Shown: positions 1 to 64,000 of the stretch, in pieces
Numbering within the stretch: position 1 is the stretch's first letter
Layout: every line of letters starts with the position of its first letter
NCBI GenBank assembly: GCA_000237975.1
Contig: CP003179.1
Location: 558,001-622,000, forward strand
From: Sulfobacillus acidophilus DSM 10332
GTDB taxonomy: Bacteria; Bacillota; Sulfobacillia; Sulfobacillales; Sulfobacillaceae
Length of the DNA: 64,000 nucleotides
Reading direction: 5' to 3'
Notes under the pieces: model-generated
What the model was told of the DNA's origin: nothing
What the model saw: only the letters and a program-made list of their open reading frames with translations
Database searches by the model: none
Program-made: the position numbers and the translations under genes

Positions 1-89
1 TTTTTTAAACGGGCGATGGTTGTCCGGCGGGTGCTCGGATTGATCCTGATGAGCCAAAAGACTATATAATGAGGTAGGGGGTGGTTAGT

Positions 90-266
90 ATGGTACAGGT
101 TGAACGATTGGATAGTGCTACGGAAATCGTCACCGACCCACGATTTGGGCCGCCTCAACCGTCTGAGTTGGACATGATGCATCGCCAGTCAGAGTGGAAT
201 TTTTTCTTCTTGGTTTTCGCGATGGGCCTGATTTTTAATTTGTTTCTAACCCGATCGCGTCGGTAA
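90..266 (+). CDS. small single-pass membrane protein, unknown function
   Basis: A 58-residue product with a polar N-terminal half and one hydrophobic segment near residues 38-53 (FFFLVFAMGLIFNLFL), followed by a basic RSRR tail, so a C-terminal single-pass anchor is likely. The ATG at 90 is preferred over the in-frame GTG at 81 because GAGGTAGGGGG lies just upstream. I recognise no family. Confidence 0.5.
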   Translation: MVQVERLDSATEIVTDPRFGPPQPSELDMMHRQSEWNFFFLVFAMGLIFNLFLTRSRR

Positions 267-312
267 TCCCCTTTTTCCCCGAATAATACGGCAACCGCTC
301 AGTTCTTTCTTT

Positions 313-358
313 AAGAATGATCACCGAATCGCGGAAAGAATGATCACCGAATCGCGGA
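313..358. repeat. two tandem 23-bp repeats, probable IS21-type end
   Basis: A 23-bp unit beginning AAGAATGATCACCG occurs twice in direct tandem. IS21-family ends commonly carry repeated transposase-binding sites of about this length. A second array with 23-bp spacing lies at 16717-16819, so this is probably the stub of a lost IS21-like element. Confidence 0.6.
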
Positions 359-971
359 AGCCACCGTCGTGATTAATGAGCGGTAACCACATGTTGTATG
401 CAATGAGAGGAGGCCACTCTCTACGGCAGGTCTTGCCATGCCTGCGAAAATGGTTATAACTAAGTTAATAGCCTCGACGATAATGGACCAGTAGTGACAG
501 ATGAGCAGTTGTCCGAGCGATTCACCACTCCGATGCTGATGACGCTTGATTTATCCTGTTGATGGGAAGCAGATAAATAGGGACCGCACTATGCTGGGAA
601 ACACTTGCTGTGGCCAGCAGACGAGGGGTTAGTTCTCACACCTCATGACGATGGTATTTGCCAATATCGAGTCGTTGAAGCGCCAAGCCCACGCCTTCAT
701 GGACCGGATTTTCCAGAGTGGAACCGGCTATTGAGCAACCCCTGGGGCACCACGGCCCGAGTGGTCTTGTCCACCTACCCGACACCGGCTTGGATGCCAG
801 CGTGAACCAAAGCGGTGAGTTCCAGCGGACGGGACCCGCATGCGATTGAGGTCATGGGACGGCGAATAATGCGGCGGGGGATTCCCGGGGTACTGCTCTG
901 CCGTTTCGGACCTTTCGCTTACGCGGATGGCGGATAGGCTGCCCCGCTTTAGGGGGTTCGTGGCTCCGACA
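359..971. other. no supported gene
   Basis: Short open frames only, without convincing ribosome sites or recognisable domains. Probably decayed DNA between mobile-element remnants. Confidence 0.5.
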
Positions 972-1439
972 TCAGGAGCCACCTTGTCCTGAGCGTTTAT
1001 TCGGACCGTTGGATGACGAGGTTTTTTGCTGTTGCTTCTTTTTCAAAAACGAAATTTTTCCGCTGGGTTCCAATCGAGCTTCCTTTACGTCCTTTAACGT
1101 CATATCATTTTGCCGCAGTTCCATGGCCAAGTCGGCTTCCGACACCCGGACTTCATTCAGGTTATCCTTGTCGGCTTTACCGTCCACCACAATTAACGTC
1201 GGCGTACCCTGAGTCAAGCGCTCGAGCCAACGAAACCGGAGGTTCAACCAGGTCAACCCCCATTGAAGGATGCCCAGCATGACGGTCACGACAATTGCAT
1301 GATAAAGCGGGGTGCTGGTCTCCATGCCCAGGGCGACGGCTTCCCCTGTTATAATTCTAAAGGGTATGGAATTTGTGCCGGGTATCAAACGCGCTCGTGG
1401 TTTACCCGTCGGGCGTGGACGGATCATGCGCAATGGCAT
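972..1439 (-). pseudogene. DUF421 (YetF-like) protein, N-terminally truncated
   Basis: The C-terminal two thirds resembles DUF421 membrane proteins: one transmembrane segment (HAIVVTVMLGILQWGLTW), then a cytoplasmic domain with LTQGTPTLIVVDGK, an LR-type motif (AMELRQNDM) and the family's closing pattern KDVKEARLEPSGKISFLKK. The first transmembrane helices of the family are missing and replaced by unrelated basic sequence, so I call it a 5'-truncated gene. The role of DUF421 proteins is poorly defined; YetF is a spore-germinant-associated membrane protein in bacilli. The Lys/Ser-rich tail is low complexity. Confidence 0.6.
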
Positions 1440-1963
1440 GGCGGGACATCATCCGGGAGTTTTCCCGCCATGCCATGATACGGGTATCCTGCCGCATTTT
1501 GCCGACCGTTATACGACGGCGTTCCCCGCGAGTTGACGCGCTGGTCTTGGCGGACCGTCGCCAATCGGGGATAATACCTCTAACACATTTTCCCAATTGG
1601 GGGATCACGACCCATGACATTGGACGAGATGGTCGCTCAAATCAACGCAGCGGCGGGCATGACGCTGACCGTGATGATGACCTGAGAACGCTGCGGACAG
1701 CGATTTCCGGGTAGTCCGCGGATGCGGGTGGCCCGGTGCCTTCCGTGTCGGGATGCCCTGCGCCGACAGCGGGGTGCGGGGGCGTTAGGTCGGCGTTTGG
1801 GAATTTGCCCTTCCCCTTACTTCCCGTAACCCGGGTCTCCGGTTGGGGGAATCCCTCGGTAAATCGGTTGCGTTCGGGGCGGGGAGGGCGGTGCAGGCGG
1901 CCGGGCTCCCTCGCGCTGAGGCCGAGGTACTTCCCAAATGCACTAACATTCGAGGAGTAGCTT
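1440..1963. other. no supported gene
   Basis: GC-rich stretch with only short frames on both strands. A short ATG frame at 1616-1687 shows no family resemblance. It contains the upstream region of the MFS gene at 1964. Confidence 0.5.
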
Positions 1964-3252
1964 ATGGAATGGACTTCGTCAGCAAGTCGATTGCGCACGA
2001 CATGTTCCCGCAAGTTCGTCGAGTTGTGGAAAGCGTACGTCCTGATCTTTAGCCAAAAGTCCGTTCAACGCTACTTTCTCGCCCGAACCTTTAGCCGAAT
2101 TTCCACGAACCTCATTCCGGTCGTAGTAAGTTGCGAACTGCTCAAGCAATACCACTCCGCAACCCTGCTGAGCGCGTATCTTACCGCGTTTACGGTGGGG
2201 TTGGCCGTCGGGTCCATCGCGGGCGGGTATCTGACCGATCGCTATGGTCCATGGGCCATTTTGCTGGGGAGTGACACGATTCGGGCGTTCAATAGCGTGG
2301 TCGCGATTTGGGCTTTGGGACACTTGGGGCCAACCCTTAGTATGGGCTTGTTTCTGGGGATATTGGGGGGCGCCGCGGCCGTTGCCGTTTCTGTGGTACC
2401 CAAAAAGATCATTCCGGCAGACCAAATAGCTGTCGGGGTGTCCTCGCTGTCGAGCGTTGGCCAACTACTCTTTCTCATCATTCCACTAACGTCCATGGGG
2501 CTCATGGCGCTTAGGAGTCCCACCCTCCGATGGCTGGTGGTGGCGTTGTTGTATGCCGTGGCTGCAGTCCAATTCGCGTTAATGCCGCACTTTGGGGCCA
2601 ATGGCGGGCCGAATTTGAAAGGTCCGTGTTCAATATCCGGACGGGATTTCAGGAAGCGTTTCGTACCCCGGCCCTGATGTTTTTCATTCTCTTGGGCCTG
2701 ATTTCCGGGTCGACCACGACGGGCGTGATGGACGTTGCGTTTCCCTTCGTCGCGCGTCATGTAGCACCCGTGCAAAGGGAACTTTACGGGTTGTTGCTAC
2801 CTCTTTGGGGGACGGGCCTCATGGTCGGCAGTCTAGGCGCCGGAATCTACGCCCCCAAGACGATGAGGCGGTTGGCCGTGGGGTCGGGTCTTCAGTGTTT
2901 GGGCTTCATTTTTGGGGGATATGCTCACTTTTGGAGCCTTGCTGTGGGATTTATCGTGCTGGGCGTCCTCATGGGTTACTTGCGAACCGGTGCAACGACC
3001 CTCATGATCCAACGCGTGCCCGAACAGACTCTTGGCAAGACGTCCGGGTTTGTCGACTCATTAGACCTGATTGTTCAACCCGCATCCATTTGGGCTGCGG
3101 ATTGGGCGATCTCCCTACGCGCCGTTCATACGTATCCCTTCGTCAATGCCGCCTTTGTCCTCACCGTATCTCTACTGGTTGTGTGGGCGGCAACGCGTCG
3201 GCGCGTTGATACCGCATTCGCCGGCACGCCGGCCTCGGTCGAATCCGACTAG
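1964..3252 (+). pseudogene. MFS transporter with a central frameshift
   Basis: About 420 residues of a twelve-helix major facilitator transporter in two overlapping frames. The first runs from the ATG at 1964 (GAGGAG just upstream) to about 2600 and holds the motif-A-like loop AGGYLTDRYGP; the second resumes at about 2600 (AEFERSVFNIRTGFQEAF) and runs to 3252 with the C-terminal six helices. The shift falls in the cytoplasmic linker near 2590-2620, close to a G4 run. The neighbours are debris, so the substrate cannot be inferred. Genuine decay and a sequencing indel both remain possible. Confidence 0.75.
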
Positions 3253-3667
3253 GATCTAGTTACGGACTTGTGAAGAAAACTACCTTTTTTGATATGGGTC
3301 GCCGTTCCAGTCGAGTAAATGGGGGCTGACACCCCGTACTTTTTTCTAATCTGGTCATGACCTGCAAACGATAACATTGGAAATCCCGGGGGCCTTTCGG
3401 ACGGGATTGGCCTGCAGGGGCGCGAAAAATATATCTCCTGCAGAGATCTGACGAAGGTCGGCCTCAAAACTCGCGGGCGTCACGCGTTACGTCGCCGTAT
3501 CGACATTGAATGCCATCGAAGATGGTCGCATCATTCCGTCCATTGCCACGTTCGATGCTGTGATGTCGGGACTAGGCGGCACGATTTGTTGAGGAGTATC
3601 CAATACTTCCCGCGACTTTGGTTTCCAAGATCGCGTTGCGCCGTGTGTCCGGCAAGGCTCGACAACT
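3253..3667. other. no supported gene
   Basis: Intergenic stretch between the MFS gene and the convergent GNAT gene. No open frame with a credible start was found and no clear terminator was seen. Confidence 0.5.
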
Positions 3668-4249
3668 TCAGTGTACTAAAGAAGGCAACACGGTTCGTAA
3701 AATTGGCATGGCTTTATCGTAATTATTGGGATAGCCACCAAATGAACCCTGTCTAACAAACTCAAATCCGGCCTTTAGGTAGATCGCAATTGCCCGATGA
3801 CTCCAGGTTTGGGTATGCAGAAAGATGTCTCGGTTGCCCTCCAACCACACCAATTGTTTCAGGCATTCCGAGACTAGTGCCTTCCCGAGACCGAGTCTCT
3901 GGTAGTCAGGGAGGACGGCCAACCAATGAACGGAGGGATTTCGCCGCTCTTCTGTTGTGTTCCACCAACCCGTTATAGTACCCACCGCTTGACCATCGTC
4001 TCTTCGCAAAAACAGGCAGCGCCGGACAAGCTCGTCGCGATGCGGCAGGTATGTTGCTTGGAAGTACGCGAGGGCCTCGTCGACCGTCATGAACTCGCCA
4101 ACCGCGGTCTCAATGTGGGCCCACTCCATTTCGTCGCCAGGAACAAATGCCGATAATGAAAATTCGGCAGGCAGTGCATGTTGGGCAATGGGCAATCCTG
4201 CCTGGCGTTTCATGATGACGTTAAAGTACGGTAAAGTCTTATCTAACAC
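3668..4249 (-). CDS. GNAT-family N-acetyltransferase
   Basis: A 193-residue GNAT-fold protein predicted to move an acetyl group from acetyl-CoA to an amine. The acetyl-CoA pyrophosphate loop is visible as QRLGLGKALV (about residues 127-136), preceded by the strand HWLAVLPDY. The C-terminal half has the usual AIAIYLKAGFEFV signature. The GTG at 4249 is chosen because GAGGTG stands about nine bases upstream; the internal ATG at 4213 has no ribosome site. It stands alone between debris, so the substrate is unknown. Confidence 0.8.
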   Translation of the reverse strand: MLDKTLPYFNVIMKRQAGLPIAQHALPAEFSLSAFVPGDEMEWAHIETAVGEFMTVDEALAYFQATYLPHRDELVRRCLFLRRDDGQAVGTITGWWNTTEERRNPSVHWLAVLPDYQRLGLGKALVSECLKQLVWLEGNRDIFLHTQTWSHRAIAIYLKAGFEFVRQGSFGGYPNNYDKAMPILRTVLPSLVH

Positions 4250-4289
4250 GAGCTCACACCTCGTTCTGAGGCCATCATCCGGGGTTGGC

Positions 4290-4576
4290 AGTTGAGGAAA
4301 CCGTTGTGGTGCAAACCCAACACCAGGCCAAGGAGGATTTCTAGATGCATTCTACATCGACGATTGACCAACGCAAACGGCGGTACACGGCGTTATGATT
4401 GGCGGAGTGACGTGATTCAAGGCTGGCATTACATCCAGTGGTTGCGACCCAATGGATTGGCCGCGGGTCAGGCAATCCGGTTTGCCAACACCCGCGGTAG
4501 GTCCAAGCCCTGTGAGCGCGGCGGCCGGTGGGTGACCGCCTTGTGATTGGCCTTGAATTCACGGGCGGCTATTGGT
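4290..4576 (+). pseudogene. IS110-family transposase, degenerate 5' remnant
   Basis: The translation, with several stops and shifts, parallels the N-terminus of the IS110 transposase at 23341. Shared parts are VVVQTQHQ, a MHSTSTIDQ start region, RLVIGLE and a TGGYW motif from the DEDD nuclease domain. Homology ends abruptly at about 4576, where an MFS fragment begins. Confidence 0.6.
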
Positions 4577-4765
4577 TACCGCGAGTGGGTAGATGTATTC
4601 TCAGTAATTCTACGTCAACGTTTGGTTCCTAAGACCGTTCGCGGAAGTGTCATGTCGCTCACAATGACAGTAAACAAATCGGGAGAGCCAGTAGGTGCTG
4701 TTTTGGGTGGTTTGGGCTACCAACTCTTTCGATACCCTTCATGTTTTTTTGTTTGGGATTACTAA
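4577..4765 (+). pseudogene. MFS transporter C-terminal remnant
   Basis: A roughly 60-residue piece resembling the start of an MFS C-terminal half: LRQRLVPKTVRGSVMSL followed by KSGEPVGAVLGGLGYQL. There is no start codon of its own and it ends after PSCFFVWDY, so it is a leftover joined to the IS110 remnant. Confidence 0.45.
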
Positions 4766-4863
4766 CGGATATCAGCTTACGTTTCTCAGGCTTCCGCAAC
4801 GCGCAGATCAGCAGCGAAACTCAAGAGGTCGCCAGTTGACTAATCGTTTAAGGGGGGTTAGCC

Positions 4864-5310
4864 GTGATTCAGATTCTCAATGTAGACGATGTTTCGGTGG
4901 TTTCCAGCAGCAACTTTCTGCGCACAAGGGAGTTGCTTTCTCCCACAAATCGTGAGGGTCTCTACGTCAACATCGACGAAGTGGAGCCCGGGGGTTACAG
5001 CGCAAAGCATCATCTGCACACCCTTCAAGATGAATTTTTCTTGGTTCTACAGGGACAAGGGCTCGCCCGAATTGATAACGAGGTACATCCGGTCGTAGCG
5101 GGCGATTTTTTCGCCAAACCGGCTGGCTCTGTGCCGCACCAATTCTTTAACAACGGAACAGTAACTTTGAAGATCTTGGACTGTGGCATTGCTCGACAAG
5201 GAGACTCGATCGTTTACGCTGACGACCAGGTTGTGTGGCTAAAGAGCCTCGGCATGGCCTTCAAACTCTCGGATGCGCTTCGGGCGTGGTCATCCATTCC
5301 TAACAAATGA
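4864..5310 (+). CDS. single-domain cupin protein
   Basis: A 148-residue protein with one RmlC-type cupin barrel. Cupin motif 1 is visible as GYSAKHHLHTLQDEFFLVLQG, shortened here to its key residues HH-H-E, with the usual G; motif 2 is AGDFFAKPAGSVPHQF. The His and Glu residues are placed to bind a metal, but the reaction cannot be told from the sequence. The GTG at 4864 follows an AGGGGGG ribosome site. It is monocistronic, between an MFS remnant and an IS66 end. Confidence 0.8.
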   Translation: MIQILNVDDVSVVSSSNFLRTRELLSPTNREGLYVNIDEVEPGGYSAKHHLHTLQDEFFLVLQGQGLARIDNEVHPVVAGDFFAKPAGSVPHQFFNNGTVTLKILDCGIARQGDSIVYADDQVVWLKSLGMAFKLSDALRAWSSIPNK

Positions 5311-5317
5311 TTGATGT

Positions 5318-5390
5318 GTAAACGTAAAATAATCCCCACCTGGGCGGCAGGGATCGTTTGTGATGGATGGGGATTAGGGTGGTGCTTATG
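5318..5390. repeat. IS66-family terminal fragment
   Basis: Begins GTAAACGTAAAATAATCCCC. The same end occurs at 34686 and, inverted, at 29070, where it terminates an IS66 transposase remnant. Only about 70 bp is kept before the IS21 element takes over. Confidence 0.65.
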
Positions 5391-6819
5391 GGAGGGGCAT
5401 ATGATAATAAGCAGACCCGCGAAGATGGGCATGACGGCGCGGGGTGAATCGGGCCGTCGGACGCTGAAGGGTCTCACAATAGGCCCGGACGTGGGGGTAG
5501 GACCACATCTGGGCCGTGAGGGCCCGGTTCGCGGCCTCTTCCAAAATGGCCGGGCCATAGGTTTTGGCACAGTCCAAAATGCCGAGACATCGGCGGTAGA
5601 TTTGTTCCGGAACACCGCCCCGCGTTAAAATGCCCACCACTAGGGTCCGCGTGTGGGGCCCGATGGCCTCGGCCCGGGTGATTAAGGCTTCGGGGGTGAT
5701 GCCGGCTGCCCACGCCCGATGCGCGGGGGGCAGATGGTCCGGATGGGTCGACCGGGCCCCGGGCTGCCAGATGCGCGGATGACTCGCAATGCGTTCGTGA
5801 TCCTGAAAACATTCCACGGTCGTCGCCGTCACGCGGACATCGACGGTGGATCCCACCCATCGAGCGGGGACACGATAAAACGCCCGATCCACTTGAATGT
5901 GGTAGTCTTTGTGCACTTTGGCCTGCCGCCATTCTCCAAATTCGTAGGCGGTCGGCGGCAACGGCCGTAAGGCCGGCCGATCATCCGCGTCAAAGACGCT
6001 CTGCCGGGAACCCGGCCATTTCTTAAAGGGCCGCTGGTTGAGTTGGGCGTTCCGTTCTGCTACCCGGGCCTGAGCCTGACCAAAGCTGGTGAAGCGCTCG
6101 TGGCGCAAGACGGCTAAAATCCAACGTTCGACGAGAAGAACGGCCGCTTCGACTTTGGCTTTATCGCGCGGTTTGCGCACGCGGGCCGGTAAAATCGCTC
6201 AGCCATAATGGTCGGCCCATTCCTGATACGTGGGATGAAGCCGCGGTTCATACCCGTTCGCCTGGATCACGCCCGCTTTCGGATTATCCGGTACGATGAG
6301 GCGGGGGACTCCGCCAAAATAAAAGAGATAGCCGGGAACTGCGCCACCAGGCTCCTCAATGGTTAACGTCTTGCCTGCATAATCCACAAAGCAGCGATCG
6401 CCCGGAATATCGTGTTGTCGCATCGCGACCGTGACAGTCGCGGCAAAGCACCGATAACGGGCGCAAAATAGTATATAGCCGAGTCCCTCGGGATATTCCG
6501 TACGGTATTCTAACCACAGTTGTTGGAGAGTGACGCCGGGACGCCGTAATTCCTGATGAATGGTGGGCCAATCGAGTTCCGTATATTGTCGGGGACGTCC
6601 CCGACGACCCGGGTAAATCCATTGGGCCAACTCATGATCCCGCAAGCCGTCCGGCAGGGGCCACGAATGACCGCTCGCGGTAAATCGCTGCACGACCTGG
6701 GCGACGGTGGTATGGTGAATGCCTAACGACCGGCCAATTTCGCGATACGATAACGCCAAGTCAAAGTGTAACCGTAAGATGTCGCGTACGAGCACGAAGG
6801 GCAACCTCCCGGTTTTCAT
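5386..6819 (-). pseudogene. istA: IS21-family transposase IstA with an in-frame stop
   Basis: A DDE transposase of about 477 codons. An N-terminal helix-turn-helix (SYREIGRSLGIHHTTVAQVV) precedes the catalytic core: first Asp in CFVDYAGKTL, second in LIVPDNPKAGV, Glu in RDKAKVEAAVLLVERW. A TGA at 6199-6201 interrupts the frame directly after DHYG, and the same frame continues with AILPARVRKPRDK, so a single nonsense change separates two otherwise clean halves. No istB gene follows downstream; only an istB shard lies on the far side. The element is probably immobile unless supplied in trans. Confidence 0.85.
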
Positions 6820-6837
6820 GCGAGCCCTCCCGAATGC

Positions 6838-6869
6838 GAGGTATCGAGGGCAGACGCCCTCGATACCTC
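6838..6869. repeat. 14-bp-arm inverted repeat
   Basis: Perfect arms GAGGTATCGAGGGC and its complement, with a four-base loop, directly upstream of the istA start. It could be a transcription barrier or regulatory hairpin of the element. Confidence 0.7.
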
Positions 6870-6881
6870 ATTCGACAGCGC

Positions 6882-6968
6882 CGTGGCGAAATCATGGCGG
6901 TCGTGGAGATTTAGTGAAATTCATGGTGGGACATTAGTGAAATGGATGGTGGGGTATTTCCGAAATCT
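6882..6968. repeat. IS21-type end with repeated motifs
   Basis: Variants of a GAAAT...ATGGTGGG motif recur about every 20-24 bp (CGAAATCATGGCGG, GAAATTCATGGTGGG, GAAATGGATGGTGGGG). They are followed by TTCCGAAAT. This is the expected layout of multiple transposase-binding sites at an IS21 end. Confidence 0.6.
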
Positions 6969-7017
6969 TCAACGTTATATTAAATAGGACCTCGATCCAG
7001 TCCGTATACCACTCGTC

Positions 7018-7106
7018 CCTTGGCTGATCGCCAGTGCGGTGGTAAATCGAACACGGTACCCGGCCTCCAAGGCGGCACGCCCCAAAGCCAATCCGAGAGG
7101 GGTTTT
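7018..7106 (-). pseudogene. IS21 helper ATPase IstB, short fragment
   Basis: About 30 residues match the IstB Walker A region: GKTPLGLALGRAALEAGYRV followed by RFTTALA. The reading is cut exactly at the 32-bp palindrome next door, so an insertion or recombination at that palindrome probably removed the rest. Confidence 0.6.
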
Positions 7107-7136
7107 GCCGTTATGTAGAGCTCTACATAACGGCAA
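7105..7136. repeat. perfect 32-bp palindrome
   Basis: The half-site reads TTGCCGTTATGTAGAG and its exact complement follows with no spacer. It sits at the breakpoint of the istB fragment. A second 32-bp palindrome with a related half-site lies at 28096-28127, also at the edge of a truncated transposase gene. Palindromes of this kind suit tyrosine-recombinase element ends; that assignment is inferred. Confidence 0.85.
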
Positions 7137-7206
7137 TTCACACCTGGCGATGCTCCTTTCGTGGTATGGAGTCCAAACCGATACCGCGGTCATTGGACAG
7201 CACGGT

Positions 7207-8058
7207 CTACATAGGAACGGTGCAGAAAAAAGACGGTGTCATGACCGCTTCAAAGGTTACTTCGAAAAGCGCGCTTGTAGTATACCATTCACCTAAACAA
7301 CAGTACTTTAGCTTCTTCAAGCTTCCACATGGGCAGGGACTGTTTCGTCCGGGGTTGCCGGACACACCGAACACCAGTTTGGCCGGAGTGAGAACCTTCA
7401 GAGATTGCAATGGACTACACAATTCCTGTCGAATTCGCTTTAGCACAGGATATTGATAAGCGACATTGGCAATCTTAGCCACTGCCATCCGGTTAGCCGG
7501 ATTACCGACTAGGGAGACGCTCTTGACCGAACATTCCTCAATGATCGTATACGCCATTTCGCCGGCGTAGAGATGGCCTTTGATGTGAGTGCAATCGAGA
7601 GAACGAACATCCTGGTTACAAATACTACATTTTGCCACAATCACTTCATATTCGGGGCTCATAAATACATTGTAGCCGAAGGCAGCATCAAGATATCGCA
7701 ATTGCTTCTGTAGCCAACCGATGCGGGAGTCATTGGCGCCAGTCAACCGGTCAAGATTGTCAATCCTCACGCGACCCGATTGCAGGCTTGCCCAAACCTC
7801 GTCCGATGAGTCTTCGATTAGGTTTTGCCAACAGCGGGCATAGTTGCGCCATGTTTCAATATATTGATTTGCAATCCAACAAGCGTTTGCCTGAGCATTT
7901 AGGCCTTCTTTCTCCGCCAGTTTCTTTCTTTGACCGGCTAAACCAGACGCCCTGCGTAGTGCCTTAAGGGTATCCTCAATCCGCCAAATCTTCAGGGCAT
8001 CAAGCGCCGAATATAGTTCGGATGCTATATCATCGGTGAGTGTCAGTTCATGATTCAT
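7207..8058 (-). CDS. SEC-C motif protein, unknown function
   Basis: A 283-residue protein with a SEC-C zinc-binding motif near its end (NPGRNSPCPCGSLKKLKYCC). This Cys-rich module is known from SecA C-termini and many unrelated proteins as a protein- or nucleic-acid-binding element. The first 230 residues are not recognised, but an internal CSICNQ/CTHIKGH pair could be a second metal site. About 28 further residues follow the motif. Its start overlaps the end of the upstream gene at 8048-8509 by 11 bases, so the two are translated together. Confidence 0.7.
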   Translation of the reverse strand: MNHELTLTDDIASELYSALDALKIWRIEDTLKALRRASGLAGQRKKLAEKEGLNAQANACWIANQYIETWRNYARCWQNLIEDSSDEVWASLQSGRVRIDNLDRLTGANDSRIGWLQKQLRYLDAAFGYNVFMSPEYEVIVAKCSICNQDVRSLDCTHIKGHLYAGEMAYTIIEECSVKSVSLVGNPANRMAVAKIANVAYQYPVLKRIRQELCSPLQSLKVLTPAKLVFGVSGNPGRNSPCPCGSLKKLKYCCLGEWYTTSALFEVTFEAVMTPSFFCTVPM

Positions 8059-8509
8059 TAGGGCTTCTTCTTAACTCCCGTACAAATCCTTCAAGCCCAG
8101 AGGCAGGTCCATCGAATTCAGCCGTGATCAATGCAGTGTCGTCCTCTATGGCAAACTTCGCGTGCACAATGGTTTCCTCCAAATGGCGTTTTCCTAAGCG
8201 TTGCAAAAGGTATTCGGAAAGCATATGTGAAAAAATGTCCAACCCCAGGGTTTTGCCGAGCATAAGTAGAGGAAGCCAAACCTCGTGGGCATGCAACGCG
8301 CGCATTGACCCATCAATTTGGACTACGCGTACATCCGGATATTCTTGTTGTACCCACTTCCTAAAGTCCACCGCATCCTGGGTAAACCACAACTCATCTG
8401 CATCATCCCGTGTAGGAAGGATCGTTATATCGCCCGGATTTTCGGGTAGCGGCTGTCCGTATTCTTTGACAAAATCGTTGAGGTCGACTCGCCTTGTTGA
8501 TCCCGGCAT
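8048..8509 (-). CDS. hypothetical protein, paired with the SEC-C gene
   Basis: A 153-residue acidic soluble protein of no family I know; it has no signal peptide or membrane segment. The ATG at 8509 follows GAGTGAGG. It is the first gene of a two-gene unit, overlapping the SEC-C gene. Both are flanked by mobile-element scars, so they may be cargo of an integrated element. A small toxin/antitoxin or defence pair is possible but unsupported. Confidence 0.6.
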   Translation of the reverse strand: MPGSTRRVDLNDFVKEYGQPLPENPGDITILPTRDDADELWFTQDAVDFRKWVQQEYPDVRVVQIDGSMRALHAHEVWLPLLMLGKTLGLDIFSHMLSEYLLQRLGKRHLEETIVHAKFAIEDDTALITAEFDGPASGLEGFVRELRRSPNES

Positions 8510-8859
8510 ATCCTCACTCTTTCAACTTAACTTTCTATGCCATAATTTTATAACTTATCCCGAACGGCGCCAACATTTGGCGGTTGTAAGCGATTCCCAG
8601 TTTTGGAATCCTTTATCCTGAGCGGATTTTAGGGATCCCATAAGAGAAGCAGCGGGTGATAGGGCTGAACGACATCCGGGGGTGGCCGTTCATCGGTCCA
8701 GACATAGCGCCCGACTTTCCAACAGGCATGCGTTCGTTGGCGGACCGTATTGGCTTGATACCCTCGGGCGATCATGTTTGCGTGCTATCTTCGGCAAACT
8801 CCGTAATCGGGAAGCCGTGAAATCTTTAGTAGTACCTCAAAGTTTTCTCTGAGAGGATA
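8510..8859. other. no supported gene; short reverse frame only
   Basis: A 48-codon frame on the minus strand (about 8637-8780) begins MIARGYQANTVRQRTH and ends in a Pro/Leu-rich tail. It might be the end of a lost gene but has no family match I can name. Confidence 0.4.
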
Positions 8860-8991
8860 ATGTCTCGTCAAGTGTGGAAATTCAGCCTCCTAGGATTGGT
8901 TATGATTGGTGCTATGTCGGCCATGCCGCTTCCGCCTCCGGTCACTCCGGCGGATCCTGATGCCGGAGTTTGTCCATTGATGCCTGACTAA
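8860..8991 (+). CDS. very small secreted peptide
   Basis: A 43-codon gene with GAGAGG just before the ATG. The product has a basic N-terminus (MSRQVWK), a hydrophobic core (FSLLGLVMIGAMSAM) and a short Pro-rich tail ending in DAGVCPLMPD. That is a signal peptide followed by only about 20 residues with one Cys. It could be an exported peptide or a signal-peptide stub of a broken gene. Confidence 0.45.
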   Translation: MSRQVWKFSLLGLVMIGAMSAMPLPPPVTPADPDAGVCPLMPD

Positions 8992-9347
8992 AAGTAGCGC
9001 AGCACTAGTAGTCTATCCATTCTAAAATTACGTGCGCATCCTCGATGTTTTTCGAAAACCACGGCCAACGAAACGGGACCCTGATTGAGCTAATCAATAT
9101 TAACCAGAATCCGGTCAGCCAAATCATCCGTGGAGTTCGCGCTGATGCCGTTAAGCAGGTGTTTTGCAGCTTATAGAAAACAATGCAATAAGGTTGAGTC
9201 ACGATACAGATTTCGGGCACCGCGCTCATCGCAGCGGACCGTGCATTTCAACATGTGGCCTGTCTTTCCTGAGAGTCGGGCAAGCCCGCAGGCGACCCTG
9301 CGACCATAATTAGCTTAACGGCTTTGATCGAAAAAAGCCCCGGGCAT
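8992..9347. other. no supported gene
   Basis: Only weak frames on both strands; the 74-codon minus-strand frame at 9005-9229 shows no family resemblance or ribosome site. Confidence 0.45.
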
Positions 9348-9752
9348 TTAGAGAGGCTTGTCCGTTGGTTGGTCCAATCCGCTCGTCATCCGAGTCTCCG
9401 CGGAACCGAGATCCCCCGGCAGAGGGGCCGTTGACGCCGACGCGACTGCCCCCTCTAGCGCCTCCGCTACCAGCGGGGGGTGGGCGGGCTCGCCGGCCTG
9501 GCCGCTCTGGGCCGACGGAGATGGGGGGATTGCGGCGAGGTGATCACGACGGTGCCGATCCCACCACATCCCGAGGGCACCAGCCAGAAGGCCCACCAGC
9601 ATCGACACGAGCACCACGACAACCAAGGGCACATGGGGCAATGCCCAGAACAGAATATGGATTTGCACGGGATGGCGATTTTGTAAGGCGACCACGACCA
9701 CCAGAATTAATCCGGCCAACCCGGCCATCATGCGCTGTAACCGCCGGGGCAT
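9348..9752 (-). CDS. LapA-domain (DUF1049) membrane protein
   Basis: A 134-residue protein with two transmembrane helices at about residues 9-23 and 38-60. The family pattern is visible: ALQNRHPVQIHILFW between the helices, then PLVVVVLVSMLVGLLAGAL. A low-complexity Ala/Pro/Ser-rich cytoplasmic tail follows. LapA proteins take part in envelope assembly in Gram-negatives, but in Firmicutes the role of this domain is unclear. It is divergent from the diguanylate cyclase gene. Confidence 0.75.
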   Translation of the reverse strand: MPRRLQRMMAGLAGLILVVVVALQNRHPVQIHILFWALPHVPLVVVVLVSMLVGLLAGALGMWWDRHRRDHLAAIPPSPSAQSGQAGEPAHPPLVAEALEGAVASASTAPLPGDLGSAETRMTSGLDQPTDKPL

Positions 9753-9915
9753 ATTTGGAGCACCTGCTTTCCATGGACGTCTTTCGTCAGGAGCTTCGAC
9801 ACGATTTCCGTATTTTCCTGCTCAACGGTGCCCAGACGGAGGCGATTGGTTGGGGCTGCTTGCATTCCAAAACGTTGCTCGCTAAGGTAAAAGCAGGAAG
9901 GGAGTGCGCTGTGAT

Positions 9916-10713
9916 GTGAATGAGGGAGATTGGCGGACATCCTTGCACGGGAGCGCGTCCCGGCGACGGGTGCAATTTGTCGTGTTGGGGGGATTGGTCG
10001 CGTATGTGGCGTTTGCTTTCGTCGTAGGAGGGAGCACGACGGGGGGATCCCTGGGTCCGCAACATGCCGCAATTATCCGTACGGTCGTTATTGAATTGGT
10101 GTTAAGTACGGTTCTGTTGGCGGGGTTGCATTATGTCTTGGTTTATCGCTGGGCGACCCCGCTTGAAGTGCAAGCCCACACCGATGAGTTGACCGGATGG
10201 CTCCGGCCCGGGACACTCTGGGAGCAAGCCGAGGCTCTATGGCAGCGCGCGCTGAACGCGCGCCATCCGTTGGCGTTTGTGATGATCGATTTGGACGATT
10301 TTAAGCACCTCAATGATACATATGGCCATGCGACGGGCGATCGGGTGTTGCAGGCCCTAGGACAGGCATTGCGTCAATCCGTGCGCAGCCGGGATCGGGT
10401 GGGGCGCATGGGCGGCGAAGAATTTGCGTGGGTGATGCCAGAGACGACCGGCGAGCAGGCCCGCGAAGCCGTCGACCGCTTTCTGCAGCTGTGTGCCTCT
10501 CTGCCTGTGACAGATGCCGTGCACGGGATCCGTTTTTCTGCGGGGGTAGCGGCGATGACCGGGCAGGAAGTCGAGCCCCCCACGGTATGGGAGCTGGCCC
10601 GGCGGACGGATCGCGCGTTATACCAAGCCAAAGCGGCCGGCAAGCATCAAGTCGTCTTGGAACGGCCGGCCAAGACGGTTGCGCTCTCGGATGCCGCCGC
10701 GTTGAGGGATTGA
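9916..10713 (+). CDS. membrane-bound diguanylate cyclase (GGDEF)
   Basis: Predicted to make cyclic di-GMP from two GTP. Two transmembrane helices come first (VQFVVLGGLVAYVAFAFVV and a second around VIELVLSTVLLAGL). A GGDEF domain follows: DELTGW, FVMIDLDDFKHLNDTYGHATGD and the active-site loop MGGEEFAWV. I see no RxxD inhibitory site directly before it (the residues read RSRDRVGR, which could qualify loosely). The start is uncertain: GTG at 9904 or 9916, the latter better spaced from GGAAGGGAG. The nearby decayed PilZ-bearing synthase is the natural c-di-GMP target. Confidence 0.85.
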   Translation: MNEGDWRTSLHGSASRRRVQFVVLGGLVAYVAFAFVVGGSTTGGSLGPQHAAIIRTVVIELVLSTVLLAGLHYVLVYRWATPLEVQAHTDELTGWLRPGTLWEQAEALWQRALNARHPLAFVMIDLDDFKHLNDTYGHATGDRVLQALGQALRQSVRSRDRVGRMGGEEFAWVMPETTGEQAREAVDRFLQLCASLPVTDAVHGIRFSAGVAAMTGQEVEPPTVWELARRTDRALYQAKAAGKHQVVLERPAKTVALSDAAALRD

Positions 10714-10933
10714 CGGGGGGTCCCGGCCTTCTGTAGCTCGCCGAGGCCGATCAGACGTACCACCGGTTCCGATCCCCTGAATTTAATGCGATCGATTTGC
10801 GGGCGGCAGGGGCACAGGAACACGCGGGGGTTTTGCGGGGATTCGATTCCTGAAGGGGAACGCGGTCACAGTTGTCGTGTGCAGTGGACACGGCTATAGG
10901 CCGCCGCGCCATTTTGTCAGGAGTCGTCGCTCA

Positions 10934-11092
10934 TCATTGGCAACGTTTTTGAGAGGCGATAATCCATTCGTCCAGGGCTTGGGACACGGCGACCACCAGC
11001 GGATTCGATAACGTATAGCCTAAACAGACAAGCTCGGTCAATATCCGCCGTAATATTAAAATGCGTTGCTCCGTTTCGTCGTCCGCGTGCAT
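10934..11092 (-). CDS. Spo0E-like sporulation regulatory phosphatase
   Basis: A 52-residue protein matching the Spo0E family: a helix with ILRRILTELV, then a second helix carrying the signature SQALDEWI (family consensus SQxLDxLI). Members dephosphorylate Spo0A~P and delay sporulation. Length and motif fit well. The ATG at 11090-11092 is used, although the frame is open further upstream. It supports a spore-forming host. Confidence 0.75.
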   Translation of the reverse strand: MHADDETEQRILILRRILTELVCLGYTLSNPLVVAVSQALDEWIIASQKRCQ

Positions 11093-11509
11093 GTTGCTTG
11101 TTGGGGACTCCTCTCTGCCGAGATTGTAGTGGATTCGGTATCGTCGATATGTCGAACGACGGAGAAGCTTTGCAATTTGTCTGCCGGGGCGCGAAGGGCC
11201 TTTTCGTTTTATGAATCTCTCCAAATGATGAATTACGGAAGTCCCGAGCGGGCCGGTGTAAAAGCCACTGGACAATTCCCGCCCGGTACCTTTCTTTTCT
11301 CTTGCGGCGTGCACGATGATGAGGCGGCGGCGTTGTTCTCCCTCGGCCTTGTTGAGGAGGATTAGTGCTCGCGTCTGTATCGCTCGATAAACGGAGCGGT
11401 CTATACGGACATTTCCCATCTAATTTCCAATTGGAGATGAGGCTGTCGTAATTTAGGGCTTTGGGACGATTGGCGTGAGGGATATGCTGTAGAAATTTGA
11501 GGGATCTTT
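11093..11509. other. no supported gene
   Basis: Upstream region of the Spo0E-like gene. The minus-strand frame stays open to 11419, but that extension is basic, unlike the family, and lacks a ribosome site. Confidence 0.4.
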
Positions 11510-13444
11510 GTGAGCTGGTGGGACATCTGGTTTGGCGTGAGTGTTACGATCCTGGCCGTTTTGGCCAGTGGACGGGTTCTTTTGCGGCGATCCTGGCGCG
11601 TGGCCTGAGTTGTTCTCGCGAGTCTGACGACCCTGATGTATTTGGGATTTCGCCTGACAACTTGGGCTGGCATCCATGGGATGATGCGGTGCTCTCCGCG
11701 TTGCTCTGGGGGCGGAAGCGTTGGACGTCTTTCAGTTGTTGCTCTCCTATCGCTTGCTGGTCCACGATCCTCCCGTACCCACTTGGCCACCTATGCCGTT
11801 GAATCCGGATGATTGGCCGTCAGTGGCTGTGTTCGTGCCCACGGTGACGGAGCCGGTGGCGGTACTTCGACGAACCCTAGTCGGCTGTCTCGCTCAAGAG
11901 TATCCCCCTCATCGGATGGCGATATACCTATTAGATGACGGTCATCGGGAGGCTGTGCAGGCTCTAGCTCGAGATTATGGGGTCCGGTATCTGGCCCGGC
12001 CGGATCACGCCGACGCGAAAGCCGGCAATTTAAATTGGGCTCTCGCCCACACCACAAGTGACATTGTTGTAATTTTTGATGCCGATATGGTGCCCAAGCC
12101 CCAAGCCGTCCATGATCTCGTTCGTCCCTTGGTGGCGGATCCGGGATGTGCCTTTGCGCAAGCCCCGCAGGCTTTTTATAATCCTGATCTGTTTCAGCAC
12201 AATCTGGGGTTCTATGATGCTCTGCCAAACGAACAGGATTTTTTATGCGCCGGTTGGAAGCGGCTCGAGCTCAATTTAATGCCGCTTTGTTCGTTGGTAG
12301 CAATGCCGCCTTTCGCCGGGCCGCTTTAACCGAACTGGGCGGGTTTCCGACCGGGACCTTGACTGAAGATGCGGCGACGAGTCTGCTGTTACAAGCCCGA
12401 GGCTGGCGGTCGGCCTTTGTTCCGGCGGTGGTGGCGCAGGGGTTGGCGGCTGAGTCATGGGGGGAGTTTTTACGCCAACGGGATCGATGGTGTCGTGGGA
12501 ATTTGCAAGTGGCCCGCAAGTGGCCCCCATGGCGATTGCCAGGGCTGACGTGGACCCAACGGTTGATTTATACCGCCGGTATGTTGTATTGGTACTTTGG
12601 TGTCCAAAAGATGATCTATCTCGTTGCGCCGCTGGCTTTCTTGGATGCCGGGATATGGAGCGTCCACGCGTCGGTGTGGGCCTTGGGGGCTGTGTGGGTG
12701 CCGGCCTACCTGGCCCAACGCGGGGCGTTTGTGCGCCTTACGCAGGGGACACGGTCCGTTTGGTGGAGTCACGTTTATGAAGTGGCCCAGGCCCCGGCCT
12801 TGGCCTGGTCCGCACTGGCCGAGACCGTGGGGCTGCGGCGCCGGGTCTTTCATGTCACTGCCAATGCGGTTCAATCCGATCGGGTGTGCATCGTCTGGTC
12901 GACTATGACGGTATGGTACGGTTCTTTTGCGGCCAGTGTGTTGGGTGTGGGTCGTGCCGTGTGGCAGGTCGGTCGCCACCCGACTTTGTGGAGTTGGGTG
13001 ATCATTGCGGGCGCCTGGACGATCTACAATGCGGCGGCCATTCTGGCAGCCATGGCGGTGAGCGTCGATTACCCTCGATGGCGAGCTTCCGAACGTTTTT
13101 GGGTCAATCGGCCGTCAACCGTGCGGCATGGTGACCAGAGGGTCTCGGTTTTCATGGTGGATTTAAGTGAAGGAGGAAGCCGGCTGACTGGAATCCTGCC
13201 ATGGCCGGTTGGGACGGGGGTACAGGTCTTGGTCGACGATGTGTGGATTCCAGGAGTCATCATCCGGCTTGAAGAGGGGGGCACGCCTCGTGTGGGGCGC
13301 GTTAACGCCCGAGGAATATTCGGCCGTCTGACGTTGGACGTATGGGCAATCCGTGCCGTTTGGCGTGACAGAACGGGCGGGTCTGTGGGCGAGCATTCGG
13401 GCGATGATAGGGGCTTCCCGGCCCTCCGGTCGGCAGCGGTTAGA
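11510..13444 (+). pseudogene. cellulose-synthase-like glycosyltransferase with PilZ domain, broken
   Basis: The pieces together form a BcsA-type GT2 synthase: N-terminal membrane helices from the GTG at 11510, a core with LLDDGHRE, VIFDADMVPK, LTEDAATS and the QxxRW-type motif RQRDRWCRGN, further membrane helices, then a C-terminal PilZ domain (RASERFWVNR and VDLSEGGSR) that would bind c-di-GMP. Lesions: a TGA at 11606, frameshifts near 11660 and 11710, and a one-base loss in the T6 run near 12240. The 3' end is replaced at 13445 by an IS3 element that supplies the last codons. It probably made cellulose or another beta-glucan under control of the nearby cyclase. Confidence 0.8.
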
Positions 13445-14714
13445 TGGATGTTAGTCTAAATTGTGGACACCTCGAATTGAGACACGATGGTACACTATTG
13501 CTCAATTGAGGTGAATCCGATGGCCAATCCGTATGATCGAGCGTTTAAAGAACAAGCGGTTCAACTCGTGTTGACCCAACAAAAAAGTGGGGCCCAAGTG
13601 GCTCGTGAGCTGGGCATTCCGAGTCAGACGTTATATGCGTGGGTGGCTGCCTATAAGGCCGACCCGGTCGAACCCTTTGTCGGCAGCGGGCATCTGAAAG
13701 CGGAAGACCAAGCCCTGCGCGATTTGCAGCGACGCATTCGAGATCTCGAAGAGGAGAACGCGATCCTAAAAAAAGCGATGCGCATCTTCACCAACGATCG
13801 GACGTCATCGTTCGGTTCATTCATGAACACCGCTTCACCTTCTCGATCACGAAGATGTGCCAGATCCTCGATGTCTCGCGAAGCGGCTATTATGCCTGGT
13901 GCCATCGTCCACCCAGTACCCGGGCGCAAGCCCGGGCCCGGCGGGTCGAACGGATTCGAGCGGTGTTTACGACATCGGGCGAACGGTATGGCAGCCCCAA
14001 AATCACCGCTGTGTTACGGCGGGAAGGCGAGCGCATCAGTCAAAAAACGGTGGCGCGGTTGATGCACGACCATCGGCTGCGGTCCCGGGTGGTGCGCAAA
14101 TATCAGGCCACGACCAATTCGCGGCACGCATTCCCCGTACACGAGAATGTGCTGAATCAAACCTTTACCGCGGATCGCCCGCATGCCGTGTGGATGGCAG
14201 ATATCCCGGACATCCCCACCGAGGAAGGATGGCTCTCTTGAGCAAGCCTCGAGGACTTGGTCCACCCGAAAAATTGTGGGATGGGCGGTGGATCGGCGCA
14301 TGACGCAAGACTGAGTTCTCCGGGCCTTAGACCGCGCGGTCACGCACAGCCGGCCGCCAGCCGGCGTGCTGCATCACTCGGATCGCGGTAGCCAATATGC
14401 CGCGACGGCGTACCAAGAGCGCCTTAAGCAATACGGGATGACGGCCAGCATGAGTCGGAAGGGGAATTGCGATGATAATGCCATGATTGAATCCTGGCAC
14501 AGTCTCCTCAAGAAGGAGCTGATTTACCTGACGAAATTTCGAAGCCGAGACGAAGCCGAACGGGCGATCTTTGCCTATATCGAGATTTTCTATAATCGGC
14601 AGCGGATCCATGGTGCCCTGGATTATCAGACTCCGGCCGAGGCCGATGCGGCGTATCATGCGCGACACGGCTAATGTCTCCATTTCGGGTGTCCATTTTA
14701 TTGACATAGGTCCA
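13445..14714 (+). mobile_element. IS3-family element, copy A (complete ends, broken gene)
   Basis: Bounded by 40-bp imperfect inverted repeats starting TGGATGTTAGTC and ending in the complement of TGGACCTATGTC. AGA flanks both ends, fitting a 3-bp target duplication. It lies inside the PilZ-synthase gene. Confidence 0.85.
13520..14674 (+). pseudogene. IS3 transposase OrfA/OrfB of copy A, disrupted
   Basis: OrfA starts at 13520 (MANPYDRAFKEQAVQL) with a helix-turn-helix (GAQVARELGIPSQTLYAW) and a leucine-zipper-like coiled coil (LRDLQRRIRDLEEEN). An A7 run in the AAAKAMR-coding stretch is the usual -1 frameshift site for making the OrfAB fusion. OrfB has the DDE residues (MADIPDI, HSDRGSQY, IESWHSLLKKEL), but a TGA follows EEGWLS at 14239 and another follows DRRMTQD. 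OrfA has also lost the stop found in the intact copy. Confidence 0.8.
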
Positions 14715-15109
14715 AGACTCCCCATCGATCCCGGGATCTCCCTCATCGGCTTCTTCCGGATAACACCTGCGGACCGGCTTCCCAGATCGCAGAACGGTAC
14801 AGGTCTTGTTCGGTCCAAGGAAGCACCTAACGGCGATCGCCTCGGTGCACCTTCTCTTCCGGCCGCCGCCTAACCGTTAGGCGGCTCGGTGAGGGGCCGC
14901 CGCGACGTCTTCTTTTTACGAGCGGTTCACGACAACAACGGCTGAGCTCGATTGAACCCCTTTAACCTTTATTACGCTTCAAAATGCCCCATCCCTTCCG
15001 CCAGTGGGAGGCTTGGCGCGATCACCGTGCATGGGGCCCCCATTCGGGATGTCGGTACGCCCCCCTAGACATTACATTTACCCCAGGGGCATTGATGGCG
15101 TCGACCATG
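14715..15109. other. no supported gene; one hairpin
   Basis: The only structure is a 10-bp-arm inverted repeat at 14865-14885 (GCCGCCTAAC and its complement, single-base loop). The T-rich stretch lies about 30 bases further on, so it is not a textbook terminator. Confidence 0.45.
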
Positions 15110-15131
15110 AAAAAGCCCCCGAAGGGGGCCC
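15110..15131 (-). terminator. rho-independent terminator of mscL
   Basis: Read on the minus strand: GCCCCCTTCGGGGGC, a 6-bp GC stem with a TTCG-type loop, followed by a T5 run. It starts about 14 bases after the mscL stop. Confidence 0.9.
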
Positions 15132-15144
15132 ATCGGAGGGACGT

Positions 15145-15594
15145 TTAGGATTTGGCCGGGGCTGCCGGAAGATACGACGTACAGGCCGGACACCGCACGG
15201 CCTGGATCGGAATGGCGGTATAGCAAAACGGACAGCTCTTGACAGACGCCACCGGGGCGGGAGTGGGTTTCCGGGCGCGCTGAATTCCCCGCAAAGCCAA
15301 AAAAATCACCAGCGCGACCACCATAAAATTAACCAGTGCATTGATGAAAAGGCCGTAGGCGATCACCGGCGCGCCAGCGGCATCGGCCGCGGCCAAGCTC
15401 GGATAGTGGCGGGCCGACAAGTTGATGTACAAGCTGGCGAAATTGACGCGGCCCACTAACAGTCCGATGGGCGGCATGACCACGTCATTCACAAACGTGG
15501 CGATAACTTGTCCAAACGCCCCGCCGATAATTATCCCGACGGCCAAATCCAAGACGTTACCCCGGGCGATGAACGCTTTAAAGTCGTGCCACAT
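15145..15594 (-). CDS. mscL: large-conductance mechanosensitive channel with C-terminal zinc ribbon
   Basis: A 149-residue MscL that opens under membrane tension to release solutes on osmotic downshock. The signature N-terminus and pore helix are clear (FIARGNVLDLAVGIIIGGAF), with the second helix around LFINALVNFMVVALVIFLA. The usual amphipathic C-terminal bundle is replaced or extended by a two-knuckle zinc-ribbon-like segment (CPFCYTAIP and CPACTSYLP), about residues 118-142. GGGGAGGAG precedes the ATG and a good terminator follows, so it is monocistronic. The ribbon suggests metal- or redox-responsive assembly, but that is inference. Confidence 0.92.
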   Translation of the reverse strand: MWHDFKAFIARGNVLDLAVGIIIGGAFGQVIATFVNDVVMPPIGLLVGRVNFASLYINLSARHYPSLAAADAAGAPVIAYGLFINALVNFMVVALVIFLALRGIQRARKPTPAPVASVKSCPFCYTAIPIQAVRCPACTSYLPAAPAKS

Positions 15595-15774
15595 GGTCTC
15601 CTCCCCAGCGGTGAAATAATGATGATGCGTGTCGAAAGTATACCGGATGAGGACCGAGGGCGAAACACCGACTCCGGTTCAACCCGTTCGAACCAAAGCC
15701 AGGTGATGTGCCATTTTACCAGAGCGGTCTAGCTGAGCTGTTAAAGTACATTTCGGAATAACGACGGGTTTTAG

Positions 15775-15799
15775 CGACTAGCGGTCGGACCGCTAGTCG
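15775..15799. repeat. 11-bp-arm inverted repeat in the mscL/peroxiredoxin spacer
   Basis: Arms CGACTAGCGGT and complement around a CGG loop. The 15595-15943 spacer holds nothing else I can identify. It could be an operator or a factor-independent stop for the peroxiredoxin gene, but no T-run follows. Confidence 0.6.
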
Positions 15800-15943
15800 T
15801 GCACGAATCGTAGTCGGCTAGTCTGCCAGAAGCTACCAGTACTTGTTGTCGTTGTCTGCCTACCTTCATCCGCCCAGGATCTCAGGTGACGTGTGCAGGG
15901 TGATGTGGCACATGTCGCCCGGTCGAAGGGGGTTGCTCCCGAT

Positions 15944-16600
15944 TTACTCTGGCAATTCTTTGGTGCAGAAGTACCAATCGGTACACGTCAGGTCCTCGCG
16001 TGGGGTGTTCATAGCATCCACTGTTTTCGGAGGCGATACGATGACGGGATCCCCCGGACGCCAATTGGCTCCCGTATTGACTTGATAGGTATCGGCTATT
16101 TGCAAAGCTTTGATGACCCGAATGACTTCCTGGATATTCCGACCGGTTGTCATCGGATAATACATCATAAGTCGTAAGATACCCTCCGGATCAATGATGA
16201 ATAGTGCGCGTACAGCCTGTGTGGTTGAGGCGGCGGGATGCACCATCCCATAGAGCCGGGATACCTTCATGTCGATGTCGGCTATGATCGGGAACGGGAC
16301 GTGTTTGCCAAACTTGTTTTGAATAGCGTGAACCCAGGCTAAGTGCGAAAACACGGAGTCGATACTCAAGCCTAACAATTGCACATTCATGCCGGCAAGT
16401 TCATCCTGGGCATCGGCGAACCCAATGAACTCGGTGGTACATACCGGTGTGAAATCAGCCGGGTGGGAGTACATTACTACCCATTTACCTCGAAAGTCCG
16501 ACAATTTGATCGGTCCGATGGTCGTCATGGCTTCAAAGTCGGGAGCTGGCTCATTTAAACGGGGAAGTGACGGCGCTAAAAGAGTTTCGCTATTGTCCAT
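15944..16600 (-). CDS. peroxiredoxin (AhpC/Prx6 type)
   Basis: A 218-residue thiol peroxidase that reduces H2O2 and organic hydroperoxides. The thioredoxin-fold core carries the peroxidatic Cys in DFTPVCTTE (about residue 47). The Prx6-like C-terminal domain is present (RPGDPVIVSPP), and a CxxxxxxC-like pair near the end (LTCTDWYFC) could supply resolving cysteines. The ATG at 16600 is preferred over the upstream frame because GGAGGTG stands six bases before it. It is monocistronic, between mscL and IS21-like repeats, and fits oxidative-stress defence in a metal-rich acidic habitat. Confidence 0.92.
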   Translation of the reverse strand: MDNSETLLAPSLPRLNEPAPDFEAMTTIGPIKLSDFRGKWVVMYSHPADFTPVCTTEFIGFADAQDELAGMNVQLLGLSIDSVFSHLAWVHAIQNKFGKHVPFPIIADIDMKVSRLYGMVHPAASTTQAVRALFIIDPEGILRLMMYYPMTTGRNIQEVIRVIKALQIADTYQVNTGANWRPGDPVIVSPPKTVDAMNTPREDLTCTDWYFCTKELPE

Positions 16601-16716
16601 CCAAAACACCTCCAAAACGAATTTGTCTAGTACAAAATACTAACAAAGACATGGTATACAAAAGTATCGTCATTTTAAATCGCTCTAAATGACTAGTTTT
16701 CCCAAGTGCAGATTTT

Positions 16717-16819
16717 GGAAATGATTTACCACCCTGTTCGTCTTACCGAGGCCGTCGGAAATGCCTAACCACCAAGAACGGAAATGTCTTACCACGCAAA
16801 ACGGAATTTTCATACCACG
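16717..16819. repeat. four-copy repeat, probable IS21 end
   Basis: The motif GGAAATG(n)TACCAC and close variants begin at 16717, 16757, 16780 and 16803. The last three are spaced exactly 23 bp. It looks like the transposase-binding array of an IS21-type end whose genes are gone. Confidence 0.65.
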
Positions 16820-16927
16820 TGAAGAATTCTCCGGATGCTCGTCGGGGTTCCATCTTGAACCACGGGAGCTGAGGCGACGCCCTCAGATTTTCGGACAAGG
16901 AGGTCCGCTGATTCAATACACGGGGGC

Positions 16928-17090
16928 TGGATGTTAGTCTAATTTGTGGACACCTCGAATTGAGACACGATGGGACCACTATGGCTCAATTGAGGGGAAT
17001 ATCCGATGGCCCATCATGATGATCGGGAATTTAAAGCCCAGGCGGTGCAGCTGGTCTTGACCCGGAAGTAATCTTTCGGGGTTCATTCCA
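16928..17090 (+). mobile_element. IS3 end fragment, copy D
   Basis: Starts at the same TGGATGTTAG end as copy A and runs into the orfA start (MAHHDDREFKAQAV). It then jumps by internal deletion from the GACCC of orfA to the CGGAAGTAATC of the orfA/orfB junction and stops. The first 137 bp are identical, in inverted orientation, to the end of copy F at 23761. Confidence 0.75.
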
Positions 17091-17459
17091 AATCCGATGC
17101 GGAGATCGACCCGAATGCCGGCCGCCCGCCCGTCCGGCCGCCACGCCACCGCCCAATCGCCCGCATAGTCCAAGATCGCGACCACCGGCGCGATGACCAC
17201 CGCTTGGACGGCGGGTCCCGACAACGGTCCCGCGGCGCACAGGCAGTCCGCCACCGCGTTCACCGCCATCGGGTGATCGACGCCCAACTCCGCCGCACAC
17301 GCCGCCATCCACCGCGAGCTACGGGAGCTATCATGGGTTTTTGGGGTTAAGACTTTCCTTGGTTAAAATTCCTTATGATACGGTTTAACCTTTTGAGCTA
17401 GGATGATACCGCCACCCACCCGCCGGTAGATTTATCGTTATGAACGGAGCGAATGCTTT
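17091..17459. other. possible 5' gene fragment, otherwise nothing
   Basis: On the minus strand a frame from 17308 towards 17090 (MAACAAELGVDHPMAVNAV, then an Ala/Val-rich helix) could be the start of a gene cut off by IS3 copy D. I cannot name its family. 17309-17459 shows no coding signal. Confidence 0.3.
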
Positions 17460-17807
17460 GTGCTGATGATTGCCACCGTGTGTATAATTGTTGGGTTGGT
17501 TAACGTTTTGTTAGTAGTTGCAACTTCACACACTAAAAGCCGTTTCCCCAGGACAAGTTACGGCTTGATAGCCCTTTCTTCAACAATTATTGGGGTTATC
17601 TTTCTTACCGATGCCATTAATGGCACCTCCCTTAATTGGCTTCAAGATGCCTCTATCATCCTCGCCGCATTGCCCTTTATATTTACCATAGGGTTTGAAA
17701 GCAGGCGAGGAAAACTTTCACCGTCAATTTTCAACATTATGTGGGCCATGACCCTTATCGGGGCTATTGTTGGAATGTTGATTGGTATTTTACGACACCC
17801 CATTTGA
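17460..17807 (+). CDS. small four-helix membrane protein, unknown
   Basis: A 115-residue, very hydrophobic protein with helices at about residues 2-20, 34-50, 64-79 and 91-110 and a short basic loop (FESRRGKL). The GTG at 17460 or ATG at 17466 follows GGAGCGAAT. Base composition is more AT-rich than the flanks, which suggests separate origin. No family recognised. Confidence 0.55.
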   Translation: MLMIATVCIIVGLVNVLLVVATSHTKSRFPRTSYGLIALSSTIIGVIFLTDAINGTSLNWLQDASIILAALPFIFTIGFESRRGKLSPSIFNIMWAMTLIGAIVGMLIGILRHPI

Positions 17808-17977
17808 TTCCTAACGGTTGGAGCATGGATAATAAAAAACGCTTACCGGATATCCCCTTGTTATTTTCAATTAACGGCTAACGATTGTGCGTCAGCATTT
17901 GTCATGGCCCTCGCTGATTGGTATGGCATCCGGGCTTCACGGAGCGAATTACCGGCGTAGACTAGTCACGGATTCTA

Positions 17978-18940
17978 GGGACCTATGTCAATAAAATGGA
18001 CACCCGAAATGGAGACATTAGCCGTGTCGCGCATGATACGCCGCATCGGCCTCGGCCGGAGTCTGATAATCCAGGGCACCATGGATCCGCTGCCGATTAT
18101 AGAAAATCTCGATATAGGCAAAGATCGCCCGTTCGGCTTCGTCTCGGCTTCGAAATTTCGTCAGGTCAATCAGCTCCTTCTTGAGGAGACTGTGCCAGGA
18201 TTCAATCATGGCGTTATCGTAACAATTTCCTTTGCGACTCATGCTCGCGGTCATGCCATACTGCTGAAGCCGTTCCTGGTACGCCGCGGCGGCCTATGGG
18301 CTGCCGCGATCCGAGTGATGCAGCACGCCGGCCGGCGGCCGGCTGTGGATCACCGCACGGTCTAAGGCCCGGATGACCCAATCTGGCGTCATGCGCCGAT
18401 CCGCTGCCCATCCCACAATTTTTCGGGTGGACCAAGTCCTCGAGGCTCGCTCAAGAGAGCCATCCTTCCTCCGTGGGGATATAGGTAATATCCGCCATCC
18501 ACACAGCATGTGGGCGATCCGCGCTAAACGTTCGATTCAAGACGTTCTCGTGCACCGACCACGTGTGCCGCGAATTCGGGGTGGCTTTATATTTCCGTGT
18601 CACGCGGGATCGCAACCGATGGTCGTGCATCAACCGCGCCCCCGTTTTTTGACGGAGGCGCTCGCCGTCCCGCCGTAACACGGCGGTGATTTTGGGGCTG
18701 CCATACCGTTCGCCCGATGTCGTAAACACCGCTCGAATCCGTTCGACCCGCCGGGCCCGGGCTTGCGCCCGGGTACTAGGTGGACGATGGCACCAGGCAT
18801 CATACCCGCTTCGCGAGACGTCGAGGATTTGGCACATCTTCGTGATCGAGAAGGGGAATCGGTGTTCATGAATGAACCGAACGATGACGTCCGATCGTGG
18901 GTGACGAGGCGCATCGCTTTTTTCGGATCGCGTTCTCCTC
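17978..18940 (-). mobile_element. IS3 element, copy B, truncated and degenerate
   Basis: Same family as copy A. One end (GGGACCTATGTCAATAAAA) is kept, together with most of orfB. The frame is broken after EEGWLS and near HHSDRGSP. Homology stops inside orfA at about 18940, so the orfA-side end is lost. Confidence 0.8.
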
Positions 18941-19077
18941 CCTTAGCTTTTTGTGTAAATCCTGTGATTCTCTGAGATTTTTGTTTCATCCCGGGACCTC
19001 TGCGACCGTCTGCCGAAGAACGACCTCCCGAAGCCTACCGAAAAAGTTGCAGGGTCTGGGCCCGCATCGTCCTGTCT

Positions 19078-19418
19078 TCAGGATACGGTCATTCCGTGTA
19101 CAGACGAGGGGAGAAGACTCTTAATGTGCAGGGTCTCGTGTGGCTCGCGACGAAAGAGCCCACACATGCCCGCATGGAGAACGGCCTCTCCCTCGTCCCA
19201 GACGTCCCGGGATATGGCCGCGCCTGATGCGACGGCCGCGGTCAGGGATCGCGCAAAAGCCCGCCGCGCATCGTACGGGGTCTGATGGTGCACACAAGCC
19301 CACGCGATGCGTAAGAGTTTACACGCCAGTGCGATTAACGCCGCTTTCGGGGCCAGGCGCTCCCGCAGTTCCCGATAGCGGGCCCGCGCGGGCCCCTCGT
19401 GGGCCATGGCCACCGGGC
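19078..19418 (-). pseudogene. IS110-family transposase, C-terminal fragment
   Basis: About 110 residues resemble the end of IS110-type transposases: ARYRELRERLAPKAALIALA then CKLLRIAWACVHHQTPYD. It is cut at 19418 by the boundary of the type-2 IS3 element and is not from the same element as the one at 21013-23341. Confidence 0.6.
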
Positions 19419-19514
19419 CAGCACCCAATAGATGGACGATCCTGAACAACCCATCCTTTGTCAAGGACTTTCACGGCGATGGGAATTATTCCTATTCGTT
19501 TGGCATGTTCTGGA

Positions 19515-20450
19515 TTAACACCGGACGGGCGGAATGGGCGGAGCCATCCCCTTCAGGGCCCAAGTATAGAACTGGGCCGGCGGCCAATCCTGTAAACTGC
19601 CATGCATCCGTCGTTCGTTGTAAAACGTAATCCATCGGGCAATCGCCTCATAGGCTTCCGCTAGCGTGTGAAACACTTGATTGCCAAGACATTCCGCTTC
19701 CAAGACGCTGTGCCAGGACTCAATATGGGCGTTGCGGTTGGGCGTCGCATGGGGGATGCGTTCGTGGACTAATCCCCAGGCCTCGACCCCGGCCGCCCAG
19801 ACCTGGGCGGTAAATTGGGGGCCATTGTCCGTGCGGATTACCGGGGCCACGCCCGGTGCCCAGTGCGGTTGGCGTTGGGCCACGGCCCGTTGAAGGGCGC
19901 GGAGCGCCTGCTCGGCGGTGCACGTCCAGCCGATATGGTAGCTGAGGATCGACCGGTCAAACACATCCATGACGCTGCAGAGATAGAAAAAGCGATCCTG
20001 TCCCGTGACATAAGCGTACTTCAAGTCCGTCTCCCAGAGCTGGTTGGGGCCGGTGACGACCCGATTGGCCGCTAGCCGGCGGACCGGACGGTCCGCCGCG
20101 GCGGAAAAGCGACGGCCTTGGAGCAGATGCGCTTCGGCCAACACCCGATACACGCTTTTTTTGTTAATGATCACCTGATGCTCTCGCCGCAACCATGTCG
20201 TCAACTTCCGGTACCCATACGCTGGCCCATCGGAACTGGCGATATACTCGCTCAGCCACTCCAGCACTTGGCCTTCGGCGACCTGGGTACCCTGTTGAGT
20301 CCAATAATAGCCGCGCCGTGGACGCCCGACGGCGGTGAACCGGGGCCCGGATGGGCCGTGCTTGGCGCTGACGCCAAGCATAATAGGTGGATCGGGCCAC
20401 TCCCGCCAATCGACACACCAGGGTCGGTCGGTAGCCTGCGGTAATCCATT
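19515..20450 (-). pseudogene. IS3 (type 2) transposase OrfB with a frameshift
   Basis: A DDE integrase core: LWETDLKYAYV, VIRTDNGPQFTA and RNAHIESWHSVLEAE give the D, D and E. The N-terminal part (WITAGYRPTLVCRLAGVARS) is in another frame; the two join near 20370, so one frameshift separates them. Otherwise the frame is clean to the end (PIPPVRC). Confidence 0.75.
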
Positions 20451-20456
20451 TATGGG

Positions 20457-20768
20457 CTACTTCACACCGCGAGGAGGGACCCGGTCGGCTTTTTTTACAA
20501 GGTCTTTCAAAATCGCGATTTCTAAGTCTTTGTCGCCGAGGATCTCTTTGAGTTGCCGATTTTCGGCTTCGGTTTGAGCGAACGCTGCCCGGAGATCGGC
20601 CGTCTCGGGTCGGGCAGGCCGCCGGGTCGCGGCCCGGACCCAGCGCCGGACTGGGTCGGGGGGCAGGGGGTGTCGCCGGGCGACAGCCGCGGCATTGCGA
20701 CAGTCTAACGCTTCTTGAATGCACTGCGCTTTCAACTCCGGGGTCATCCGGGGGCCCTGATCGGTCAT
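20457..20768 (-). CDS. IS3 (type 2) OrfA
   Basis: A 103-residue DNA-binding protein with an N-terminal helix-turn-helix (MTPELKAQCIQEALDCRNAA and onward) and a Leu/Ile-rich coiled coil (ENRQLKEILGDKDLEIAILK). The ATG at 20768 follows GGAAGGAG. It ends just before the OrfB frame begins. Confidence 0.7.
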   Translation of the reverse strand: MTDQGPRMTPELKAQCIQEALDCRNAAAVARRHPLPPDPVRRWVRAATRRPARPETADLRAAFAQTEAENRQLKEILGDKDLEIAILKDLVKKADRVPPRGVK

Positions 20769-21630
20769 CGTGTCTCTCGTCTCCTTCCCAGATTGTCCCA
20801 TCGTGGTCGGTCAGGTTGTCTCGTCGGGTTCCTGCTCGCTGGAAATTTTTTTCGAGGCGCCAGGGGGCACCGTTTTACCAATCTCTGGAGGTTCCATGCG
20901 AGTATCCCAGGTTTTTCAATCTCGCTGGGAGATCATACCGACCCTGACTTCATGCACCGACACCTGGATCTTAGGCGGATAGCCCCACGCCTGTCCATGG
21001 TAATTTCGGGGCTTAAGAGGCCACCAACGCGGCTTGATACAACACGTACCGGGCTTGCGGCCGCCCGCGCTTGGCGAGATGGGTCTTCCCCTGATGTTTC
21101 CCCGAGTTGTCGGACACGACGTTCAACCCCGCCATGCGCACCGCTTGCTGCGGATGGGCGTAGTCCGCCAAATTCCCCAATTCGCCCAACAGCGTCGCGA
21201 TGACCACCGGCCCAAAGCCGGGAATGGTCTTCAAGACGTCCGCGGCGGGCAGCGAGGCCAGCAGCGCCTGCTGTGCGGCTTCGGTGATGGCGAGCGCGTC
21301 GCGCGCCGCCCACCAATGCCTCAAGTAGGCCGCTAATTGGCCCCGGGCACTCCAATGGAGTCACGAGCAGCAGTCACCAGCGCCTGGGCCCGTTTTCGGC
21401 CCACTCGATGATGGGAGGCCCCTAACAAGCCCTGGACCAACTCCTCGAAGGGTAACGCGACCACGTCAGCTGGCAAGGGCACGGTGTCCAGCACCCACAA
21501 GGCCGCCAGACCCTGCCACGATTTAAACACCCGCCGAAATTCGGGGGCATAGACATCCAGCCACCCCTGAATGGGATTCTGCCAGCGCACTGGACCTATG
21601 TCAATAAAATGGACACCCGAAATTGAGACA

Positions 21631-22449
21631 TTAGCCGTATCGCGCATGATACGCTGCATCGGCCTCGGCCGGAGTCTGATAATCCAGGGCACTATGGATC
21701 CGCTGCCGATTATAGAAAATCTCGATATAGGCAAAGATCGCGACTTCCGCTTCCGCCCGTGTTCGAAATTTCGTCAGGTAAATCAGCTCCTTCTTGAGGA
21801 GACTGTGCCAGGATTCAATCATGGCGTTATCGTAACAATTTCCTTTGCGACTCATGCTCGCGGTCATGCCGTACTGCTGAAGGCGTTCCTGGTACGCCGC
21901 GGCGGCATATTGGCTGCCGCGATCCGAGTGATGCAGCACGCCGGCCGGCGGCCGGCTGTGGATCACCGCACGGTCTAAGGCCCGGATGACCAAATCTTGC
22001 GTCATGCGCCGATCCACCGCCCATCCCACAATTTTTCGGGTGTACAAGTCCTGAAGGCTCGCTAAATAGAGCCATCCTTCCTCTGTGGGGATGTAGGTAA
22101 TATCCGCCATCCACACAGCATGTGGGCGATCCGCGCTAAACGTTCGATTCAAGACGTTCTCGTGCACCGGCCACGTGTGCCGCGAATTCGTGGTGGCTTT
22201 ATATTTCCGTGTCACGCGGGAGCGCAACCGATGGTCGTGCATCAACCGCGCCACCGTTTTTTGACTGATGCGCTCGCCTTCCCGCCGTAACACGGCGGTG
22301 ATTTTGGGGCTACCATACCGTTCGCCCGATGTCGTAAACACCGCTCGAATCCGTTCGACCCGCCGGGCCCGGGCTTGCGCCCGGGTACTGGGTGGACGAT
22401 GGCACCAGGCATAATATCCGCTTCGCGAGACGTCGAGGATCTGGCACAT
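21631..22449 (-). CDS. IS3 transposase OrfB (copy C)
   Basis: 272 residues. An HTH_21-type N-terminus (MCQILDVSRSGYYAWCHRPP) is followed by the rve integrase core with catalytic residues in WMADITYIPT, HHSDRGSQYA and MIESWHSLLKKEL. The usual C-terminal motif YNRQRIHSALDYQTPAEA is present. Production as an OrfAB fusion by -1 frameshifting is likely; the frame is open upstream to the orfA overlap. Confidence 0.9.
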   Translation of the reverse strand: MCQILDVSRSGYYAWCHRPPSTRAQARARRVERIRAVFTTSGERYGSPKITAVLRREGERISQKTVARLMHDHRLRSRVTRKYKATTNSRHTWPVHENVLNRTFSADRPHAVWMADITYIPTEEGWLYLASLQDLYTRKIVGWAVDRRMTQDLVIRALDRAVIHSRPPAGVLHHSDRGSQYAAAAYQERLQQYGMTASMSRKGNCYDNAMIESWHSLLKKELIYLTKFRTRAEAEVAIFAYIEIFYNRQRIHSALDYQTPAEADAAYHARYG

Positions 22450-22496
22450 CTTCGTGATCGAGAAGGTGAAGCGGTGTTCATGAATGAACCGAAAGA

Positions 22497-22784
22497 TTAC
22501 TTCCGATCGTGGGTGAAGATGCGCATCGCTTTTTTTAGGATCGCATTCTCCTCTTCGAGATCTCGAATGCGTCTCTGCAAATCGCGCAGGGCTTGGTCTT
22601 CCGCTTTCAGATGCCCGCTGCCGACAAAGGGTTCTACCGGGTCGGCCTTATAGGCAGCCACCCACGCATATAACGTCTTACTCGGAATGCCCAGCTCACG
22701 GGCCACTTGGGCACCGGTTTTTTGTTGGGTCAAGACCAGCTGAACCGCCTGGGCTTTAAATTCCCGATCATAATGATTGGCCAT
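22497..22784 (-). CDS. IS3 OrfA (copy C)
   Basis: 95 residues with a helix-turn-helix (GAQVARELGIPSKTLYAW) and a coiled coil (LRDLQRRIRDLEEENAILKK). The A7 run at 22530-22536 (minus strand) is a standard slippery site, and the OrfB frame lies at -1, as IS3 elements require. The ATG at 22784 follows TTGAGGTGA. Confidence 0.9.
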   Translation of the reverse strand: MANHYDREFKAQAVQLVLTQQKTGAQVARELGIPSKTLYAWVAAYKADPVEPFVGSGHLKAEDQALRDLQRRIRDLEEENAILKKAMRIFTHDRK

Positions 22785-23446
22785 CGGATATTCACCTCAA
22801 TTGAGCAACATTGTACCATCGTGTCTCAATTCGAGGTGTCCACAAATTAGACTAACATCCATACGACGTCTGTCTTTTGCTGGCGCCGGGTCACCGCCAA
22901 CGTGGCCAGTTCACTCCAGACGCCCTCGCGCGGGACCCAGGGGATATATCGCCCCTCCGCGACCGCCCGGGCAATCATCCCGGCATCCTGGGCATCGTGT
23001 TTCGAGGGGGTGCGGTCGTCGACTTCTTTGAGTTTGTGCGTATGCAGCGGATTGACTAAGACGACGGTCACGCCCGGTTGTTGACGGAGCCAGTGCGCCA
23101 ACGACAGCCAATAGCCGCCAGTGGACTCGAGCCCAATCACAAGGCGGGTCCCGGCGGGACGCCGGGCCCACATCGTCTCGAACCCGCTGCGCGTATTCAC
23201 GAACCAGATCGGCTTACCCGCCGACAAGCCGTTCGGTAACAAACACTGGATATCATGCCAACCTTGGGCCACGTCCACCCCTCCGATCACGGCACCTTGG
23301 ACAGCGGCTTTGGGTTGATCAATCGTCGAGGTAAAATGCATGGAGAAATCCTCCGGGGTCTGGTGTTGGGTTTGCACCACAACGGTACCAAAGGGGGATT
23401 TTTTTTCTTCAACTGTCAAAGTCCGCCGAAATCACATCTTTACAGG

Positions 23447-23761
23447 ACGCTCTTCGCAATCTCGAATGCGGCGCGGCCAATCGCGCAGGGCTTGGTCTTC
23501 CGCTTTCCGATGCCCGCTGCCGACAACGGGTTCGACCGGGTCGGCCTTATCGGCAGTCACCCACGCAGATCACGTCTGACTCGGAATGTCCAGCTCACGG
23601 GCCACTGGGGCACCGGTTTTTTGTCGGGTCAAGACCAGCTGCACCGCCTGGGCTTTAAATTCCCGATCATCATGATGGGCCATCGGATATTCCCCTCAAT
23701 TGAGCCATAGTGGTCCCATCGTGTCTCAATTCGAGGTGTCCACAAATTAGACTAACATCCA
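23447..23761 (-). mobile_element. IS3 end fragment, copy F
   Basis: Keeps the orfA-side inverted repeat and most of a degenerate orfA (MAHHDDREFKAQAVQLVLTR). Its outer 137 bp match copy D exactly in the opposite orientation. Confidence 0.8.
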
Positions 23762-24029
23762 CAGCCCCCCGCGAAAGAACGGCGGCGCATCGACGTTCTC
23801 GTTCCATAGGTCCGACACGCTCAGCGAATCCGCTATCCCCCTCTGGCCACAGGCGAGGAATACCACGATCAATGATTAGGTCGTGCATGAATCGGTCCTT
23901 CCACGGACGTGTACTATAGACCAGCTCGTTAAAAAGGTATTTCCAAAACTTTAATCTGGAAAAAAAGGAATATACTATGCATTGTCGAACGTCTTTAGCA
24001 TCAATTAAAAAAGAGAAAGATTGAAGGTT

Positions 24030-24494
24030 ATGAAACTGCCATTGGCAATTTCAACGATTTCGCCTGCGTTATTCTCGGCTTCGCCGTTGATGTTATCCCA
24101 AACGGTACAGGCGACCTATTCGGCTACAGCGGGTACCACACCTCCTCCTGGCCATTGAGTTGCGGCAAAGCCGGTCACTATGATGTCGCCACAAATGGTT
24201 GTGGGCCCAGGGGGGCGTCATGCCCGCCCAACACCACGTACTCTGGGTCGAATGCCATTTATTCCTGTATGACAACAGCTCAAGATGGCAGTGGGCACGT
24301 TGTATGGATACGCCAAGGCTATAATACTTGGGAAGGCAAGGGCTTTGGACATGAGCACTTCTCCAACAAGCACAACGTCTAGCTGGGGATTGTCGTCTAC
24401 GACTGAGATTAAGCAATACGGCATTGAGCAACCAAATGGTCGTTACCTTTATGGTGAGTATTATGTGGGCACAAACGGTCAAATTGATCAATAG
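24030..24494 (+). pseudogene. secreted Cys-containing protein, two frameshifts
   Basis: The ATG at 24030 follows GAAGG. A signal peptide is clear (MKLPLAISTISPALFSASP, then SQTVQA as a cleavage-like site). The protein continues in a second frame (GYSGYHTSSWPLSCGKAGHY, then four Cys in NGCGPRGASCPP and SGSNAIYSC) and ends in a third (SSTTEIKQYGIEQPNGRYL). It resembles in style the secreted protein at 27421-27939. No known family; a secreted toxin or adhesion protein is possible. Confidence 0.5.
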
Positions 24495-24597
24495 GTTTTC
24501 GCTTGTGAATCTCGCAAGGCCGCCCCTACCGGAGGGACCGGCGGGTATGAAGAAACGTGCCCAGACTGGGTCAATACGTCACAGTAAGGAGTCCCCC

Positions 24598-24945
24598 ATG
24601 CAGGATAAGGAATCATTGGCACTCGCCGTCTGTGCGGTAGTGCGTGAACAGTTGCGGATTACCCCCGCGGGGGGTCGACCGGGTCTTCCCCAATTCGATG
24701 TCGTGAGTGTCTCGGTCGTGGGGCATGCCATTTGTATCGCGTTCCGGCAGGGACAGGTGGATCCTGCGAGAACATTCGTCTGGACCATTCCATGGCCGCC
24801 AGGAGACCAGAATCTCTGGAGTGCGGAAGCTATTATTACAGAAAACTTTCTTGAGGATATGGCGATTGAGGGAACGCAGAACTGGGCCGGCAGGACATGG
24901 ATGGAAACGGCGTCGCTCACATTTCTGGGGGACCCCACGCAGTGA
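24598..24945 (+). CDS. hypothetical protein
   Basis: 116 residues, soluble and acidic, with a clean AAGGAG ribosome site before the ATG at 24598. No domain recognised. The sequence (VVSVSVVGHAICIAFRQGQV) suggests a small alpha/beta fold. The gene is single, downstream of the broken secreted-protein gene. Confidence 0.55.
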   Translation: MQDKESLALAVCAVVREQLRITPAGGRPGLPQFDVVSVSVVGHAICIAFRQGQVDPARTFVWTIPWPPGDQNLWSAEAIITENFLEDMAIEGTQNWAGRTWMETASLTFLGDPTQ

Positions 24946-24962
24946 GCAAGACGTACAGTGGT

Positions 24963-25090
24963 GCCATCGACGAACTAGGCATCTACGGTGATATAACCCG
25001 CTTCAACTAAGAGTGTCAGGATCCCGGTAAACACCTCATGTACAATCGCCTTCAACCGCTCCCCGCGAAAGCGATTGATCGGCCGGAGTC
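24963..25090 (-). pseudogene. IS1182-like transposase remnant
   Basis: The translation NRFRGERLKAIVHEVFTGIL, then LTLLVEAGYITVDA, a stop and FVDGT, matches the segment before the first catalytic Asp (FVDGTKIEA) of IS1182-type transposases. Both ends are lost. Confidence 0.55.
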
Positions 25091-25309
25091 AATTTTGTCT
25101 GATGGTGGCCCGAATCGAAGGGGGGTCTCTACCGCAGAGGCCCTAAGCTGTATATCGTCAAATAGAAATGGCTCTCCCGCACTTTTGCTGAGCGCTGGAT
25201 TGAAGGTCTCCGTCGAGCGTTGTCGAACCGTCGGGTCAATATCCCGCGGGGGAGGACAGCGCATCGCTTGAGGACGGGGGGACCGGTGAACCTCGGGGCC
25301 GCGGCCAGG

Positions 25310-25621
25310 ATGAAGTCGAGATTCTCGCGATACGACCTCGTGCTACGATTGGTTGTGCAAAATGCGGGCTCGCAGCAAATCAAAATAGGCTCGCCCATAC
25401 ATCACCCGTTCACACTAAGCACCCGAGTCATTAAACGCCTCGCGGCCGAGGCAGCTAAAAAATTCGGGCAGGGATCGGATTATCTTGAAACCATGGCGGT
25501 GGCCGAAAAACGCCTGAGCGGTGCAGGACGGGCCCGTTTCCCCAAACCCAGTTTACAAGCCGGGCGCTTTATCGGACGCGATCCCGACTATGACGACATG
25601 GATGATGACGGCTTGCCTTAA
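25310..25621 (+). CDS. hypothetical protein with acidic C-terminus
   Basis: 103 residues from the ATG at 25310; the frame is open from 25220. The central helix KRLAAEAAKKFGQGSDYLE and the tail GRDPDYDDMDDDGLP look like real protein sequence. The ribosome site is weak. The segment upstream to 25091 shows no convincing gene. Confidence 0.4.
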   Translation: MKSRFSRYDLVLRLVVQNAGSQQIKIGSPIHHPFTLSTRVIKRLAAEAAKKFGQGSDYLETMAVAEKRLSGAGRARFPKPSLQAGRFIGRDPDYDDMDDDGLP

Positions 25622-25682
25622 AGTACGCCAACGTTTTTTAGCGTTAGCGGTGTGGGGGTAGGGTGCCGTGCTTTAGATTCCC

Positions 25683-25997
25683 TCAACCTGTTCGACGACC
25701 AATCCAAAGGGTACTGGATATGAGGCCAGGTCCTAACCAGGCGGCCTCGTTAAAGAAGAACATCCAGCCGAGCCAAGCCAGAATAAGTAACCCCACGGCC
25801 ACTGCCTTACCCCGGCCGGATCGCCCAAACGGGATCAGGGGAGGAATCAGGACGCTCAGCGCCAACGAGAATAGAATAACCAGTATGCGTGGGGTTAGAG
25901 GATTTACTGTCGGATGTGCGGTCTGAATTTGCCAGAGTGTGATCCCAATTCCTCCGAGGGTGACCGCCACGGTGACCCATAACCAGCGTGATCGCAT
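25683..25997 (-). CDS. small membrane protein, three to four helices
   Basis: 104 residues from the ATG at 25997, preceded by GAGGAGGGG. Hydrophobic segments lie at about residues 5-22, 36-53 and 64-80, with a basic turn (FGRSGRGK). It follows a run of secreted and lipoprotein genes on the same strand and may be co-transcribed with them. Function unknown. Confidence 0.5.
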   Translation of the reverse strand: MRSRWLWVTVAVTLGGIGITLWQIQTAHPTVNPLTPRILVILFSLALSVLIPPLIPFGRSGRGKAVAVGLLILAWLGWMFFFNEAAWLGPGLISSTLWIGRRTG

Positions 25998-26122
25998 CCG
26001 GCCCACCCCTCCTCGATCTCGGACGATATTTTCGTTGACGGAGTAATATCCGGGAAACAAGCTCTATATTCCGAGGGTCCCGCACCATTCGAGGTGGAGC
26101 AAATCGCCCGCATCATCCGATC

Positions 26123-26500
26123 TCATCTCCCTATCCCCACAATCCAGGTTACTTGATGGCTCGTCAGATTGGGGGATGTTACGGGATGGTTTGGAATCCA
26201 TAACGCTGCGATAACGAGACCTTTGACATGGTTCAGCACGTGCGGAGACCAGTCAATTGTTAGGGTCCCCGCGCCAGAGAGGGTACATCCATGATTTTGG
26301 GGATAGGTCACATTGACCGCACATGCGACAAGGATATTACGGGGCTGAATCATTTGATTGGCGGTTAAACGCTGATTGAGAGCCAATACATGGACCATGT
26401 TGGGTGGATATGGAGGCCTCCAGGACAATTGGAGAGACGACTGGTCCGGGATAACGACAGTCGTCCAGGGTAGGGCGCCATGGATGGTCTCAGGTCTCAT
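26123..26500 (-). CDS. hypothetical extracytoplasmic-type protein, possibly the detached end of the lipoprotein upstream
   Basis: 125 residues without a signal peptide, although composition (Trp/Pro/Thr-rich, two Cys in ACAVNVTYPQNHGC) suggests an exported domain. It overlaps the lipoprotein gene by 11 bases. A single frameshift would fuse the two into a lipoprotein of about 190 residues; I find that more likely than two genes. Confidence 0.5.
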   Translation of the reverse strand: MRPETIHGALPWTTVVIPDQSSLQLSWRPPYPPNMVHVLALNQRLTANQMIQPRNILVACAVNVTYPQNHGCTLSGAGTLTIDWSPHVLNHVKGLVIAALWIPNHPVTSPNLTSHQVTWIVGIGR

Positions 26501-26705
26501 GACGATGGTGCAGGCCCCATTGCCAGGCCACGGCCGGTAATGGATGTCCCATAATGTCCAGGGTGGGACGGAGTGGAGGGATACCGGTATGCACCGGGGA
26601 TGATGCGGCGGAGCGTGATGCGCACCCAGTCATCCCGAGAGTCATAACGAGGATCAGCAGCCATCGGGCTCCCCTCCATACATGCCAGATACCCACGGGC
26701 TTCAT
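26490..26705 (-). CDS. short lipoprotein
   Basis: 71 residues with a lipoprotein signal peptide: basic start, core WLLILVMTLGMTGC with lipobox MTGC (lipidated Cys about residue 27). The mature part is only about 45 residues and then runs out of frame over the next gene. The ATG overlaps the stop of the gene upstream (ATGA). Confidence 0.55.
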   Translation of the reverse strand: MKPVGIWHVWRGARWLLILVMTLGMTGCASRSAASSPVHTGIPPLRPTLDIMGHPLPAVAWQWGLHHRHET

Positions 26706-27418
26706 GATTCCCCCCGAAAAATGGCCGGATCCAAGACGGTCCCATTAATGACAGGTTCGTCAATCACCAGATCCCAGAATCGACCATCGGTCCCCTCGGC
26801 GGTCATCCGACGGCAAAATCCCGTCCGACGATCAACCCACAGCTGAAAACAATTGGCATAATCGGTTAACTCCTGTTCCCGATCCCAGGCCGTGGCCCAC
26901 CAATAGCGGATCGTCTCGCTCGGGGCATCGGCACCCACATGCGGGTCCCACGAGGAGGCGGCCACCAGATGGACAATCGGGGCGTCCGGGGCAAAGTCAT
27001 CCATGACACCGGGGGTATAGCCGACATTGAGCACCAGGTTGAACGAGTAGGCCCAAATGGGTGGATTCAGCCATAACCAGAGGTGGGCATTCGCCTGGGG
27101 TGTCAAATAGGGCCGACCATACTCCAAGAGCTCATGGGCCGTCAGATGCGACCGTCGGGCTTCCTCGATCGTCCCTTGATTCCAGAGGATCCCATTACGG
27201 AGGACCCACCAGGCGTCACCGTGTGCCCGATAACTGATGGTTAGCTGATCGTGTGGGGTCACATCATGTCGCCACTGATCCGGGGCCTGCCACCAGGCCT
27301 GATATCGGGTCGGTGGGATCGTCGGCCCATACGATAGGGTGGCGGAGGCTTCTAACCTGTGAATCCCTTGCCAGACGGTCCGCATGCGATCCCGAATCAT
27401 GATCATCGTAGTCCGCAT
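26702..27418 (-). CDS. hypothetical protein, third gene of a secretion-associated unit
   Basis: 238 residues from the ATG at 27418, two bases after the stop of the secreted-protein gene. No signal peptide is evident. The beta-rich sequence (SATLSYGPTI, WWQAPDQWRHDVT, LTISYRAHGDAWWVLRNG) is reminiscent of LolA/outer-membrane-lipoprotein-sorting folds, but I cannot establish homology. It ends in an ATGA overlap with the lipoprotein gene. Confidence 0.55.
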   Translation of the reverse strand: MRTTMIMIRDRMRTVWQGIHRLEASATLSYGPTIPPTRYQAWWQAPDQWRHDVTPHDQLTISYRAHGDAWWVLRNGILWNQGTIEEARRSHLTAHELLEYGRPYLTPQANAHLWLWLNPPIWAYSFNLVLNVGYTPGVMDDFAPDAPIVHLVAASSWDPHVGADAPSETIRYWWATAWDREQELTDYANCFQLWVDRRTGFCRRMTAEGTDGRFWDLVIDEPVINGTVLDPAIFRGES

Positions 27419-27420
27419 GG

Positions 27421-27939
27421 TCAGGCTGTCTGGGGGGGAATACATTCGACACTCACAGGACCCGCAATTGGCGAATCTTGGGGTGGTCCACCGTTGACCC
27501 ACAGGATCGCCGTGCCATAGTACTCGTTGGTGGATAGATATTCACATCCGGTATAGGACTGCCCGGTTTGGATGCTACTTTTGTTATAGACCGTCGCGAT
27601 GGGTGAGGGGTTCGCGGCGACCCAGTACCCCGAGAGGCCAATATAGGCTGCATAATAGAGAGTCGCCTGGGCCTGCAACTCATCGGCGGGATCGGTACAC
27701 GATCCGTCGCCCTTGGTATCCACCTTATATTGGTTCTTCCGGGTCCACCACCATTTCGAGAAATGGGGGGTCTGGGCGTTGATCTCACACGAGAAGCCTG
27801 GTCCGACGATCGTTGTCCGAGAAAGCGACTGCGCCGATACCAGGGGTCCGGCATTCAGTAGACTGCCGAGAACCCCAACAATTCCCATTGCGAAAAATCG
27901 TCCATACCGCATCCGACGGGCCAATCGTCTCATCATCAT
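27421..27939 (-). CDS. secreted protein of unknown function
   Basis: 172 residues. A twin-basic N-terminus (MMMRRLARRMRYGRF), hydrophobic core (AMGIVGVLGSLLNAGPL) and cleavage-like VSA|QS mark a signal peptide. The mature part has four or more Cys (FSCEIN, DGSCTDP, TGCEYL, VECIPP), probably disulfide-linked, and is Tyr/Trp-rich. It is first in a tight four- or five-gene unit running down to 25683. Confidence 0.6.
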   Translation of the reverse strand: MMMRRLARRMRYGRFFAMGIVGVLGSLLNAGPLVSAQSLSRTTIVGPGFSCEINAQTPHFSKWWWTRKNQYKVDTKGDGSCTDPADELQAQATLYYAAYIGLSGYWVAANPSPIATVYNKSSIQTGQSYTGCEYLSTNEYYGTAILWVNGGPPQDSPIAGPVSVECIPPQTA

Positions 27940-28095
27940 TCGCCGTCCTATTGGTTTTGGATAACAATAATCTTAGGGGTCATTTCGTTCACCATAATGT
28001 CATTATACTGGAAGTTTTTGGGGTTTTGGGTCGGAAATAAAAAGAGATAAAAGAAGGTCCCGACGATCCGTCCCGACCGGACCGCCCGAACGGCA

Positions 28096-28127
28096 CGTCG
28101 GTAATGTGTAGCTACACATTGCCGACG
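28096..28127. repeat. 32-bp palindrome with one mismatch
   Basis: Half-site CGTCGGTAATGTGTAG, with its complement changed at one position. It has the same length as, and a core (TNATGTNNAG) shared with, the palindrome at 7105-7136. It stands just upstream of the point where the IS66 transposase remnant begins. Confidence 0.75.
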
Positions 28128-28139
28128 GCATTTTATTTT

Positions 28140-29070
28140 TTGGAAGTCCTTCAAACATTGCCGCCCGCGGCGAGGGCCTTAGACGGACCCAAAAATGGCA
28201 GACCTTGCTCCGAAGTCCTTTGGGCAAGGCGGTGAGTTATTGTCTCAATCAATGGAAACCGCTCACGTGGTTTCTGGAGGATGGGCGGCTCGGGGTGGAC
28301 AACACCCACAGTGAATGCGCCATCAAGCCTTTTGTGACCGGTCGCAATTATGCGCTCTAGCAAGTTATGTGCTGTTTCACACGGGTAGGTGCTCGAACAT
28401 GAGGCGGGCTGTGGGCTGCGATGGGCGAAGGTCTAAAAATAGTTCACATAACGATGGCCTCGTGAGGCCCTGCATTTGGGTAGCATTGAATGGACGACAG
28501 TCCAATTCAACCTAAGCCATGCGGATTTCAAAGTCCTTTGACCGGGATCTAGGACATTTCGGGCGGATTCTAAGTTAATTACACGCAAAATTCTCCCTAA
28601 TCGGCTACGATATCCCTCCTGTCATCCAGCGAATTTATGTGGTCACCGCCAGAAGCCTGGAGAGAGAAGACCTGAACTCCGACAACAAACACGGGGATCG
28701 CTGAAGGAGACTTCCAACCTAAAAGAGTACATAACTCGCTGGAGCGCATAATTGCGATTATGCTCTATAGAACATAATCGCAAAAATTGGCTCTTCGCCC
28801 ACACGCCGCGCAGGGCGCAAGCCAGCGCGATCGCCTTGAGTCTGATTCAAACGGCCAAAGAAAACGGCTTGGAACCGCGCGCCTATCTTCAATATCTGTT
28901 TGAGCAATTGCCGCAGCGCGACCTCTCGGATGCCGCGAGCTGGGCCGATTGCTTACCCTGGTCGGCCGCGTTACCGGCTCACGTAAAAGCGCGGCCCATC
29001 CATCAGCACCCTAATCTCCATCAATCACAAACGAGCCCTGCCGCCCCGGTGGGGATTATTTTACGTTTAC
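28140..29070 (+). pseudogene. IS66-family transposase TnpC, C-terminal part, interrupted
   Basis: The C-terminal third of TnpC: GKAVSYCLNQWKPLTWFLED and LGVDNTHSECAIKPFVTGR, then a 430-bp insertion, then KNWLFAHTPRRAQASAIALS and LIQTAKENGLEPRAYLQYL. Joining the halves restores the family motif GRKNWLF. The element's terminal repeat (complement of GTAAACGTAAAAT) closes it at 29070. The N-terminus is missing at the palindrome side. Confidence 0.85.
28348..28777. mobile_element. 430-bp non-coding insertion element with 6-bp target duplication
   Basis: Flanked by TCGCAA on both sides (28342-28347 and 28778-28783); removing one copy plus the element restores the IS66 reading frame. Near-terminal inverted repeats share about 22 of 25 bases (TTATGCGCTCTAGCAAGTTATG at the left). 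At the right, an extra 20-bp imperfect palindrome (TTATGCTCTATAGAACATAA) follows an inverted TTGCGA. No open frame of note lies inside. It is probably a MITE-like, non-autonomous element moved in trans, perhaps by a tyrosine recombinase. Confidence 0.75.
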
Positions 29071-29167
29071 GCGTTGACAACAAACAAACTTTAAATTGGC
29101 CATTGACCGTTAAGGTACTATGGCGGTACGATTAGGATAACCTAAACGATTAGGAGTTAACAATCAA

Positions 29168-29764
29168 TTGGATGACATCCAGCGTCAATTGCGGGTTCTC
29201 GCCCATCCCTTACGCCTGCAAGTACTGAATGCATTAGAGAATCACCGACGGGCGACGGGCAAACAACTTGCCGATATGTTACAGGTACCTCCGGCCCGTC
29301 TGCACCACCATCTCAAAATGCTTGAACGGGCGAACTTAATTTATATCGATGAAGAAGTCCCGCGCGGTGGAGTTGTCGAAAAGTATTATCGTTTGCGCAA
29401 CACGCCGATTCGGCCGCCGCGACAACTCTTTGAACATCCCGACCCTGGAATTCGTGCGGCGGCCTGGCAAACGGCGGTTTTGGAGCTGCCGACACTGTTT
29501 CACAGCGCGTTACAGCGCCTCGCTCATCTGTCTGAAGGAGTCGACAATCCCGTGAGCGGAGAGATCGCGGCGTGGGACACATGGGACTTGACACGGGAGC
29601 AGGCCGAACGCATTGCATTACTCCTCGAAGCAGCATGGTATGAAATCTCACAAGTAGTCACGGTACCGACAGACCCTGGAATGCATCGATTCCGCTTCTC
29701 TGTGTTTGTCGGCACATTTTTGCGGGAATCCGATAGTGGAACCGATAGAATAGAAAACTCATAG
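29168..29764 (+). CDS. ArsR-type winged-helix regulator
   Basis: 198 residues. The N-terminal 70 form a winged helix of the ArsR/HTH_20 type: LAHPLRLQVLNALENH, TGKQLADMLQVPPARLHHHL, LERANLIYIDEE. The C-terminal part is a predicted sensor or dimer domain with no metal-type Cys cluster. The likely start is the TTG at 29168 with AGGAG 12 bases upstream. It is the first gene of the oxoamine-synthase cluster, 21 bases before the next gene, so it probably controls that operon. Confidence 0.8.
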   Translation: MDDIQRQLRVLAHPLRLQVLNALENHRRATGKQLADMLQVPPARLHHHLKMLERANLIYIDEEVPRGGVVEKYYRLRNTPIRPPRQLFEHPDPGIRAAAWQTAVLELPTLFHSALQRLAHLSEGVDNPVSGEIAAWDTWDLTREQAERIALLLEAAWYEISQVVTVPTDPGMHRFRFSVFVGTFLRESDSGTDRIENS

Positions 29765-29785
29765 GAAGGGAGAGAAATAGGATTC

Positions 29786-31015
29786 ATGGTGGTAGAGTCC
29801 ATACTTCGAGAAGAATGGGGATTTCGCACGTTTTTTGAGGCGGGCACCCAAGGCGGATTTCTCTATGACCCGCCGATCATGGACAGTGCTGCAGGGCCCG
29901 TTTATGAATACGCTGGTCGGTCCATAACAAATTTCTCTGGCATAAATTTTTTGAATTGGCATCAAGATCCGGACATTTTGATCCATTTTTTTGACAATAG
30001 TCTTCGTTATGGGCTGGTCACGGGGGGATCGCGCATGACGCAAGGCATTTCCCGCCCCCATGCGCAACTCGAAGAACTCGTCTGCCGACTCACCGGCAAG
30101 GAACGCGGATTAACGTTCGCTTCCGGTTTATTGGCCAATATCGGGTTCGTGCACGCGATGTCAAGTGCGCTCCGGCTGGATAAGCACTGCCGCATTGATA
30201 ATCGGGACGCTTGTTTTGTGCTCGACCGCGATAGCCATTGGAGTTTATGGAAAGCGGTTCAACATCTGCCGTATGGTAAGCAAGTCTTTTCTTTTCGGCA
30301 CAACGATGTGGGTCACCTGCGTCAGGTCTTGAACAAGCTGCCAAACCGAAAAGCTGTGGTGATCATTGAAAGCGTCTATTCGTCAGACGGCAGCGTGGGA
30401 CCCATTGCGGAGATTTTGGATGTGTGCCGAGAACACGGAGTATTAAGTTTTGTCGACGATGCCAATGGCTTTTTGGTCTACGGTCCCAAGAATAGGCCCT
30501 TTGCTACTGAATTTGCGCGATTGCCTGATGCTACATTCATCATGACATCCTTCTCGAAGACGGTGGGACTTGAAGGCGGAATTCTTTTAGGACCGCGGGA
30601 TGTCATCATGGCCTTCGAGCTTTTGTCGGGCACGTCGATGTTTACTGCCGCGATTCAACCTCCGACAGCGGCGACGATCCATCGCATTATCCGACTACTC
30701 CATGACAATCCGAGCATTATGGACCAGTATCTCGTACGCGTCGCAGCGTTTCGGCAACGACTGTCAGGGCGCGGGTACCGCTTGAATCCCACGCCAAGCT
30801 ATATTACGTCCATCATGATTGGTTCGGACACGAAGGCTATCGCCGTTCGCAAAGCATTCCTCGCGGCGAACATGAATGTTCCCGTGTTCCGGTACCCGGC
30901 AGTCAAACCGAATCAGGCTCTGATGCGCGTTATATTAAACCGCTCGCATTCGGATGCACAAATCGACGCTTTCTTCGAAACACTTGACCGCATCCGTAGC
31001 GAGGTGAAGTTTTAA
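29786..31015 (+). CDS. PLP-dependent alpha-oxoamine synthase (AONS/KBL/SPT family)
   Basis: 409 residues. Family members condense an acyl thioester with an amino acid and lose CO2 to make an alpha-amino ketone. Visible landmarks: substrate-loop GGSRMTQGISRPHAQLE, SGLLAN, the ring-stacking-His region DRDSHWSL, FRHNDVGHL, IIESVYSSDG, the PLP-N1 Asp in FVDDANGF, and the Schiff-base Lys in TSFSKTVGLEGG. The motif normally DxAH reads DDAN, so the His next to the PLP phenol oxygen is Asn. With an acyltransferase, exporter and SDR downstream, a long-chain base or signalling amine is more likely than biotin. Confidence 0.85.
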   Translation: MVVESILREEWGFRTFFEAGTQGGFLYDPPIMDSAAGPVYEYAGRSITNFSGINFLNWHQDPDILIHFFDNSLRYGLVTGGSRMTQGISRPHAQLEELVCRLTGKERGLTFASGLLANIGFVHAMSSALRLDKHCRIDNRDACFVLDRDSHWSLWKAVQHLPYGKQVFSFRHNDVGHLRQVLNKLPNRKAVVIIESVYSSDGSVGPIAEILDVCREHGVLSFVDDANGFLVYGPKNRPFATEFARLPDATFIMTSFSKTVGLEGGILLGPRDVIMAFELLSGTSMFTAAIQPPTAATIHRIIRLLHDNPSIMDQYLVRVAAFRQRLSGRGYRLNPTPSYITSIMIGSDTKAIAVRKAFLAANMNVPVFRYPAVKPNQALMRVILNRSHSDAQIDAFFETLDRIRSEVKF

Positions 31016-31016
31016 G

Positions 31017-32093
31017 ATGACGGAGACGGCATGGACTTTTCAAACCTTTGACCGTTTGGAGGATGTTCCGGAAGACGTTTGGGTTCCACTCGTCGACGCC
31101 ACGGATGGATGGAGCGCAGAGTATCTCCGACAACTCCCTCAGGCGAGACTGGATTGTCAGTGGCACTATTTTCTGGTGTGGGACGGCTCAAAGGCTTACG
31201 CCTTCACCTTTGGCTACACGATGGCAGTCGGAGCGGCGACATTGATGATATTAGGATCGCCGGTGAATACAGGCTGGCCCGTCTTTTTGGGACAGGATGC
31301 GAGCTCGGACGTCGGGGCATGGTGGCCATCTATGGTGGCGATGATCGAGGACGCCGCACGCCGATCCGGTGTGGATGCCATTATTATCCGCGATCTCTGG
31401 CGGAGTGGACCATCGGAGGCGTACGAACCGGTCCTTCTGCAGTTGGGCTATTCGCGCCGGAAGACGTTTCATGAAGCCTGGCTGTCGTTGCCCTGGCCCT
31501 CATTTGACGCGTATTGGGATGCATTGCGATCGAAAATTCGTATCGCATGGAACCACGATTTGCGACTTTTGAATGAGGCCGGATATACATGGACCACGTT
31601 ACCGACCGAGTCGGTTGTGAGGAGTGCCGCGCATCTTGCTACGTTGTGGCGTGCGGTCTATGACCGGCACCAGGACCCCGACCAATTAATTCTTCCAGCG
31701 GCCTATTTTGCACGGTTCGGCAGCCTCTCGAATTGCAATGTCCTGGCACTGACGCACGGGACAACCCTCGTCGCCTTTGCCTATCTGTTTTCCCATGAGC
31801 GGTGGCTAGAAGCGTCATATTGTGGGGTGAACTACACGTACGCTGTGGGCAAACCTGTTCAGCGGTCGCTCGTCATGGCTATTGTTCGTTGGGCTCTCGA
31901 CCATCACTACGAGGCGGTCAATCTCGGAATTTCCAATGAGTTGGTCAAGGCTCGCACCGGCGCCCAATTCCGCCCACTTTACGCGTATCTGAAGGGACTG
32001 ACGGCCACGGCGCGGGATCTTTTGGACCAATTTTGGGGCGATCCCCCCAATGCCCCTACAGTGCGCGTGTGTCATGGTGAGCGTCCCCAATGA
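31017..32093 (+). CDS. FemAB/BioF2-like GNAT-fold acyltransferase
   Basis: 358 residues, starting two bases after the previous stop. The C-terminal half has the Acetyltransf_6 (BioF2/FemAB-like) layout: YWDALRSKIRIAWNHDLR, LATLWRAVYDRHQ, then strands with VAFAYLFSHERWLEASYCGV and a CoA-loop-like region before VNLGISNELVKARTGAQFRP. It probably acylates an amine, perhaps the product of the oxoamine synthase, much as GNAT-type ceramide synthases do in bacterial sphingolipid pathways. That pathway role is inference. Its stop overlaps the MFS start. Confidence 0.7.
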   Translation: MTETAWTFQTFDRLEDVPEDVWVPLVDATDGWSAEYLRQLPQARLDCQWHYFLVWDGSKAYAFTFGYTMAVGAATLMILGSPVNTGWPVFLGQDASSDVGAWWPSMVAMIEDAARRSGVDAIIIRDLWRSGPSEAYEPVLLQLGYSRRKTFHEAWLSLPWPSFDAYWDALRSKIRIAWNHDLRLLNEAGYTWTTLPTESVVRSAAHLATLWRAVYDRHQDPDQLILPAAYFARFGSLSNCNVLALTHGTTLVAFAYLFSHERWLEASYCGVNYTYAVGKPVQRSLVMAIVRWALDHHYEAVNLGISNELVKARTGAQFRPLYAYLKGLTATARDLLDQFWGDPPNAPTVRVCHGERPQ

Positions 32094-33251
32094 CGGGGTC
32101 GAACCCGAACCCTCGCATCGAGTGGATAGTGGCGCTCGCGAGCTTGGCCCTCGTGCTGGATGATTGGGCCCAAAATCTCTTGTTGCCACTCATTCCGATG
32201 TGGCGTCACGAACTGGGATGGCAGGGATGGCAAATTGGCACAGCCCTTGGAGCGGAATCTGCGGTGGTCGTGTGGGCCAGCCCACTGGTTGGTTATTACC
32301 TGCGCGAACCACGTACAGCGCGAACCCTGGCAACTCTCGCATTAGGAATGTTTGGGATGGCCTTAGTGGTCTATGGGCACGCTCAGGCATACGGGTGGTG
32401 GGTAGCGGCGCGGCTCACGCAAGGGGCCGCCGTAGCGGTGAGTTTTCCCGCGATCTTTGTCTGGGCGAATCACCTCCTTCCCATGCGCGATCGTGAACGA
32501 CGTCTTCAAACCATCAATGTCATCACGGCCGGCGGTGCATTAGGGACGCCCTTGGTCAGTGGGGGTGTATTGCAACTCTTAGGGCGTTCCGACGCCTTTT
32601 GGGCGATGGCCGGTCTCGTGGCAGCGCTGATGGTGGCCTTTCTTCTCACGCCGATTCCTCCGGGTTCGGTTGTCTGTCCCACTGCCCATTCCAGGGAAAT
32701 CCCGCCCCAGGTTGGGCTCATGTGGGGAGTGGTCGCCTTAGTCATGTTCGGTGTAGGGCTGTTGCAGACCGCCTTGCCGCTCGCGGTGGCCGTACCGTTG
32801 CAGTGGAGCCCCTTGGCTATTGGCTTTTCTTTTCGTCCTCGGGGTTGTCTTTGTGGTTCCGCAAGTGTTTATCCGTCAAGGTGAACGACGGTCAGCACTG
32901 TGGGTGCTAGGCATTGGCGCTGCACTGATGACGGTTCTCGGCTTTGTTTCATCCGGTTGGGTACGTGCGGCCGTGGCCGTCGGCATTACGTTGAGTTTTG
33001 TCCCGGCCTTCTCCTGGGCCCTACGGGCGGCGAGCACTGGTCCGCGTGCCGGCGCTGGTTTTGGGTGGTTTGAGTCGGGGATTGCAACAGGGCTGCTCGC
33101 TGGCACCACCATTGGTGGAGTACTCTGGAGTTGGGGCGGGGGTCTCGCTATGTTCGGTATCGGGGCACTCATCTTAGCGGGCGGTATCGGCGTCTTGGTC
33201 GGATGGCCAGGCCGAACGACCTATACGCAAAAGGAGACGCAGATTCCATGA
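32090..33251 (+). pseudogene. MFS exporter with one frameshift
   Basis: About 387 residues, twelve helices, starting ATGACGGGG in a 4-base overlap with the acyltransferase. The frame breaks near 32828 in a T4 run: SPLAIGFSF continues in the other frame as FLFVLGVVFVVPQ. Everything else is well preserved, so a sequencing indel is plausible. Its place between acyltransferase and SDR suggests export of the cluster's product. Confidence 0.8.
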
Positions 33252-34120
33252 CGCCTCCACCGAATCCGGTCGTCTGTATTACGGGGTCTTCCAGTGGTTT
33301 TGGACTGGAAGCAACGATAGCATTTGCCCGTCGTGGATACACCGTAGTGGCTACCATGCGTGATGTATCACGCCAGACGGCCTTGGTCGCTCGTCTGACC
33401 CCGTTAGGGCTGCTGTCACGCGTTCTAATTGTGCCGTTGGACGTCACCGATGCGGCAAGTATCCGTGCGGCCGTGGATACCATCGACCAACGCCTTGGCT
33501 GCATAGACGTCTTGGTCAATAACGCAGGTATTGCGGTCGGGGGATTTCTGGAAGAAACATCAGAGGTGGCATGGCGCCGCCTGCTAGAGACTAACCTTCT
33601 CGGTGCGGTCACGGTGACCAATACCGTCCTTCCGATGATGCGTGCGCAACAACAGGGACGGATTATCTTTCTCTCTAGTCTTGGGGGCTTGGTACCGACG
33701 CCGTTTTTAGGGGCGTATTGCGCCGTCAAGTTTGCGCTCGAAGGTTATGCGGAAACACTACGTCTGGAACTCGCGCCATTTCACGTAGACGTTGTGCTGG
33801 TCGAGCCAGGCGCTTTTCAGACTTCCATCTGGCAAACCCCGCTGACGAATGAGCGAACGATCCCAGATTATGATCATGTTCGTGACTCGTTTATGACCTT
33901 ATATCAGGAAACCTTGTCAAAGCATCTGAAAAATCCGCAAGTTGTAGCTAATCGCCTTGTCTCGATCGCAATGACCCGACATCCGCGACTCCGGTATCCT
34001 ATCGGGTTTGATGCGTGGCAAGAAATTTACCTACGCAAATTATTGCCCTGGCGATTATACGAACAGCTTATCAGAAAAATCCTCAACCTCGAACCCCGAG
34101 GTTCCGGGGGCAACAAGTGA
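33248..34120 (+). CDS. short-chain dehydrogenase/reductase
   Basis: 290 residues from the ATG at 33248, which overlaps the MFS stop (ATGA). Classical SDR features: cofactor loop GSSSGFGL (TGxxxGxG type, residues 12-19), LVNNAG, catalytic Ser in FLSSLGGLVP and YxxxK in YCAVKFALEG. An Arg after the first strand region (MRD) hints at NADP(H). In this operon it probably reduces the keto group formed by the oxoamine synthase, the reaction 3-ketosphinganine reductases catalyse. The extended C-terminus (about residues 215-290) is typical of retinol-dehydrogenase-like SDRs. Confidence 0.85.
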   Translation: MTPPPNPVVCITGSSSGFGLEATIAFARRGYTVVATMRDVSRQTALVARLTPLGLLSRVLIVPLDVTDAASIRAAVDTIDQRLGCIDVLVNNAGIAVGGFLEETSEVAWRRLLETNLLGAVTVTNTVLPMMRAQQQGRIIFLSSLGGLVPTPFLGAYCAVKFALEGYAETLRLELAPFHVDVVLVEPGAFQTSIWQTPLTNERTIPDYDHVRDSFMTLYQETLSKHLKNPQVVANRLVSIAMTRHPRLRYPIGFDAWQEIYLRKLLPWRLYEQLIRKILNLEPRGSGGNK

Positions 34121-34123
34121 TAG

Positions 34124-34685
34124 TGGTCCCCAAAAATTATAGACAATTTAGCATTCGGCCGCCTTCAAAAGCCTAGTGGCGCTCGAAATGCTCAAAAAAG
34201 AAAAACCGTCAGCCAGATTGCTGCCGAATTCGGCCTTCATCCCCGGTAATTGCATCGTGGGAAGCGCCAGGCGCTCGAGAATTTTCCGCCGTTGTTTACC
34301 GAGTCCCCAGTACTCCTACAACAGGCCCAAGCCCACCAACAACAGCTGACCGAGCTGTATGCGGAAATCGGCAAACTGACCACCCAAGTCGAGTGGCTCA
34401 AAAAAATCTGGTCTCGACCCTGACCCGCGATGAACGGATGACCTTGCTGGATCGGGAAGCGGAACCCTGCCGTTGACGACGCGAGCCACGTTGTGAAGCC
34501 TCAACCGCTCGAGCCTCTATGACCGGCCCGTCGGGCCGGATGCCGAGGCAATCGCGCTGAAGCATCGCATCGATGACATTGACACCGATCGACCGTTTTA
34601 CGGATCCCGACGGATGACGGCCCAGTTGAACCAGGAGGGTTACACCGTGAACCGTAGGCGCGTGCAGCGCACCATGCGGGAGATG
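34124..34685 (+). mobile_element. IS3-family element, third type, degenerate
   Basis: Begins TGGTCCCCAAAAATTATAGAC, close to the end at 63590. It carries a decayed orfA and the orfB start (HRIDDIDTDRPFYGSRRMTA). It is cut at 34685 by an IS66 end. Confidence 0.7.
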
Positions 34686-34921
34686 GTAAACGTAAAATAA
34701 TCCCCACATGGGCGGCAGGGATCGTTTGTGATTGATGGGGATTAGGGGGCCGGCGGGATGGGCCGCGCTTTCACATGGACCGGTAACGTGGCTGACCAGC
34801 GTAAGCAATCAGCCCAGCTAGCCGCGTTCGCCAGGTTGCACTGCGGCTCAAACAGATATTGGAGATAGGCGCGAGGTTCCAAGCCGTTTTCTTTGGCCGT
34901 TTGAATAGAGCCTTGCAGCAA
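34686..34921 (-). mobile_element. IS66 3'-end fragment
   Basis: The terminal repeat GTAAACGTAAAATAATCCCC is followed, on the minus strand, by the last ~70 codons of TnpC (QTAKENGLEPRAYLQYLFEP, SWADCLRWSATLP). It is the same family as the copy ending at 29070. Confidence 0.75.
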
Positions 34922-35076
34922 CGAGCGAGCCTTTGGGACCGTATCGCGGTTGGGCGGCGTATCTCTGGTGGCTCCAATTACAGGCCGAAGTGATTGCCCG
35001 TAGAGGGTCTATATTAGTATCGACATGGGGTTTCGAGACATTGTCATGTAAAATTGTCAATAAGAAGGTGAACAGC

Positions 35077-35865
35077 ATGAGTGATCCTGAGATACATGCG
35101 GTGGCGTCGCTCATCGGCGAGGCCTCTCGCGCTACGATGCTCGTGCACTTAATGGGGGGGCGGCAGCTGCCCGCGTCAGACCTTGCTCGGATAGCCCGTG
35201 TGGCTCCAGCGACCGCGAGTGAGCATTTAGCCAAATTGGTGGCGGGCGGTTTGGTGCAAGTCCGACAGCACGGGCGCCATCGCTATTATGCCTTGGCTAG
35301 CCCCGAGGTGGCCCATATCATCGAAGGGTTGATGAGTCTGGCTCCTGCCGAGCCGGTGCGGTCATTACGCGGTTCGACCCGCCGAGAACAACTACGCGAA
35401 GCCCGTACCTGCTACGACCACCTTGCCGGGGCGTTGGGTACTGGCTTAACGGATGCCATGATCGCGCAGGGTTGGCTAGCCTATGACGCGATTCAAGACA
35501 CGCTGACGTTGACGCCGGCGGGATTCCATCAGGCTGAAATGTGGGGGTGGATGCTTGACCCTCACCGCCGTATGCCGCTGGTACGGCCTTGCCTTGATTG
35601 GAGCGAACGGCGATACCATGCAGCGGGCCAAGTGGGCCGCGAGATGGCCGCGTGGATGTTCCGTCACGAGTGGATCCTTCGCGGCCCCGCAGACCGTGCG
35701 GTATTCGTGACCGCGGACGGGCGTCGAGCTCTAGCCGAATTGTTTCATTTATCCTGGCCGCCGAGCCCCCAGACGCGACCGGGTGATTCCCAATGGCGGA
35801 GACAGCAGGAGGGCGGGGGGGCCATTCATGCTTCGGGGGCGGACGTATCGTCACCCTCCAGCTAA
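35077..35865 (+). CDS. ArsR-family transcriptional regulator with C-terminal domain
   Basis: 262 residues from the ATG at 35077 (GAAGGTG upstream). N-terminal HTH_5: IGEASRATMLVHLMGGRQLP, ASDLARIARVAPATASEHLA, LVAGGLVQVRQHGRHRYYAL. The C-terminal 150 residues, rich in Trp and Arg, resemble the extended ArsR regulators found beside transporters or cyclases. It is monocistronic as far as visible; the target is unknown. Confidence 0.8.
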   Translation: MSDPEIHAVASLIGEASRATMLVHLMGGRQLPASDLARIARVAPATASEHLAKLVAGGLVQVRQHGRHRYYALASPEVAHIIEGLMSLAPAEPVRSLRGSTRREQLREARTCYDHLAGALGTGLTDAMIAQGWLAYDAIQDTLTLTPAGFHQAEMWGWMLDPHRRMPLVRPCLDWSERRYHAAGQVGREMAAWMFRHEWILRGPADRAVFVTADGRRALAELFHLSWPPSPQTRPGDSQWRRQQEGGGAIHASGADVSSPSS

Positions 35866-36375
35866 ATCTCCCGGTGATTGAGACGGGATTGGGTTTTAAA
35901 TAACCGATTATTTTCCCGATCCCCCCTCTATAGCCGTCAGCGTTGATAATTGCGGCCCCAATGCGAGTAGGACCTAAGGGTGTAGAAACTTGTGCTGTCA
36001 ATACCTGAAAGGGGCCGAGCATGATTCGCATGTGGGTTGTGCCTTGGTGTACCAGGTAATTGAAGACGCCTAGGCTAGGCTTGTTGTAGTGTACTTAGGT
36101 CCCCGTTTTGGCAATGACGGCTGGCGTTATTCTCGACAACCAGAATAACGCCAGCCGAAGTAACGCTCGTTCACTCCCCTATTATCGGTCTTTACCACAC
36201 GAATGCCTCGGGAAATCTCCACCTGTGCCCGAACCAGTAAAACCATAGGTGTCGAGCGATGTCGTTTATTTCGGTGGGCATCGAAACATTCTGATGGTAC
36301 AGTCTCCTGGCACGGTCCTTACGCAGGCAAGCCTGCTCGTGCAGCATACCTTAAGCCACGGGAGGTGATTTGATC
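35866..36375. other. non-coding leader before the first mini-peptide locus
   Basis: No gene. It contains the strong inverted repeat at 36119-36156 and a small one at 36321-36334 (GCAGGCAAGCCTGC) near the expected promoter of the mini-peptide. I could not fix a -35/-10 pair with confidence. Confidence 0.45.
36119..36156. repeat. 15-bp-arm perfect inverted repeat
   Basis: Arms GGCTGGCGTTATTCT and complement with an 8-base loop. No T-run follows, so it is not a standard terminator. It may be a transcription barrier or an element end. Confidence 0.8.
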
Positions 36376-36429
36376 ATGCGCCTACGGCCGACGAACGCCG
36401 GATCTGTGTTTGGTTCGGTTCCGGGTTAA
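36376..36429 (+). CDS. candidate 17-residue ribosomal precursor peptide (locus 1)
   Basis: The mini-gene encodes MRLRPTNAGSVFGSVPG. GGGAGGTGATTT stands eight bases before the ATG, an unusually strong site for so short a frame. A G/C hairpin and a ThiF-like enzyme gene follow, the order seen for mccA-hairpin-mccB in microcin C operons. Microcin C peptides are 7 to about 20 residues, begin MR/MK in several cases and end in Asn; this one begins MRLR but ends in Gly, and Asn is at position 7. Adenylation of a C-terminal Gly is what E1-like enzymes do in other pathways. Expression is unproven. Confidence 0.55.
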   Translation: MRLRPTNAGSVFGSVPG

Positions 36430-36449
36430 TTTATATTTGGAGAAAACAA

Positions 36450-36473
36450 TTAGAGGGGGGTACGCCCCCCTAA
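36450..36473 (+). promoter_or_regulatory. G/C hairpin between mini-peptide and thiF (locus 1)
   Basis: Seven base pairs (AGGGGGG with CCCCCCT) close a TACG tetraloop, flanked by a further TTA/TAA pairing. There is no T-run. It probably ends or stabilises the short peptide mRNA and lowers read-through into the enzyme gene. Confidence 0.65.
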
Positions 36474-36499
36474 TACAAATTGGTCCAGGGGGTGCGAGG

Positions 36500-37528
36500 A
36501 TGACCATCTTACGTCCCGTGTTAAAGCGAGCTATACCGTGGTTTTTGGTCCGCGATTTTGTGCAAATCGGAGAAGAACCTGGTTATACTTTCGCGGTGAC
36601 AGATGAGGTGTCACGGACGGTTGATTTGTTGGAGATGTTGGACGGGCGGTCGTTAGATGATGTGCTGACGGCAGCGCGCCGCCGATGGAAAGATGCCCAG
36701 GCCGATCGGTGGGTTTTAAACGCATTGGACACATTGCATTCTGCCGGGCTACTCACGGATGCGGCAAGTCGAATTCCTACTCATGACCGCTTGGCGTTGT
36801 TGGCGGACCGCTATAATGCCAATGTAAACTTCTGGGAATTAATGGATCCCAAGGGCCGCGGGTGGGCTATTCAAGAAGTTCTCGACCAGTCCCGTGTCGT
36901 GGTTCTCGGAGTCGGCGGTTTGGGCACTTATGTGAGTTTTGCTCTAGCCGGGGTCGGCATCGGTACGCTGACCCTGGTCGATTTTGATCGGGTGGAGGCC
37001 AGAAACTTAAATCGGCAAATCCTTTATACAGCCGCGGATATAGGCAAACCCAAAGTCGACGTAGCGCAGCAGCGTCTCCAAGACTTCCACCCGTCGATCA
37101 CCATCGGGGCCATTACAACACGAATTAGTGGGGCTAATGACTTATTTGAACCATTACAGGGCGCTACGTGGGTGGTGTGCGTGGCTGACACGCCAAGTAC
37201 CCAAATCCATCAGTGGGTTAATGAAGCAGCGGTGGCGTGTCGGGTCCCCGTTACCTTTGGCGGGGTATTAGGGCGGGTCGGCGTATATTCCACCATCATG
37301 CCGGACCAATCGGGCTGTGTGGCATGTCAGGCGCGCCAAATGACGGATGAACAACAAGCATTATGGGATGTGATGCAGCAGCGCCAATTCCAACGCGTAA
37401 ATGCTGCAATAGCGCCCCATGTCAGTATGTTAGCCGGCATTATTGTTAAAGACGTAATTCGTGGCTTGCTCCATGTGACCCCACATTCTCTCGGGGCCAT
37501 TTGCCATTATGATTTTAATGACCTGATC
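36500..37528 (+). pseudogene. ThiF/E1-like adenylating enzyme, C-terminally truncated (locus 1)
   Basis: About 343 codons from the ATG at 36500 (AGGGGGTGCGAGG upstream). Residues 1-95 look like the winged-helix peptide-recognition domain seen in MccB- and PqqD-type proteins (EVSRTVDLLEMLDGRSLDDV). Next comes the E1 Rossmann core: VVVLGVGGLGTYVS, LVDFDRVEARNLNRQ, GKPKVDVAQ, the catalytic-Asp region VCVADTPST and one zinc pair CVACQ. At 37526-37531 the sequence switches to an inverted IS110 fragment. The second zinc pair expected near the C-terminus is absent, so the enzyme is probably inactive. The frame stays open to 38170 only by chance. Confidence 0.8.
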
Positions 37529-38115
37529 GATCCGGTCCGTGTGACGACCGGCCCCCAGCCCTTTGAGGGCCGGATGAATGACGACCACTTGACGGGCATG
37601 GCGGATCAGGCGATCATAAATCGTGAACGCATTTCCGGTCGCTTCGATCGCCACCGCGGTTTCGGGCGTCAGCCGCGTCGCGACAAATTGGGCCCACTCG
37701 TCGGGCGTGTTGGAAAACCGGAAATGCGTCCCTTTTTGGCCGGGTTGAAAGACATAGCCATGAATATAATTTTTGTGCAGATCGAGTCCCATAAACTGCG
37801 TTATGCGCAGGCCCTCCTCTCCGAATTGTTGGTCGTGGGCGATGTCTGGTATCATTCCGTGCTTGTGGGCAATCACGTATCCGAGTCTCCGGCCATGCCG
37901 GCTCATGGGGGAGGTGCGCTGGGCGGAACGCACTCACACCGCACGCGAGTCCGGGCGACAAACGCCAGCCCATGTAAAAAGTCGAGACGTTCCACCCCGC
38001 GACATCGCACGAATCCACCCACGAGATGCCGAAGCATTCGAGGGAGATCCCGTCGATTCCTGCTCCGCACCCCGGGGCTTGATTCCCATCATACCCACAG
38101 CACCACACAGACATT
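37526..38115 (-). mobile_element. IS110-family element, 5' fragment
   Basis: Encodes the N-terminal DEDD domain of a different IS110 type: FMGLDLHKNYIHGYVFQPGQ, AVAIEATGNAFTIYD, HPALKGLGAGRHTDRID. The reading stops at that Asp, where thiF begins. The upstream end near 38115 is approximate. Confidence 0.7.
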
Positions 38116-38189
38116 ATCCCTAGAGAGAACGCTGGTGTTAAAAAAGAGTAATCCGATTTTTTGCCCCTAGACGACGTGCTATGGATGTG

Positions 38190-39110
38190 TTAGTTGGATG
38201 GGTGAGACCAAAGACTATGGACCCGTGAATTTAAAACTTGATTTGCGCGGGTGTACATGGATGAGAAGTTTCGAAGTTCGGGGATGGCTTGAGCAATGGT
38301 TCTAACTGCGCTTTGGCCTACGCCAACCAAAATTAACGTGCTGAGGATTTTGGCTGGTGAAAGGGGAGAACTTACGGTAAGTATTAACAAAAATAGCGTC
38401 ACAATCGCTACCAGTGGAGCTTGTATAAGGGATGCTACAGCATAGCCTCTAGCGTGAAAGTAAGCAGTATTAATCGTATGCAACAAAGTGTTAGAGAGAT
38501 TTGGTTGTTTAGCACCGCGTGCTTGCTGATAAGCGAGGAGGGCTTTTTGATTAGCGTCTGTTAATCGGATTAGTGGGCGGCTGACAGTGGCCCAAACAAG
38601 GAATAGTGCGCTTCCAGCACCCAGTAGAGGAAGCAGAATTTCAGGGGCTATCAGACCGATTGCGACTACCGCAACGATTAATGCTGGAACTTGTTGCGCT
38701 ATATTTTCTACAGTTATTAGAAGGTGATTCGATGCTGGCCTCAACGACACAAAGACCGTGTCGTATTCTTCCGAGGAACGTAACCGGGGGACTGTTTGTA
38801 ACTGAATGGTTTTTATAATGCGGGCCCGTATCCACAGCTTGAGGGAGGCAAGAAGCTGAGTCGCAACCAAAAGGGCGCATATTATTTGGATAGCATGAAT
38901 TTTTTGGATTCGTGTACCATGAGCTAGATAGGAATATAAGTTCCCCAAGGCAAGCACATTTAAGTCCAAAACGATACCCAGTGCCATTGCGGTCGAGATG
39001 AGGATCAGTAGAATTCCAGTAAATGCCTCTAAAAGGGATCGTAGAAACGTGAATGCTGCTGTATATTGGGAGAGACGTCGAGAAATCGTGTCGATCATTG
39101 CTACTCTCAC
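38190..39110 (-). CDS. six-helix membrane protein like an ABC-exporter transmembrane domain
   Basis: 306 residues with about six hydrophobic segments in the spacing of a type-I ABC exporter, but no nucleotide-binding domain. The GTG at 39110 follows AAGGAG eight bases upstream. It diverges from the ABC gene set at 39247-41526 and may work with its ATPase. Codon use is AT-rich, unlike the flanks. I do not recognise a specific family. Confidence 0.55.
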   Translation of the reverse strand: MRVAMIDTISRRLSQYTAAFTFLRSLLEAFTGILLILISTAMALGIVLDLNVLALGNLYSYLAHGTRIQKIHAIQIICALLVATQLLASLKLWIRARIIKTIQLQTVPRLRSSEEYDTVFVSLRPASNHLLITVENIAQQVPALIVAVVAIGLIAPEILLPLLGAGSALFLVWATVSRPLIRLTDANQKALLAYQQARGAKQPNLSNTLLHTINTAYFHARGYAVASLIQAPLVAIVTLFLLILTVSSPLSPAKILSTLILVGVGQSAVRTIAQAIPELRNFSSMYTRANQVLNSRVHSLWSHPSN

Positions 39111-39181
39111 GAATGCACTCCTTATTTCAAAACACCTTAATTAAATAACTATATGCAAATATAGTGGCATGCGAAAAAATG

Positions 39182-39210
39182 AGATTGGCCAGTTGCTGAC
39201 TGGCCAATCT
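39182..39210. repeat. 12-bp-arm inverted repeat between divergent transport genes
   Basis: Arms AGATTGGCCAGT and complement around TGCTG. It lies in the 136-bp spacer with AT-rich DNA on the minus-strand side; it could be a shared operator or a leader hairpin for the gene at 39247. Confidence 0.65.
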
Positions 39211-39246
39211 TGCGTTTCATCTTAAACAATTATAGGAGGTGCGAGA

Positions 39247-39411
39247 GTGCAATTATTGGCTAAAATAGTGCTAGTTATAGGCATGGTGATTTTTATTATA
39301 GGTCGTTTCATGGGACATCGCGAGTCAACGGTTCAAATGGCTGGGGTCGTCATAATTTTTGTAGGTGCTGGCCTCGCAATGTATAGCGTACGGAAGGGGC
39401 GTGGTGGATAA
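39247..39411 (+). CDS. 54-residue two-helix membrane protein
   Basis: The GTG at 39247 directly follows ATAGGAGGTGCGAGA, an excellent ribosome site. The product has hydrophobic segments at about residues 4-17 (KIVLVIGMVIFIIG) and 29-45 (VVIIFVGAGLAMYS) and a basic tail RKGRGG. It is one base from the ABC ATPase gene. Small proteins of this kind often act as immunity or transporter-accessory proteins. Confidence 0.65.
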   Translation: MQLLAKIVLVIGMVIFIIGRFMGHRESTVQMAGVVIIFVGAGLAMYSVRKGRGG

Positions 39412-39412
39412 G

Positions 39413-40108
39413 GTGAGTAAGAATGGTGATGATGTAGCTTTCCGCTGCGAAAACCTTGCCTTATCGTTTGGATCGACGGTGGTATGGAAAGACGTTAATG
39501 TGACTATTTCGTTAGGTTGTGTTATCGGACTAATTGGACTTAATGGCAGCGGGAAGACATCGTTTCTCCGGACACTTTCGGGGTTACTGGCTCCTACGGG
39601 CGGAATGGTTACTGGTGTAGGATACGCTGCGAAGCCGTCGATCCATCATTGCGTGTTACTGGAGGAAACCAATCTTTTCTATCCTCAGCTTACATGTCAA
39701 GAAATGGTTGAGTTTTATGCGGGAGTGGCAGGTGCAAGGAGCGCGCAAATGGAGTCTTTGGTGCAGGAACTAGGGTTATTGCCCGTTATACATCATCGTG
39801 TGCAGGCGTTGTCTCAAGGGTATCGTACTCGTCTCGCACTAGCATTTCCCTTGATGTCGCCAGCTCGAGTTTTACTACTTGATGAGATCTTTAACGGCCT
39901 AGATGTAGTCGCGATCGAGTTGATCAAGAATGTCTTCCAAAGGGAAGCCATGAATGGACGAACCATCATCGTATCTAGTCACCAACTCGAGGTGCTTGAT
40001 AAGATGGCCGATACGTTTCTAGTTATTCACAATCAAACGATTGATGCCATTGCACCGACCGATATAAGAGGAAAATACGGCAGCTTACAAGCACTGCTTA
40101 CGCAATAA
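39413..40108 (+). CDS. ABC transporter ATP-binding protein
   Basis: 231 residues. Walker A LIGLNGSGKTSF, signature ALSQGYRTRLAL, Walker B ARVLLLDEIFNGLD, switch His in IVSSHQLEVL. The Q-loop region is LLEETNLFYP. The GTG at 39413 is one base after the previous stop with AAGGGGC upstream. It resembles CcmA/NatA-like subunits that pair with large multi-helix permeases such as the next gene. Near a peptide-making locus, a self-protection or export role is likely. Confidence 0.88.
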   Translation: MSKNGDDVAFRCENLALSFGSTVVWKDVNVTISLGCVIGLIGLNGSGKTSFLRTLSGLLAPTGGMVTGVGYAAKPSIHHCVLLEETNLFYPQLTCQEMVEFYAGVAGARSAQMESLVQELGLLPVIHHRVQALSQGYRTRLALAFPLMSPARVLLLDEIFNGLDVVAIELIKNVFQREAMNGRTIIVSSHQLEVLDKMADTFLVIHNQTIDAIAPTDIRGKYGSLQALLTQ

Positions 40109-40131
40109 AGGTTTAACAGAGGACTGGAGAG

Positions 40132-41526
40132 ATGAGGACAGGTATTCTTATTTTTTATCATGAACTCAAAACTTACGGGATTGTAAGTCGGATGGAGCGA
40201 CTTGTTGCTATTGCCATCATTTTGGGAGTGGGTTTGACGCTTGGCTGGTTGGGTACTTTGCTTCGTAATGAGGTCGTAATTTCACGTCAGTTATTGGAGC
40301 ACCTAGTTGGACCAGGTCTTATGGTTCTTCCGATCACTGTTGGCGCGTATGGAGCATTAGGCATTTTACAGTATGTTAGCAATGAACGCCCTATTTACGA
40401 CTGGGCGGTGCGAGTAGGATTGCCGCGCCATACAGTCGGATGGGCTTTGGCGCCGTTGGTTTGGCTCTTGGGTGTGTTTGTAACCGAGTTATTTGGTGCA
40501 GCACTTGTTGCGATAGGTTTTCCTATAATATTTGCCTATACATGGGCATTAGATGGCTCCTTGTTGGGGCTATTTCTGGCGGTTTGTGCCGGTGTAGCGA
40601 TTTCTCATGTAGAGACTAATAGCATTCGCTTAGTGTTCCGAATTGTTATGTTGGTTGTCCTCGGTTTGGGGATTCGGACGGCGATTCCGTTCCGTTGGGG
40701 TTACCGTTTTGGGACTGTTTTTGCTGTTGTGATCTTAGTCATTCTGTTGATTGGACAGAAAATTATAATTAGTTGTATTAGTTATTCGTCAAGAACCGTT
40801 AAACGCGTCTCTCCAACCACTGTGAGGGCGACTCTTAAATGGACAGTGTTGAGTGGATATCGTAAGGCGGTAATTTTATTCTACCGAAATCGAGAACTGA
40901 ATTTAGCGACAATTCCAGGGGTTGGTACCTTAGCGGCTTTGCTTATCCTTTTGAGTAAGGCTCCCCATATTTCGGTACTTACTAGCGCGATTCCGTACGT
41001 GCTGTTCTCCATTACCACGAGCCACAACGTAACGAAAAAGTTTTGGCATATGGAGTTACCTCTATTTTCAGCGTGGAGATGGACGTCCTTTCCGATGCGC
41101 CAAGTGATGGGAGCTCTCCTCGTTGTTTGGGCGTACGTTTACCTCGCTATGTCTACAGTATTTGTTATATTGCGGCTTATCTTGCCGCCGCTGGGCCAAC
41201 TCGTGCATGTTGCACAAATACTATCTTTAGGCGTAACTGCTACGGGTATGGGCCTGGCGACTGGCGCCTTAGCCTTTGGGTTGGGGCTTCGCCGTAAATC
41301 GGGTGATACCGTTTTTACCGATTCAATTGGTAGTCCCGCGTTCCAGTTACCATTATTGGTGGCGATACTTCTTACTGTGGGCAACTCGACTTTAGGCTTA
41401 GAACTGGGGGTACCGATATTTATTGCTATCGGTAATGGTGTCGTGGCGTTGGTTGGCATAGTGATAGCGCGAAGTATTATTCAGCAAAAATTGCATCGAA
41501 TGATATATTTTAATGAAATGTCTTAA
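40132..41526 (+). CDS. multi-spanning membrane protein, probable ABC permease
   Basis: 464 residues with about twelve hydrophobic segments, 24 bases after the ATPase gene, with GGACTGGAGAG before the ATG. No ATPase or MFS motif. Size and position fit the membrane half of an ABC-2-like transporter. AT-rich composition is shared with 38190-40108, marking an island of foreign origin. Confidence 0.65.
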   Translation: MRTGILIFYHELKTYGIVSRMERLVAIAIILGVGLTLGWLGTLLRNEVVISRQLLEHLVGPGLMVLPITVGAYGALGILQYVSNERPIYDWAVRVGLPRHTVGWALAPLVWLLGVFVTELFGAALVAIGFPIIFAYTWALDGSLLGLFLAVCAGVAISHVETNSIRLVFRIVMLVVLGLGIRTAIPFRWGYRFGTVFAVVILVILLIGQKIIISCISYSSRTVKRVSPTTVRATLKWTVLSGYRKAVILFYRNRELNLATIPGVGTLAALLILLSKAPHISVLTSAIPYVLFSITTSHNVTKKFWHMELPLFSAWRWTSFPMRQVMGALLVVWAYVYLAMSTVFVILRLILPPLGQLVHVAQILSLGVTATGMGLATGALAFGLGLRRKSGDTVFTDSIGSPAFQLPLLVAILLTVGNSTLGLELGVPIFIAIGNGVVALVGIVIARSIIQQKLHRMIYFNEMS

Positions 41527-41811
41527 AAATAGCGCTAGATTCTGAACAGCTCTGCGGTTGACTAGCTATGTTATTAAATTGTGTAATATTCGACATGTAG
41601 CAAAGCGTTAGACCTTAGTGAACTTGCATGGCGGAATGCATTTGTTGACATCCCAGTTCTGTTTCGGTTGACGATTTTCGTTGGATGGTTCAGAACATGG
41701 GGCCTTTATTGGGTTAATAATCATTACTAACACGCGTTGCAACTGATAGTAAAAAATTGGATTTACTTGTTGCTGTTAGGGTAGACTTAGGGTGAACTTT
41801 TCAATTCCAAC

Positions 41812-42456
41812 ATGGAAAACGGGTATCTCCTCATTGCAAGTTGGGGAGCTGTTACGGCGGTGTTCTCCTTGATGGTTCTGACAGGACATCATACGAGTGT
41901 GCCTATTGTCATTCGCATACTGCTTGATATCATCCCCGCTGGACTGATATTCTGGGTTGGCCGTGTTGCGAAACAGCAAGGCGCCAAGACATACGGGGTC
42001 GGGGCCGTTTCGATTCAAGTCGCCCGAGTCGTCTCGAACGTTCGTGTGTCCTTGCATTCGATCCGTGAGGGGGTATATCAATGGGTTGTCTATCGGACGT
42101 GCTGCGGCAACGGTTATCGAATGCCGGGATCTGTAGGAATAGTTAGGAATGCTATATTAAATTATTATCGTAAGCGAGGAGAGCGGGAAGACCTGGCTGC
42201 CGGGTCGATTTGGCGCAAATTCCCGCGTTGGTATATGACGGACCGGGTCTACCACCGGTTGCGCGATAACGATTTGCTGCTTGACCTGTTAGTGGACGCG
42301 GACTACGCGGCGATTGATCTGAGCCAATGGGTGCGGCAGACACGGCCAGACCTGCCCTCCGCAGACACTCTGGTGGCGGAGGTAGTGGCTCAAGTGGAGG
42401 CCTGGATGGAGCAGCGGCGGCAGTGGCTCGCGCGGGCGGGCTGGGCTTCGGTCTGA
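41812..42456 (+). CDS. hypothetical protein, possibly chimeric
   Basis: 214 residues. The first 55 contain two hydrophobic segments; the last 100 are hydrophilic with a helical, Trp/Glu-rich end (VAEVVAQVEAWMEQRRQWLA). Base composition changes from AT-rich to GC-rich near 42170, so two unrelated pieces may have been joined at the island's edge. The C-terminal part ends 13 bases before the methyltransferase gene and may belong with it. Confidence 0.4.
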   Translation: MENGYLLIASWGAVTAVFSLMVLTGHHTSVPIVIRILLDIIPAGLIFWVGRVAKQQGAKTYGVGAVSIQVARVVSNVRVSLHSIREGVYQWVVYRTCCGNGYRMPGSVGIVRNAILNYYRKRGEREDLAAGSIWRKFPRWYMTDRVYHRLRDNDLLLDLLVDADYAAIDLSQWVRQTRPDLPSADTLVAEVVAQVEAWMEQRRQWLARAGWASV

Positions 42457-42469
42457 AGGGGGATAGGGC

Positions 42470-43036
42470 ATGAACGTCGACGCGTTTGTGAACATTCTGC
42501 TCATCCTTTGGGGGATCTTTGAAATTGTTAACGTCCGCCGCCACCGTCCCCCGGATGGCGCCGTGGTGGACCGTCACAGTTTTGCCGGGATGTGGATTGC
42601 GATTGCCGTGGCCTTTACGCTGGCGAACCTCGTGCGGGCGTGGTGCCAAGCCCATCACGCGATCTTATGGCCCGCGAGCCTTCAAGTGCTGGGCTTGGGA
42701 CTGATGGGGGCCGGGATCGGGTTGCGGGTGTACGCTATCCGGATGCTCGGGTCCCGGTTCACTCCTCGGGTGACCGTGCAACCGGGCCAGACGCTGGTCA
42801 CGACGGGACCCTACCGCTGGGTACGCCATCCAACGTATACGGGACTCTGGCTGGCCTTAATCGGGGTGGGTGTGACGACCCGCTGCGGATGGGCGGTGCT
42901 GGTCTTGACGGGGATTCCGTTCATGGGTCTTTGGTACCGCATGCGCGTCGAGGAACAGGTGCTGACCGCCTTTTTCGGCGACGCCTACCGGGACTATGTG
43001 CAGCGGACCTGGCGATTGATCCCGTTCATCTATTAG
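42470..43036 (+). CDS. ICMT/PEMT-type membrane methyltransferase
   Basis: 188 residues, four to five helices, with the isoprenylcysteine-methyltransferase-like C-terminus: TTGPYRWVRHPTYTGLWLAL binds SAM through the RHP element, and RVEEQVLTAFFGDAYRDYV is the second conserved block. Bacterial members methylate diverse lipophilic substrates; the substrate is unknown here. GAAGGGGGATAGGGC precedes the ATG. It lies 4.4 kb before a mini-peptide ending in Cys-Cys, a coincidence worth noting but not evidence of a link. Confidence 0.8.
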   Translation: MNVDAFVNILLILWGIFEIVNVRRHRPPDGAVVDRHSFAGMWIAIAVAFTLANLVRAWCQAHHAILWPASLQVLGLGLMGAGIGLRVYAIRMLGSRFTPRVTVQPGQTLVTTGPYRWVRHPTYTGLWLALIGVGVTTRCGWAVLVLTGIPFMGLWYRMRVEEQVLTAFFGDAYRDYVQRTWRLIPFIY

Positions 43037-43157
43037 TCCAGGGATTTCCCCGGTTGGGGTGTCCACCGGCATCGCGACCGGTCAGGGGTTTCGTCGTTCT
43101 ATGCTGAGGCTAATCCAGGTGTCATTGGGCCCATAACCCGGACTGCACCGCCGACCG

Positions 43158-43622
43158 TCATTGGGCAATCCCTGTCGTGGAAGGGTTGTGCGGAAACAGG
43201 TGGGTGCGTGAGCCGGGATCCGACTCCAGCCAGTGGCCGCTTGCGTCCAGCCGGAACGAGACGGGGCCGTGTACCGTATCGATGGTGGCCGACCGTAATA
43301 CGTGAATCAGACGCTCGGCCTGAGCCCATTCCAGCGTGCCGCATCGCGGGGGATCGCCTATCCAAGGAGTTCGTCCTGCGGGTAGGCGTTGAGGGAGGGC
43401 CAGATGCGTGAAATCGGTGGTCGCCGTCATCGGAACGCCATGGTAGGCCGCCACGACCGCCCAGCGGACGAACCTTCCGTCCTCGGCCCGGGCGGGGTGA
43501 AAGAGTCGGCCATAGGCGGGAAACCGGCTGGGCGCAATGGACACGAGCCGGCGATTCCCAAAGTGTGTCAAACGCTCGGTCATCCATTGCACTTCGACGG
43601 CATCAAAGGACCAGTCCACCAT
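43158..43622 (-). CDS. hypothetical protein
   Basis: 154 residues from the ATG at 43622, well placed after AAAGGAGAC. Soluble, Arg/Trp/His-rich, no known domain. It faces the methyltransferase gene. Confidence 0.5.
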   Translation of the reverse strand: MVDWSFDAVEVQWMTERLTHFGNRRLVSIAPSRFPAYGRLFHPARAEDGRFVRWAVVAAYHGVPMTATTDFTHLALPQRLPAGRTPWIGDPPRCGTLEWAQAERLIHVLRSATIDTVHGPVSFRLDASGHWLESDPGSRTHLFPHNPSTTGIAQ

Positions 43623-43831
43623 GTTTTTGTCTCCTTTTTCGATCAAATGTGATCCTGATTGTGTACGTTACACGATTCTCTAAGGGCCTCATGGCCCGAG
43701 GCCTGGCACGGCTGGACCGTCGGGTCGTCCATTGAGCGCGAGTCGTTTCCGCCTCATGGGACGGCAATAGGCTTGTCGAGCATTGCCTCGATAGGAAGTC
43801 CGCTCGTGCTCCCTGTTAACTGACGGTAAAA

Positions 43832-44219
43832 CTAGCAAGACGCCCCGACGAGGCCGACCGTCCACACGGCGATTACCGCCCCGGTGATGAACCCCACCCA
43901 CGATGTGAAGAGGGCGATATTGGCGAAAAGCAGAACCAGCCTCGTCAGCACGCCAGTTTGCCCGACGCCTTGATGCGTTCGGCACCAGACGGTTTCGCTG
44001 GATAACGTCCAGATCGTGCGGCGGATGCCGATCCACCAATTCGGCTGGACGTGCGGTAACACGTGGTGAGGAAGACCACCCAGCAAACCGGCCGGTGCGC
44101 CGACCAGGCGCGTGGCCATTCCAAGGCACGAGGTGGAAGGCTTCCAAGAGAATAAACGCTTGAATTACCGCCAGGAACCCGATGATGAGGCCCCCGACAA
44201 AGCGATAGGTGGGGGCCAT
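43832..44219 (-). pseudogene. SdpI-family membrane protein, frameshifted
   Basis: The first piece (MAPTYRFVGGLIIGFLAVIQ) and, after a shift near 44120, the second piece with the SdpI pattern NWWIGIRRTIWTLSSETVW followed by CRTHQGVGQTG and two helices. SdpI gives immunity to the SdpC cannibalism toxin in Bacillus, and relatives are common near bacteriocin genes. Broken here, but informative about the neighbourhood. Confidence 0.65.
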
Positions 44220-44686
44220 GCTCGGATATGCCGACCGTCGGTGAAGCTCATTTTCGGGAGGCGCTGGCAGCGACTGACGATCTCGGCGATCGACATCAAA
44301 GACATGGACCAATTACGACCGGAACTCGGGTTAGAGGTGGAGACAGAGCAAACCGGTGAAACATCATCGGACGTTGCGTGAGGAGGGGCTCAGGATGCTT
44401 TTACAGCACCATACAGGATATTATCATGCCGGATGCTTTTCTTATCCAATTAACTTATGATGATTCCTTACACCATCTAAATTAGGCGGTTACATAAAGT
44501 GCATATCCGACTCCCGATCCATTGGGTGCTTCCTAAAACGGCAGACGCGAACGACCGTCTTTTTCTCCAGGCCCACCATAGTAACCGTCTGACGCCCCCT
44601 TTTGTCATGGAGGGCTCAATGGTGTCGATGGTCTACATGCGACCATTATCACCATGATGCTCTTCGAACAATTTTTTAGAAGTATT
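44220..44686. other. no supported gene
   Basis: Spacer between the SdpI remnant and the LuxR-type gene. AT-rich from about 44400; the short plus-strand frame at 44112-44381 is mostly antisense to the SdpI remnant. Confidence 0.45.
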
Positions 44687-45490
44687 TTAAGGTAATTCGC
44701 GCCGTCCTGAGACCCTCAACTTCCGGTAAATATTGCGAACATGCGTTTTTACTGTGGTATATTCAATTTGGCATGATGTTGCAATATCCATGAGGGAGTA
44801 GTTTGCTTTTAGAAGATTATAAATTTCCTGTTCGCGCTGGGTTAATTCCGTTATCGACGATATGGTGTCTAGATTTCCTGTCTCGTCAATGGAGGGAGAA
44901 ACCGTTGGGGTTTGATTCGAACTGTCATTATGCGGGCGTACTTGCCTGATTGGGACATACCTCGTGGCGAATCTGCGTTTGACTTTGATGGATCCCTGAA
45001 TAGGGAGCCATGTAACCAGCGCATTTAAACCCATCCAGAAAACGAGAGCTTGGGTTGTGAATGCCATGTGAGTTACGGTATGTTGATAAAACCACAGGTA
45101 GAGGAGTAACAATTCGCTCAATCCTAATCCTAAAAATCCTCCGAGTACATCCCAATATAGCAATCCTTCGAATGATAGTGCTGGCAATAATGCCGGCGCA
45201 TCAGTTTGGGTCGTGGTGGAAAACTGCAGTAACATCACGCCCCAAGCCAAGGCGTCCAAAACCAAAGCCATACCCAAGACGATCTGAAAATATCGCCATT
45301 TTTTGGTTGTTCGGCCTACACCGACTAAAATTCCGGTATACAGTGCCACAAACCCCGCTGTTAACAAGACACCATGAACATGGGGCGGGGGAAATGCCAT
45401 CATGATCCAAAGAACGAATAATAAAACAACCCCACGGTATATGTTCACCCAATAAAAATGCTGGCGCTGTTGGCGTAAAGCCATTGTCAT
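44687..45490 (-). CDS. membrane-embedded LuxR-type regulator
   Basis: 267 residues from the ATG at 45490 (GAGGAGGG upstream). Five to six transmembrane helices (from VNIYRGVVLLFVLWIMMAF on) fill residues 10-170. A GerE/LuxR helix-turn-helix ends the protein: ELTQREQEIYNLLKANYSL, MDIATSCQIEYTTVKTHVRN, IYRKLRVSGRREL. There is no receiver domain. The integral membrane part probably senses a lipophilic or envelope signal. It is divergent from the ACP-KAS-ThiF operon 336 bp away and is its likely controller. Confidence 0.85.
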   Translation of the reverse strand: MTMALRQQRQHFYWVNIYRGVVLLFVLWIMMAFPPPHVHGVLLTAGFVALYTGILVGVGRTTKKWRYFQIVLGMALVLDALAWGVMLLQFSTTTQTDAPALLPALSFEGLLYWDVLGGFLGLGLSELLLLYLWFYQHTVTHMAFTTQALVFWMGLNALVTWLPIQGSIKVKRRFATRYVPIRQVRPHNDSSNQTPTVSPSIDETGNLDTISSITELTQREQEIYNLLKANYSLMDIATSCQIEYTTVKTHVRNIYRKLRVSGRRELP

Positions 45491-45767
45491 GTATGTCCCT
45501 CCTCGAATTAATCGGCGATGTCTAACGCCGACTCTGGCGGTTCTAGGCTTAGTTCGGGGCGACAAGGGGTTGCTGCGTAAAATTCGGAGTGCCACCGGAA
45601 AATACACAGGCAATGACAGGCCTATCGTGTTATTCTTCATGGATACTCCCAAATCCTGCTAATCTGCGACGAATACCGAGGATTAGTGCCGGAGGATATC
45701 GGGAGTACTTCCGACTCAGAACACATCCACAATGGTGTAGTCCTTTCAGTTACTTCAAAAATCATCC

Positions 45768-45796
45768 TTCTTGTCCTGGTGGTGGAGCCCTATAAT
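45768..45796 (+). promoter_or_regulatory. sigma-A-type promoter of the mini-peptide biosynthetic operon
   Basis: TTCTTG, 17-base spacer, TATAAT. The -10 matches consensus fully, the -35 partly, which suits activation by the neighbouring regulator. It lies 30 bases before the ACP start codon. Confidence 0.65.
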
Positions 45797-45826
45797 CAGG
45801 GCGAATTTCGTACGGAGGTAGCGATT

Positions 45827-46147
45827 ATGAACGAAGCACAAGTTACTCAGGTCCTAATCCGCACTGTTCAAGACATCAAACCATCCGAGCCGCAGATATC
45901 GGCTGTCACGTCGTTAGGAGAGCTGGATCTGGATTCTCTCGACACGTTGGAGTTGTTATATGCGTTGCAATCGTATGCCCCGGTCGCCCAAGACAACTTC
46001 TTAGACATTCCCGTCCCGGCGGATTGTCAACAATTAACCAACGGACTCACTGCTCGCACGGTTAGCGACGTCTTCCGACACGGAACCATTGGTGATTTGG
46101 CCCGAATCGTCATTCACATAGCTTCCCAAACTGGGGAGGTGCTGTAA
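45827..46147 (+). CDS. acyl carrier protein
   Basis: 106 residues, somewhat longer than a primary-metabolism ACP (about 78). The attachment Ser is in LDLDSLDTLELL (about residue 37), the usual DSL motif for 4'-phosphopantetheine. The loop before the last helix is longer than usual. ACGGAGGTAG precedes the ATG. Together with the next gene (KAS) and the AcpS-type transferase at the operon's end it forms a dedicated acyl-building set. Confidence 0.85.
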   Translation: MNEAQVTQVLIRTVQDIKPSEPQISAVTSLGELDLDSLDTLELLYALQSYAPVAQDNFLDIPVPADCQQLTNGLTARTVSDVFRHGTIGDLARIVIHIASQTGEVL

Positions 46148-46148
46148 G

Positions 46149-47363
46149 TTGTACCCCGCGACTGTGGCCGTTACGGGATTAGGAACGGTTACCGGCAGTG
46201 GAATCGGTCCGGGCTCCCTATGGAACGATGTCGTATCGGTCCGTCCGCGTGTCAGGTGCCTATCATTCGGCTCACGTAATTATCTAGGGGTATGTATTCC
46301 GGATCGGGAAGCTCTTCGTCATACCTGTTCAGACGTCGCTCGATATGATGATTTTACCTGGTTAGGATTTCTGGCTGCCCAAGAGGCTCTGTTCGACGCC
46401 GGGTGGGATACTCGACCCTCTAGCTTTACCCGGGCTGCAGTCATCATTGGCACCGCGTTTGGCGGTATAACAACAATTGAAGAAACATATCACGGCCTAT
46501 TTGTAGCCAAGCGTGAACGAACCCGGCCCCTAACGCTTCCTTCCGCAATGTCCAACAGCCTCGCCGGGATAATCGCCACGCGGTATCGCATGGAAGGGCC
46601 CAATTTAACTCTATCGACAGCTTGTTCATCGTCTGCACATGCCATTGGGCTGGGATGGCAATGGATTTCCCATGGGATATGCGATGTAGTGGTGGCCGGC
46701 GGGTCGGATGCTCCGTTGGTATCTGGTACCTATGCAAGTTGGGACGCGTTAAAAGTCTTAGCTCCCCTATGCGATCCGCCCGATGTTGCCGTTAAGCCGT
46801 TCGACCAACAACGGCGCGGATTAGTATTAGGAGAAGGCGCAAGTGTCATCGTATTAGAGGCCGGTCACCGAGCCAAGTTGTGGTCGCGGCCGCCGTTGGC
46901 CTTTGTCCGGGGCTATGGTGCCTCCGCTGACGCAAAGCATCTTACGCACCCCGATGCCAATGGCATGGCACGAGCCATGGAACAATGTTTAATCAGCGGT
47001 TCCTGCTCTCCGTCTGAGGTGGATTATATCCATGCACATGGCACAGGGACCCTATCTAACGACATGGCTGAATCAGCTGCAATACGGCATGTGTTTGGTA
47101 CGCCATCACCACCAGTCTCGTCGTCAAAGCCCATTACGGGACATACTATGGGCGCGGCGGGCTCAATCAGTGTCGCCGTTGCCATTTTGTCTCTCATGCA
47201 TCAGACGATACCTGCGACGGCTAATTTGCGACATATCGATCCCCAGTGCGAAGGCGTTCATCATGTCACGGAACCCTTGAAATCGCCGATACGGCGTGTC
47301 ATGGTGAATGCCTTTGGGTTTGGCGGAAACAATGCTTCGATTTTGATCGAGGCCGTCTCCTAA
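46149..47363 (+). CDS. beta-ketoacyl-ACP synthase (FabF/KAS II type)
   Basis: 404 residues; extends an ACP-bound acyl chain by decarboxylative condensation. The full Cys-His-His set is present: nucleophile in TACSSSAHAIG, HAHGTGTLSND, and ITGHTMGAAG; the C-terminal FGFGGNNAS is canonical. So it is an active condensing enzyme rather than a chain-length factor. The TTG at 46149 is chosen, one base after the ACP stop with GGGGAGGTG upstream. No ketoreductase or dehydratase accompanies it, so either host FAS enzymes complete the chain or a beta-keto acyl product is used. Confidence 0.9.
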   Translation: MYPATVAVTGLGTVTGSGIGPGSLWNDVVSVRPRVRCLSFGSRNYLGVCIPDREALRHTCSDVARYDDFTWLGFLAAQEALFDAGWDTRPSSFTRAAVIIGTAFGGITTIEETYHGLFVAKRERTRPLTLPSAMSNSLAGIIATRYRMEGPNLTLSTACSSSAHAIGLGWQWISHGICDVVVAGGSDAPLVSGTYASWDALKVLAPLCDPPDVAVKPFDQQRRGLVLGEGASVIVLEAGHRAKLWSRPPLAFVRGYGASADAKHLTHPDANGMARAMEQCLISGSCSPSEVDYIHAHGTGTLSNDMAESAAIRHVFGTPSPPVSSSKPITGHTMGAAGSISVAVAILSLMHQTIPATANLRHIDPQCEGVHHVTEPLKSPIRRVMVNAFGFGGNNASILIEAVS

Positions 47364-47395
47364 AGGCGCCGATGTAATTAAGGAGGTGAAATCAT

Positions 47396-47455
47396 ATGGT
47401 CTTGGAAATGGTGTCTATCATCAATCGGATTGAATTGGCCGATAAGTGCTGCTAA
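47396..47455 (+). CDS. candidate 19-residue ribosomal precursor peptide (locus 2)
   Basis: Encodes MVLEMVSIINRIELADKCC. AAGGAGGTGA, nearly a perfect Shine-Dalgarno, lies eight bases before the ATG, and a 12-bp hairpin separates the stop from thiF, exactly as at locus 1. The C-terminal Lys-Cys-Cys offers nucleophiles for acylation, and the free C-terminus is a target for adenylation. It lacks the C-terminal Asn of microcin C peptides. An internal ATG (codon 5) could give a 15-residue form. Presence of ACP, KAS and GNAT genes in the same operon suggests the mature product carries an acyl chain. Confidence 0.6.
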   Translation: MVLEMVSIINRIELADKCC

Positions 47456-47467
47456 TGACAGGTGAAA

Positions 47468-47494
47468 GGCTGAAGGGGGTGCCCCCCTTCAGCC
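47468..47494 (+). promoter_or_regulatory. 12-bp G/C hairpin between mini-peptide and thiF (locus 2)
   Basis: Perfect stem GGCTGAAGGGGG with its complement, three-base loop TGC, no T-run. It should stall or partially terminate transcription and protect the upstream 3' end, raising the peptide mRNA over the enzyme mRNA, as in microcin C operons. Confidence 0.8.
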
Positions 47495-47518
47495 CTCCGT
47501 GAGAGGAGGCGATTCAAG

Positions 47519-48634
47519 ATGTATTACCGTTTACGGACAGGATTATCCATCTATCAAGATGCAGTTGGTGACCTTCATTGTATGTTTCCTGCCACCGGCA
47601 CGGTTAAACATATCCGTTGTTCTGAAGACCTTATCGCTCTATTAAAAGTTATGCAGACGCCACAAACGTTAGACCACTTATATCGAATGGCATTTGCCGC
47701 CGATCCATCGCTGAGGCCCGAGGCAATCGCGCTTGTATTAGACCGGTTAATCGCTGAAGGAGTGATTACTCGGTCGGCCGACGAAGTTGAAGTCCCCCGC
47801 AGCAGTTTTGAGCTCTTTTTGCAAGAAGTAGCTCCCTTAGGTGCTGAGCAAGGGATTCGCGCCATTCAATCCGGAACAGCTATCATTATTGGTGTGGGCA
47901 CCGTGGGCAGTATCGTAGCGACTCTATTGGCTCAAAGCCAGGTTGGTCATTTGGTGGTGGTCGATTCCGATTGTGTCGAAGAGCGGAATCTGGAACGACA
48001 ATTAACGTATAGTCGCAACGACATCTTTCAAGACAAAGTCGCCATCTTGCGTCAGTTCATCACTGATCGGACAAACGTGCGAATGACAACGCACAAGAAC
48101 AAAGTCGAAAACGCCACGGATGTCTTCAACATATTGGAAAACGTGGAGCCTCCTGCGGTAGTCATTAACTGTGGCGACGAACCCTCAGTGGACATGATAG
48201 CGTCGTGGATTGACGAGGCCATTCAACGCCGAAACGTTCCTCTTCCATTTATTGCGGGCGGCGGTTATGCTGGCCATTTAGGATCTGTGGGCCCCACGTT
48301 TATCGAAGGGAAAACTATTTGCTGGAATTGCTATCAAGCCCAAATACATAACATTCGTTACAAGTACGGGTTGCCCGACTGGCATCTGATTGCTCATCGA
48401 CCCTTTCCCACGCATCAGCGGCCAGCCTTTGCGCCGTTAGGGCTTTTAGTGGCAAGCCTGATAGCCACGGAAGCTCTTGGCATATTGAGCGGCACCATTT
48501 CACCTTTGTTTGTGAATCGACATGCTGAGTGGAATCTCATGCGCAATGAATTCCTGTGGCATCCCCTGGAACCCCAGCCCGGTTGTTTGCGATGCGCTCT
48601 AGTGTCTTCTCGAACGGTGGGAGAACCGCGATGA
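47519..48634 (+). CDS. ThiF/E1-like peptide-adenylating enzyme (MccB-like)
   Basis: 371 residues; GAGAGGAGG before the ATG. Residues 1-95 are a winged-helix-like recognition domain; 115-300 form the E1 Rossmann core with IIIGVGTVGSIVA (ATP loop), VVVDSDCVEERNLERQ (Asp and Arg contacts), FQDKVA (Lys) and the catalytic-Asp region INCGDEPSVD. The two zinc pairs CWNC and CLRC are both present, unlike locus 1. There is no rhodanese or catalytic-Cys domain, so simple adenylation of a peptide C-terminus is the best guess, with AMP (or another nucleotide) left on or displaced. The stop overlaps the GNAT start (ATGA). Confidence 0.85.
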   Translation: MYYRLRTGLSIYQDAVGDLHCMFPATGTVKHIRCSEDLIALLKVMQTPQTLDHLYRMAFAADPSLRPEAIALVLDRLIAEGVITRSADEVEVPRSSFELFLQEVAPLGAEQGIRAIQSGTAIIIGVGTVGSIVATLLAQSQVGHLVVVDSDCVEERNLERQLTYSRNDIFQDKVAILRQFITDRTNVRMTTHKNKVENATDVFNILENVEPPAVVINCGDEPSVDMIASWIDEAIQRRNVPLPFIAGGGYAGHLGSVGPTFIEGKTICWNCYQAQIHNIRYKYGLPDWHLIAHRPFPTHQRPAFAPLGLLVASLIATEALGILSGTISPLFVNRHAEWNLMRNEFLWHPLEPQPGCLRCALVSSRTVGEPR

Positions 48635-49206
48635 ATGGACGATTAGTCAAACTTATAAGTTGGGAACACGATCATGTCGCGACGTACATAGAATGGTTGC
48701 AAAATCCTGAAGTCGCTCGGTTGACCCACATTATTACAAGGCCGGTGTCTCGGCGAGAAATTGAAGAGGAATTTCACGCATATTTTCAAGGGAAATCATC
48801 TGTTCAGCATTGCGCTATCGTTCATCGGACCACAGGGCAGTTATTGGGCAAAATTCATTGGGAAGAATGTCTTAAAGGTCCGGATGTATATGAAATGGGG
48901 ATCGTGATTGGCAAGCCGGATTGGTGGCGCATGGGTTACGGAGCGGAAGCCTGTCTCTTGGCCGGGGACATTCTATTCCATGAGATGAAGGCCCATAAAG
49001 TCATGTATCTCTGTGCCGAGTATAACACCCCAATGATTGAGTTGGGGCTCCGCAACGGGTTTGTTGAGGAAGGCCGCATTCGGGACAGATTTTATGTTAA
49101 TGGGCGATATTGGGATGGAATTTGGCTCGGCTTGCTCAAAGCAGAATACGACGCCCTCATGAATCGACTCATTCTGCGACTAGGAGGTACGTCGCATGAC
49201 ATTTAA
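48631..49206 (+). CDS. GNAT acyltransferase (RimJ/RimL-like)
   Basis: 191 residues from the ATG at 48631, which overlaps the ThiF stop. Fold landmarks: YIEWLQNPEV, the CoA-loop WWRMGYGAEACL, and YNTPMIELGLRNGFVEEG near the end. RimL-like enzymes acetylate N-terminal amines. In several lipopeptide RiPP families a GNAT takes a fatty acyl chain from an ACP instead; next to ACP and KAS genes this role is attractive here, with the peptide N-terminus or Lys17 as acceptor. Self-resistance by acetylation, as MccE does for microcin C, is the main alternative. Confidence 0.85.
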   Translation: MNGRLVKLISWEHDHVATYIEWLQNPEVARLTHIITRPVSRREIEEEFHAYFQGKSSVQHCAIVHRTTGQLLGKIHWEECLKGPDVYEMGIVIGKPDWWRMGYGAEACLLAGDILFHEMKAHKVMYLCAEYNTPMIELGLRNGFVEEGRIRDRFYVNGRYWDGIWLGLLKAEYDALMNRLILRLGGTSHDI

Positions 49207-51340
49207 TAAAAAAAAATCGCCGTCTTTTCATACGCGATTAGCGGTCGTCGTGATTGCGTTATGGTGCGTTCTCATTGGCTTCGGAATTCGTGGGTTTCAA
49301 GACCTTAGTCATCGCGTTAATACCACCGGACTACAAACCCCAGGCACTCCTTCCGCACAATACGTCCACTGGGTGCATCAGTTTTCACCGGCTATTAATG
49401 ATCTCACTTTGGATGTATTAATTCATCGTAGGAATACTGCCCAGGCCTTTAATTCATTTTCACCGCTGATTGCGGCGATTCATCACCATGTACCCCAATG
49501 GTCGGTGGAAGACATCCAACAACGCGGCCCGTGGACAGCTATCATCTGGTCAACGGGCACAGCTCATTGGATTCCGGCCTTAAGCCAATATGCCGCCTCT
49601 GAACAGACATTGACGGCAATAGTTCGGCATTTTGACCGCATCACGCAGGATACAACTTTCGTTACGGGGGCCGTTCCGCTTCAGTGGACCTTCTCACGTT
49701 TAGCGATCCGTGCTTTGGAGAATGCTGCGCGCTTTACCTTGCCGATGACGTTAATCTTGTTACTCGTGGTGTTTCAATCGTGGAGTGCTGCCCTATTCGT
49801 GCCATTAAGCGCCATGAGCGGGTCCCTTATCGGGCTCGGTGTGTTAGGATTATGGCCAACGTCCATCCCGGTCACTAGTTTTACCACCGAAGCGGGTATG
49901 ATGCTTGGCTTGGGTGTCGGTATTGATTATGGGATGATGTGGTGGGCATCCCTTCAACGTACGGACCCAGACACGAATATTGTAATCCGCTATGTTATGG
50001 CCCAACAACGTGTACGTCAGATGGTCATACCCGCCGCTGCCATTGTTATCCTTTCGCTTATGGCATTAATGTTTTTTTCTCAGCCGTTAATTACATCGAT
50101 TGCGCTCGGGGTCATATTTGCTGTAACAGGCAGTGCCATGGCCAGTTTAAGCGTACTCCCGGCGTTACTGTGGATCGTGCGGGCCCGTCCGAAGCGCCTC
50201 ACCAGTTTATCGGGAAAGCCAGCATTTTGGACACGCCTTCAAGGGTTCCTGCTGAATCGCTATCGCGTTGTTGCGGCGGGGGTCATCATTGTCTTGTTGG
50301 TCTTTAGTAGTGGAACACGGGCGTTGGTGTTATGGGAACCTGGGGTTGCCACCTTACCGCAATCAGAGTCGGCGGTCCAAGGATTTCGCATCCTTCAAAA
50401 GCAATTCCCGATTGCGGCCGGGGCACCGATTATGGTTGCAATTGGTCCGCCCCACTCAGGAGGGAATATGTACAATCGCCGAGAATTTGGAAATGTACTA
50501 TCTTCGTTGCGTCATACGGAAGGCATTCGCCGTGTCCAGCCGATAACACCAATATTACCGGCCATGTCCAAAACACCCACGGTAACGAATCAACAACGCC
50601 GCGCAACAGTACACTTGGTTGCCGTCTGGTCATCTTTTCCTAATAGCAGTCCCCTAACGATTCGTTTAGTGCCGACATTACGACAGCGCCTGACCAATGG
50701 TTTTCAGCTGAAATCCATTGTCGGCGGCGGAGCGGCCGAAGTCTATGACGCAATTCACCGCGTATTTCATCGATTTCTTTGGGTTTTTGCGATCATATCA
50801 TTGGTGTCGGGCGCGGGACTCTATTGGCGGTTTCGTTCGCTGCTCATTTCCGTGTCTGCGATTATTTTTAACGCACTATCGACAGCGACCAGTCTGGGTG
50901 TTCTCATAGCGGTGTTTCAACATCACGCAGGCGCGTGGATGGGACTACCTAGTCCCGGAGCTCTTCAATGGACAACACCCGTTCTCCTATTTGCGATCTT
51001 ATATGCGGTAAGCACCGACTATGAAATTTTTTACGTGGAGGCAGTCAGCCATCACCGTCAAGCGAATCGACCCTTGCGGGAGCTACTTCTCGCTGGCACC
51101 CAGGAAACTGGCGGATTTCTCACCGGTGCCGCCATCATTATGGTGTCGGTGTTTATGGCATTTGGATTGTCCGGGCTCGAATTTATGCAAGAACTAGGTA
51201 TTGGTTTGTCCGTAGCCGTTCTCATAGACGCAACGGTTGTCCGCATGGTTCTCGTTCCAAGCTTTTTGTTGTGGTTCCAACAATGGTCCTGGTGGCCGGG
51301 AGGAAAGAAGCGCTCCCCCATGTTTCTGGAGGTGCCCTAA
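49196..51340 (+). CDS. MMPL/RND-type exporter
   Basis: 714 residues with two repeated halves, each a signal-anchor helix, a large extracytoplasmic domain and a five-helix bundle. The proton-relay motifs are GLGVGIDYGMMWW in the first and YAVSTDYEIFYVEAV in the second bundle. MMPL proteins move lipids and lipopeptides across the membrane (mycolates, PDIM, glycopeptidolipids in mycobacteria). That matches an acylated peptide product. It overlaps the GNAT gene by 11 bases, with CTAGGAGGTACG upstream. Confidence 0.88.
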   Translation: MTFNKKKSPSFHTRLAVVVIALWCVLIGFGIRGFQDLSHRVNTTGLQTPGTPSAQYVHWVHQFSPAINDLTLDVLIHRRNTAQAFNSFSPLIAAIHHHVPQWSVEDIQQRGPWTAIIWSTGTAHWIPALSQYAASEQTLTAIVRHFDRITQDTTFVTGAVPLQWTFSRLAIRALENAARFTLPMTLILLLVVFQSWSAALFVPLSAMSGSLIGLGVLGLWPTSIPVTSFTTEAGMMLGLGVGIDYGMMWWASLQRTDPDTNIVIRYVMAQQRVRQMVIPAAAIVILSLMALMFFSQPLITSIALGVIFAVTGSAMASLSVLPALLWIVRARPKRLTSLSGKPAFWTRLQGFLLNRYRVVAAGVIIVLLVFSSGTRALVLWEPGVATLPQSESAVQGFRILQKQFPIAAGAPIMVAIGPPHSGGNMYNRREFGNVLSSLRHTEGIRRVQPITPILPAMSKTPTVTNQQRRATVHLVAVWSSFPNSSPLTIRLVPTLRQRLTNGFQLKSIVGGGAAEVYDAIHRVFHRFLWVFAIISLVSGAGLYWRFRSLLISVSAIIFNALSTATSLGVLIAVFQHHAGAWMGLPSPGALQWTTPVLLFAILYAVSTDYEIFYVEAVSHHRQANRPLRELLLAGTQETGGFLTGAAIIMVSVFMAFGLSGLEFMQELGIGLSVAVLIDATVVRMVLVPSFLLWFQQWSWWPGGKKRSPMFLEVP

Positions 51341-51808
51341 ATGGTGTTGCATCCCCTCACATTTGTGGTGTTAGGACTGGCTTGTTTTCGCTTAACCCAT
51401 TTGATTGTTGTAGAAGAAATTACAACATTCCTTCGAACCCCCTTTGTTGACGCTGTTAACGAACGGGATGCCCGTGGACGGTGGATTAAACTCCAATACC
51501 CAAAACCGCATCGTATTCGTGGGTTTATTGGGGCTCTTCTGAGCTGTCCTTGGTGTACGGGAATCTGGGTGGGCATTGCACTGGTAATGGGATGGTATAC
51601 GGTTCCGCATGTGGTGTTTCCCGTGGCATTAATCTTTGCCGTTTCCGGGCTCGGGGTCATTGCCGAAATGGCGACTCAATATTGGAATCGTAATAGCTTT
51701 AGTCCCACACCGGAACAGATCGCTCGCATTAATGCCATCAACGCTTTGCTGGAATATGGCACTGCAACCCGTAGTCCAGCCGAGGCAAACAAGGATTCCG
51801 TGCGATGA
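51341..51808 (+). CDS. DUF1360 membrane protein
   Basis: 155 residues, starting directly after the MMPL stop. Family features: LACFRLTHLIVVEEITTFLR, a short basic loop, then LLSCPWCTGIWVGIALVMG and a further helix. DUF1360 proteins occur in spore formers and actinobacteria with no established role. Its fixed place among the export genes suggests an accessory or immunity function. Confidence 0.75.
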   Translation: MVLHPLTFVVLGLACFRLTHLIVVEEITTFLRTPFVDAVNERDARGRWIKLQYPKPHRIRGFIGALLSCPWCTGIWVGIALVMGWYTVPHVVFPVALIFAVSGLGVIAEMATQYWNRNSFSPTPEQIARINAINALLEYGTATRSPAEANKDSVR

Positions 51809-53184
51809 TGCCACGTCAAACGTTAATCATCGTGGGGAGTGCCGCCATGTGTGTGGGCCTTTCTGCTTTGGATATGTCGATTACCACTATAGCCGCGCCG
51901 CGTATTGTCGCGTCACTTCGCGGACCCATCACGCAAGTCGCCTTGATCTTCGCGACCTACCTTGGCGCAGCGGTTCTGATATTACCCTGGAGTGGAGTGT
52001 TAGCGGATCGATGGTCGAGTCCAGGAGTATTAATCGGCGGTTTAGCGTTATTTGGTGTCGGATCGGTCGGATGTCTTATTGCACCCAATTTTCTCGTGTT
52101 TTTACTATCACGAACCGTTCAAGGTTTGGGTGGCGGGGTCCTCATGGTTTTACCGATGACGATAATCGGCCAACGGTACGCTCCCAATGAACGGCCTCGA
52201 TGGCAAGGGATTTTGGCTGCAGCCTACGGATTGGCCACATTAGTCGGGCCCCCTCTCGGCGGATGGATTACTACGGTGTTCGGCTGGCGGTGGATTTTTG
52301 GATTGAACTTACCGCTAACTGCAATAGCCCTAGTTGGAGGGAGCGGCATCCCAAGTCACCGGGGCTCGTCAGGAGAATCACCACATTGGACGAATTTAGT
52401 TCTCTTTAGTGGTATCGTGGGATTCATTTTACTGTTAACGACGAGACATTGGTCTGCGATGGAGTACGGGGTATTTATCGTCGGACTGCTCATCCTCGGT
52501 GTACCGTTTGTTCAACAAGTGCGAAATAGACAGAGTAGTCTATGGCCTCAAGAATTAGAGGAATCCCTAATCATCTCTCGGGGATTTTTGCTCATGTTTC
52601 TCATTGCAGCCAGTATCGAAATGGGTGCAGTCTACTCGCCGCTACTCTTTCAGCGAATTTTTTTGATCACTCCTCAACAGACCGGAATATGGTTGATTCC
52701 GATGTCTTTAGTGGCGATTTTAGCCAGTCTTTGGAGTGGTAAATGGATGACAGAAACCGGGCTTTATCGACGCTTGCTGATTGGAGCCCAGTTCATTATG
52801 GTGTTCGGACTAATGCTGGCAACACTCAGCCTGGTAACCCATATATTAGGGATTTTGGAAATTAGCACTCTGCTTTTTGGACTGGGTTTGGGACTTCAAC
52901 AACCTATTTTAGCCGTCGTTATCCAAGCGGCTACTCCAGATACGTATATTGGTCGTATGTCATCTCTGTTACCTCTGGTTTGGAATGTGGGGGCGTTAGT
53001 GGGAATTTTGATATCGTCGTTCGCTCTCGCCTTATTCCATGGATTATGGGGATGGGTCACATTGTACCTCATGGCGTCGGCTATCTTGTTATTAACGGTT
53101 GGGATTGCCATTCGCTTGCCTTACCGAAGCATACTTGACGTTACCTCTCATTCGGAAAACGCTTCAGGGGGGTATTCGGTGTAA
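51805..53184 (+). CDS. DHA2-type MFS exporter
   Basis: 459 residues and about 14 helices, a 4-base overlap with the previous gene. Motif-C-like and DHA2 features: SALDMSITTIAAPRI at helix 1, WSGVLADRWSSPGVL (motif A), VQGLGGGVLMVLPMTII, GPPLGGWITTVFGWRW. EmrB/QacA relatives export drugs and lipophilic compounds, so product export or self-resistance is likely. Confidence 0.88.
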   Translation: MMPRQTLIIVGSAAMCVGLSALDMSITTIAAPRIVASLRGPITQVALIFATYLGAAVLILPWSGVLADRWSSPGVLIGGLALFGVGSVGCLIAPNFLVFLLSRTVQGLGGGVLMVLPMTIIGQRYAPNERPRWQGILAAAYGLATLVGPPLGGWITTVFGWRWIFGLNLPLTAIALVGGSGIPSHRGSSGESPHWTNLVLFSGIVGFILLLTTRHWSAMEYGVFIVGLLILGVPFVQQVRNRQSSLWPQELEESLIISRGFLLMFLIAASIEMGAVYSPLLFQRIFLITPQQTGIWLIPMSLVAILASLWSGKWMTETGLYRRLLIGAQFIMVFGLMLATLSLVTHILGILEISTLLFGLGLGLQQPILAVVIQAATPDTYIGRMSSLLPLVWNVGALVGILISSFALALFHGLWGWVTLYLMASAILLLTVGIAIRLPYRSILDVTSHSENASGGYSV

Positions 53185-53549
53185 TGATTGGGATTGATGT
53201 GGTCGATATTGCGCGATTTGAACGCCGTTGGGACAACGCTTTTATGAATCAATTATTTACAAAGTGCGAGTTAGCCTATATTGAGCGTCAACCACGGCCG
53301 ACTCGAACTGCAGCTGGAATATTTGCCGCAAAAGAAGCTTTTTTAAAAGCCTTGCATCAACCCATTACATTAAAACGGGTTCAATTGATTGAAATACGTC
53401 ATAGAGACGATGGAGCGCCAGAAATTGTGATACATGAAGACGGTTTTCATCCATTTGACTTCGGAGGAATACATGTATCGATATCTCATACGGATTCCGT
53501 TGCTATGGCGATGGTCATGATCACGAAAAAGTGGAAACGGCAACAATAG
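53184..53549 (+). CDS. acpS: holo-ACP synthase
   Basis: 121 residues; transfers 4'-phosphopantetheine from CoA to the ACP Ser. Landmarks: MIGIDVVDIARFERRW with the metal-binding Asp, FAAKEAFLKAL, and IHVSISHTDSVAMA. The ATG overlaps the MFS stop by one base, so it is translationally coupled and dedicated to this operon. Together with the chromosomal copy expected elsewhere it would be a second AcpS. Confidence 0.92.
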   Translation: MIGIDVVDIARFERRWDNAFMNQLFTKCELAYIERQPRPTRTAAGIFAAKEAFLKALHQPITLKRVQLIEIRHRDDGAPEIVIHEDGFHPFDFGGIHVSISHTDSVAMAMVMITKKWKRQQ

Positions 53550-53625
53550 GTTGCAGGTGCTGGATTACGTCCTCGAGAGCCATCACGAACAGGCTCTAGA
53601 GGGAGCCGGAAGGTACATGGTATAA

Positions 53626-53733
53626 TGGTCCCCATAAACTAGACCATTTTGAAGGCCGTCCAGTGTTACACGGGACATATCATATCGAAACAAAAATGGT
53701 ATTCTGACTCTTTCAAACGCCTAATGGTAGCCG
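53626..53733 (+). mobile_element. IS3 (type 3) end remnant
   Basis: Starts TGGTCCCCATAAACTAGACC and follows the end at 63590 into the first orfA codons (decayed). It marks the downstream border of the biosynthetic operon. Confidence 0.65.
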
Positions 53734-54183
53734 CCTCATTTTCTCGTCCACCCAATATCCGCTGGCGGAAAGCTTCCGCGGGCGCTTGAACGGCCAGCTC
53801 TTTCTGTTGGACATCTATCAGAATGCGCAGGGGGATTTTATTGGCGTCCATTATCACCACCATCCGGTGTTTTGGGGTCCCGGTCCCCACGCTGAATCTC
53901 TTAAATTTTACCGGCTCGTGGGTTGTGGTCGGCGCGCCGTCGGCGGCAGCCTACGAGGCCGTGAATCTGACGTCGGGGTGGACTCTTGTGAATCCCGAAC
54001 AAGTGGCCCCAATGAAGGGCTATCGCGGGTTGGGCTTGCCGTCGCGCATCTTGGGCTTGCCGGCCTCCGACGATTTTCCGGTCACGATTCCCTAACCTCA
54101 ACGCCAGTGTCGCCCATATGGACGGTTTCACCATGGGGCGGACGGATGATTCCGACGTCGCCCCATGCACAGGCCATGAGCCG
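53734..54183. other. decayed coding sequence, not identified
   Basis: Two plus-strand frames carry protein-like pieces: GQLFLLDIYQNAQGDFIGVH up to 53905, then FTGSWVVVGAPSAAAYEAV onward to 54095. They may be one frameshifted gene; I cannot name it. Confidence 0.35.
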
Positions 54184-54697
54184 ATGAACAACTCGCTGGT
54201 CCGTTCGTTAATTTATCCGGTGCCGGATCCGGCATTGCCTTTTTGCGCGTCCATTTTACCCGCCAACTCACCGGGGAGGTGCTGATCGGGTCCAATGCCG
54301 TCTTGGTTTGGGCACGGGAGCAGTATCAACGGCGTGCTTTTCAGGTCCGTGACGCTTGGGATGTGCTCACCTATCCCGGGTTTTGGCGGATGGTCCGACG
54401 GTATGGGGCTGCCGGCTTGGCCGAACTTTACCGCAGCCTCTGGGTGCCAGCCTATTTGGCCTTGAGCCGGCGCTATGTGCCGGATTTGGCCGCTGCGGAC
54501 ATTGTCCTAGGGCCTGTCGGGATCCGGGCCAAACCGTCGATGGGGCAGGCTGGTTGAGCGATGACTTTCTGATCGAAGCCGGCCCGTACATGCTCGTGGT
54601 GCGCAATGCCCCTTCGCCGGCGGCGACGGCCGTCTTCGCGATCGGCGCCTGGGTAGTGGATCAGGCCCGTCAAACATTGGGGTGGTCTAACGGGTGA
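54184..54697 (+). pseudogene. L-2-hydroxyglutarate oxidase (LhgO-like), C-terminal remnant
   Basis: Three frames give one continuous match to the end of FAD-dependent LhgO-type oxidases: NNSLVRSLIYPVPDPALPF, RVHFTRQLTGEVLIGSNAVL, DVLTYPGFWRMVRRYG, YRSLWVPAYLALSRRYVPD, and finally DDFLIEAGPYMLVVRNAPSP with ATAVFAIG. Shifts lie at a T5 run near 54240 and near 54535. The FAD-binding N-terminus is absent. Confidence 0.7.
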
Positions 54698-55016
54698 GGC
54701 AGGCCCATTAGAGATTCGACTTTAGGCAATGATGTCGCCTGTTTTTCAGGTGTTACGTCAGACGGGGAGCTGTGATCTCATTGACTTCCCCAATGCCTGA
54801 TACAGAACCGGATTTAATAGGGCTTGATCCGTTCCCGTTCCGGCCTTCGCCAAATCCTGCTTGTGTAGCAAAGGGGAGCACCGAAGGCGTCATTTCGAGG
54901 CGACCGCCTCCCAATCAGGGAACGGTGCCTGTTGTGGCCTTCTGCTCCCCTAAGTTCGGTAAGACGATAGGCACGTGCCGGTTATGTGGAATAATCCGGA
55001 TTTGTAACCGGGGTCA
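54698..55016. other. no supported gene
   Basis: Spacer between two convergent units. No clear terminator or open frame. Confidence 0.45.
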
Positions 55017-56240
55017 TTATTCCGAAACGATATTACTGCGGAGGACAGGCTGCGTGAACAATGTCAGCAGAAACGAGAGGAGGCTCGTTAGGCCCAAAGT
55101 AATCCATCCGGCCATGACAAACCCGAACGGAATTAAGGCGGCAAATAAGGGGCCGCCTACGAGCGCGCCGACATTAAAGATTAAATAAATCCATCCCGTC
55201 ACGGACCCGGCAATGGCATCATCGGTGGAATCCTGAGCCAATCCGACCGAGAGTCCGACGTAGATGCCCCAGCCAGCCCCAAACAAAAATGTCAAGATGT
55301 AGAGCGGAGTGACGGCGGCCGAAACCGTAAACATCCCGATGCTCCCAATGACAATGAAGAGGGACGCGAGGCTGACCCCGCGTTTACGCCCAATTTTGTC
55401 CGCAATGTAGCCAATGGGAAAAGCGCACAACAGACCGCCTAATCCCCCCATGGAGTAAATACCGGCCGATGTCCCTTGCGGCAAGTGCAGGATATTAATG
55501 AGATAATCGGAGTAGTAGCTGAGGAATCCGAACAATGTGATGCCGAAGAGAAAAATGGCGATGGACAAAATGATGACGTTGCGATTGAATATCCCCGACA
55601 ATTTCAGTTGTTGCCGCTCTAAGACTTTATAGGTTCGGGGAATGAAGATCTGAAAGAGAATGAGGGAGATGATGGCGGCGATCCCCGACAATACAAACGG
55701 TGTTTGATAGTGGGGTAAGAACGGGTTGATTAAATAGGGTCCGACAAAGAGCCCGAGACCGAACAATACCGAAAACACCGATAAGGCGCGCCCGCGCGTT
55801 TCCCAAAAGATATCGCCTAACAAGGCCGCGCCGGCTGGTTGGAAAATGCCCACCCCAAGTCCCACACCGAGTCGGGCAATCCAGAGCTCGACGGGGTTCG
55901 ATACAAATCCGGTCCACACGGTGCAGCCCGCAAACAAGAGGATGGAGGCCATGACCGTATACTTGACCGGTGTTCGGTCGAAGAGATACCCACCTAGCAT
56001 ACTAAACACGGCAATACCTAGCGCAAACCCGGTGGCCACATTCCCGAGCAAAGCGGGTGTGCCGTGTACATTGTGGACAATGTAGGGCGCTCCGTAGGTA
56101 AAGAGGTTGGTGTCAAAGCCTTCAAGAAAGGCGGGAATGGCGGCTACGATCAGAATGAGAATAAACCGTCCCGGACTTTGGCGCGAAACGGATCGAACCG
56201 TTTCGACATGAGAGGGATTGAACGCGTTCTCGCGAGCCAT
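55017..56240 (-). CDS. MFS transporter
   Basis: 407 residues, twelve helices, intact. Motif A in the first half is GGYLFDRTPVKYTV and its repeat in the second is GYIADKIGRKRGVSL. The N-terminal FLEGFDTNLFTYGAPYI, with Asp in helix 1, is typical of the aromatic acid/sugar-type (AAHS/SP) importers. TAGGAGGTATTACG precedes the ATG. Sitting last in a cluster with two M20 amidohydrolases, it probably imports their substrate. Confidence 0.88.
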   Translation of the reverse strand: MARENAFNPSHVETVRSVSRQSPGRFILILIVAAIPAFLEGFDTNLFTYGAPYIVHNVHGTPALLGNVATGFALGIAVFSMLGGYLFDRTPVKYTVMASILLFAGCTVWTGFVSNPVELWIARLGVGLGVGIFQPAGAALLGDIFWETRGRALSVFSVLFGLGLFVGPYLINPFLPHYQTPFVLSGIAAIISLILFQIFIPRTYKVLERQQLKLSGIFNRNVIILSIAIFLFGITLFGFLSYYSDYLINILHLPQGTSAGIYSMGGLGGLLCAFPIGYIADKIGRKRGVSLASLFIVIGSIGMFTVSAAVTPLYILTFLFGAGWGIYVGLSVGLAQDSTDDAIAGSVTGWIYLIFNVGALVGGPLFAALIPFGFVMAGWITLGLTSLLSFLLTLFTQPVLRSNIVSE

Positions 56241-56299
56241 CGTAATACCTCCTATAATTTTTCTTTCGATCTAAGTTGCCGGGGCGCCGGTCAATTCCG

Positions 56300-57475
56300 T
56301 TATCGCGGGGGCTCGTCAACAATCGCCTCGCGGATCATGGCGAGGATGGTTTGGGCCATAATCCAGACGCCGAGCGGCATGACGGATTCATCAAACGTAA
56401 ATCGACTGTGGTGATGAGGATACGGATTGGGACCCGGCTGGGCTCCCAAATGCCAAAAGACCCCTGGCCGTTGCTGGAGGTAATAGGCAAAGTCCTCGCC
56501 TCCCATGCGGACCGGGATGTCGACCCAGACATCGGAACCGCCATATTCTTCAACGACTTGCCGGAGTAATTGGACGTCCTGCGCGGAATTGATAATGCTG
56601 GGATAGCCCCGGGTATACGTCACGGTCCCGGTACACCCGGAAGCCGCCGAGATGCCGTCCACCATTTGGGCCAGCGCCGAGGCAATGCGCTCTTGAACGT
56701 CTGTCCGAAAGGTTCTCACGGTTCCCCGGATTTCGGCTGAGGACGGAATGGCGTTGAATGTCGAGCCGGATTGAACGGATCCGATGGTTACCACAGCCGC
56801 ATCAACGGGATTGGTCATGCGGGAGACAATGGTTTGCATCGCTGTAATTATTTGAGATACTACCGGAATCGGGTCACGCGTCTCGTGTGGGGCCGAACCA
56901 TGGCCCCCCCGTCCTTCGATGCGAATGATAAACCGATCGGAATTGGCGGATTGCACCCCTTCACGGGCGCCAATGCGCCCGCTGGGCAACTCCGCCTGAA
57001 GGTGCAAGCCTGTGACGCGCGAGACCGAGTCCAACACCCCGTCTTGGATCATTTTGAGGGCGCCGCCGGGGTGGCGCTCCTCGGCGGGTTGGAAGATGAG
57101 GCGCGCCTGTCCGCCGTGTTGGGCCACGAGATCGGGGAGAATGGCAGCGACTCCCAGGAGGATGGCGGTATGCCCATCATGACCGCAGGCATGCATCACC
57201 CCCCTGTTCTGAGAACGATAGGGGACTTCCGCCTCTTCATCGATGGGCAACGCATCAATATCGGCACGAGCTAACACACGCGGACCGGAGGTTCCAATGT
57301 CCACGACCACGCCGGTTTCACCGGCGACATACGGCTTAAGCCCCAATCGGGTCAATTGCTCCCGGATAAAGGATTGGGTACGAAATTCTTCATAACCCAG
57401 TTCAGGATGTTGGTGAAGATGACGACGCCACGCGATTAACTGCGGAAGCAGCTGCTGGACGGTGTCCGGGATTAT
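56300..57475 (-). CDS. M20D-family amidohydrolase, possible AUA start
   Basis: About 391 codons; a zinc amidohydrolase that removes acyl groups from N-acyl amino acids or similar amides. Metal-site motifs: MHACGHDGHTA, FQPAEERHPGG, GLHLQAELPSG; lid domain GGHGSAPHETRDPI; C-terminal MGGEDFAYYL. In frame upstream of the TTG at 57355 the sequence LLPQLIAWRRHLHQHPELGY is clearly family N-terminus, yet the only codon at the right distance (seven bases) from AGGAGG is ATA at 57475, overlapping the upstream stop. Either AUA starts translation or an ATG has mutated. Confidence 0.85.
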   Translation of the reverse strand: MIPDTVQQLLPQLIAWRRHLHQHPELGYEEFRTQSFIREQLTRLGLKPYVAGETGVVVDIGTSGPRVLARADIDALPIDEEAEVPYRSQNRGVMHACGHDGHTAILLGVAAILPDLVAQHGGQARLIFQPAEERHPGGALKMIQDGVLDSVSRVTGLHLQAELPSGRIGAREGVQSANSDRFIIRIEGRGGHGSAPHETRDPIPVVSQIITAMQTIVSRMTNPVDAAVVTIGSVQSGSTFNAIPSSAEIRGTVRTFRTDVQERIASALAQMVDGISAASGCTGTVTYTRGYPSIINSAQDVQLLRQVVEEYGGSDVWVDIPVRMGGEDFAYYLQQRPGVFWHLGAQPGPNPYPHHHSRFTFDESVMPLGVWIMAQTILAMIREAIVDEPPR

Positions 57476-58659
57476 GAGCAGGCCTCCTCTTGAGAAGCCG
57501 GTTCGAGCGTCAAGAAAGACAACGCCGTTTCGGCCAATAAAGCGACGCCGATGGGGAGGGCGTCTTCATCCAAGGTAAACCGGGGATGATGATGCGGATA
57601 TATGGCGCCCACTGCCGGGTTCCGACAACCGAGCATCAGAAAAGCCCCGGGGATCCGTTCCAGATAATAGGCGAAATCTTCGCCGGCCAGAAGGGGCGCG
57701 GGATGACGCATGGCACTGGCGCCCCACACTCTGGATATGATCCGTTCAACGGCTTCGATTTCGGGGAGCGTATTGACTACGCTGGGATACCCTCGTTGAT
57801 AGTGAAGGGTTCCGTTGCTTTCGTAGGCTTGGCCGATGTGGTCCACGAGGCCTTTGAGGCGCGCTTCTATTCGTGCCCGGTCTTGGGCATGAAACGTACG
57901 AACCGTACCGGTTAATTCCACCCGAGGAGCGATGATATTGAAATTGCTGCCGCCATGAATGGTGCCGATAGTGACTACGGCCGCGTTGTTCGGGCGAATG
58001 TTACGACTGACAATGGTCTGTACGCTCATCACCAGATCGGCGGCGGCGACCACGGGATCGACGGCACTTTCCGGCTGGGATCCATGGCCGCCTTTGCCTT
58101 CGAGGATCACGGTAAAAGCATCGGCACTGGCAGTTACTGGGCCAGGCGTGACGCCGATAAGGCCGGTGTCCAGGTCCGACGATAGATGTAGTCCTACCAC
58201 CCGTTCAATACCCTCTAAAGCCCCTTCGGCAATCAGCTTTTGCGCACCTCCCGGCAATTGTTCCTCCGCGGGCTGAAATAAGAGGCGAATCCGGCCGGGT
58301 AGCGGGGTGTGTGTGGCCAACAGTTGCGCAACCCCGAGCAAGATCGCGGTATGCCCGTCATGACCGCAGGCGTGCATCACGCCGGGATGTTGAGAGCGAA
58401 AGGGCGCGTCCGATTCTTCCTGCAAAGGTAACGCATCGATATCGGCTCGAATAGCCACACTGTGGGGACCGTCGCCGATATCCACCAGAATTCCGGTATC
58501 GCCTACGGCGTACGGCGCGAGCCCGATGGCCGTCAATTGTTGCATTAAATACCGTTGCGTTTCATATTCGCGAAAGCTGAGTTCGGGAAATTGATGTAAA
58601 TAGCGGCGCCAAGCCACGAGTTGCGGGCGAAGTTCTTGGGCTCTCGTGAATAATGACAT
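57472..58659 (-). CDS. M20D-family amidohydrolase
   Basis: 395 residues from the ATG at 58659 (GGGAGGGA upstream). Same family as the next gene: LHQFPELSFREYETQ, MHACGHDGHTAILLGVAQLL, FQPAEEQLPGGAQK, GLHLSSDLDTG, GGHGSQPESAVDP, LAGEDFAYYLERIPGAF. The two are tandem paralogues and overlap by four bases. Likely substrates are N-acyl-amino acids or related amides delivered by the MFS importer. Confidence 0.92.
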   Translation of the reverse strand: MSLFTRAQELRPQLVAWRRYLHQFPELSFREYETQRYLMQQLTAIGLAPYAVGDTGILVDIGDGPHSVAIRADIDALPLQEESDAPFRSQHPGVMHACGHDGHTAILLGVAQLLATHTPLPGRIRLLFQPAEEQLPGGAQKLIAEGALEGIERVVGLHLSSDLDTGLIGVTPGPVTASADAFTVILEGKGGHGSQPESAVDPVVAAADLVMSVQTIVSRNIRPNNAAVVTIGTIHGGSNFNIIAPRVELTGTVRTFHAQDRARIEARLKGLVDHIGQAYESNGTLHYQRGYPSVVNTLPEIEAVERIISRVWGASAMRHPAPLLAGEDFAYYLERIPGAFLMLGCRNPAVGAIYPHHHPRFTLDEDALPIGVALLAETALSFLTLEPASQEEACS

Positions 58660-58752
58660 AAAATAAAATCCCTCCCAAGGGCATTGTCTCTGCGAAGTGC
58701 TTTTTTGGTCTATAGAATGAATTCTAATTCTTATAATCAAAATTGGAGTGGA

Positions 58753-60327
58753 TTACAGATGGACGCGGATCCCGGCAAGAAATGCCCATCGCAGGAGGAT
58801 CGCCGCCTGGTCATCAAGAGGACGGTTCCACCGTCTGCGGGCTTTGTCTAGTCGGTACCGAATGGTATTCGGATGGGTATGCAGGATTGCAGCGGTCCGT
58901 TCCGGGGAACGCTCCGAAAATATCCAGGTTTTGAGGGTCGTGAGCAGTTCGGGATCCTCTTGAAAGGGCGCGACAACGGTCTCATGAAAACGCTGGCGAA
59001 ACGCGTCAGGGATCCCGGCCATGAACGAGATATCAGGATAATCGCAGAGGCATGTCGCATGCGTCACCGGCGGGTAACCCAACTGTCGGGACGATGCGGA
59101 TAGCATTAACACGCCCGATAATTCCTGCGGTAAATCCTGGAGGGAATCTGCAGGTGAACCAATAATCATACGGGTCTCTCGCGGCAGCGATTGCTGCAGG
59201 ATTTGCCATGTGGATTCGGGCATCATGAGGAGAAGGTCCTGCTCTCGTTGCATCAACGGAATGTTGGTGTGTTCAATGACACCGCGTACCGCGTCGACCG
59301 TTGTGTCCTGAATGAGCCCTATGGCCAGGCGAACGGCGTGCATGCCGTACTGGGTTAATAGCGCGTCAACGGCCGCATAATCTCGTTCCCACAATCGGCG
59401 AAACGCTTCGGATTGAACCCGTAAGCGTTCTTGTTGGCGGGCGGTATCTTTGAGAAACTCTAGCGCAATTAAGGGTAATGCCTGTTCCACGGTCAAACGC
59501 TCGACGCCTTGTAGGGGCCCGGCAATCTGCAACTCGCCTAATAGGTCTTGTCCTGCACTAATCGCCAAGGACACGGGATCTTGGATGATGCCCCGCATAG
59601 CTTTAACGTCTCCCTGGGCGTCGAGGAGCCGATAGGGTCGTCGAATCGCGGTCCATACGGCATGCATGAGATGTTCAAAATTGCCTTGGGGGGACATCAT
59701 GCTGGCTAAGAGCCGCTGTTGAATCGTCATGGTGTGTTGTAATTGCTGCGAGAGAGCGCGGATTTCCTGATATTCTTCGGCGTTTAACACGGCGACGGCG
59801 GCATGATCGGCCAAGGACGAGGCGACCGCCAAATCAACCGGGGTAAAGTCTCGGTCGGTATCGTAATTGTCGATGACCAGCACCCCTAGCAGGCGATCGT
59901 CCGTCGCCAACGGGACAGCCAGTGAACTGCGCAGGGGATTATCGGGCCGTCTAATGGCCTGGCGAACGGCTTGGTCATGTTCTGGAGCCAGATTGCTTTG
60001 CGCGGCGCGGATTGCCTCGGGGTTTGGCAGTAATAGGGGCTTTCGCGCAACAAATGTCTTTCCGGTAATTGATTCGCCCGGTTTCAATTGGACCTCCTGC
60101 AATGCCGACAAGTCAAAACCCGTACCGCCAACCGGGACTAATGCATTACATTCCGGACGATAAAGAAAGACGCAAACAAAATCCGCACCTGGGATGAGCG
60201 TGGTGCTTCCGTGTAATAAATCCTCAAGCAATGCTGCCATGTCGCGCCGGGTGGTGAGCCGTCGCGTCAAGGTCAAGAGCCGTTCCATCCTTTCGGGCGG
60301 TACGCCCGTAAACTTGCTCTCTACCAT
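58753..60327 (-). CDS. GAF-domain PucR-type regulator
   Basis: 524 residues. An N-terminal GAF domain (about residues 25-185: GADFVCVFLYRPE, LRSSLAVPLATDDRLLGVLV) is followed by a long central domain and the PucR C-terminal helix-turn-helix (SPERTAAILHTHPNTIRYRL). PucR family members activate catabolic genes on sensing intermediates. It is the first gene before the two amidohydrolases, 93 bp apart on the same strand, and is their probable regulator. Confidence 0.9.
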   Translation of the reverse strand: MVESKFTGVPPERMERLLTLTRRLTTRRDMAALLEDLLHGSTTLIPGADFVCVFLYRPECNALVPVGGTGFDLSALQEVQLKPGESITGKTFVARKPLLLPNPEAIRAAQSNLAPEHDQAVRQAIRRPDNPLRSSLAVPLATDDRLLGVLVIDNYDTDRDFTPVDLAVASSLADHAAVAVLNAEEYQEIRALSQQLQHTMTIQQRLLASMMSPQGNFEHLMHAVWTAIRRPYRLLDAQGDVKAMRGIIQDPVSLAISAGQDLLGELQIAGPLQGVERLTVEQALPLIALEFLKDTARQQERLRVQSEAFRRLWERDYAAVDALLTQYGMHAVRLAIGLIQDTTVDAVRGVIEHTNIPLMQREQDLLLMMPESTWQILQQSLPRETRMIIGSPADSLQDLPQELSGVLMLSASSRQLGYPPVTHATCLCDYPDISFMAGIPDAFRQRFHETVVAPFQEDPELLTTLKTWIFSERSPERTAAILHTHPNTIRYRLDKARRRWNRPLDDQAAILLRWAFLAGIRVHL

Positions 60328-60694
60328 TCATACTCCTTTCGAAAATTCTAATCTACAAACCCGCAGTGAATTCATGGTTTACCACAATCTACCACAATTA
60401 CGGTAAGCGTTGCTGAATTCGCGGGCAAAGTTTTCTTAAATCTGGTGTATTGCATTGAATCGGATGTTCGGTGGGCGGTTGTAACACTGATCTGTAGTGG
60501 TCCCCAAAAACTAGACTGTAACAGCCAGGCTAACTTGTCCGAAATCTGATGGCGTTCGGTGTCCGGGAGTTGACGACCGACCTTGACCACACGTTTGGGA
60601 GGTATGGCAAGGTGAGCGTTATGGAAAGTGAAACGCCCTAGACCCAAAAGAACAACGTTCCTACGGGTCCAGAGCTTGACATAAAAAAACGGAC
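60328..60694. other. no gene; stray IS3 end
   Basis: Contains a 22-bp copy of the type-3 IS3 end (TGGTCCCCAAAAACTAGACT) at about 60498 and otherwise no coding signal. It is the downstream flank of the recombinase genes. Confidence 0.5.
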
Positions 60695-61727
60695 TTAATG
60701 TCCCAGCGACTTCAACCATACGAGGAGTTCGGTGTTTTCCTGCCACGGAGGCATCGTGACCGATGCCTCCGTCGGGTAAGCTGATTCCAAGGCGTGTCGC
60801 TTCATCTCACTGTCGGCACGCGCATAGACCTCCGTGGTACTAATGCTCACATGTCCTAACAAAACGCGAATATACACTAAGTTCACGCCCGCTTGCAGCA
60901 GATGCATGGCCTTGCTGTGCCGAAACACATGAGGGGACACCGTGTCCGGGATTCCCTCGGGATGTTGAACCCGCGCTTGTTCCACGTACTTCTTGACGAT
61001 AAAGGTAATACCTGCGCGGGTGAGCTTCTCCCCGGAGCGGCTGGGAAACAGGGGATGAGGCCCGTGCCCGGGATCGTCCAACCTTATTTCCGCCATGTAT
61101 TGCCCGAGCAAGGCGGCGGTAGGGGTCATCAGTGGAACAATTCGCGACTTACGACCTTTTCCTGTGAGTTGGATCGTGGCCGGTTGCACCAACCGAACGT
61201 CCTCGGGTCCGTAAATCCGCGATTTCTTGGACCCGTGCTCCGGTATCATATAGTACACTGAGCAGCACCAAGTCCCGGCGACCCGCACGGGTCGCGGGAT
61301 TCGGCATCGCAAGGACAGCCTGTACGGCGTCCAAGGTGAAGTAGTTCATCACCGCCTGCGGTTGGCGTTTTCGCGGCATGGCCAGGATCTGTTGCCACTG
61401 ATGTAACCGCTCCGGTACCGCTGTCTCCAAATATCGAACAAATGCATGGAGGGCCGCCATGCGCTGATTGCGGGTGGCCACGGAAGAGTGCCGAGTCCCT
61501 TCCAACCAGCTGAGAAACGCCTCAATTCGGTCGATGGTCACCATATCCAAGACGCGCTATTCCGGGACGATGTGTTGCGATCCCTCACAAAACTGGAGAA
61601 ACAATGTGAAGGTATCCCGGTACGATCGTACAGTAAGGGGACTCGCTCCGCGCCGAGCGGGGAGATATTGGCCCAAATAGTGACTCAGCTGATAGGCAAA
61701 GTCGGTGGGTCGACGCGTCATTCCCAT
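60695..61727 (-). pseudogene. tyrosine recombinase, third-type gene of a recombinase trio, broken
   Basis: About 343 codons from the ATG at 61727, which overlaps the stop of the recombinase gene upstream. SAM-like N-terminal domain: FAYQLSHYLGQYLPARRGAS, LTVRSYRDTFTLFLQFC. Catalytic part: YDTGARVQEIADLR, TGKGRKSRIVPL, HVFRHSKAMHLLQAG, LGHVSISTTEVYARAD, giving R, K, HxxR, H and Tyr. Lesions: TAG at 61557-61559 and a one-base shift near 61205. Confidence 0.8.
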
Positions 61728-62030
61728 GCGACCTCCGGAATGACCCACCCGGCCGCTATATCGAGCGTCTGCCGGAGTTCGGGAAAGGTGTCCGCCGTGA
61801 GGCGGACGTATTGTTCCGTCGCCGCTACGGAAGCGTGGCCCAGATAAGCTGACAACACGGGAAGCATAGCATGGATGTCGACTTGCCGATCAATGGCGGC
61901 CTTCAGGGTGTGTACGGCAAATGAATGCCGGAGGTCATGGACACGAGGTCCCTGCCCCTTGCCGCGATGCGGAATTCCCGCGTACCACAGAATCTCCCGA
62001 AAGCGGCGATAGATGTTGTCCGCCGAAATC
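61718..62030 (-). pseudogene. tyrosine recombinase, C-terminal fragment
   Basis: About 100 residues with RVHDLRHSFAVHTLKAAID and YLGHASVAATEQYVRLTADT, the second half of the catalytic domain including the Tyr. The N-terminus is replaced at about 62030 by the end of a type-2 IS3 copy. Overlap with the next recombinase gene is typical of recombinase-in-trio (RIT) elements. Confidence 0.75.
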
Positions 62031-62632
62031 GCGGGCCAGCACCCAATAGATGGACGATCCTGAACAACCCATCCTTTGTCAAGGACTTTCACGGCGATGG
62101 GAATTATTCCTATTCGTTTGGCATGTTCTGGATTAACACCGGACGGGCGGAATGGGCGGAGCCATCCCCTTCAGGGCCCAAGCATAGAACTGGGCCGGCG
62201 GCCAATCCTGTAAACTGCCATGCATCCGTCGTTCGTTGTAAAACGTAATCCATCGGGCAATCGCCTCATAGGCTTCCGCTAGCGTGTGAAACACTTGATT
62301 GCCAAGACATTCCGCTTCCAAGACGCTGTGCCAGGACTCAATATGGGCGTTGCGGTTGGGCGTCGCATGGGGGATGCGTTCGTGGACTAATCCCCAGGCC
62401 TCGACCCCGGCCGCCCAGACCTGGGCGGTAAATTGGGGGCCATTGTCCGTGCGGATTACCGGGGCCACGCCCGGTGCCCAGTGCGGTTGGCGTTGGGCCA
62501 CGGCCCGTTGAAGGGCGCGGAGCGCCTGCTCGGCGGTGCACGTCCAGCCGATATGGTAACTGAGGATCGACCGGTCAAACACATCCATGACGCTGCAGAG
62601 ATAGAAAAAGCGATCCTGTCCCGTGACATAAG
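62030..62632 (-). mobile_element. IS3 (type 2) copy with its orfB cut by a group II intron
   Basis: Nearly identical over about 600 bp to 19418-20017, with only a few substitutions. The orfB C-terminal part (62133-62632) encodes the second Asp and the Glu of the DDE set. Homology stops after GTGACATA, where the intron's 3' end begins. Confidence 0.85.
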
Positions 62633-62685
62633 GTAGAGTAAGAGACAGGGCGCATCTCCGGGATGTTTCCCTGCCTCTCCTCTCC

Positions 62686-62719
62686 GAACCGGACATGCAC
62701 CTCTCGGCGCATCCGGCTC
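62686..62719 (-). ncRNA. group II intron domain V
   Basis: A 34-nt hairpin of canonical length on the minus strand: GAGCCGGATGCGCC, GAGA tetraloop-like turn, GGTGCATGTCCGGTTC. It has the conserved 5' GAGCCG and 3' CGGTTC ends and the internal bulge. Confidence 0.85.
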
Positions 62720-62725
62720 TCCATT

Positions 62726-63589
62726 TCAGTGTTGCACAGCAATAGCAACATCACGATAGCGCGAAGTGAGAAGAGGTGGTGTCGGGTCATGGGTCAGGAT
62801 ATAGGGATTCCGTGGCGGGTTGTGCCAGCGGAATTGGCCCTTGCGACTCGAAGCGAGCCGTCGAAGAGTAACCGTGCCCCATTGGCCATCCGGCCATCGC
62901 CCCGTCACCACCCACGTTTTGGCCGCGCCGGGTTGCGGTGCGCGGACATGACGGGCGAGCTCCCGGGCGACGCCGCTTCGGTATTTGCGTGCCATCCAAC
63001 GAGCCAGCTTCCAGAACACGAGGTGGTCGATACGCCGATAGACCATGGCGGTATAATCGGTGTATTGGTAGAAGTTCGCCCAACCTGCCAACTGGTGATT
63101 GAGATGGTCGACCAGTTCAAGGTGATTACGAGAGTAATCCGTCGACAACTCCGCTACTAAGCGGTCGGCCAAGCGTCGATACCGCTCCCATGGAATCTGG
63201 GTGACGGGGCGTTTGCGACCAGCGGGTCCCCGCTTGCGGATGATGCGATAGCCAAGGAACTCGAACCCATCGTCCACATGGGTGATATGGGTTTTCTCCA
63301 TGTTGAGCGTGAGCTTCAACGTGTCTTCAAGAAAATTCCGGCAGGCTAACCGCACCGCTTCCGCGTGTTGGCGGGTTCCTTTGACGATGACCACAAAATC
63401 ATCCGCGTAACGGAAGTACGAGACCGCCGGACGCCATTGGCGCTGCTCGCGCAGCGCAATCGGCCGTTGGCGGGAAATCCCGTCATTCCACTGCCAGCGG
63501 TCGCGTTTGGCTTTCGTGCCACAATACTGCTGCTCCATCCACTGGTCGAACGCATGCAGCATGATATGGGACAGCAGTGGGGACTATAG
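62726..63589 (-). pseudogene. group II intron reverse transcriptase/maturase, C-terminal part
   Basis: About 287 codons. The RT catalytic motif YADD is present (SYFRYADDFVVIVKG), followed by LTLNMEKTHITHVDDGFEFLG (key residues K-T and FLGY) and the maturase domain X (HLNHQLAGWANFYQYTDYTA). The fingers domain upstream of PLLSHIMLHAFDQWM is missing, so it cannot work alone. No HNH endonuclease domain is seen. Confidence 0.85.
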
Positions 63590-64000
63590 TGGTCCCCAAA
63601 AACTAGACAATTTGGGAGGCCCTTAAGTGTTACACTGGACACACGATGACGAAACAAAAGCGGTATTCCGCTACCTTCAAGAGCCAAGTGGTGCTCGAAA
63701 TGCTCAAGGAAGAAAAAACCGTTAGCCAGATTGCTGCCGAATACGGCATTCATCCCAGTCAATTGCATCGCTGGAAGCGCCAGGCGCTCGAGAATTTTCC
63801 GCAGTTGTTTACCGAGTCCCAAGTACTCCAACAACAGGCCCAAGCCCACCAACAACAGCTGACCGAGCTGTATGCGGAAATCGGGAAACTGACCACCCAG
63901 GTCGAGTGGCTTAAAAAAAAAATCTGGCCTCGACCCTGACCCGCGATGAACGGATCACCTTGCTGGATCGGGGAGTGGATACCCTGCCGTTGACGACGCA
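63590..64000 (+). mobile_element. IS3-family element, third type, runs off the window
   Basis: The end TGGTCCCCAAAAACTAGACA at 63590 is followed by orfA and the beginning of orfB. This is the best-preserved of four end copies (34124, 53626, 60498, 63590). Confidence 0.75.
63646..63939 (+). CDS. IS3 (type 3) OrfA
   Basis: 97 residues with the HTH of IS3 OrfA proteins (KEEKTVSQIAAEYGIHPSQL and HRWKRQAL) and a Gln-rich coiled coil (LQQQAQAHQQQLTELYAEIG). An A9 run in the codons for LKKKI is a plausible frameshift site into OrfB. Confidence 0.85.
   Translation: MTKQKRYSATFKSQVVLEMLKEEKTVSQIAAEYGIHPSQLHRWKRQALENFPQLFTESQVLQQQAQAHQQQLTELYAEIGKLTTQVEWLKKKIWPRP

Follow-up and report, generated by a model that had tools for sequence, protein, structure and literature searches.

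Gene content and organisation of the locus

We analysed a window of 64,000 nucleotides (positions 558001-622000 of contig C1) from the genome of Sulfobacillus acidophilus DSM 10332, which totals 3,557,831 bases with a chromosome of 3,472,898 bases. Nine genes follow one another on the + strand in the order acyl carrier protein (ACP), β-ketoacyl-ACP synthase (KAS), a 19-codon frame, ThiF-like protein, GNAT, MMPL, DUF1360, MFS and AcpS (Table 1). An earlier reading made from the letters alone (the sequence-only reading) had listed the same genes in this order, and Pfam backs its domain assignments with matches to PP-binding (weak, the ACP falling just under the cut-off), ketoacyl-synt, ThiF, Acetyltransf_3, MMPL, DUF1360, MFS_1 and ACPS. 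The close coupling that it described, with overlaps of 1, 4, 4 and 11 bases and stop-start contact, was likewise reproduced from the coordinates, the inter-gene distances being 1 (ACP-KAS), 32 (KAS to 19-codon frame), 63 (19-codon frame to thiF), -4 (thiF-GNAT), -11 (GNAT-MMPL), 0 (MMPL-DUF1360), -4 (DUF1360-MFS) and -1 nt (MFS-AcpS). The ACP gene itself also stood, but its start is better placed at the ATG at 45827 than at the proposed 45768, as this ATG fits with both a Shine-Dalgarno sequence (GGAGGT) and the start of the S. benefaciens gene; counted from this ATG, the operon runs to the AcpS stop at 53549.

Table 1. Features of the locus, with positions counted from the first nucleotide of the window and protein identities to the Sulfobacillus benefaciens copies.
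Feature	Position	Strand	Properties	S. benefaciens
LuxR-type regulator, divergent	44687..45652	-	GerE domain, E 6e-11; hydrophobic N-terminal half	50%
Acyl carrier protein, divergent	45827..46147	+	106 aa; phosphopantetheine motif LDSLD; PP-binding E 1e-3, just below cut-off	37%
FabF-like β-ketoacyl-ACP synthase	46149..47363	+	TTG start	54%
Shine-Dalgarno of mini-gene	47380..47389	+	AAGGAGGTGA	identical
Predicted precursor-peptide gene	47396..47455	+	19 codons, MVLEMVSIINRIELADKCC	kept as MVIEVISVTHRSELADKCC
Hairpin between precursor and thiF	47468..47494	+	12 bp, no T-run; fold z = -3.2	
ThiF-like adenylyltransferase, N-terminal RRE-like domain	47519..48634	+	PF00899 E 6e-28	47%
GNAT, proposed acyltransferase	48631..49206	+	single-domain (Acetyltransf_3), 191 aa	73%
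MMPL/RND exporter	49196..51340	+	PF03176 E 8e-28	48%
DUF1360 protein	51341..51808	+	PF07098 E 1e-32	69% (second most conserved)
MFS exporter, DHA2-like	51805..53184	+	PF07690 E 1e-45	49%
AcpS (holo-ACP synthase), second in genome	53184..53549	+	PF01648 E 1e-16	homologue follows MFS

The luxR-type gene, which adjoins the operon divergently in S. benefaciens as well, is a probable regulator of the operon. An 11-mer, CAAAAATCATC, is common to both species upstream of the ACP gene; with two sequences only to compare, it was not accepted as an operator.

Distribution of the operon

The whole operon, together with the divergent luxR-type gene, was found in the same order in S. benefaciens isolate AMDSBA1 (contig PXYT01000019.1). 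The housekeeping FabF proteins of these genomes share 73% identity and thus most of the operon proteins, the GNAT excepted, have diverged more than this enzyme. A strict-pattern GNAT scan of 84,980 species yielded a single additional operon, and surveys with ThiF, GNAT and DUF1360 in 154 genomes of the class gave strong matches in the same two genomes. Across the phylum, 398 surveyed genomes contained no close ThiF apart from that of the window, and alignment of ThiF against viral contigs gave no match. A ThiF-only pattern scan of genomes gave zero matches and missed even the S. benefaciens copy, because the patterns were too strict. The operon appears rare, with two genomes known; as the scans relied on strict patterns or covered a sample, distant versions may exist.

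A conserved 19-codon frame between the KAS and thiF genes

Between KAS and thiF in S. benefaciens there is likewise a frame of 19 codons, aligned without gaps and preceded by the same ribosome-binding site as in S. acidophilus. The two encoded peptides are identical at 12/19 residues, including 7/7 at the C-terminus (ELADKCC), so that E13 and C18 C19 are invariant and Lys17 is conserved, while the N-terminal half of both is hydrophobic and its changes are conservative (MV[LI]E[MV][VI]S[IV]). The calculated monoisotopic mass of the S. acidophilus peptide is 2179.087 Da. At the nucleotide level the mini-genes differ at 17 positions, with 5, 2 and 10 of these at first, second and third codon positions; three changes lie in the final seven codons, all third-position and all synonymous; the sequence between mini-gene and thiF aligns poorly across the two species. 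When 17 substitutions were placed in the mini-gene under a simple random-substitution model, an identical C-terminal heptapeptide without a premature stop arose in 0.025% of simulation trials, and a total peptide identity at least equal to that observed in 0.8%. Because S. benefaciens has the frame without gaps and in the corresponding position, because the changes in its last seven codons are third-position and synonymous, and because of the simulation, its conservation exceeds chance and, on this comparative evidence, the 19-codon frame is a real coding gene. The mini-gene proposed by the sequence-only reading is thus borne out by conservation of frame, ribosome-binding site and C-terminus, and the one homologous operon checked for loss of a short frame between KAS and thiF has retained it.

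Beyond the mini-gene, with 12 nt separating it from the stop codon, lies the hairpin, which has no T-run after it and is absent from our list of terminator-like structures. S. benefaciens has a hairpin at the same place, of 10 bp and unrelated sequence (fold z = -2.0).

The ThiF-like protein resembles MccB and PaaA

The best sequence match of the ThiF-like protein in the PDB was MccB (E 5e-19), and in a fold search of the PDB with its structural model the top 24 chains were all MccB, followed by PaaA. Residues R160, K173 and D220 do not vary between the two Sulfobacillus copies and align, in MccB, with the Arg, Lys and Asp reported to be essential for MccB/EnfB (PMC12250964); two CxxC pairs are also kept between the two species. 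The model has a mean pLDDT of 65, with low confidence (about 40-60) in the N-terminal RRE-like part, where strands at residues 2-5, 10-13, 19-23 and 28-32 are followed by three helices and then by the adenylation domain. The order of strands and helices in this low-confidence part is that expected of an RRE, and the fold match to MccB/PaaA covers the full length of the protein. Judged from sequence and model, the protein is MccB/PaaA-like, and the sequence and fold matches support its earlier description as an MccB/PaaA-type enzyme, with an N-terminus that is tentatively RRE-like.

The next best-scoring of the ThiF genes compared are those of L. plantarum plasmids (26% identity at 98% coverage, with a shared GGGYxGHxGxxGPT stretch), on whose 5' side stand two nearly identical frames of 19 codons with a terminal Cys, MEKVSEVKVLAHEEKNGSC, and on whose 3' side an MFS gene follows. 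In another Sulfobacillus relative, a short frame with a C-terminal Cys, MKIQVKKVEDVQTTCHVDQNC, precedes an RRE-ThiF-like gene, and together these cases show that a C-terminal Cys recurs in short frames beside this enzyme group. A role in anti-phage defence was considered and rejected, as in PADLOC the ThiF-like protein matches generic E1-E2 models only and the other operon proteins match none. For a reading as ubiquitin-like conjugation, the operon offers no ubiquitin-like partner protein.

Acyl-building and export proteins

The ACP has the lowest identity between the two species of all operon proteins, with LDSL kept, while the KAS has an intact catalytic C-H-H triad (TACSS 157, HAHGTGT 295, KPITGH 327). 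Because the genome encodes another AcpS (at C1 position 2674388) and two further complete FabF-like KAS, the operon copies look dedicated, which backs the dedicated acyl-building set envisaged in the sequence-only reading. Pfam matches in the operon include no KR, DH or ER, and host fatty-acid enzymes would therefore be needed for any reduced chain. In the NodF/NodE pathway, host fatty-acid enzymes complete a chain begun with a dedicated ACP and KAS. Likewise, no leader peptidase or protease was found among the operon's Pfam matches.

The GNAT is the operon protein with the highest identity between the two species. The closest proteins of solved structure transfer small acyl groups (SpeG/AAC6'/RimL-like), and we therefore propose fatty acylation by this GNAT only tentatively; its AlphaFold model, with a mean pLDDT of 38, is too low in confidence to judge an acyl pocket. 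The best PDB match of the MMPL protein was the mycolate exporter MmpL3 (E 4e-39), and its D-Y proton-relay pairs are conserved (GIDYG 242, TDYE 607). The MFS protein matched the EmrB subfamily model with E 5e-34, below cut-off.

A proposed pathway and its alternatives

We consider it slightly better than an even bet that this operon makes a RiPP belonging to the ThiF-like-adenylyltransferase group and carrying an acyl, probably lipid, modification. Starting from the gene content, the conserved peptide, the MccB-like fold, the catalytic residues and the extra AcpS and KAS copies, we infer the reactions that follow, the sequence in which they occur, where the acyl group is placed and what is exported. 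The LuxR-type protein would set expression of the operon, and the hairpin after the mini-gene may keep the precursor transcript above the level of the enzymes, a role in precursor excess that we ascribe to it tentatively. The putative RRE domain of the ThiF-like protein would bind the hydrophobic N-terminus of the 19-residue peptide, and the enzyme, with ATP, would activate a carboxylate in ELADKCC, which could be the side chain of Glu13, that of Asp16, or the C-terminus. A Cys thiol could then attack the activated carboxylate, closing a thiolactone of the GrcB type or a different dehydrated cross-link, and by this analogy the peptide is probably cyclised through Cys. In parallel, AcpS would arm the dedicated ACP, and the KAS, with host reductases and dehydratase of fatty-acid synthesis, would build a particular acyl chain on it, comparable to NodF/NodE for Nod factors. 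The GNAT would move this chain from the ACP to the conserved Lys17 or to the N-terminus of the peptide, and the MMPL and MFS proteins would export the product.

In favour of an acylated RiPP are the conservation of the operon in a second species together with a coding frame of 19 residues; the MccB/PaaA fold matches, the catalytic residues equivalent to those of MccB/EnfB and the Cys-ending frames near related RRE-ThiF genes; the extra AcpS and KAS copies, the intact KAS triad and an MmpL3-like MMPL protein, a relative of lipid exporters; and the precedents of the GrcB Glu-Cys thiolactone (PMC12250964) and of GNATs that lipidate other RiPPs (PMC13060382). Counting against it are the small-acyl solved relatives of the GNAT and its single-domain form, unlike the tandem selidamide GNAT NpuN; the pairing of the least conserved protein (ACP, 37%) with the most conserved (GNAT, 73%), which is not by itself a sign of a tightly co-evolved pair; the absence of KR/DH/ER and leader peptidase from the operon; the low pLDDT of the RRE-like part; and the number of instances, which is two.

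The same genes can be read in other ways. The position of the mini-gene between KAS and thiF, with the ACP gene adjacent, and the absence of KR/DH/ER would suit a joining of peptide to polyketide, in which the ThiF-like enzyme activates the peptide C-terminus for transfer as a thioester to the ACP phosphopantetheine, followed by extension with a malonyl unit by the KAS and capping by the GNAT. Such C-terminal loading is chemically credible because MccB, given a peptide with Gly in place of the terminal Asn, couples small thiols to the peptide C-terminus as thioesters; however, large thiol nucleophiles are kept out of the MccB active site (PMC13255007), the literature searched describes no ThiF enzyme that loads a peptidyl group onto an ACP, and the conserved CC and the MMPL protein would be left without a special role. 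We regard this as unlikely; were it true, the ribosomal peptide would serve as starter unit of a fatty-acid or polyketide chain, a direct enzymatic bridge from ribosomal peptides to carrier-protein assembly. Somewhat less probable again is a peptide-nucleotide resembling microcin C, with the MFS protein as MccC-like exporter, the GNAT as MccE-like self-immunity acetyltransferase and ACP/KAS/AcpS/MMPL supplying a second decoration. MccB is indeed the nearest solved relative of the ThiF-like protein, the operon has MFS and GNAT genes, and the precursor, at 19 aa, is as long as its B. amyloliquefaciens counterpart (PMC12250964), but the precursor ends in Cys whereas the succinimide/N-P chemistry needs Asn, the operon is without MccD, MccF and HIT hydrolase, and direct BLAST of GNAT against MccE (E 0.12, not significant) and of MFS against MccC (E 3) gave no support. 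Nucleotide attachment of the microcin C type is therefore disfavoured, because there is no C-terminal Asn, no MccD/MccF and no significant GNAT-MccE similarity, and the suggestion of the sequence-only reading that the C-terminus is adenylated in the manner of microcin C found no support, the peptide ending in Cys-Cys.

Two further readings assign the peptide a different role, and both seem to us very improbable. A very short peptide with an invariant C-terminus, encoded in an operon without a leader peptidase, could be a reusable scaffold on whose Cys-Cys end a small molecule is built up and then set free, as in the TglA/pearlin pathways, but the operon has no PEARL/LanB-like ligase, protease or small-molecule tailoring genes. 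The adjacency of two Cys codons to the stop, with the hairpin 12 nt beyond, could instead mark a regulatory leader frame in which tandem Cys codons and hairpin would respond to the supply of cysteine and adjust thiF expression, with no peptide product; this fits poorly with a frame that lies inside the operon rather than ahead of its first gene, a hairpin that has no T-run, and related ThiF genes whose short frames end in one Cys codon only. Furthermore, ELADK and the hydrophobic pattern are kept at the protein level with synonymous nucleotide changes, and an RRE-ThiF enzyme requires some peptide partner. For the acylated RiPP that we favour, acyl transfer by the GNAT and the action of the ThiF-like enzyme on ELADKCC are both directly testable, because a substrate of 19 residues is easily synthesised.

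Comparison with known systems

ThiF-like RiPPs are established (PMC12250964, PMC12150305), with 27,400 RRE-ThiF candidates in RefSeq (PMC12150305). The locus resembles microcin C (MccA/MccB/MccC) in having a very short precursor gene directly 5' of a ThiF enzyme with a putative RRE, plus an MFS exporter, but here the peptide ends in CC and not Asn, MccD/MccE/MccF are missing and ACP/KAS/AcpS/MMPL are added; the operon's Pfam matches also include no S66 peptidase or HIT domain of the microcin C immunity genes. With the GRC-type RiPP of Streptococcus (GrcA/GrcB) it shares a ThiF-like enzyme and a precursor with a C-terminal Cys after a Glu, the basis of the thiolactone analogy proposed above, as GrcB links the Glu35 side chain to the C-terminal Cys39 (PMC12250964). 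The Glu-Cys spacing here (E13, C18 C19) differs from that of GrcA, and where the GRC system has a 39-residue precursor and radical SAM enzymes, this operon has 19 residues and acyl-building genes, with no radical SAM enzyme among its Pfam matches. Enterofaecin/Ind (EnfB, IndF) combine a short precursor with an RRE-ThiF enzyme and ATP-dependent activation near the C-terminus, as we propose here, but their C-terminal motifs are Trp/Ile and no ACP/KAS/GNAT/MMPL set is reported for them.

Acylation of RiPPs is already known, both by GNATs and by dedicated sets of fatty-acid/polyketide enzymes (PMC13060382, PMC9505594), the latter among lanthipeptides (PMC13060382, PMC9505594, PMC12076493). Lipolanthines, goadvionins and lipoavitides are RiPPs to which an acyltransferase attaches an acyl chain from dedicated PKS/FAS enzymes. 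The dedicated ACP and ketosynthase of such FAS/PKS-RiPP hybrids are present in this operon, along with the second AcpS; those systems use class III lanthipeptide enzymes, in place of which the operon has a ThiF-like enzyme with a minimal ACP and KAS, and its Pfam matches include no class III lanthipeptide synthetase/decarboxylase. In selidamides (phaeornamide, kamptornamide, nostolysamides), a GNAT places a fatty acyl group on Lys/Orn of a ribosomal peptide, for which the conserved Lys17 would offer a site here. These differ in their Proteusin/Nif11 leaders, lanthionine synthetase, which is absent from the operon's Pfam matches, and acyl donors from primary metabolism, in contrast to the dedicated ACP here; the selidamide GNAT NpuN is moreover tandem (PMC13060382), whereas the operon GNAT has a single domain.

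The sequence-only reading knew of no described family with this combination, which agrees with the literature searched, where each half is known separately and no ThiF-type RiPP with an ACP/KAS/GNAT/MMPL set was found. The combination in this operon suggests that two Sulfobacillus species of acid mines make a fat-tagged ribosomal peptide of a kind not yet described, which, if confirmed, would also give the MMPL exporter and the DUF1360 protein a defined setting in an acidophilic genus. By gene roles, a parallel to the acyl branch of the operon is NodF/NodE/NodA of rhizobia, where a dedicated ACP and KAS work with host FAS enzymes, the acyl group is placed on an amine and export is dedicated, although the acceptor there is a chitooligosaccharide. 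If our reading is correct, this operon unites the activation of a very short peptide by a ThiF-like enzyme with acylation by a dedicated ACP/ketosynthase set, two capabilities that stand apart in the literature searched.

Other ThiF-associated genes and features of the window

The window carries what is apparently a second, decayed ThiF-RiPP cluster (see table), in which the mini-gene encodes MRLRPTNAGSVFGSVPG and the RRE-ThiF-like gene appears truncated near 37429, beside a transposase-like frame, with the ABC ATPase and then the permease-like gene following. In the small cluster at window 29168-34120, the PLP-dependent enzyme has an aminotransferase fold and is AONS-like, the MFS-like gene is divided between two frames, and Pfam gives no match for the 358-aa protein. 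Upstream of the ACP gene of the nine-gene operon, S. acidophilus and S. benefaciens share the 11-mer CAAAAATCATC (window 45756-45766), a possible regulator site.

Features of the window and of loci in other genomes
Feature	Location	Strand	Description
Small gene cluster	window 29168-34120		helix-turn-helix regulator, PLP-dependent enzyme, 358-aa protein, split MFS-like gene, short-chain dehydrogenase
Second ThiF-RiPP cluster, apparently decayed	window 36376-41526		mini-gene, RRE-ThiF-like gene, ABC ATPase, permease-like gene
Group II intron domain	window 62633-62721	(-)	Rfam RF00029, E 1e-9
Short frame MKIQVKKVEDVQTTCHVDQNC, C-terminal Cys	L029:220-1449		G106, family of the window's host; immediately 5' of RRE-ThiF-like gene
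Two nearly identical 19-codon frames, both Cys-ending	L035:7682-7858		L. plantarum plasmid NZ_CP028335.1; unlisted

Comparison with other genomes

In the Sulfobacillus relative (L029), the RRE-ThiF-like gene is followed by a 433-aa protein, for which no Pfam family matched, and a weakly M50-peptidase-like protein. On the L. plantarum plasmid the paired frames precede ThiF and MFS genes and look like precursor genes missed in annotation. Short frames 5' of RRE-ThiF-like genes at L031 (G019) and L032 (G024) contain runs of 11-13 Cys, resembling TOMM precursors. Sporosarcina plasmid pA38H4 shares the layout of the decayed-looking cluster (mini-gene, ThiF, ABC ATPase, permease), its mini-gene encoding MKIRKLSNKQVSKTAVEPR.
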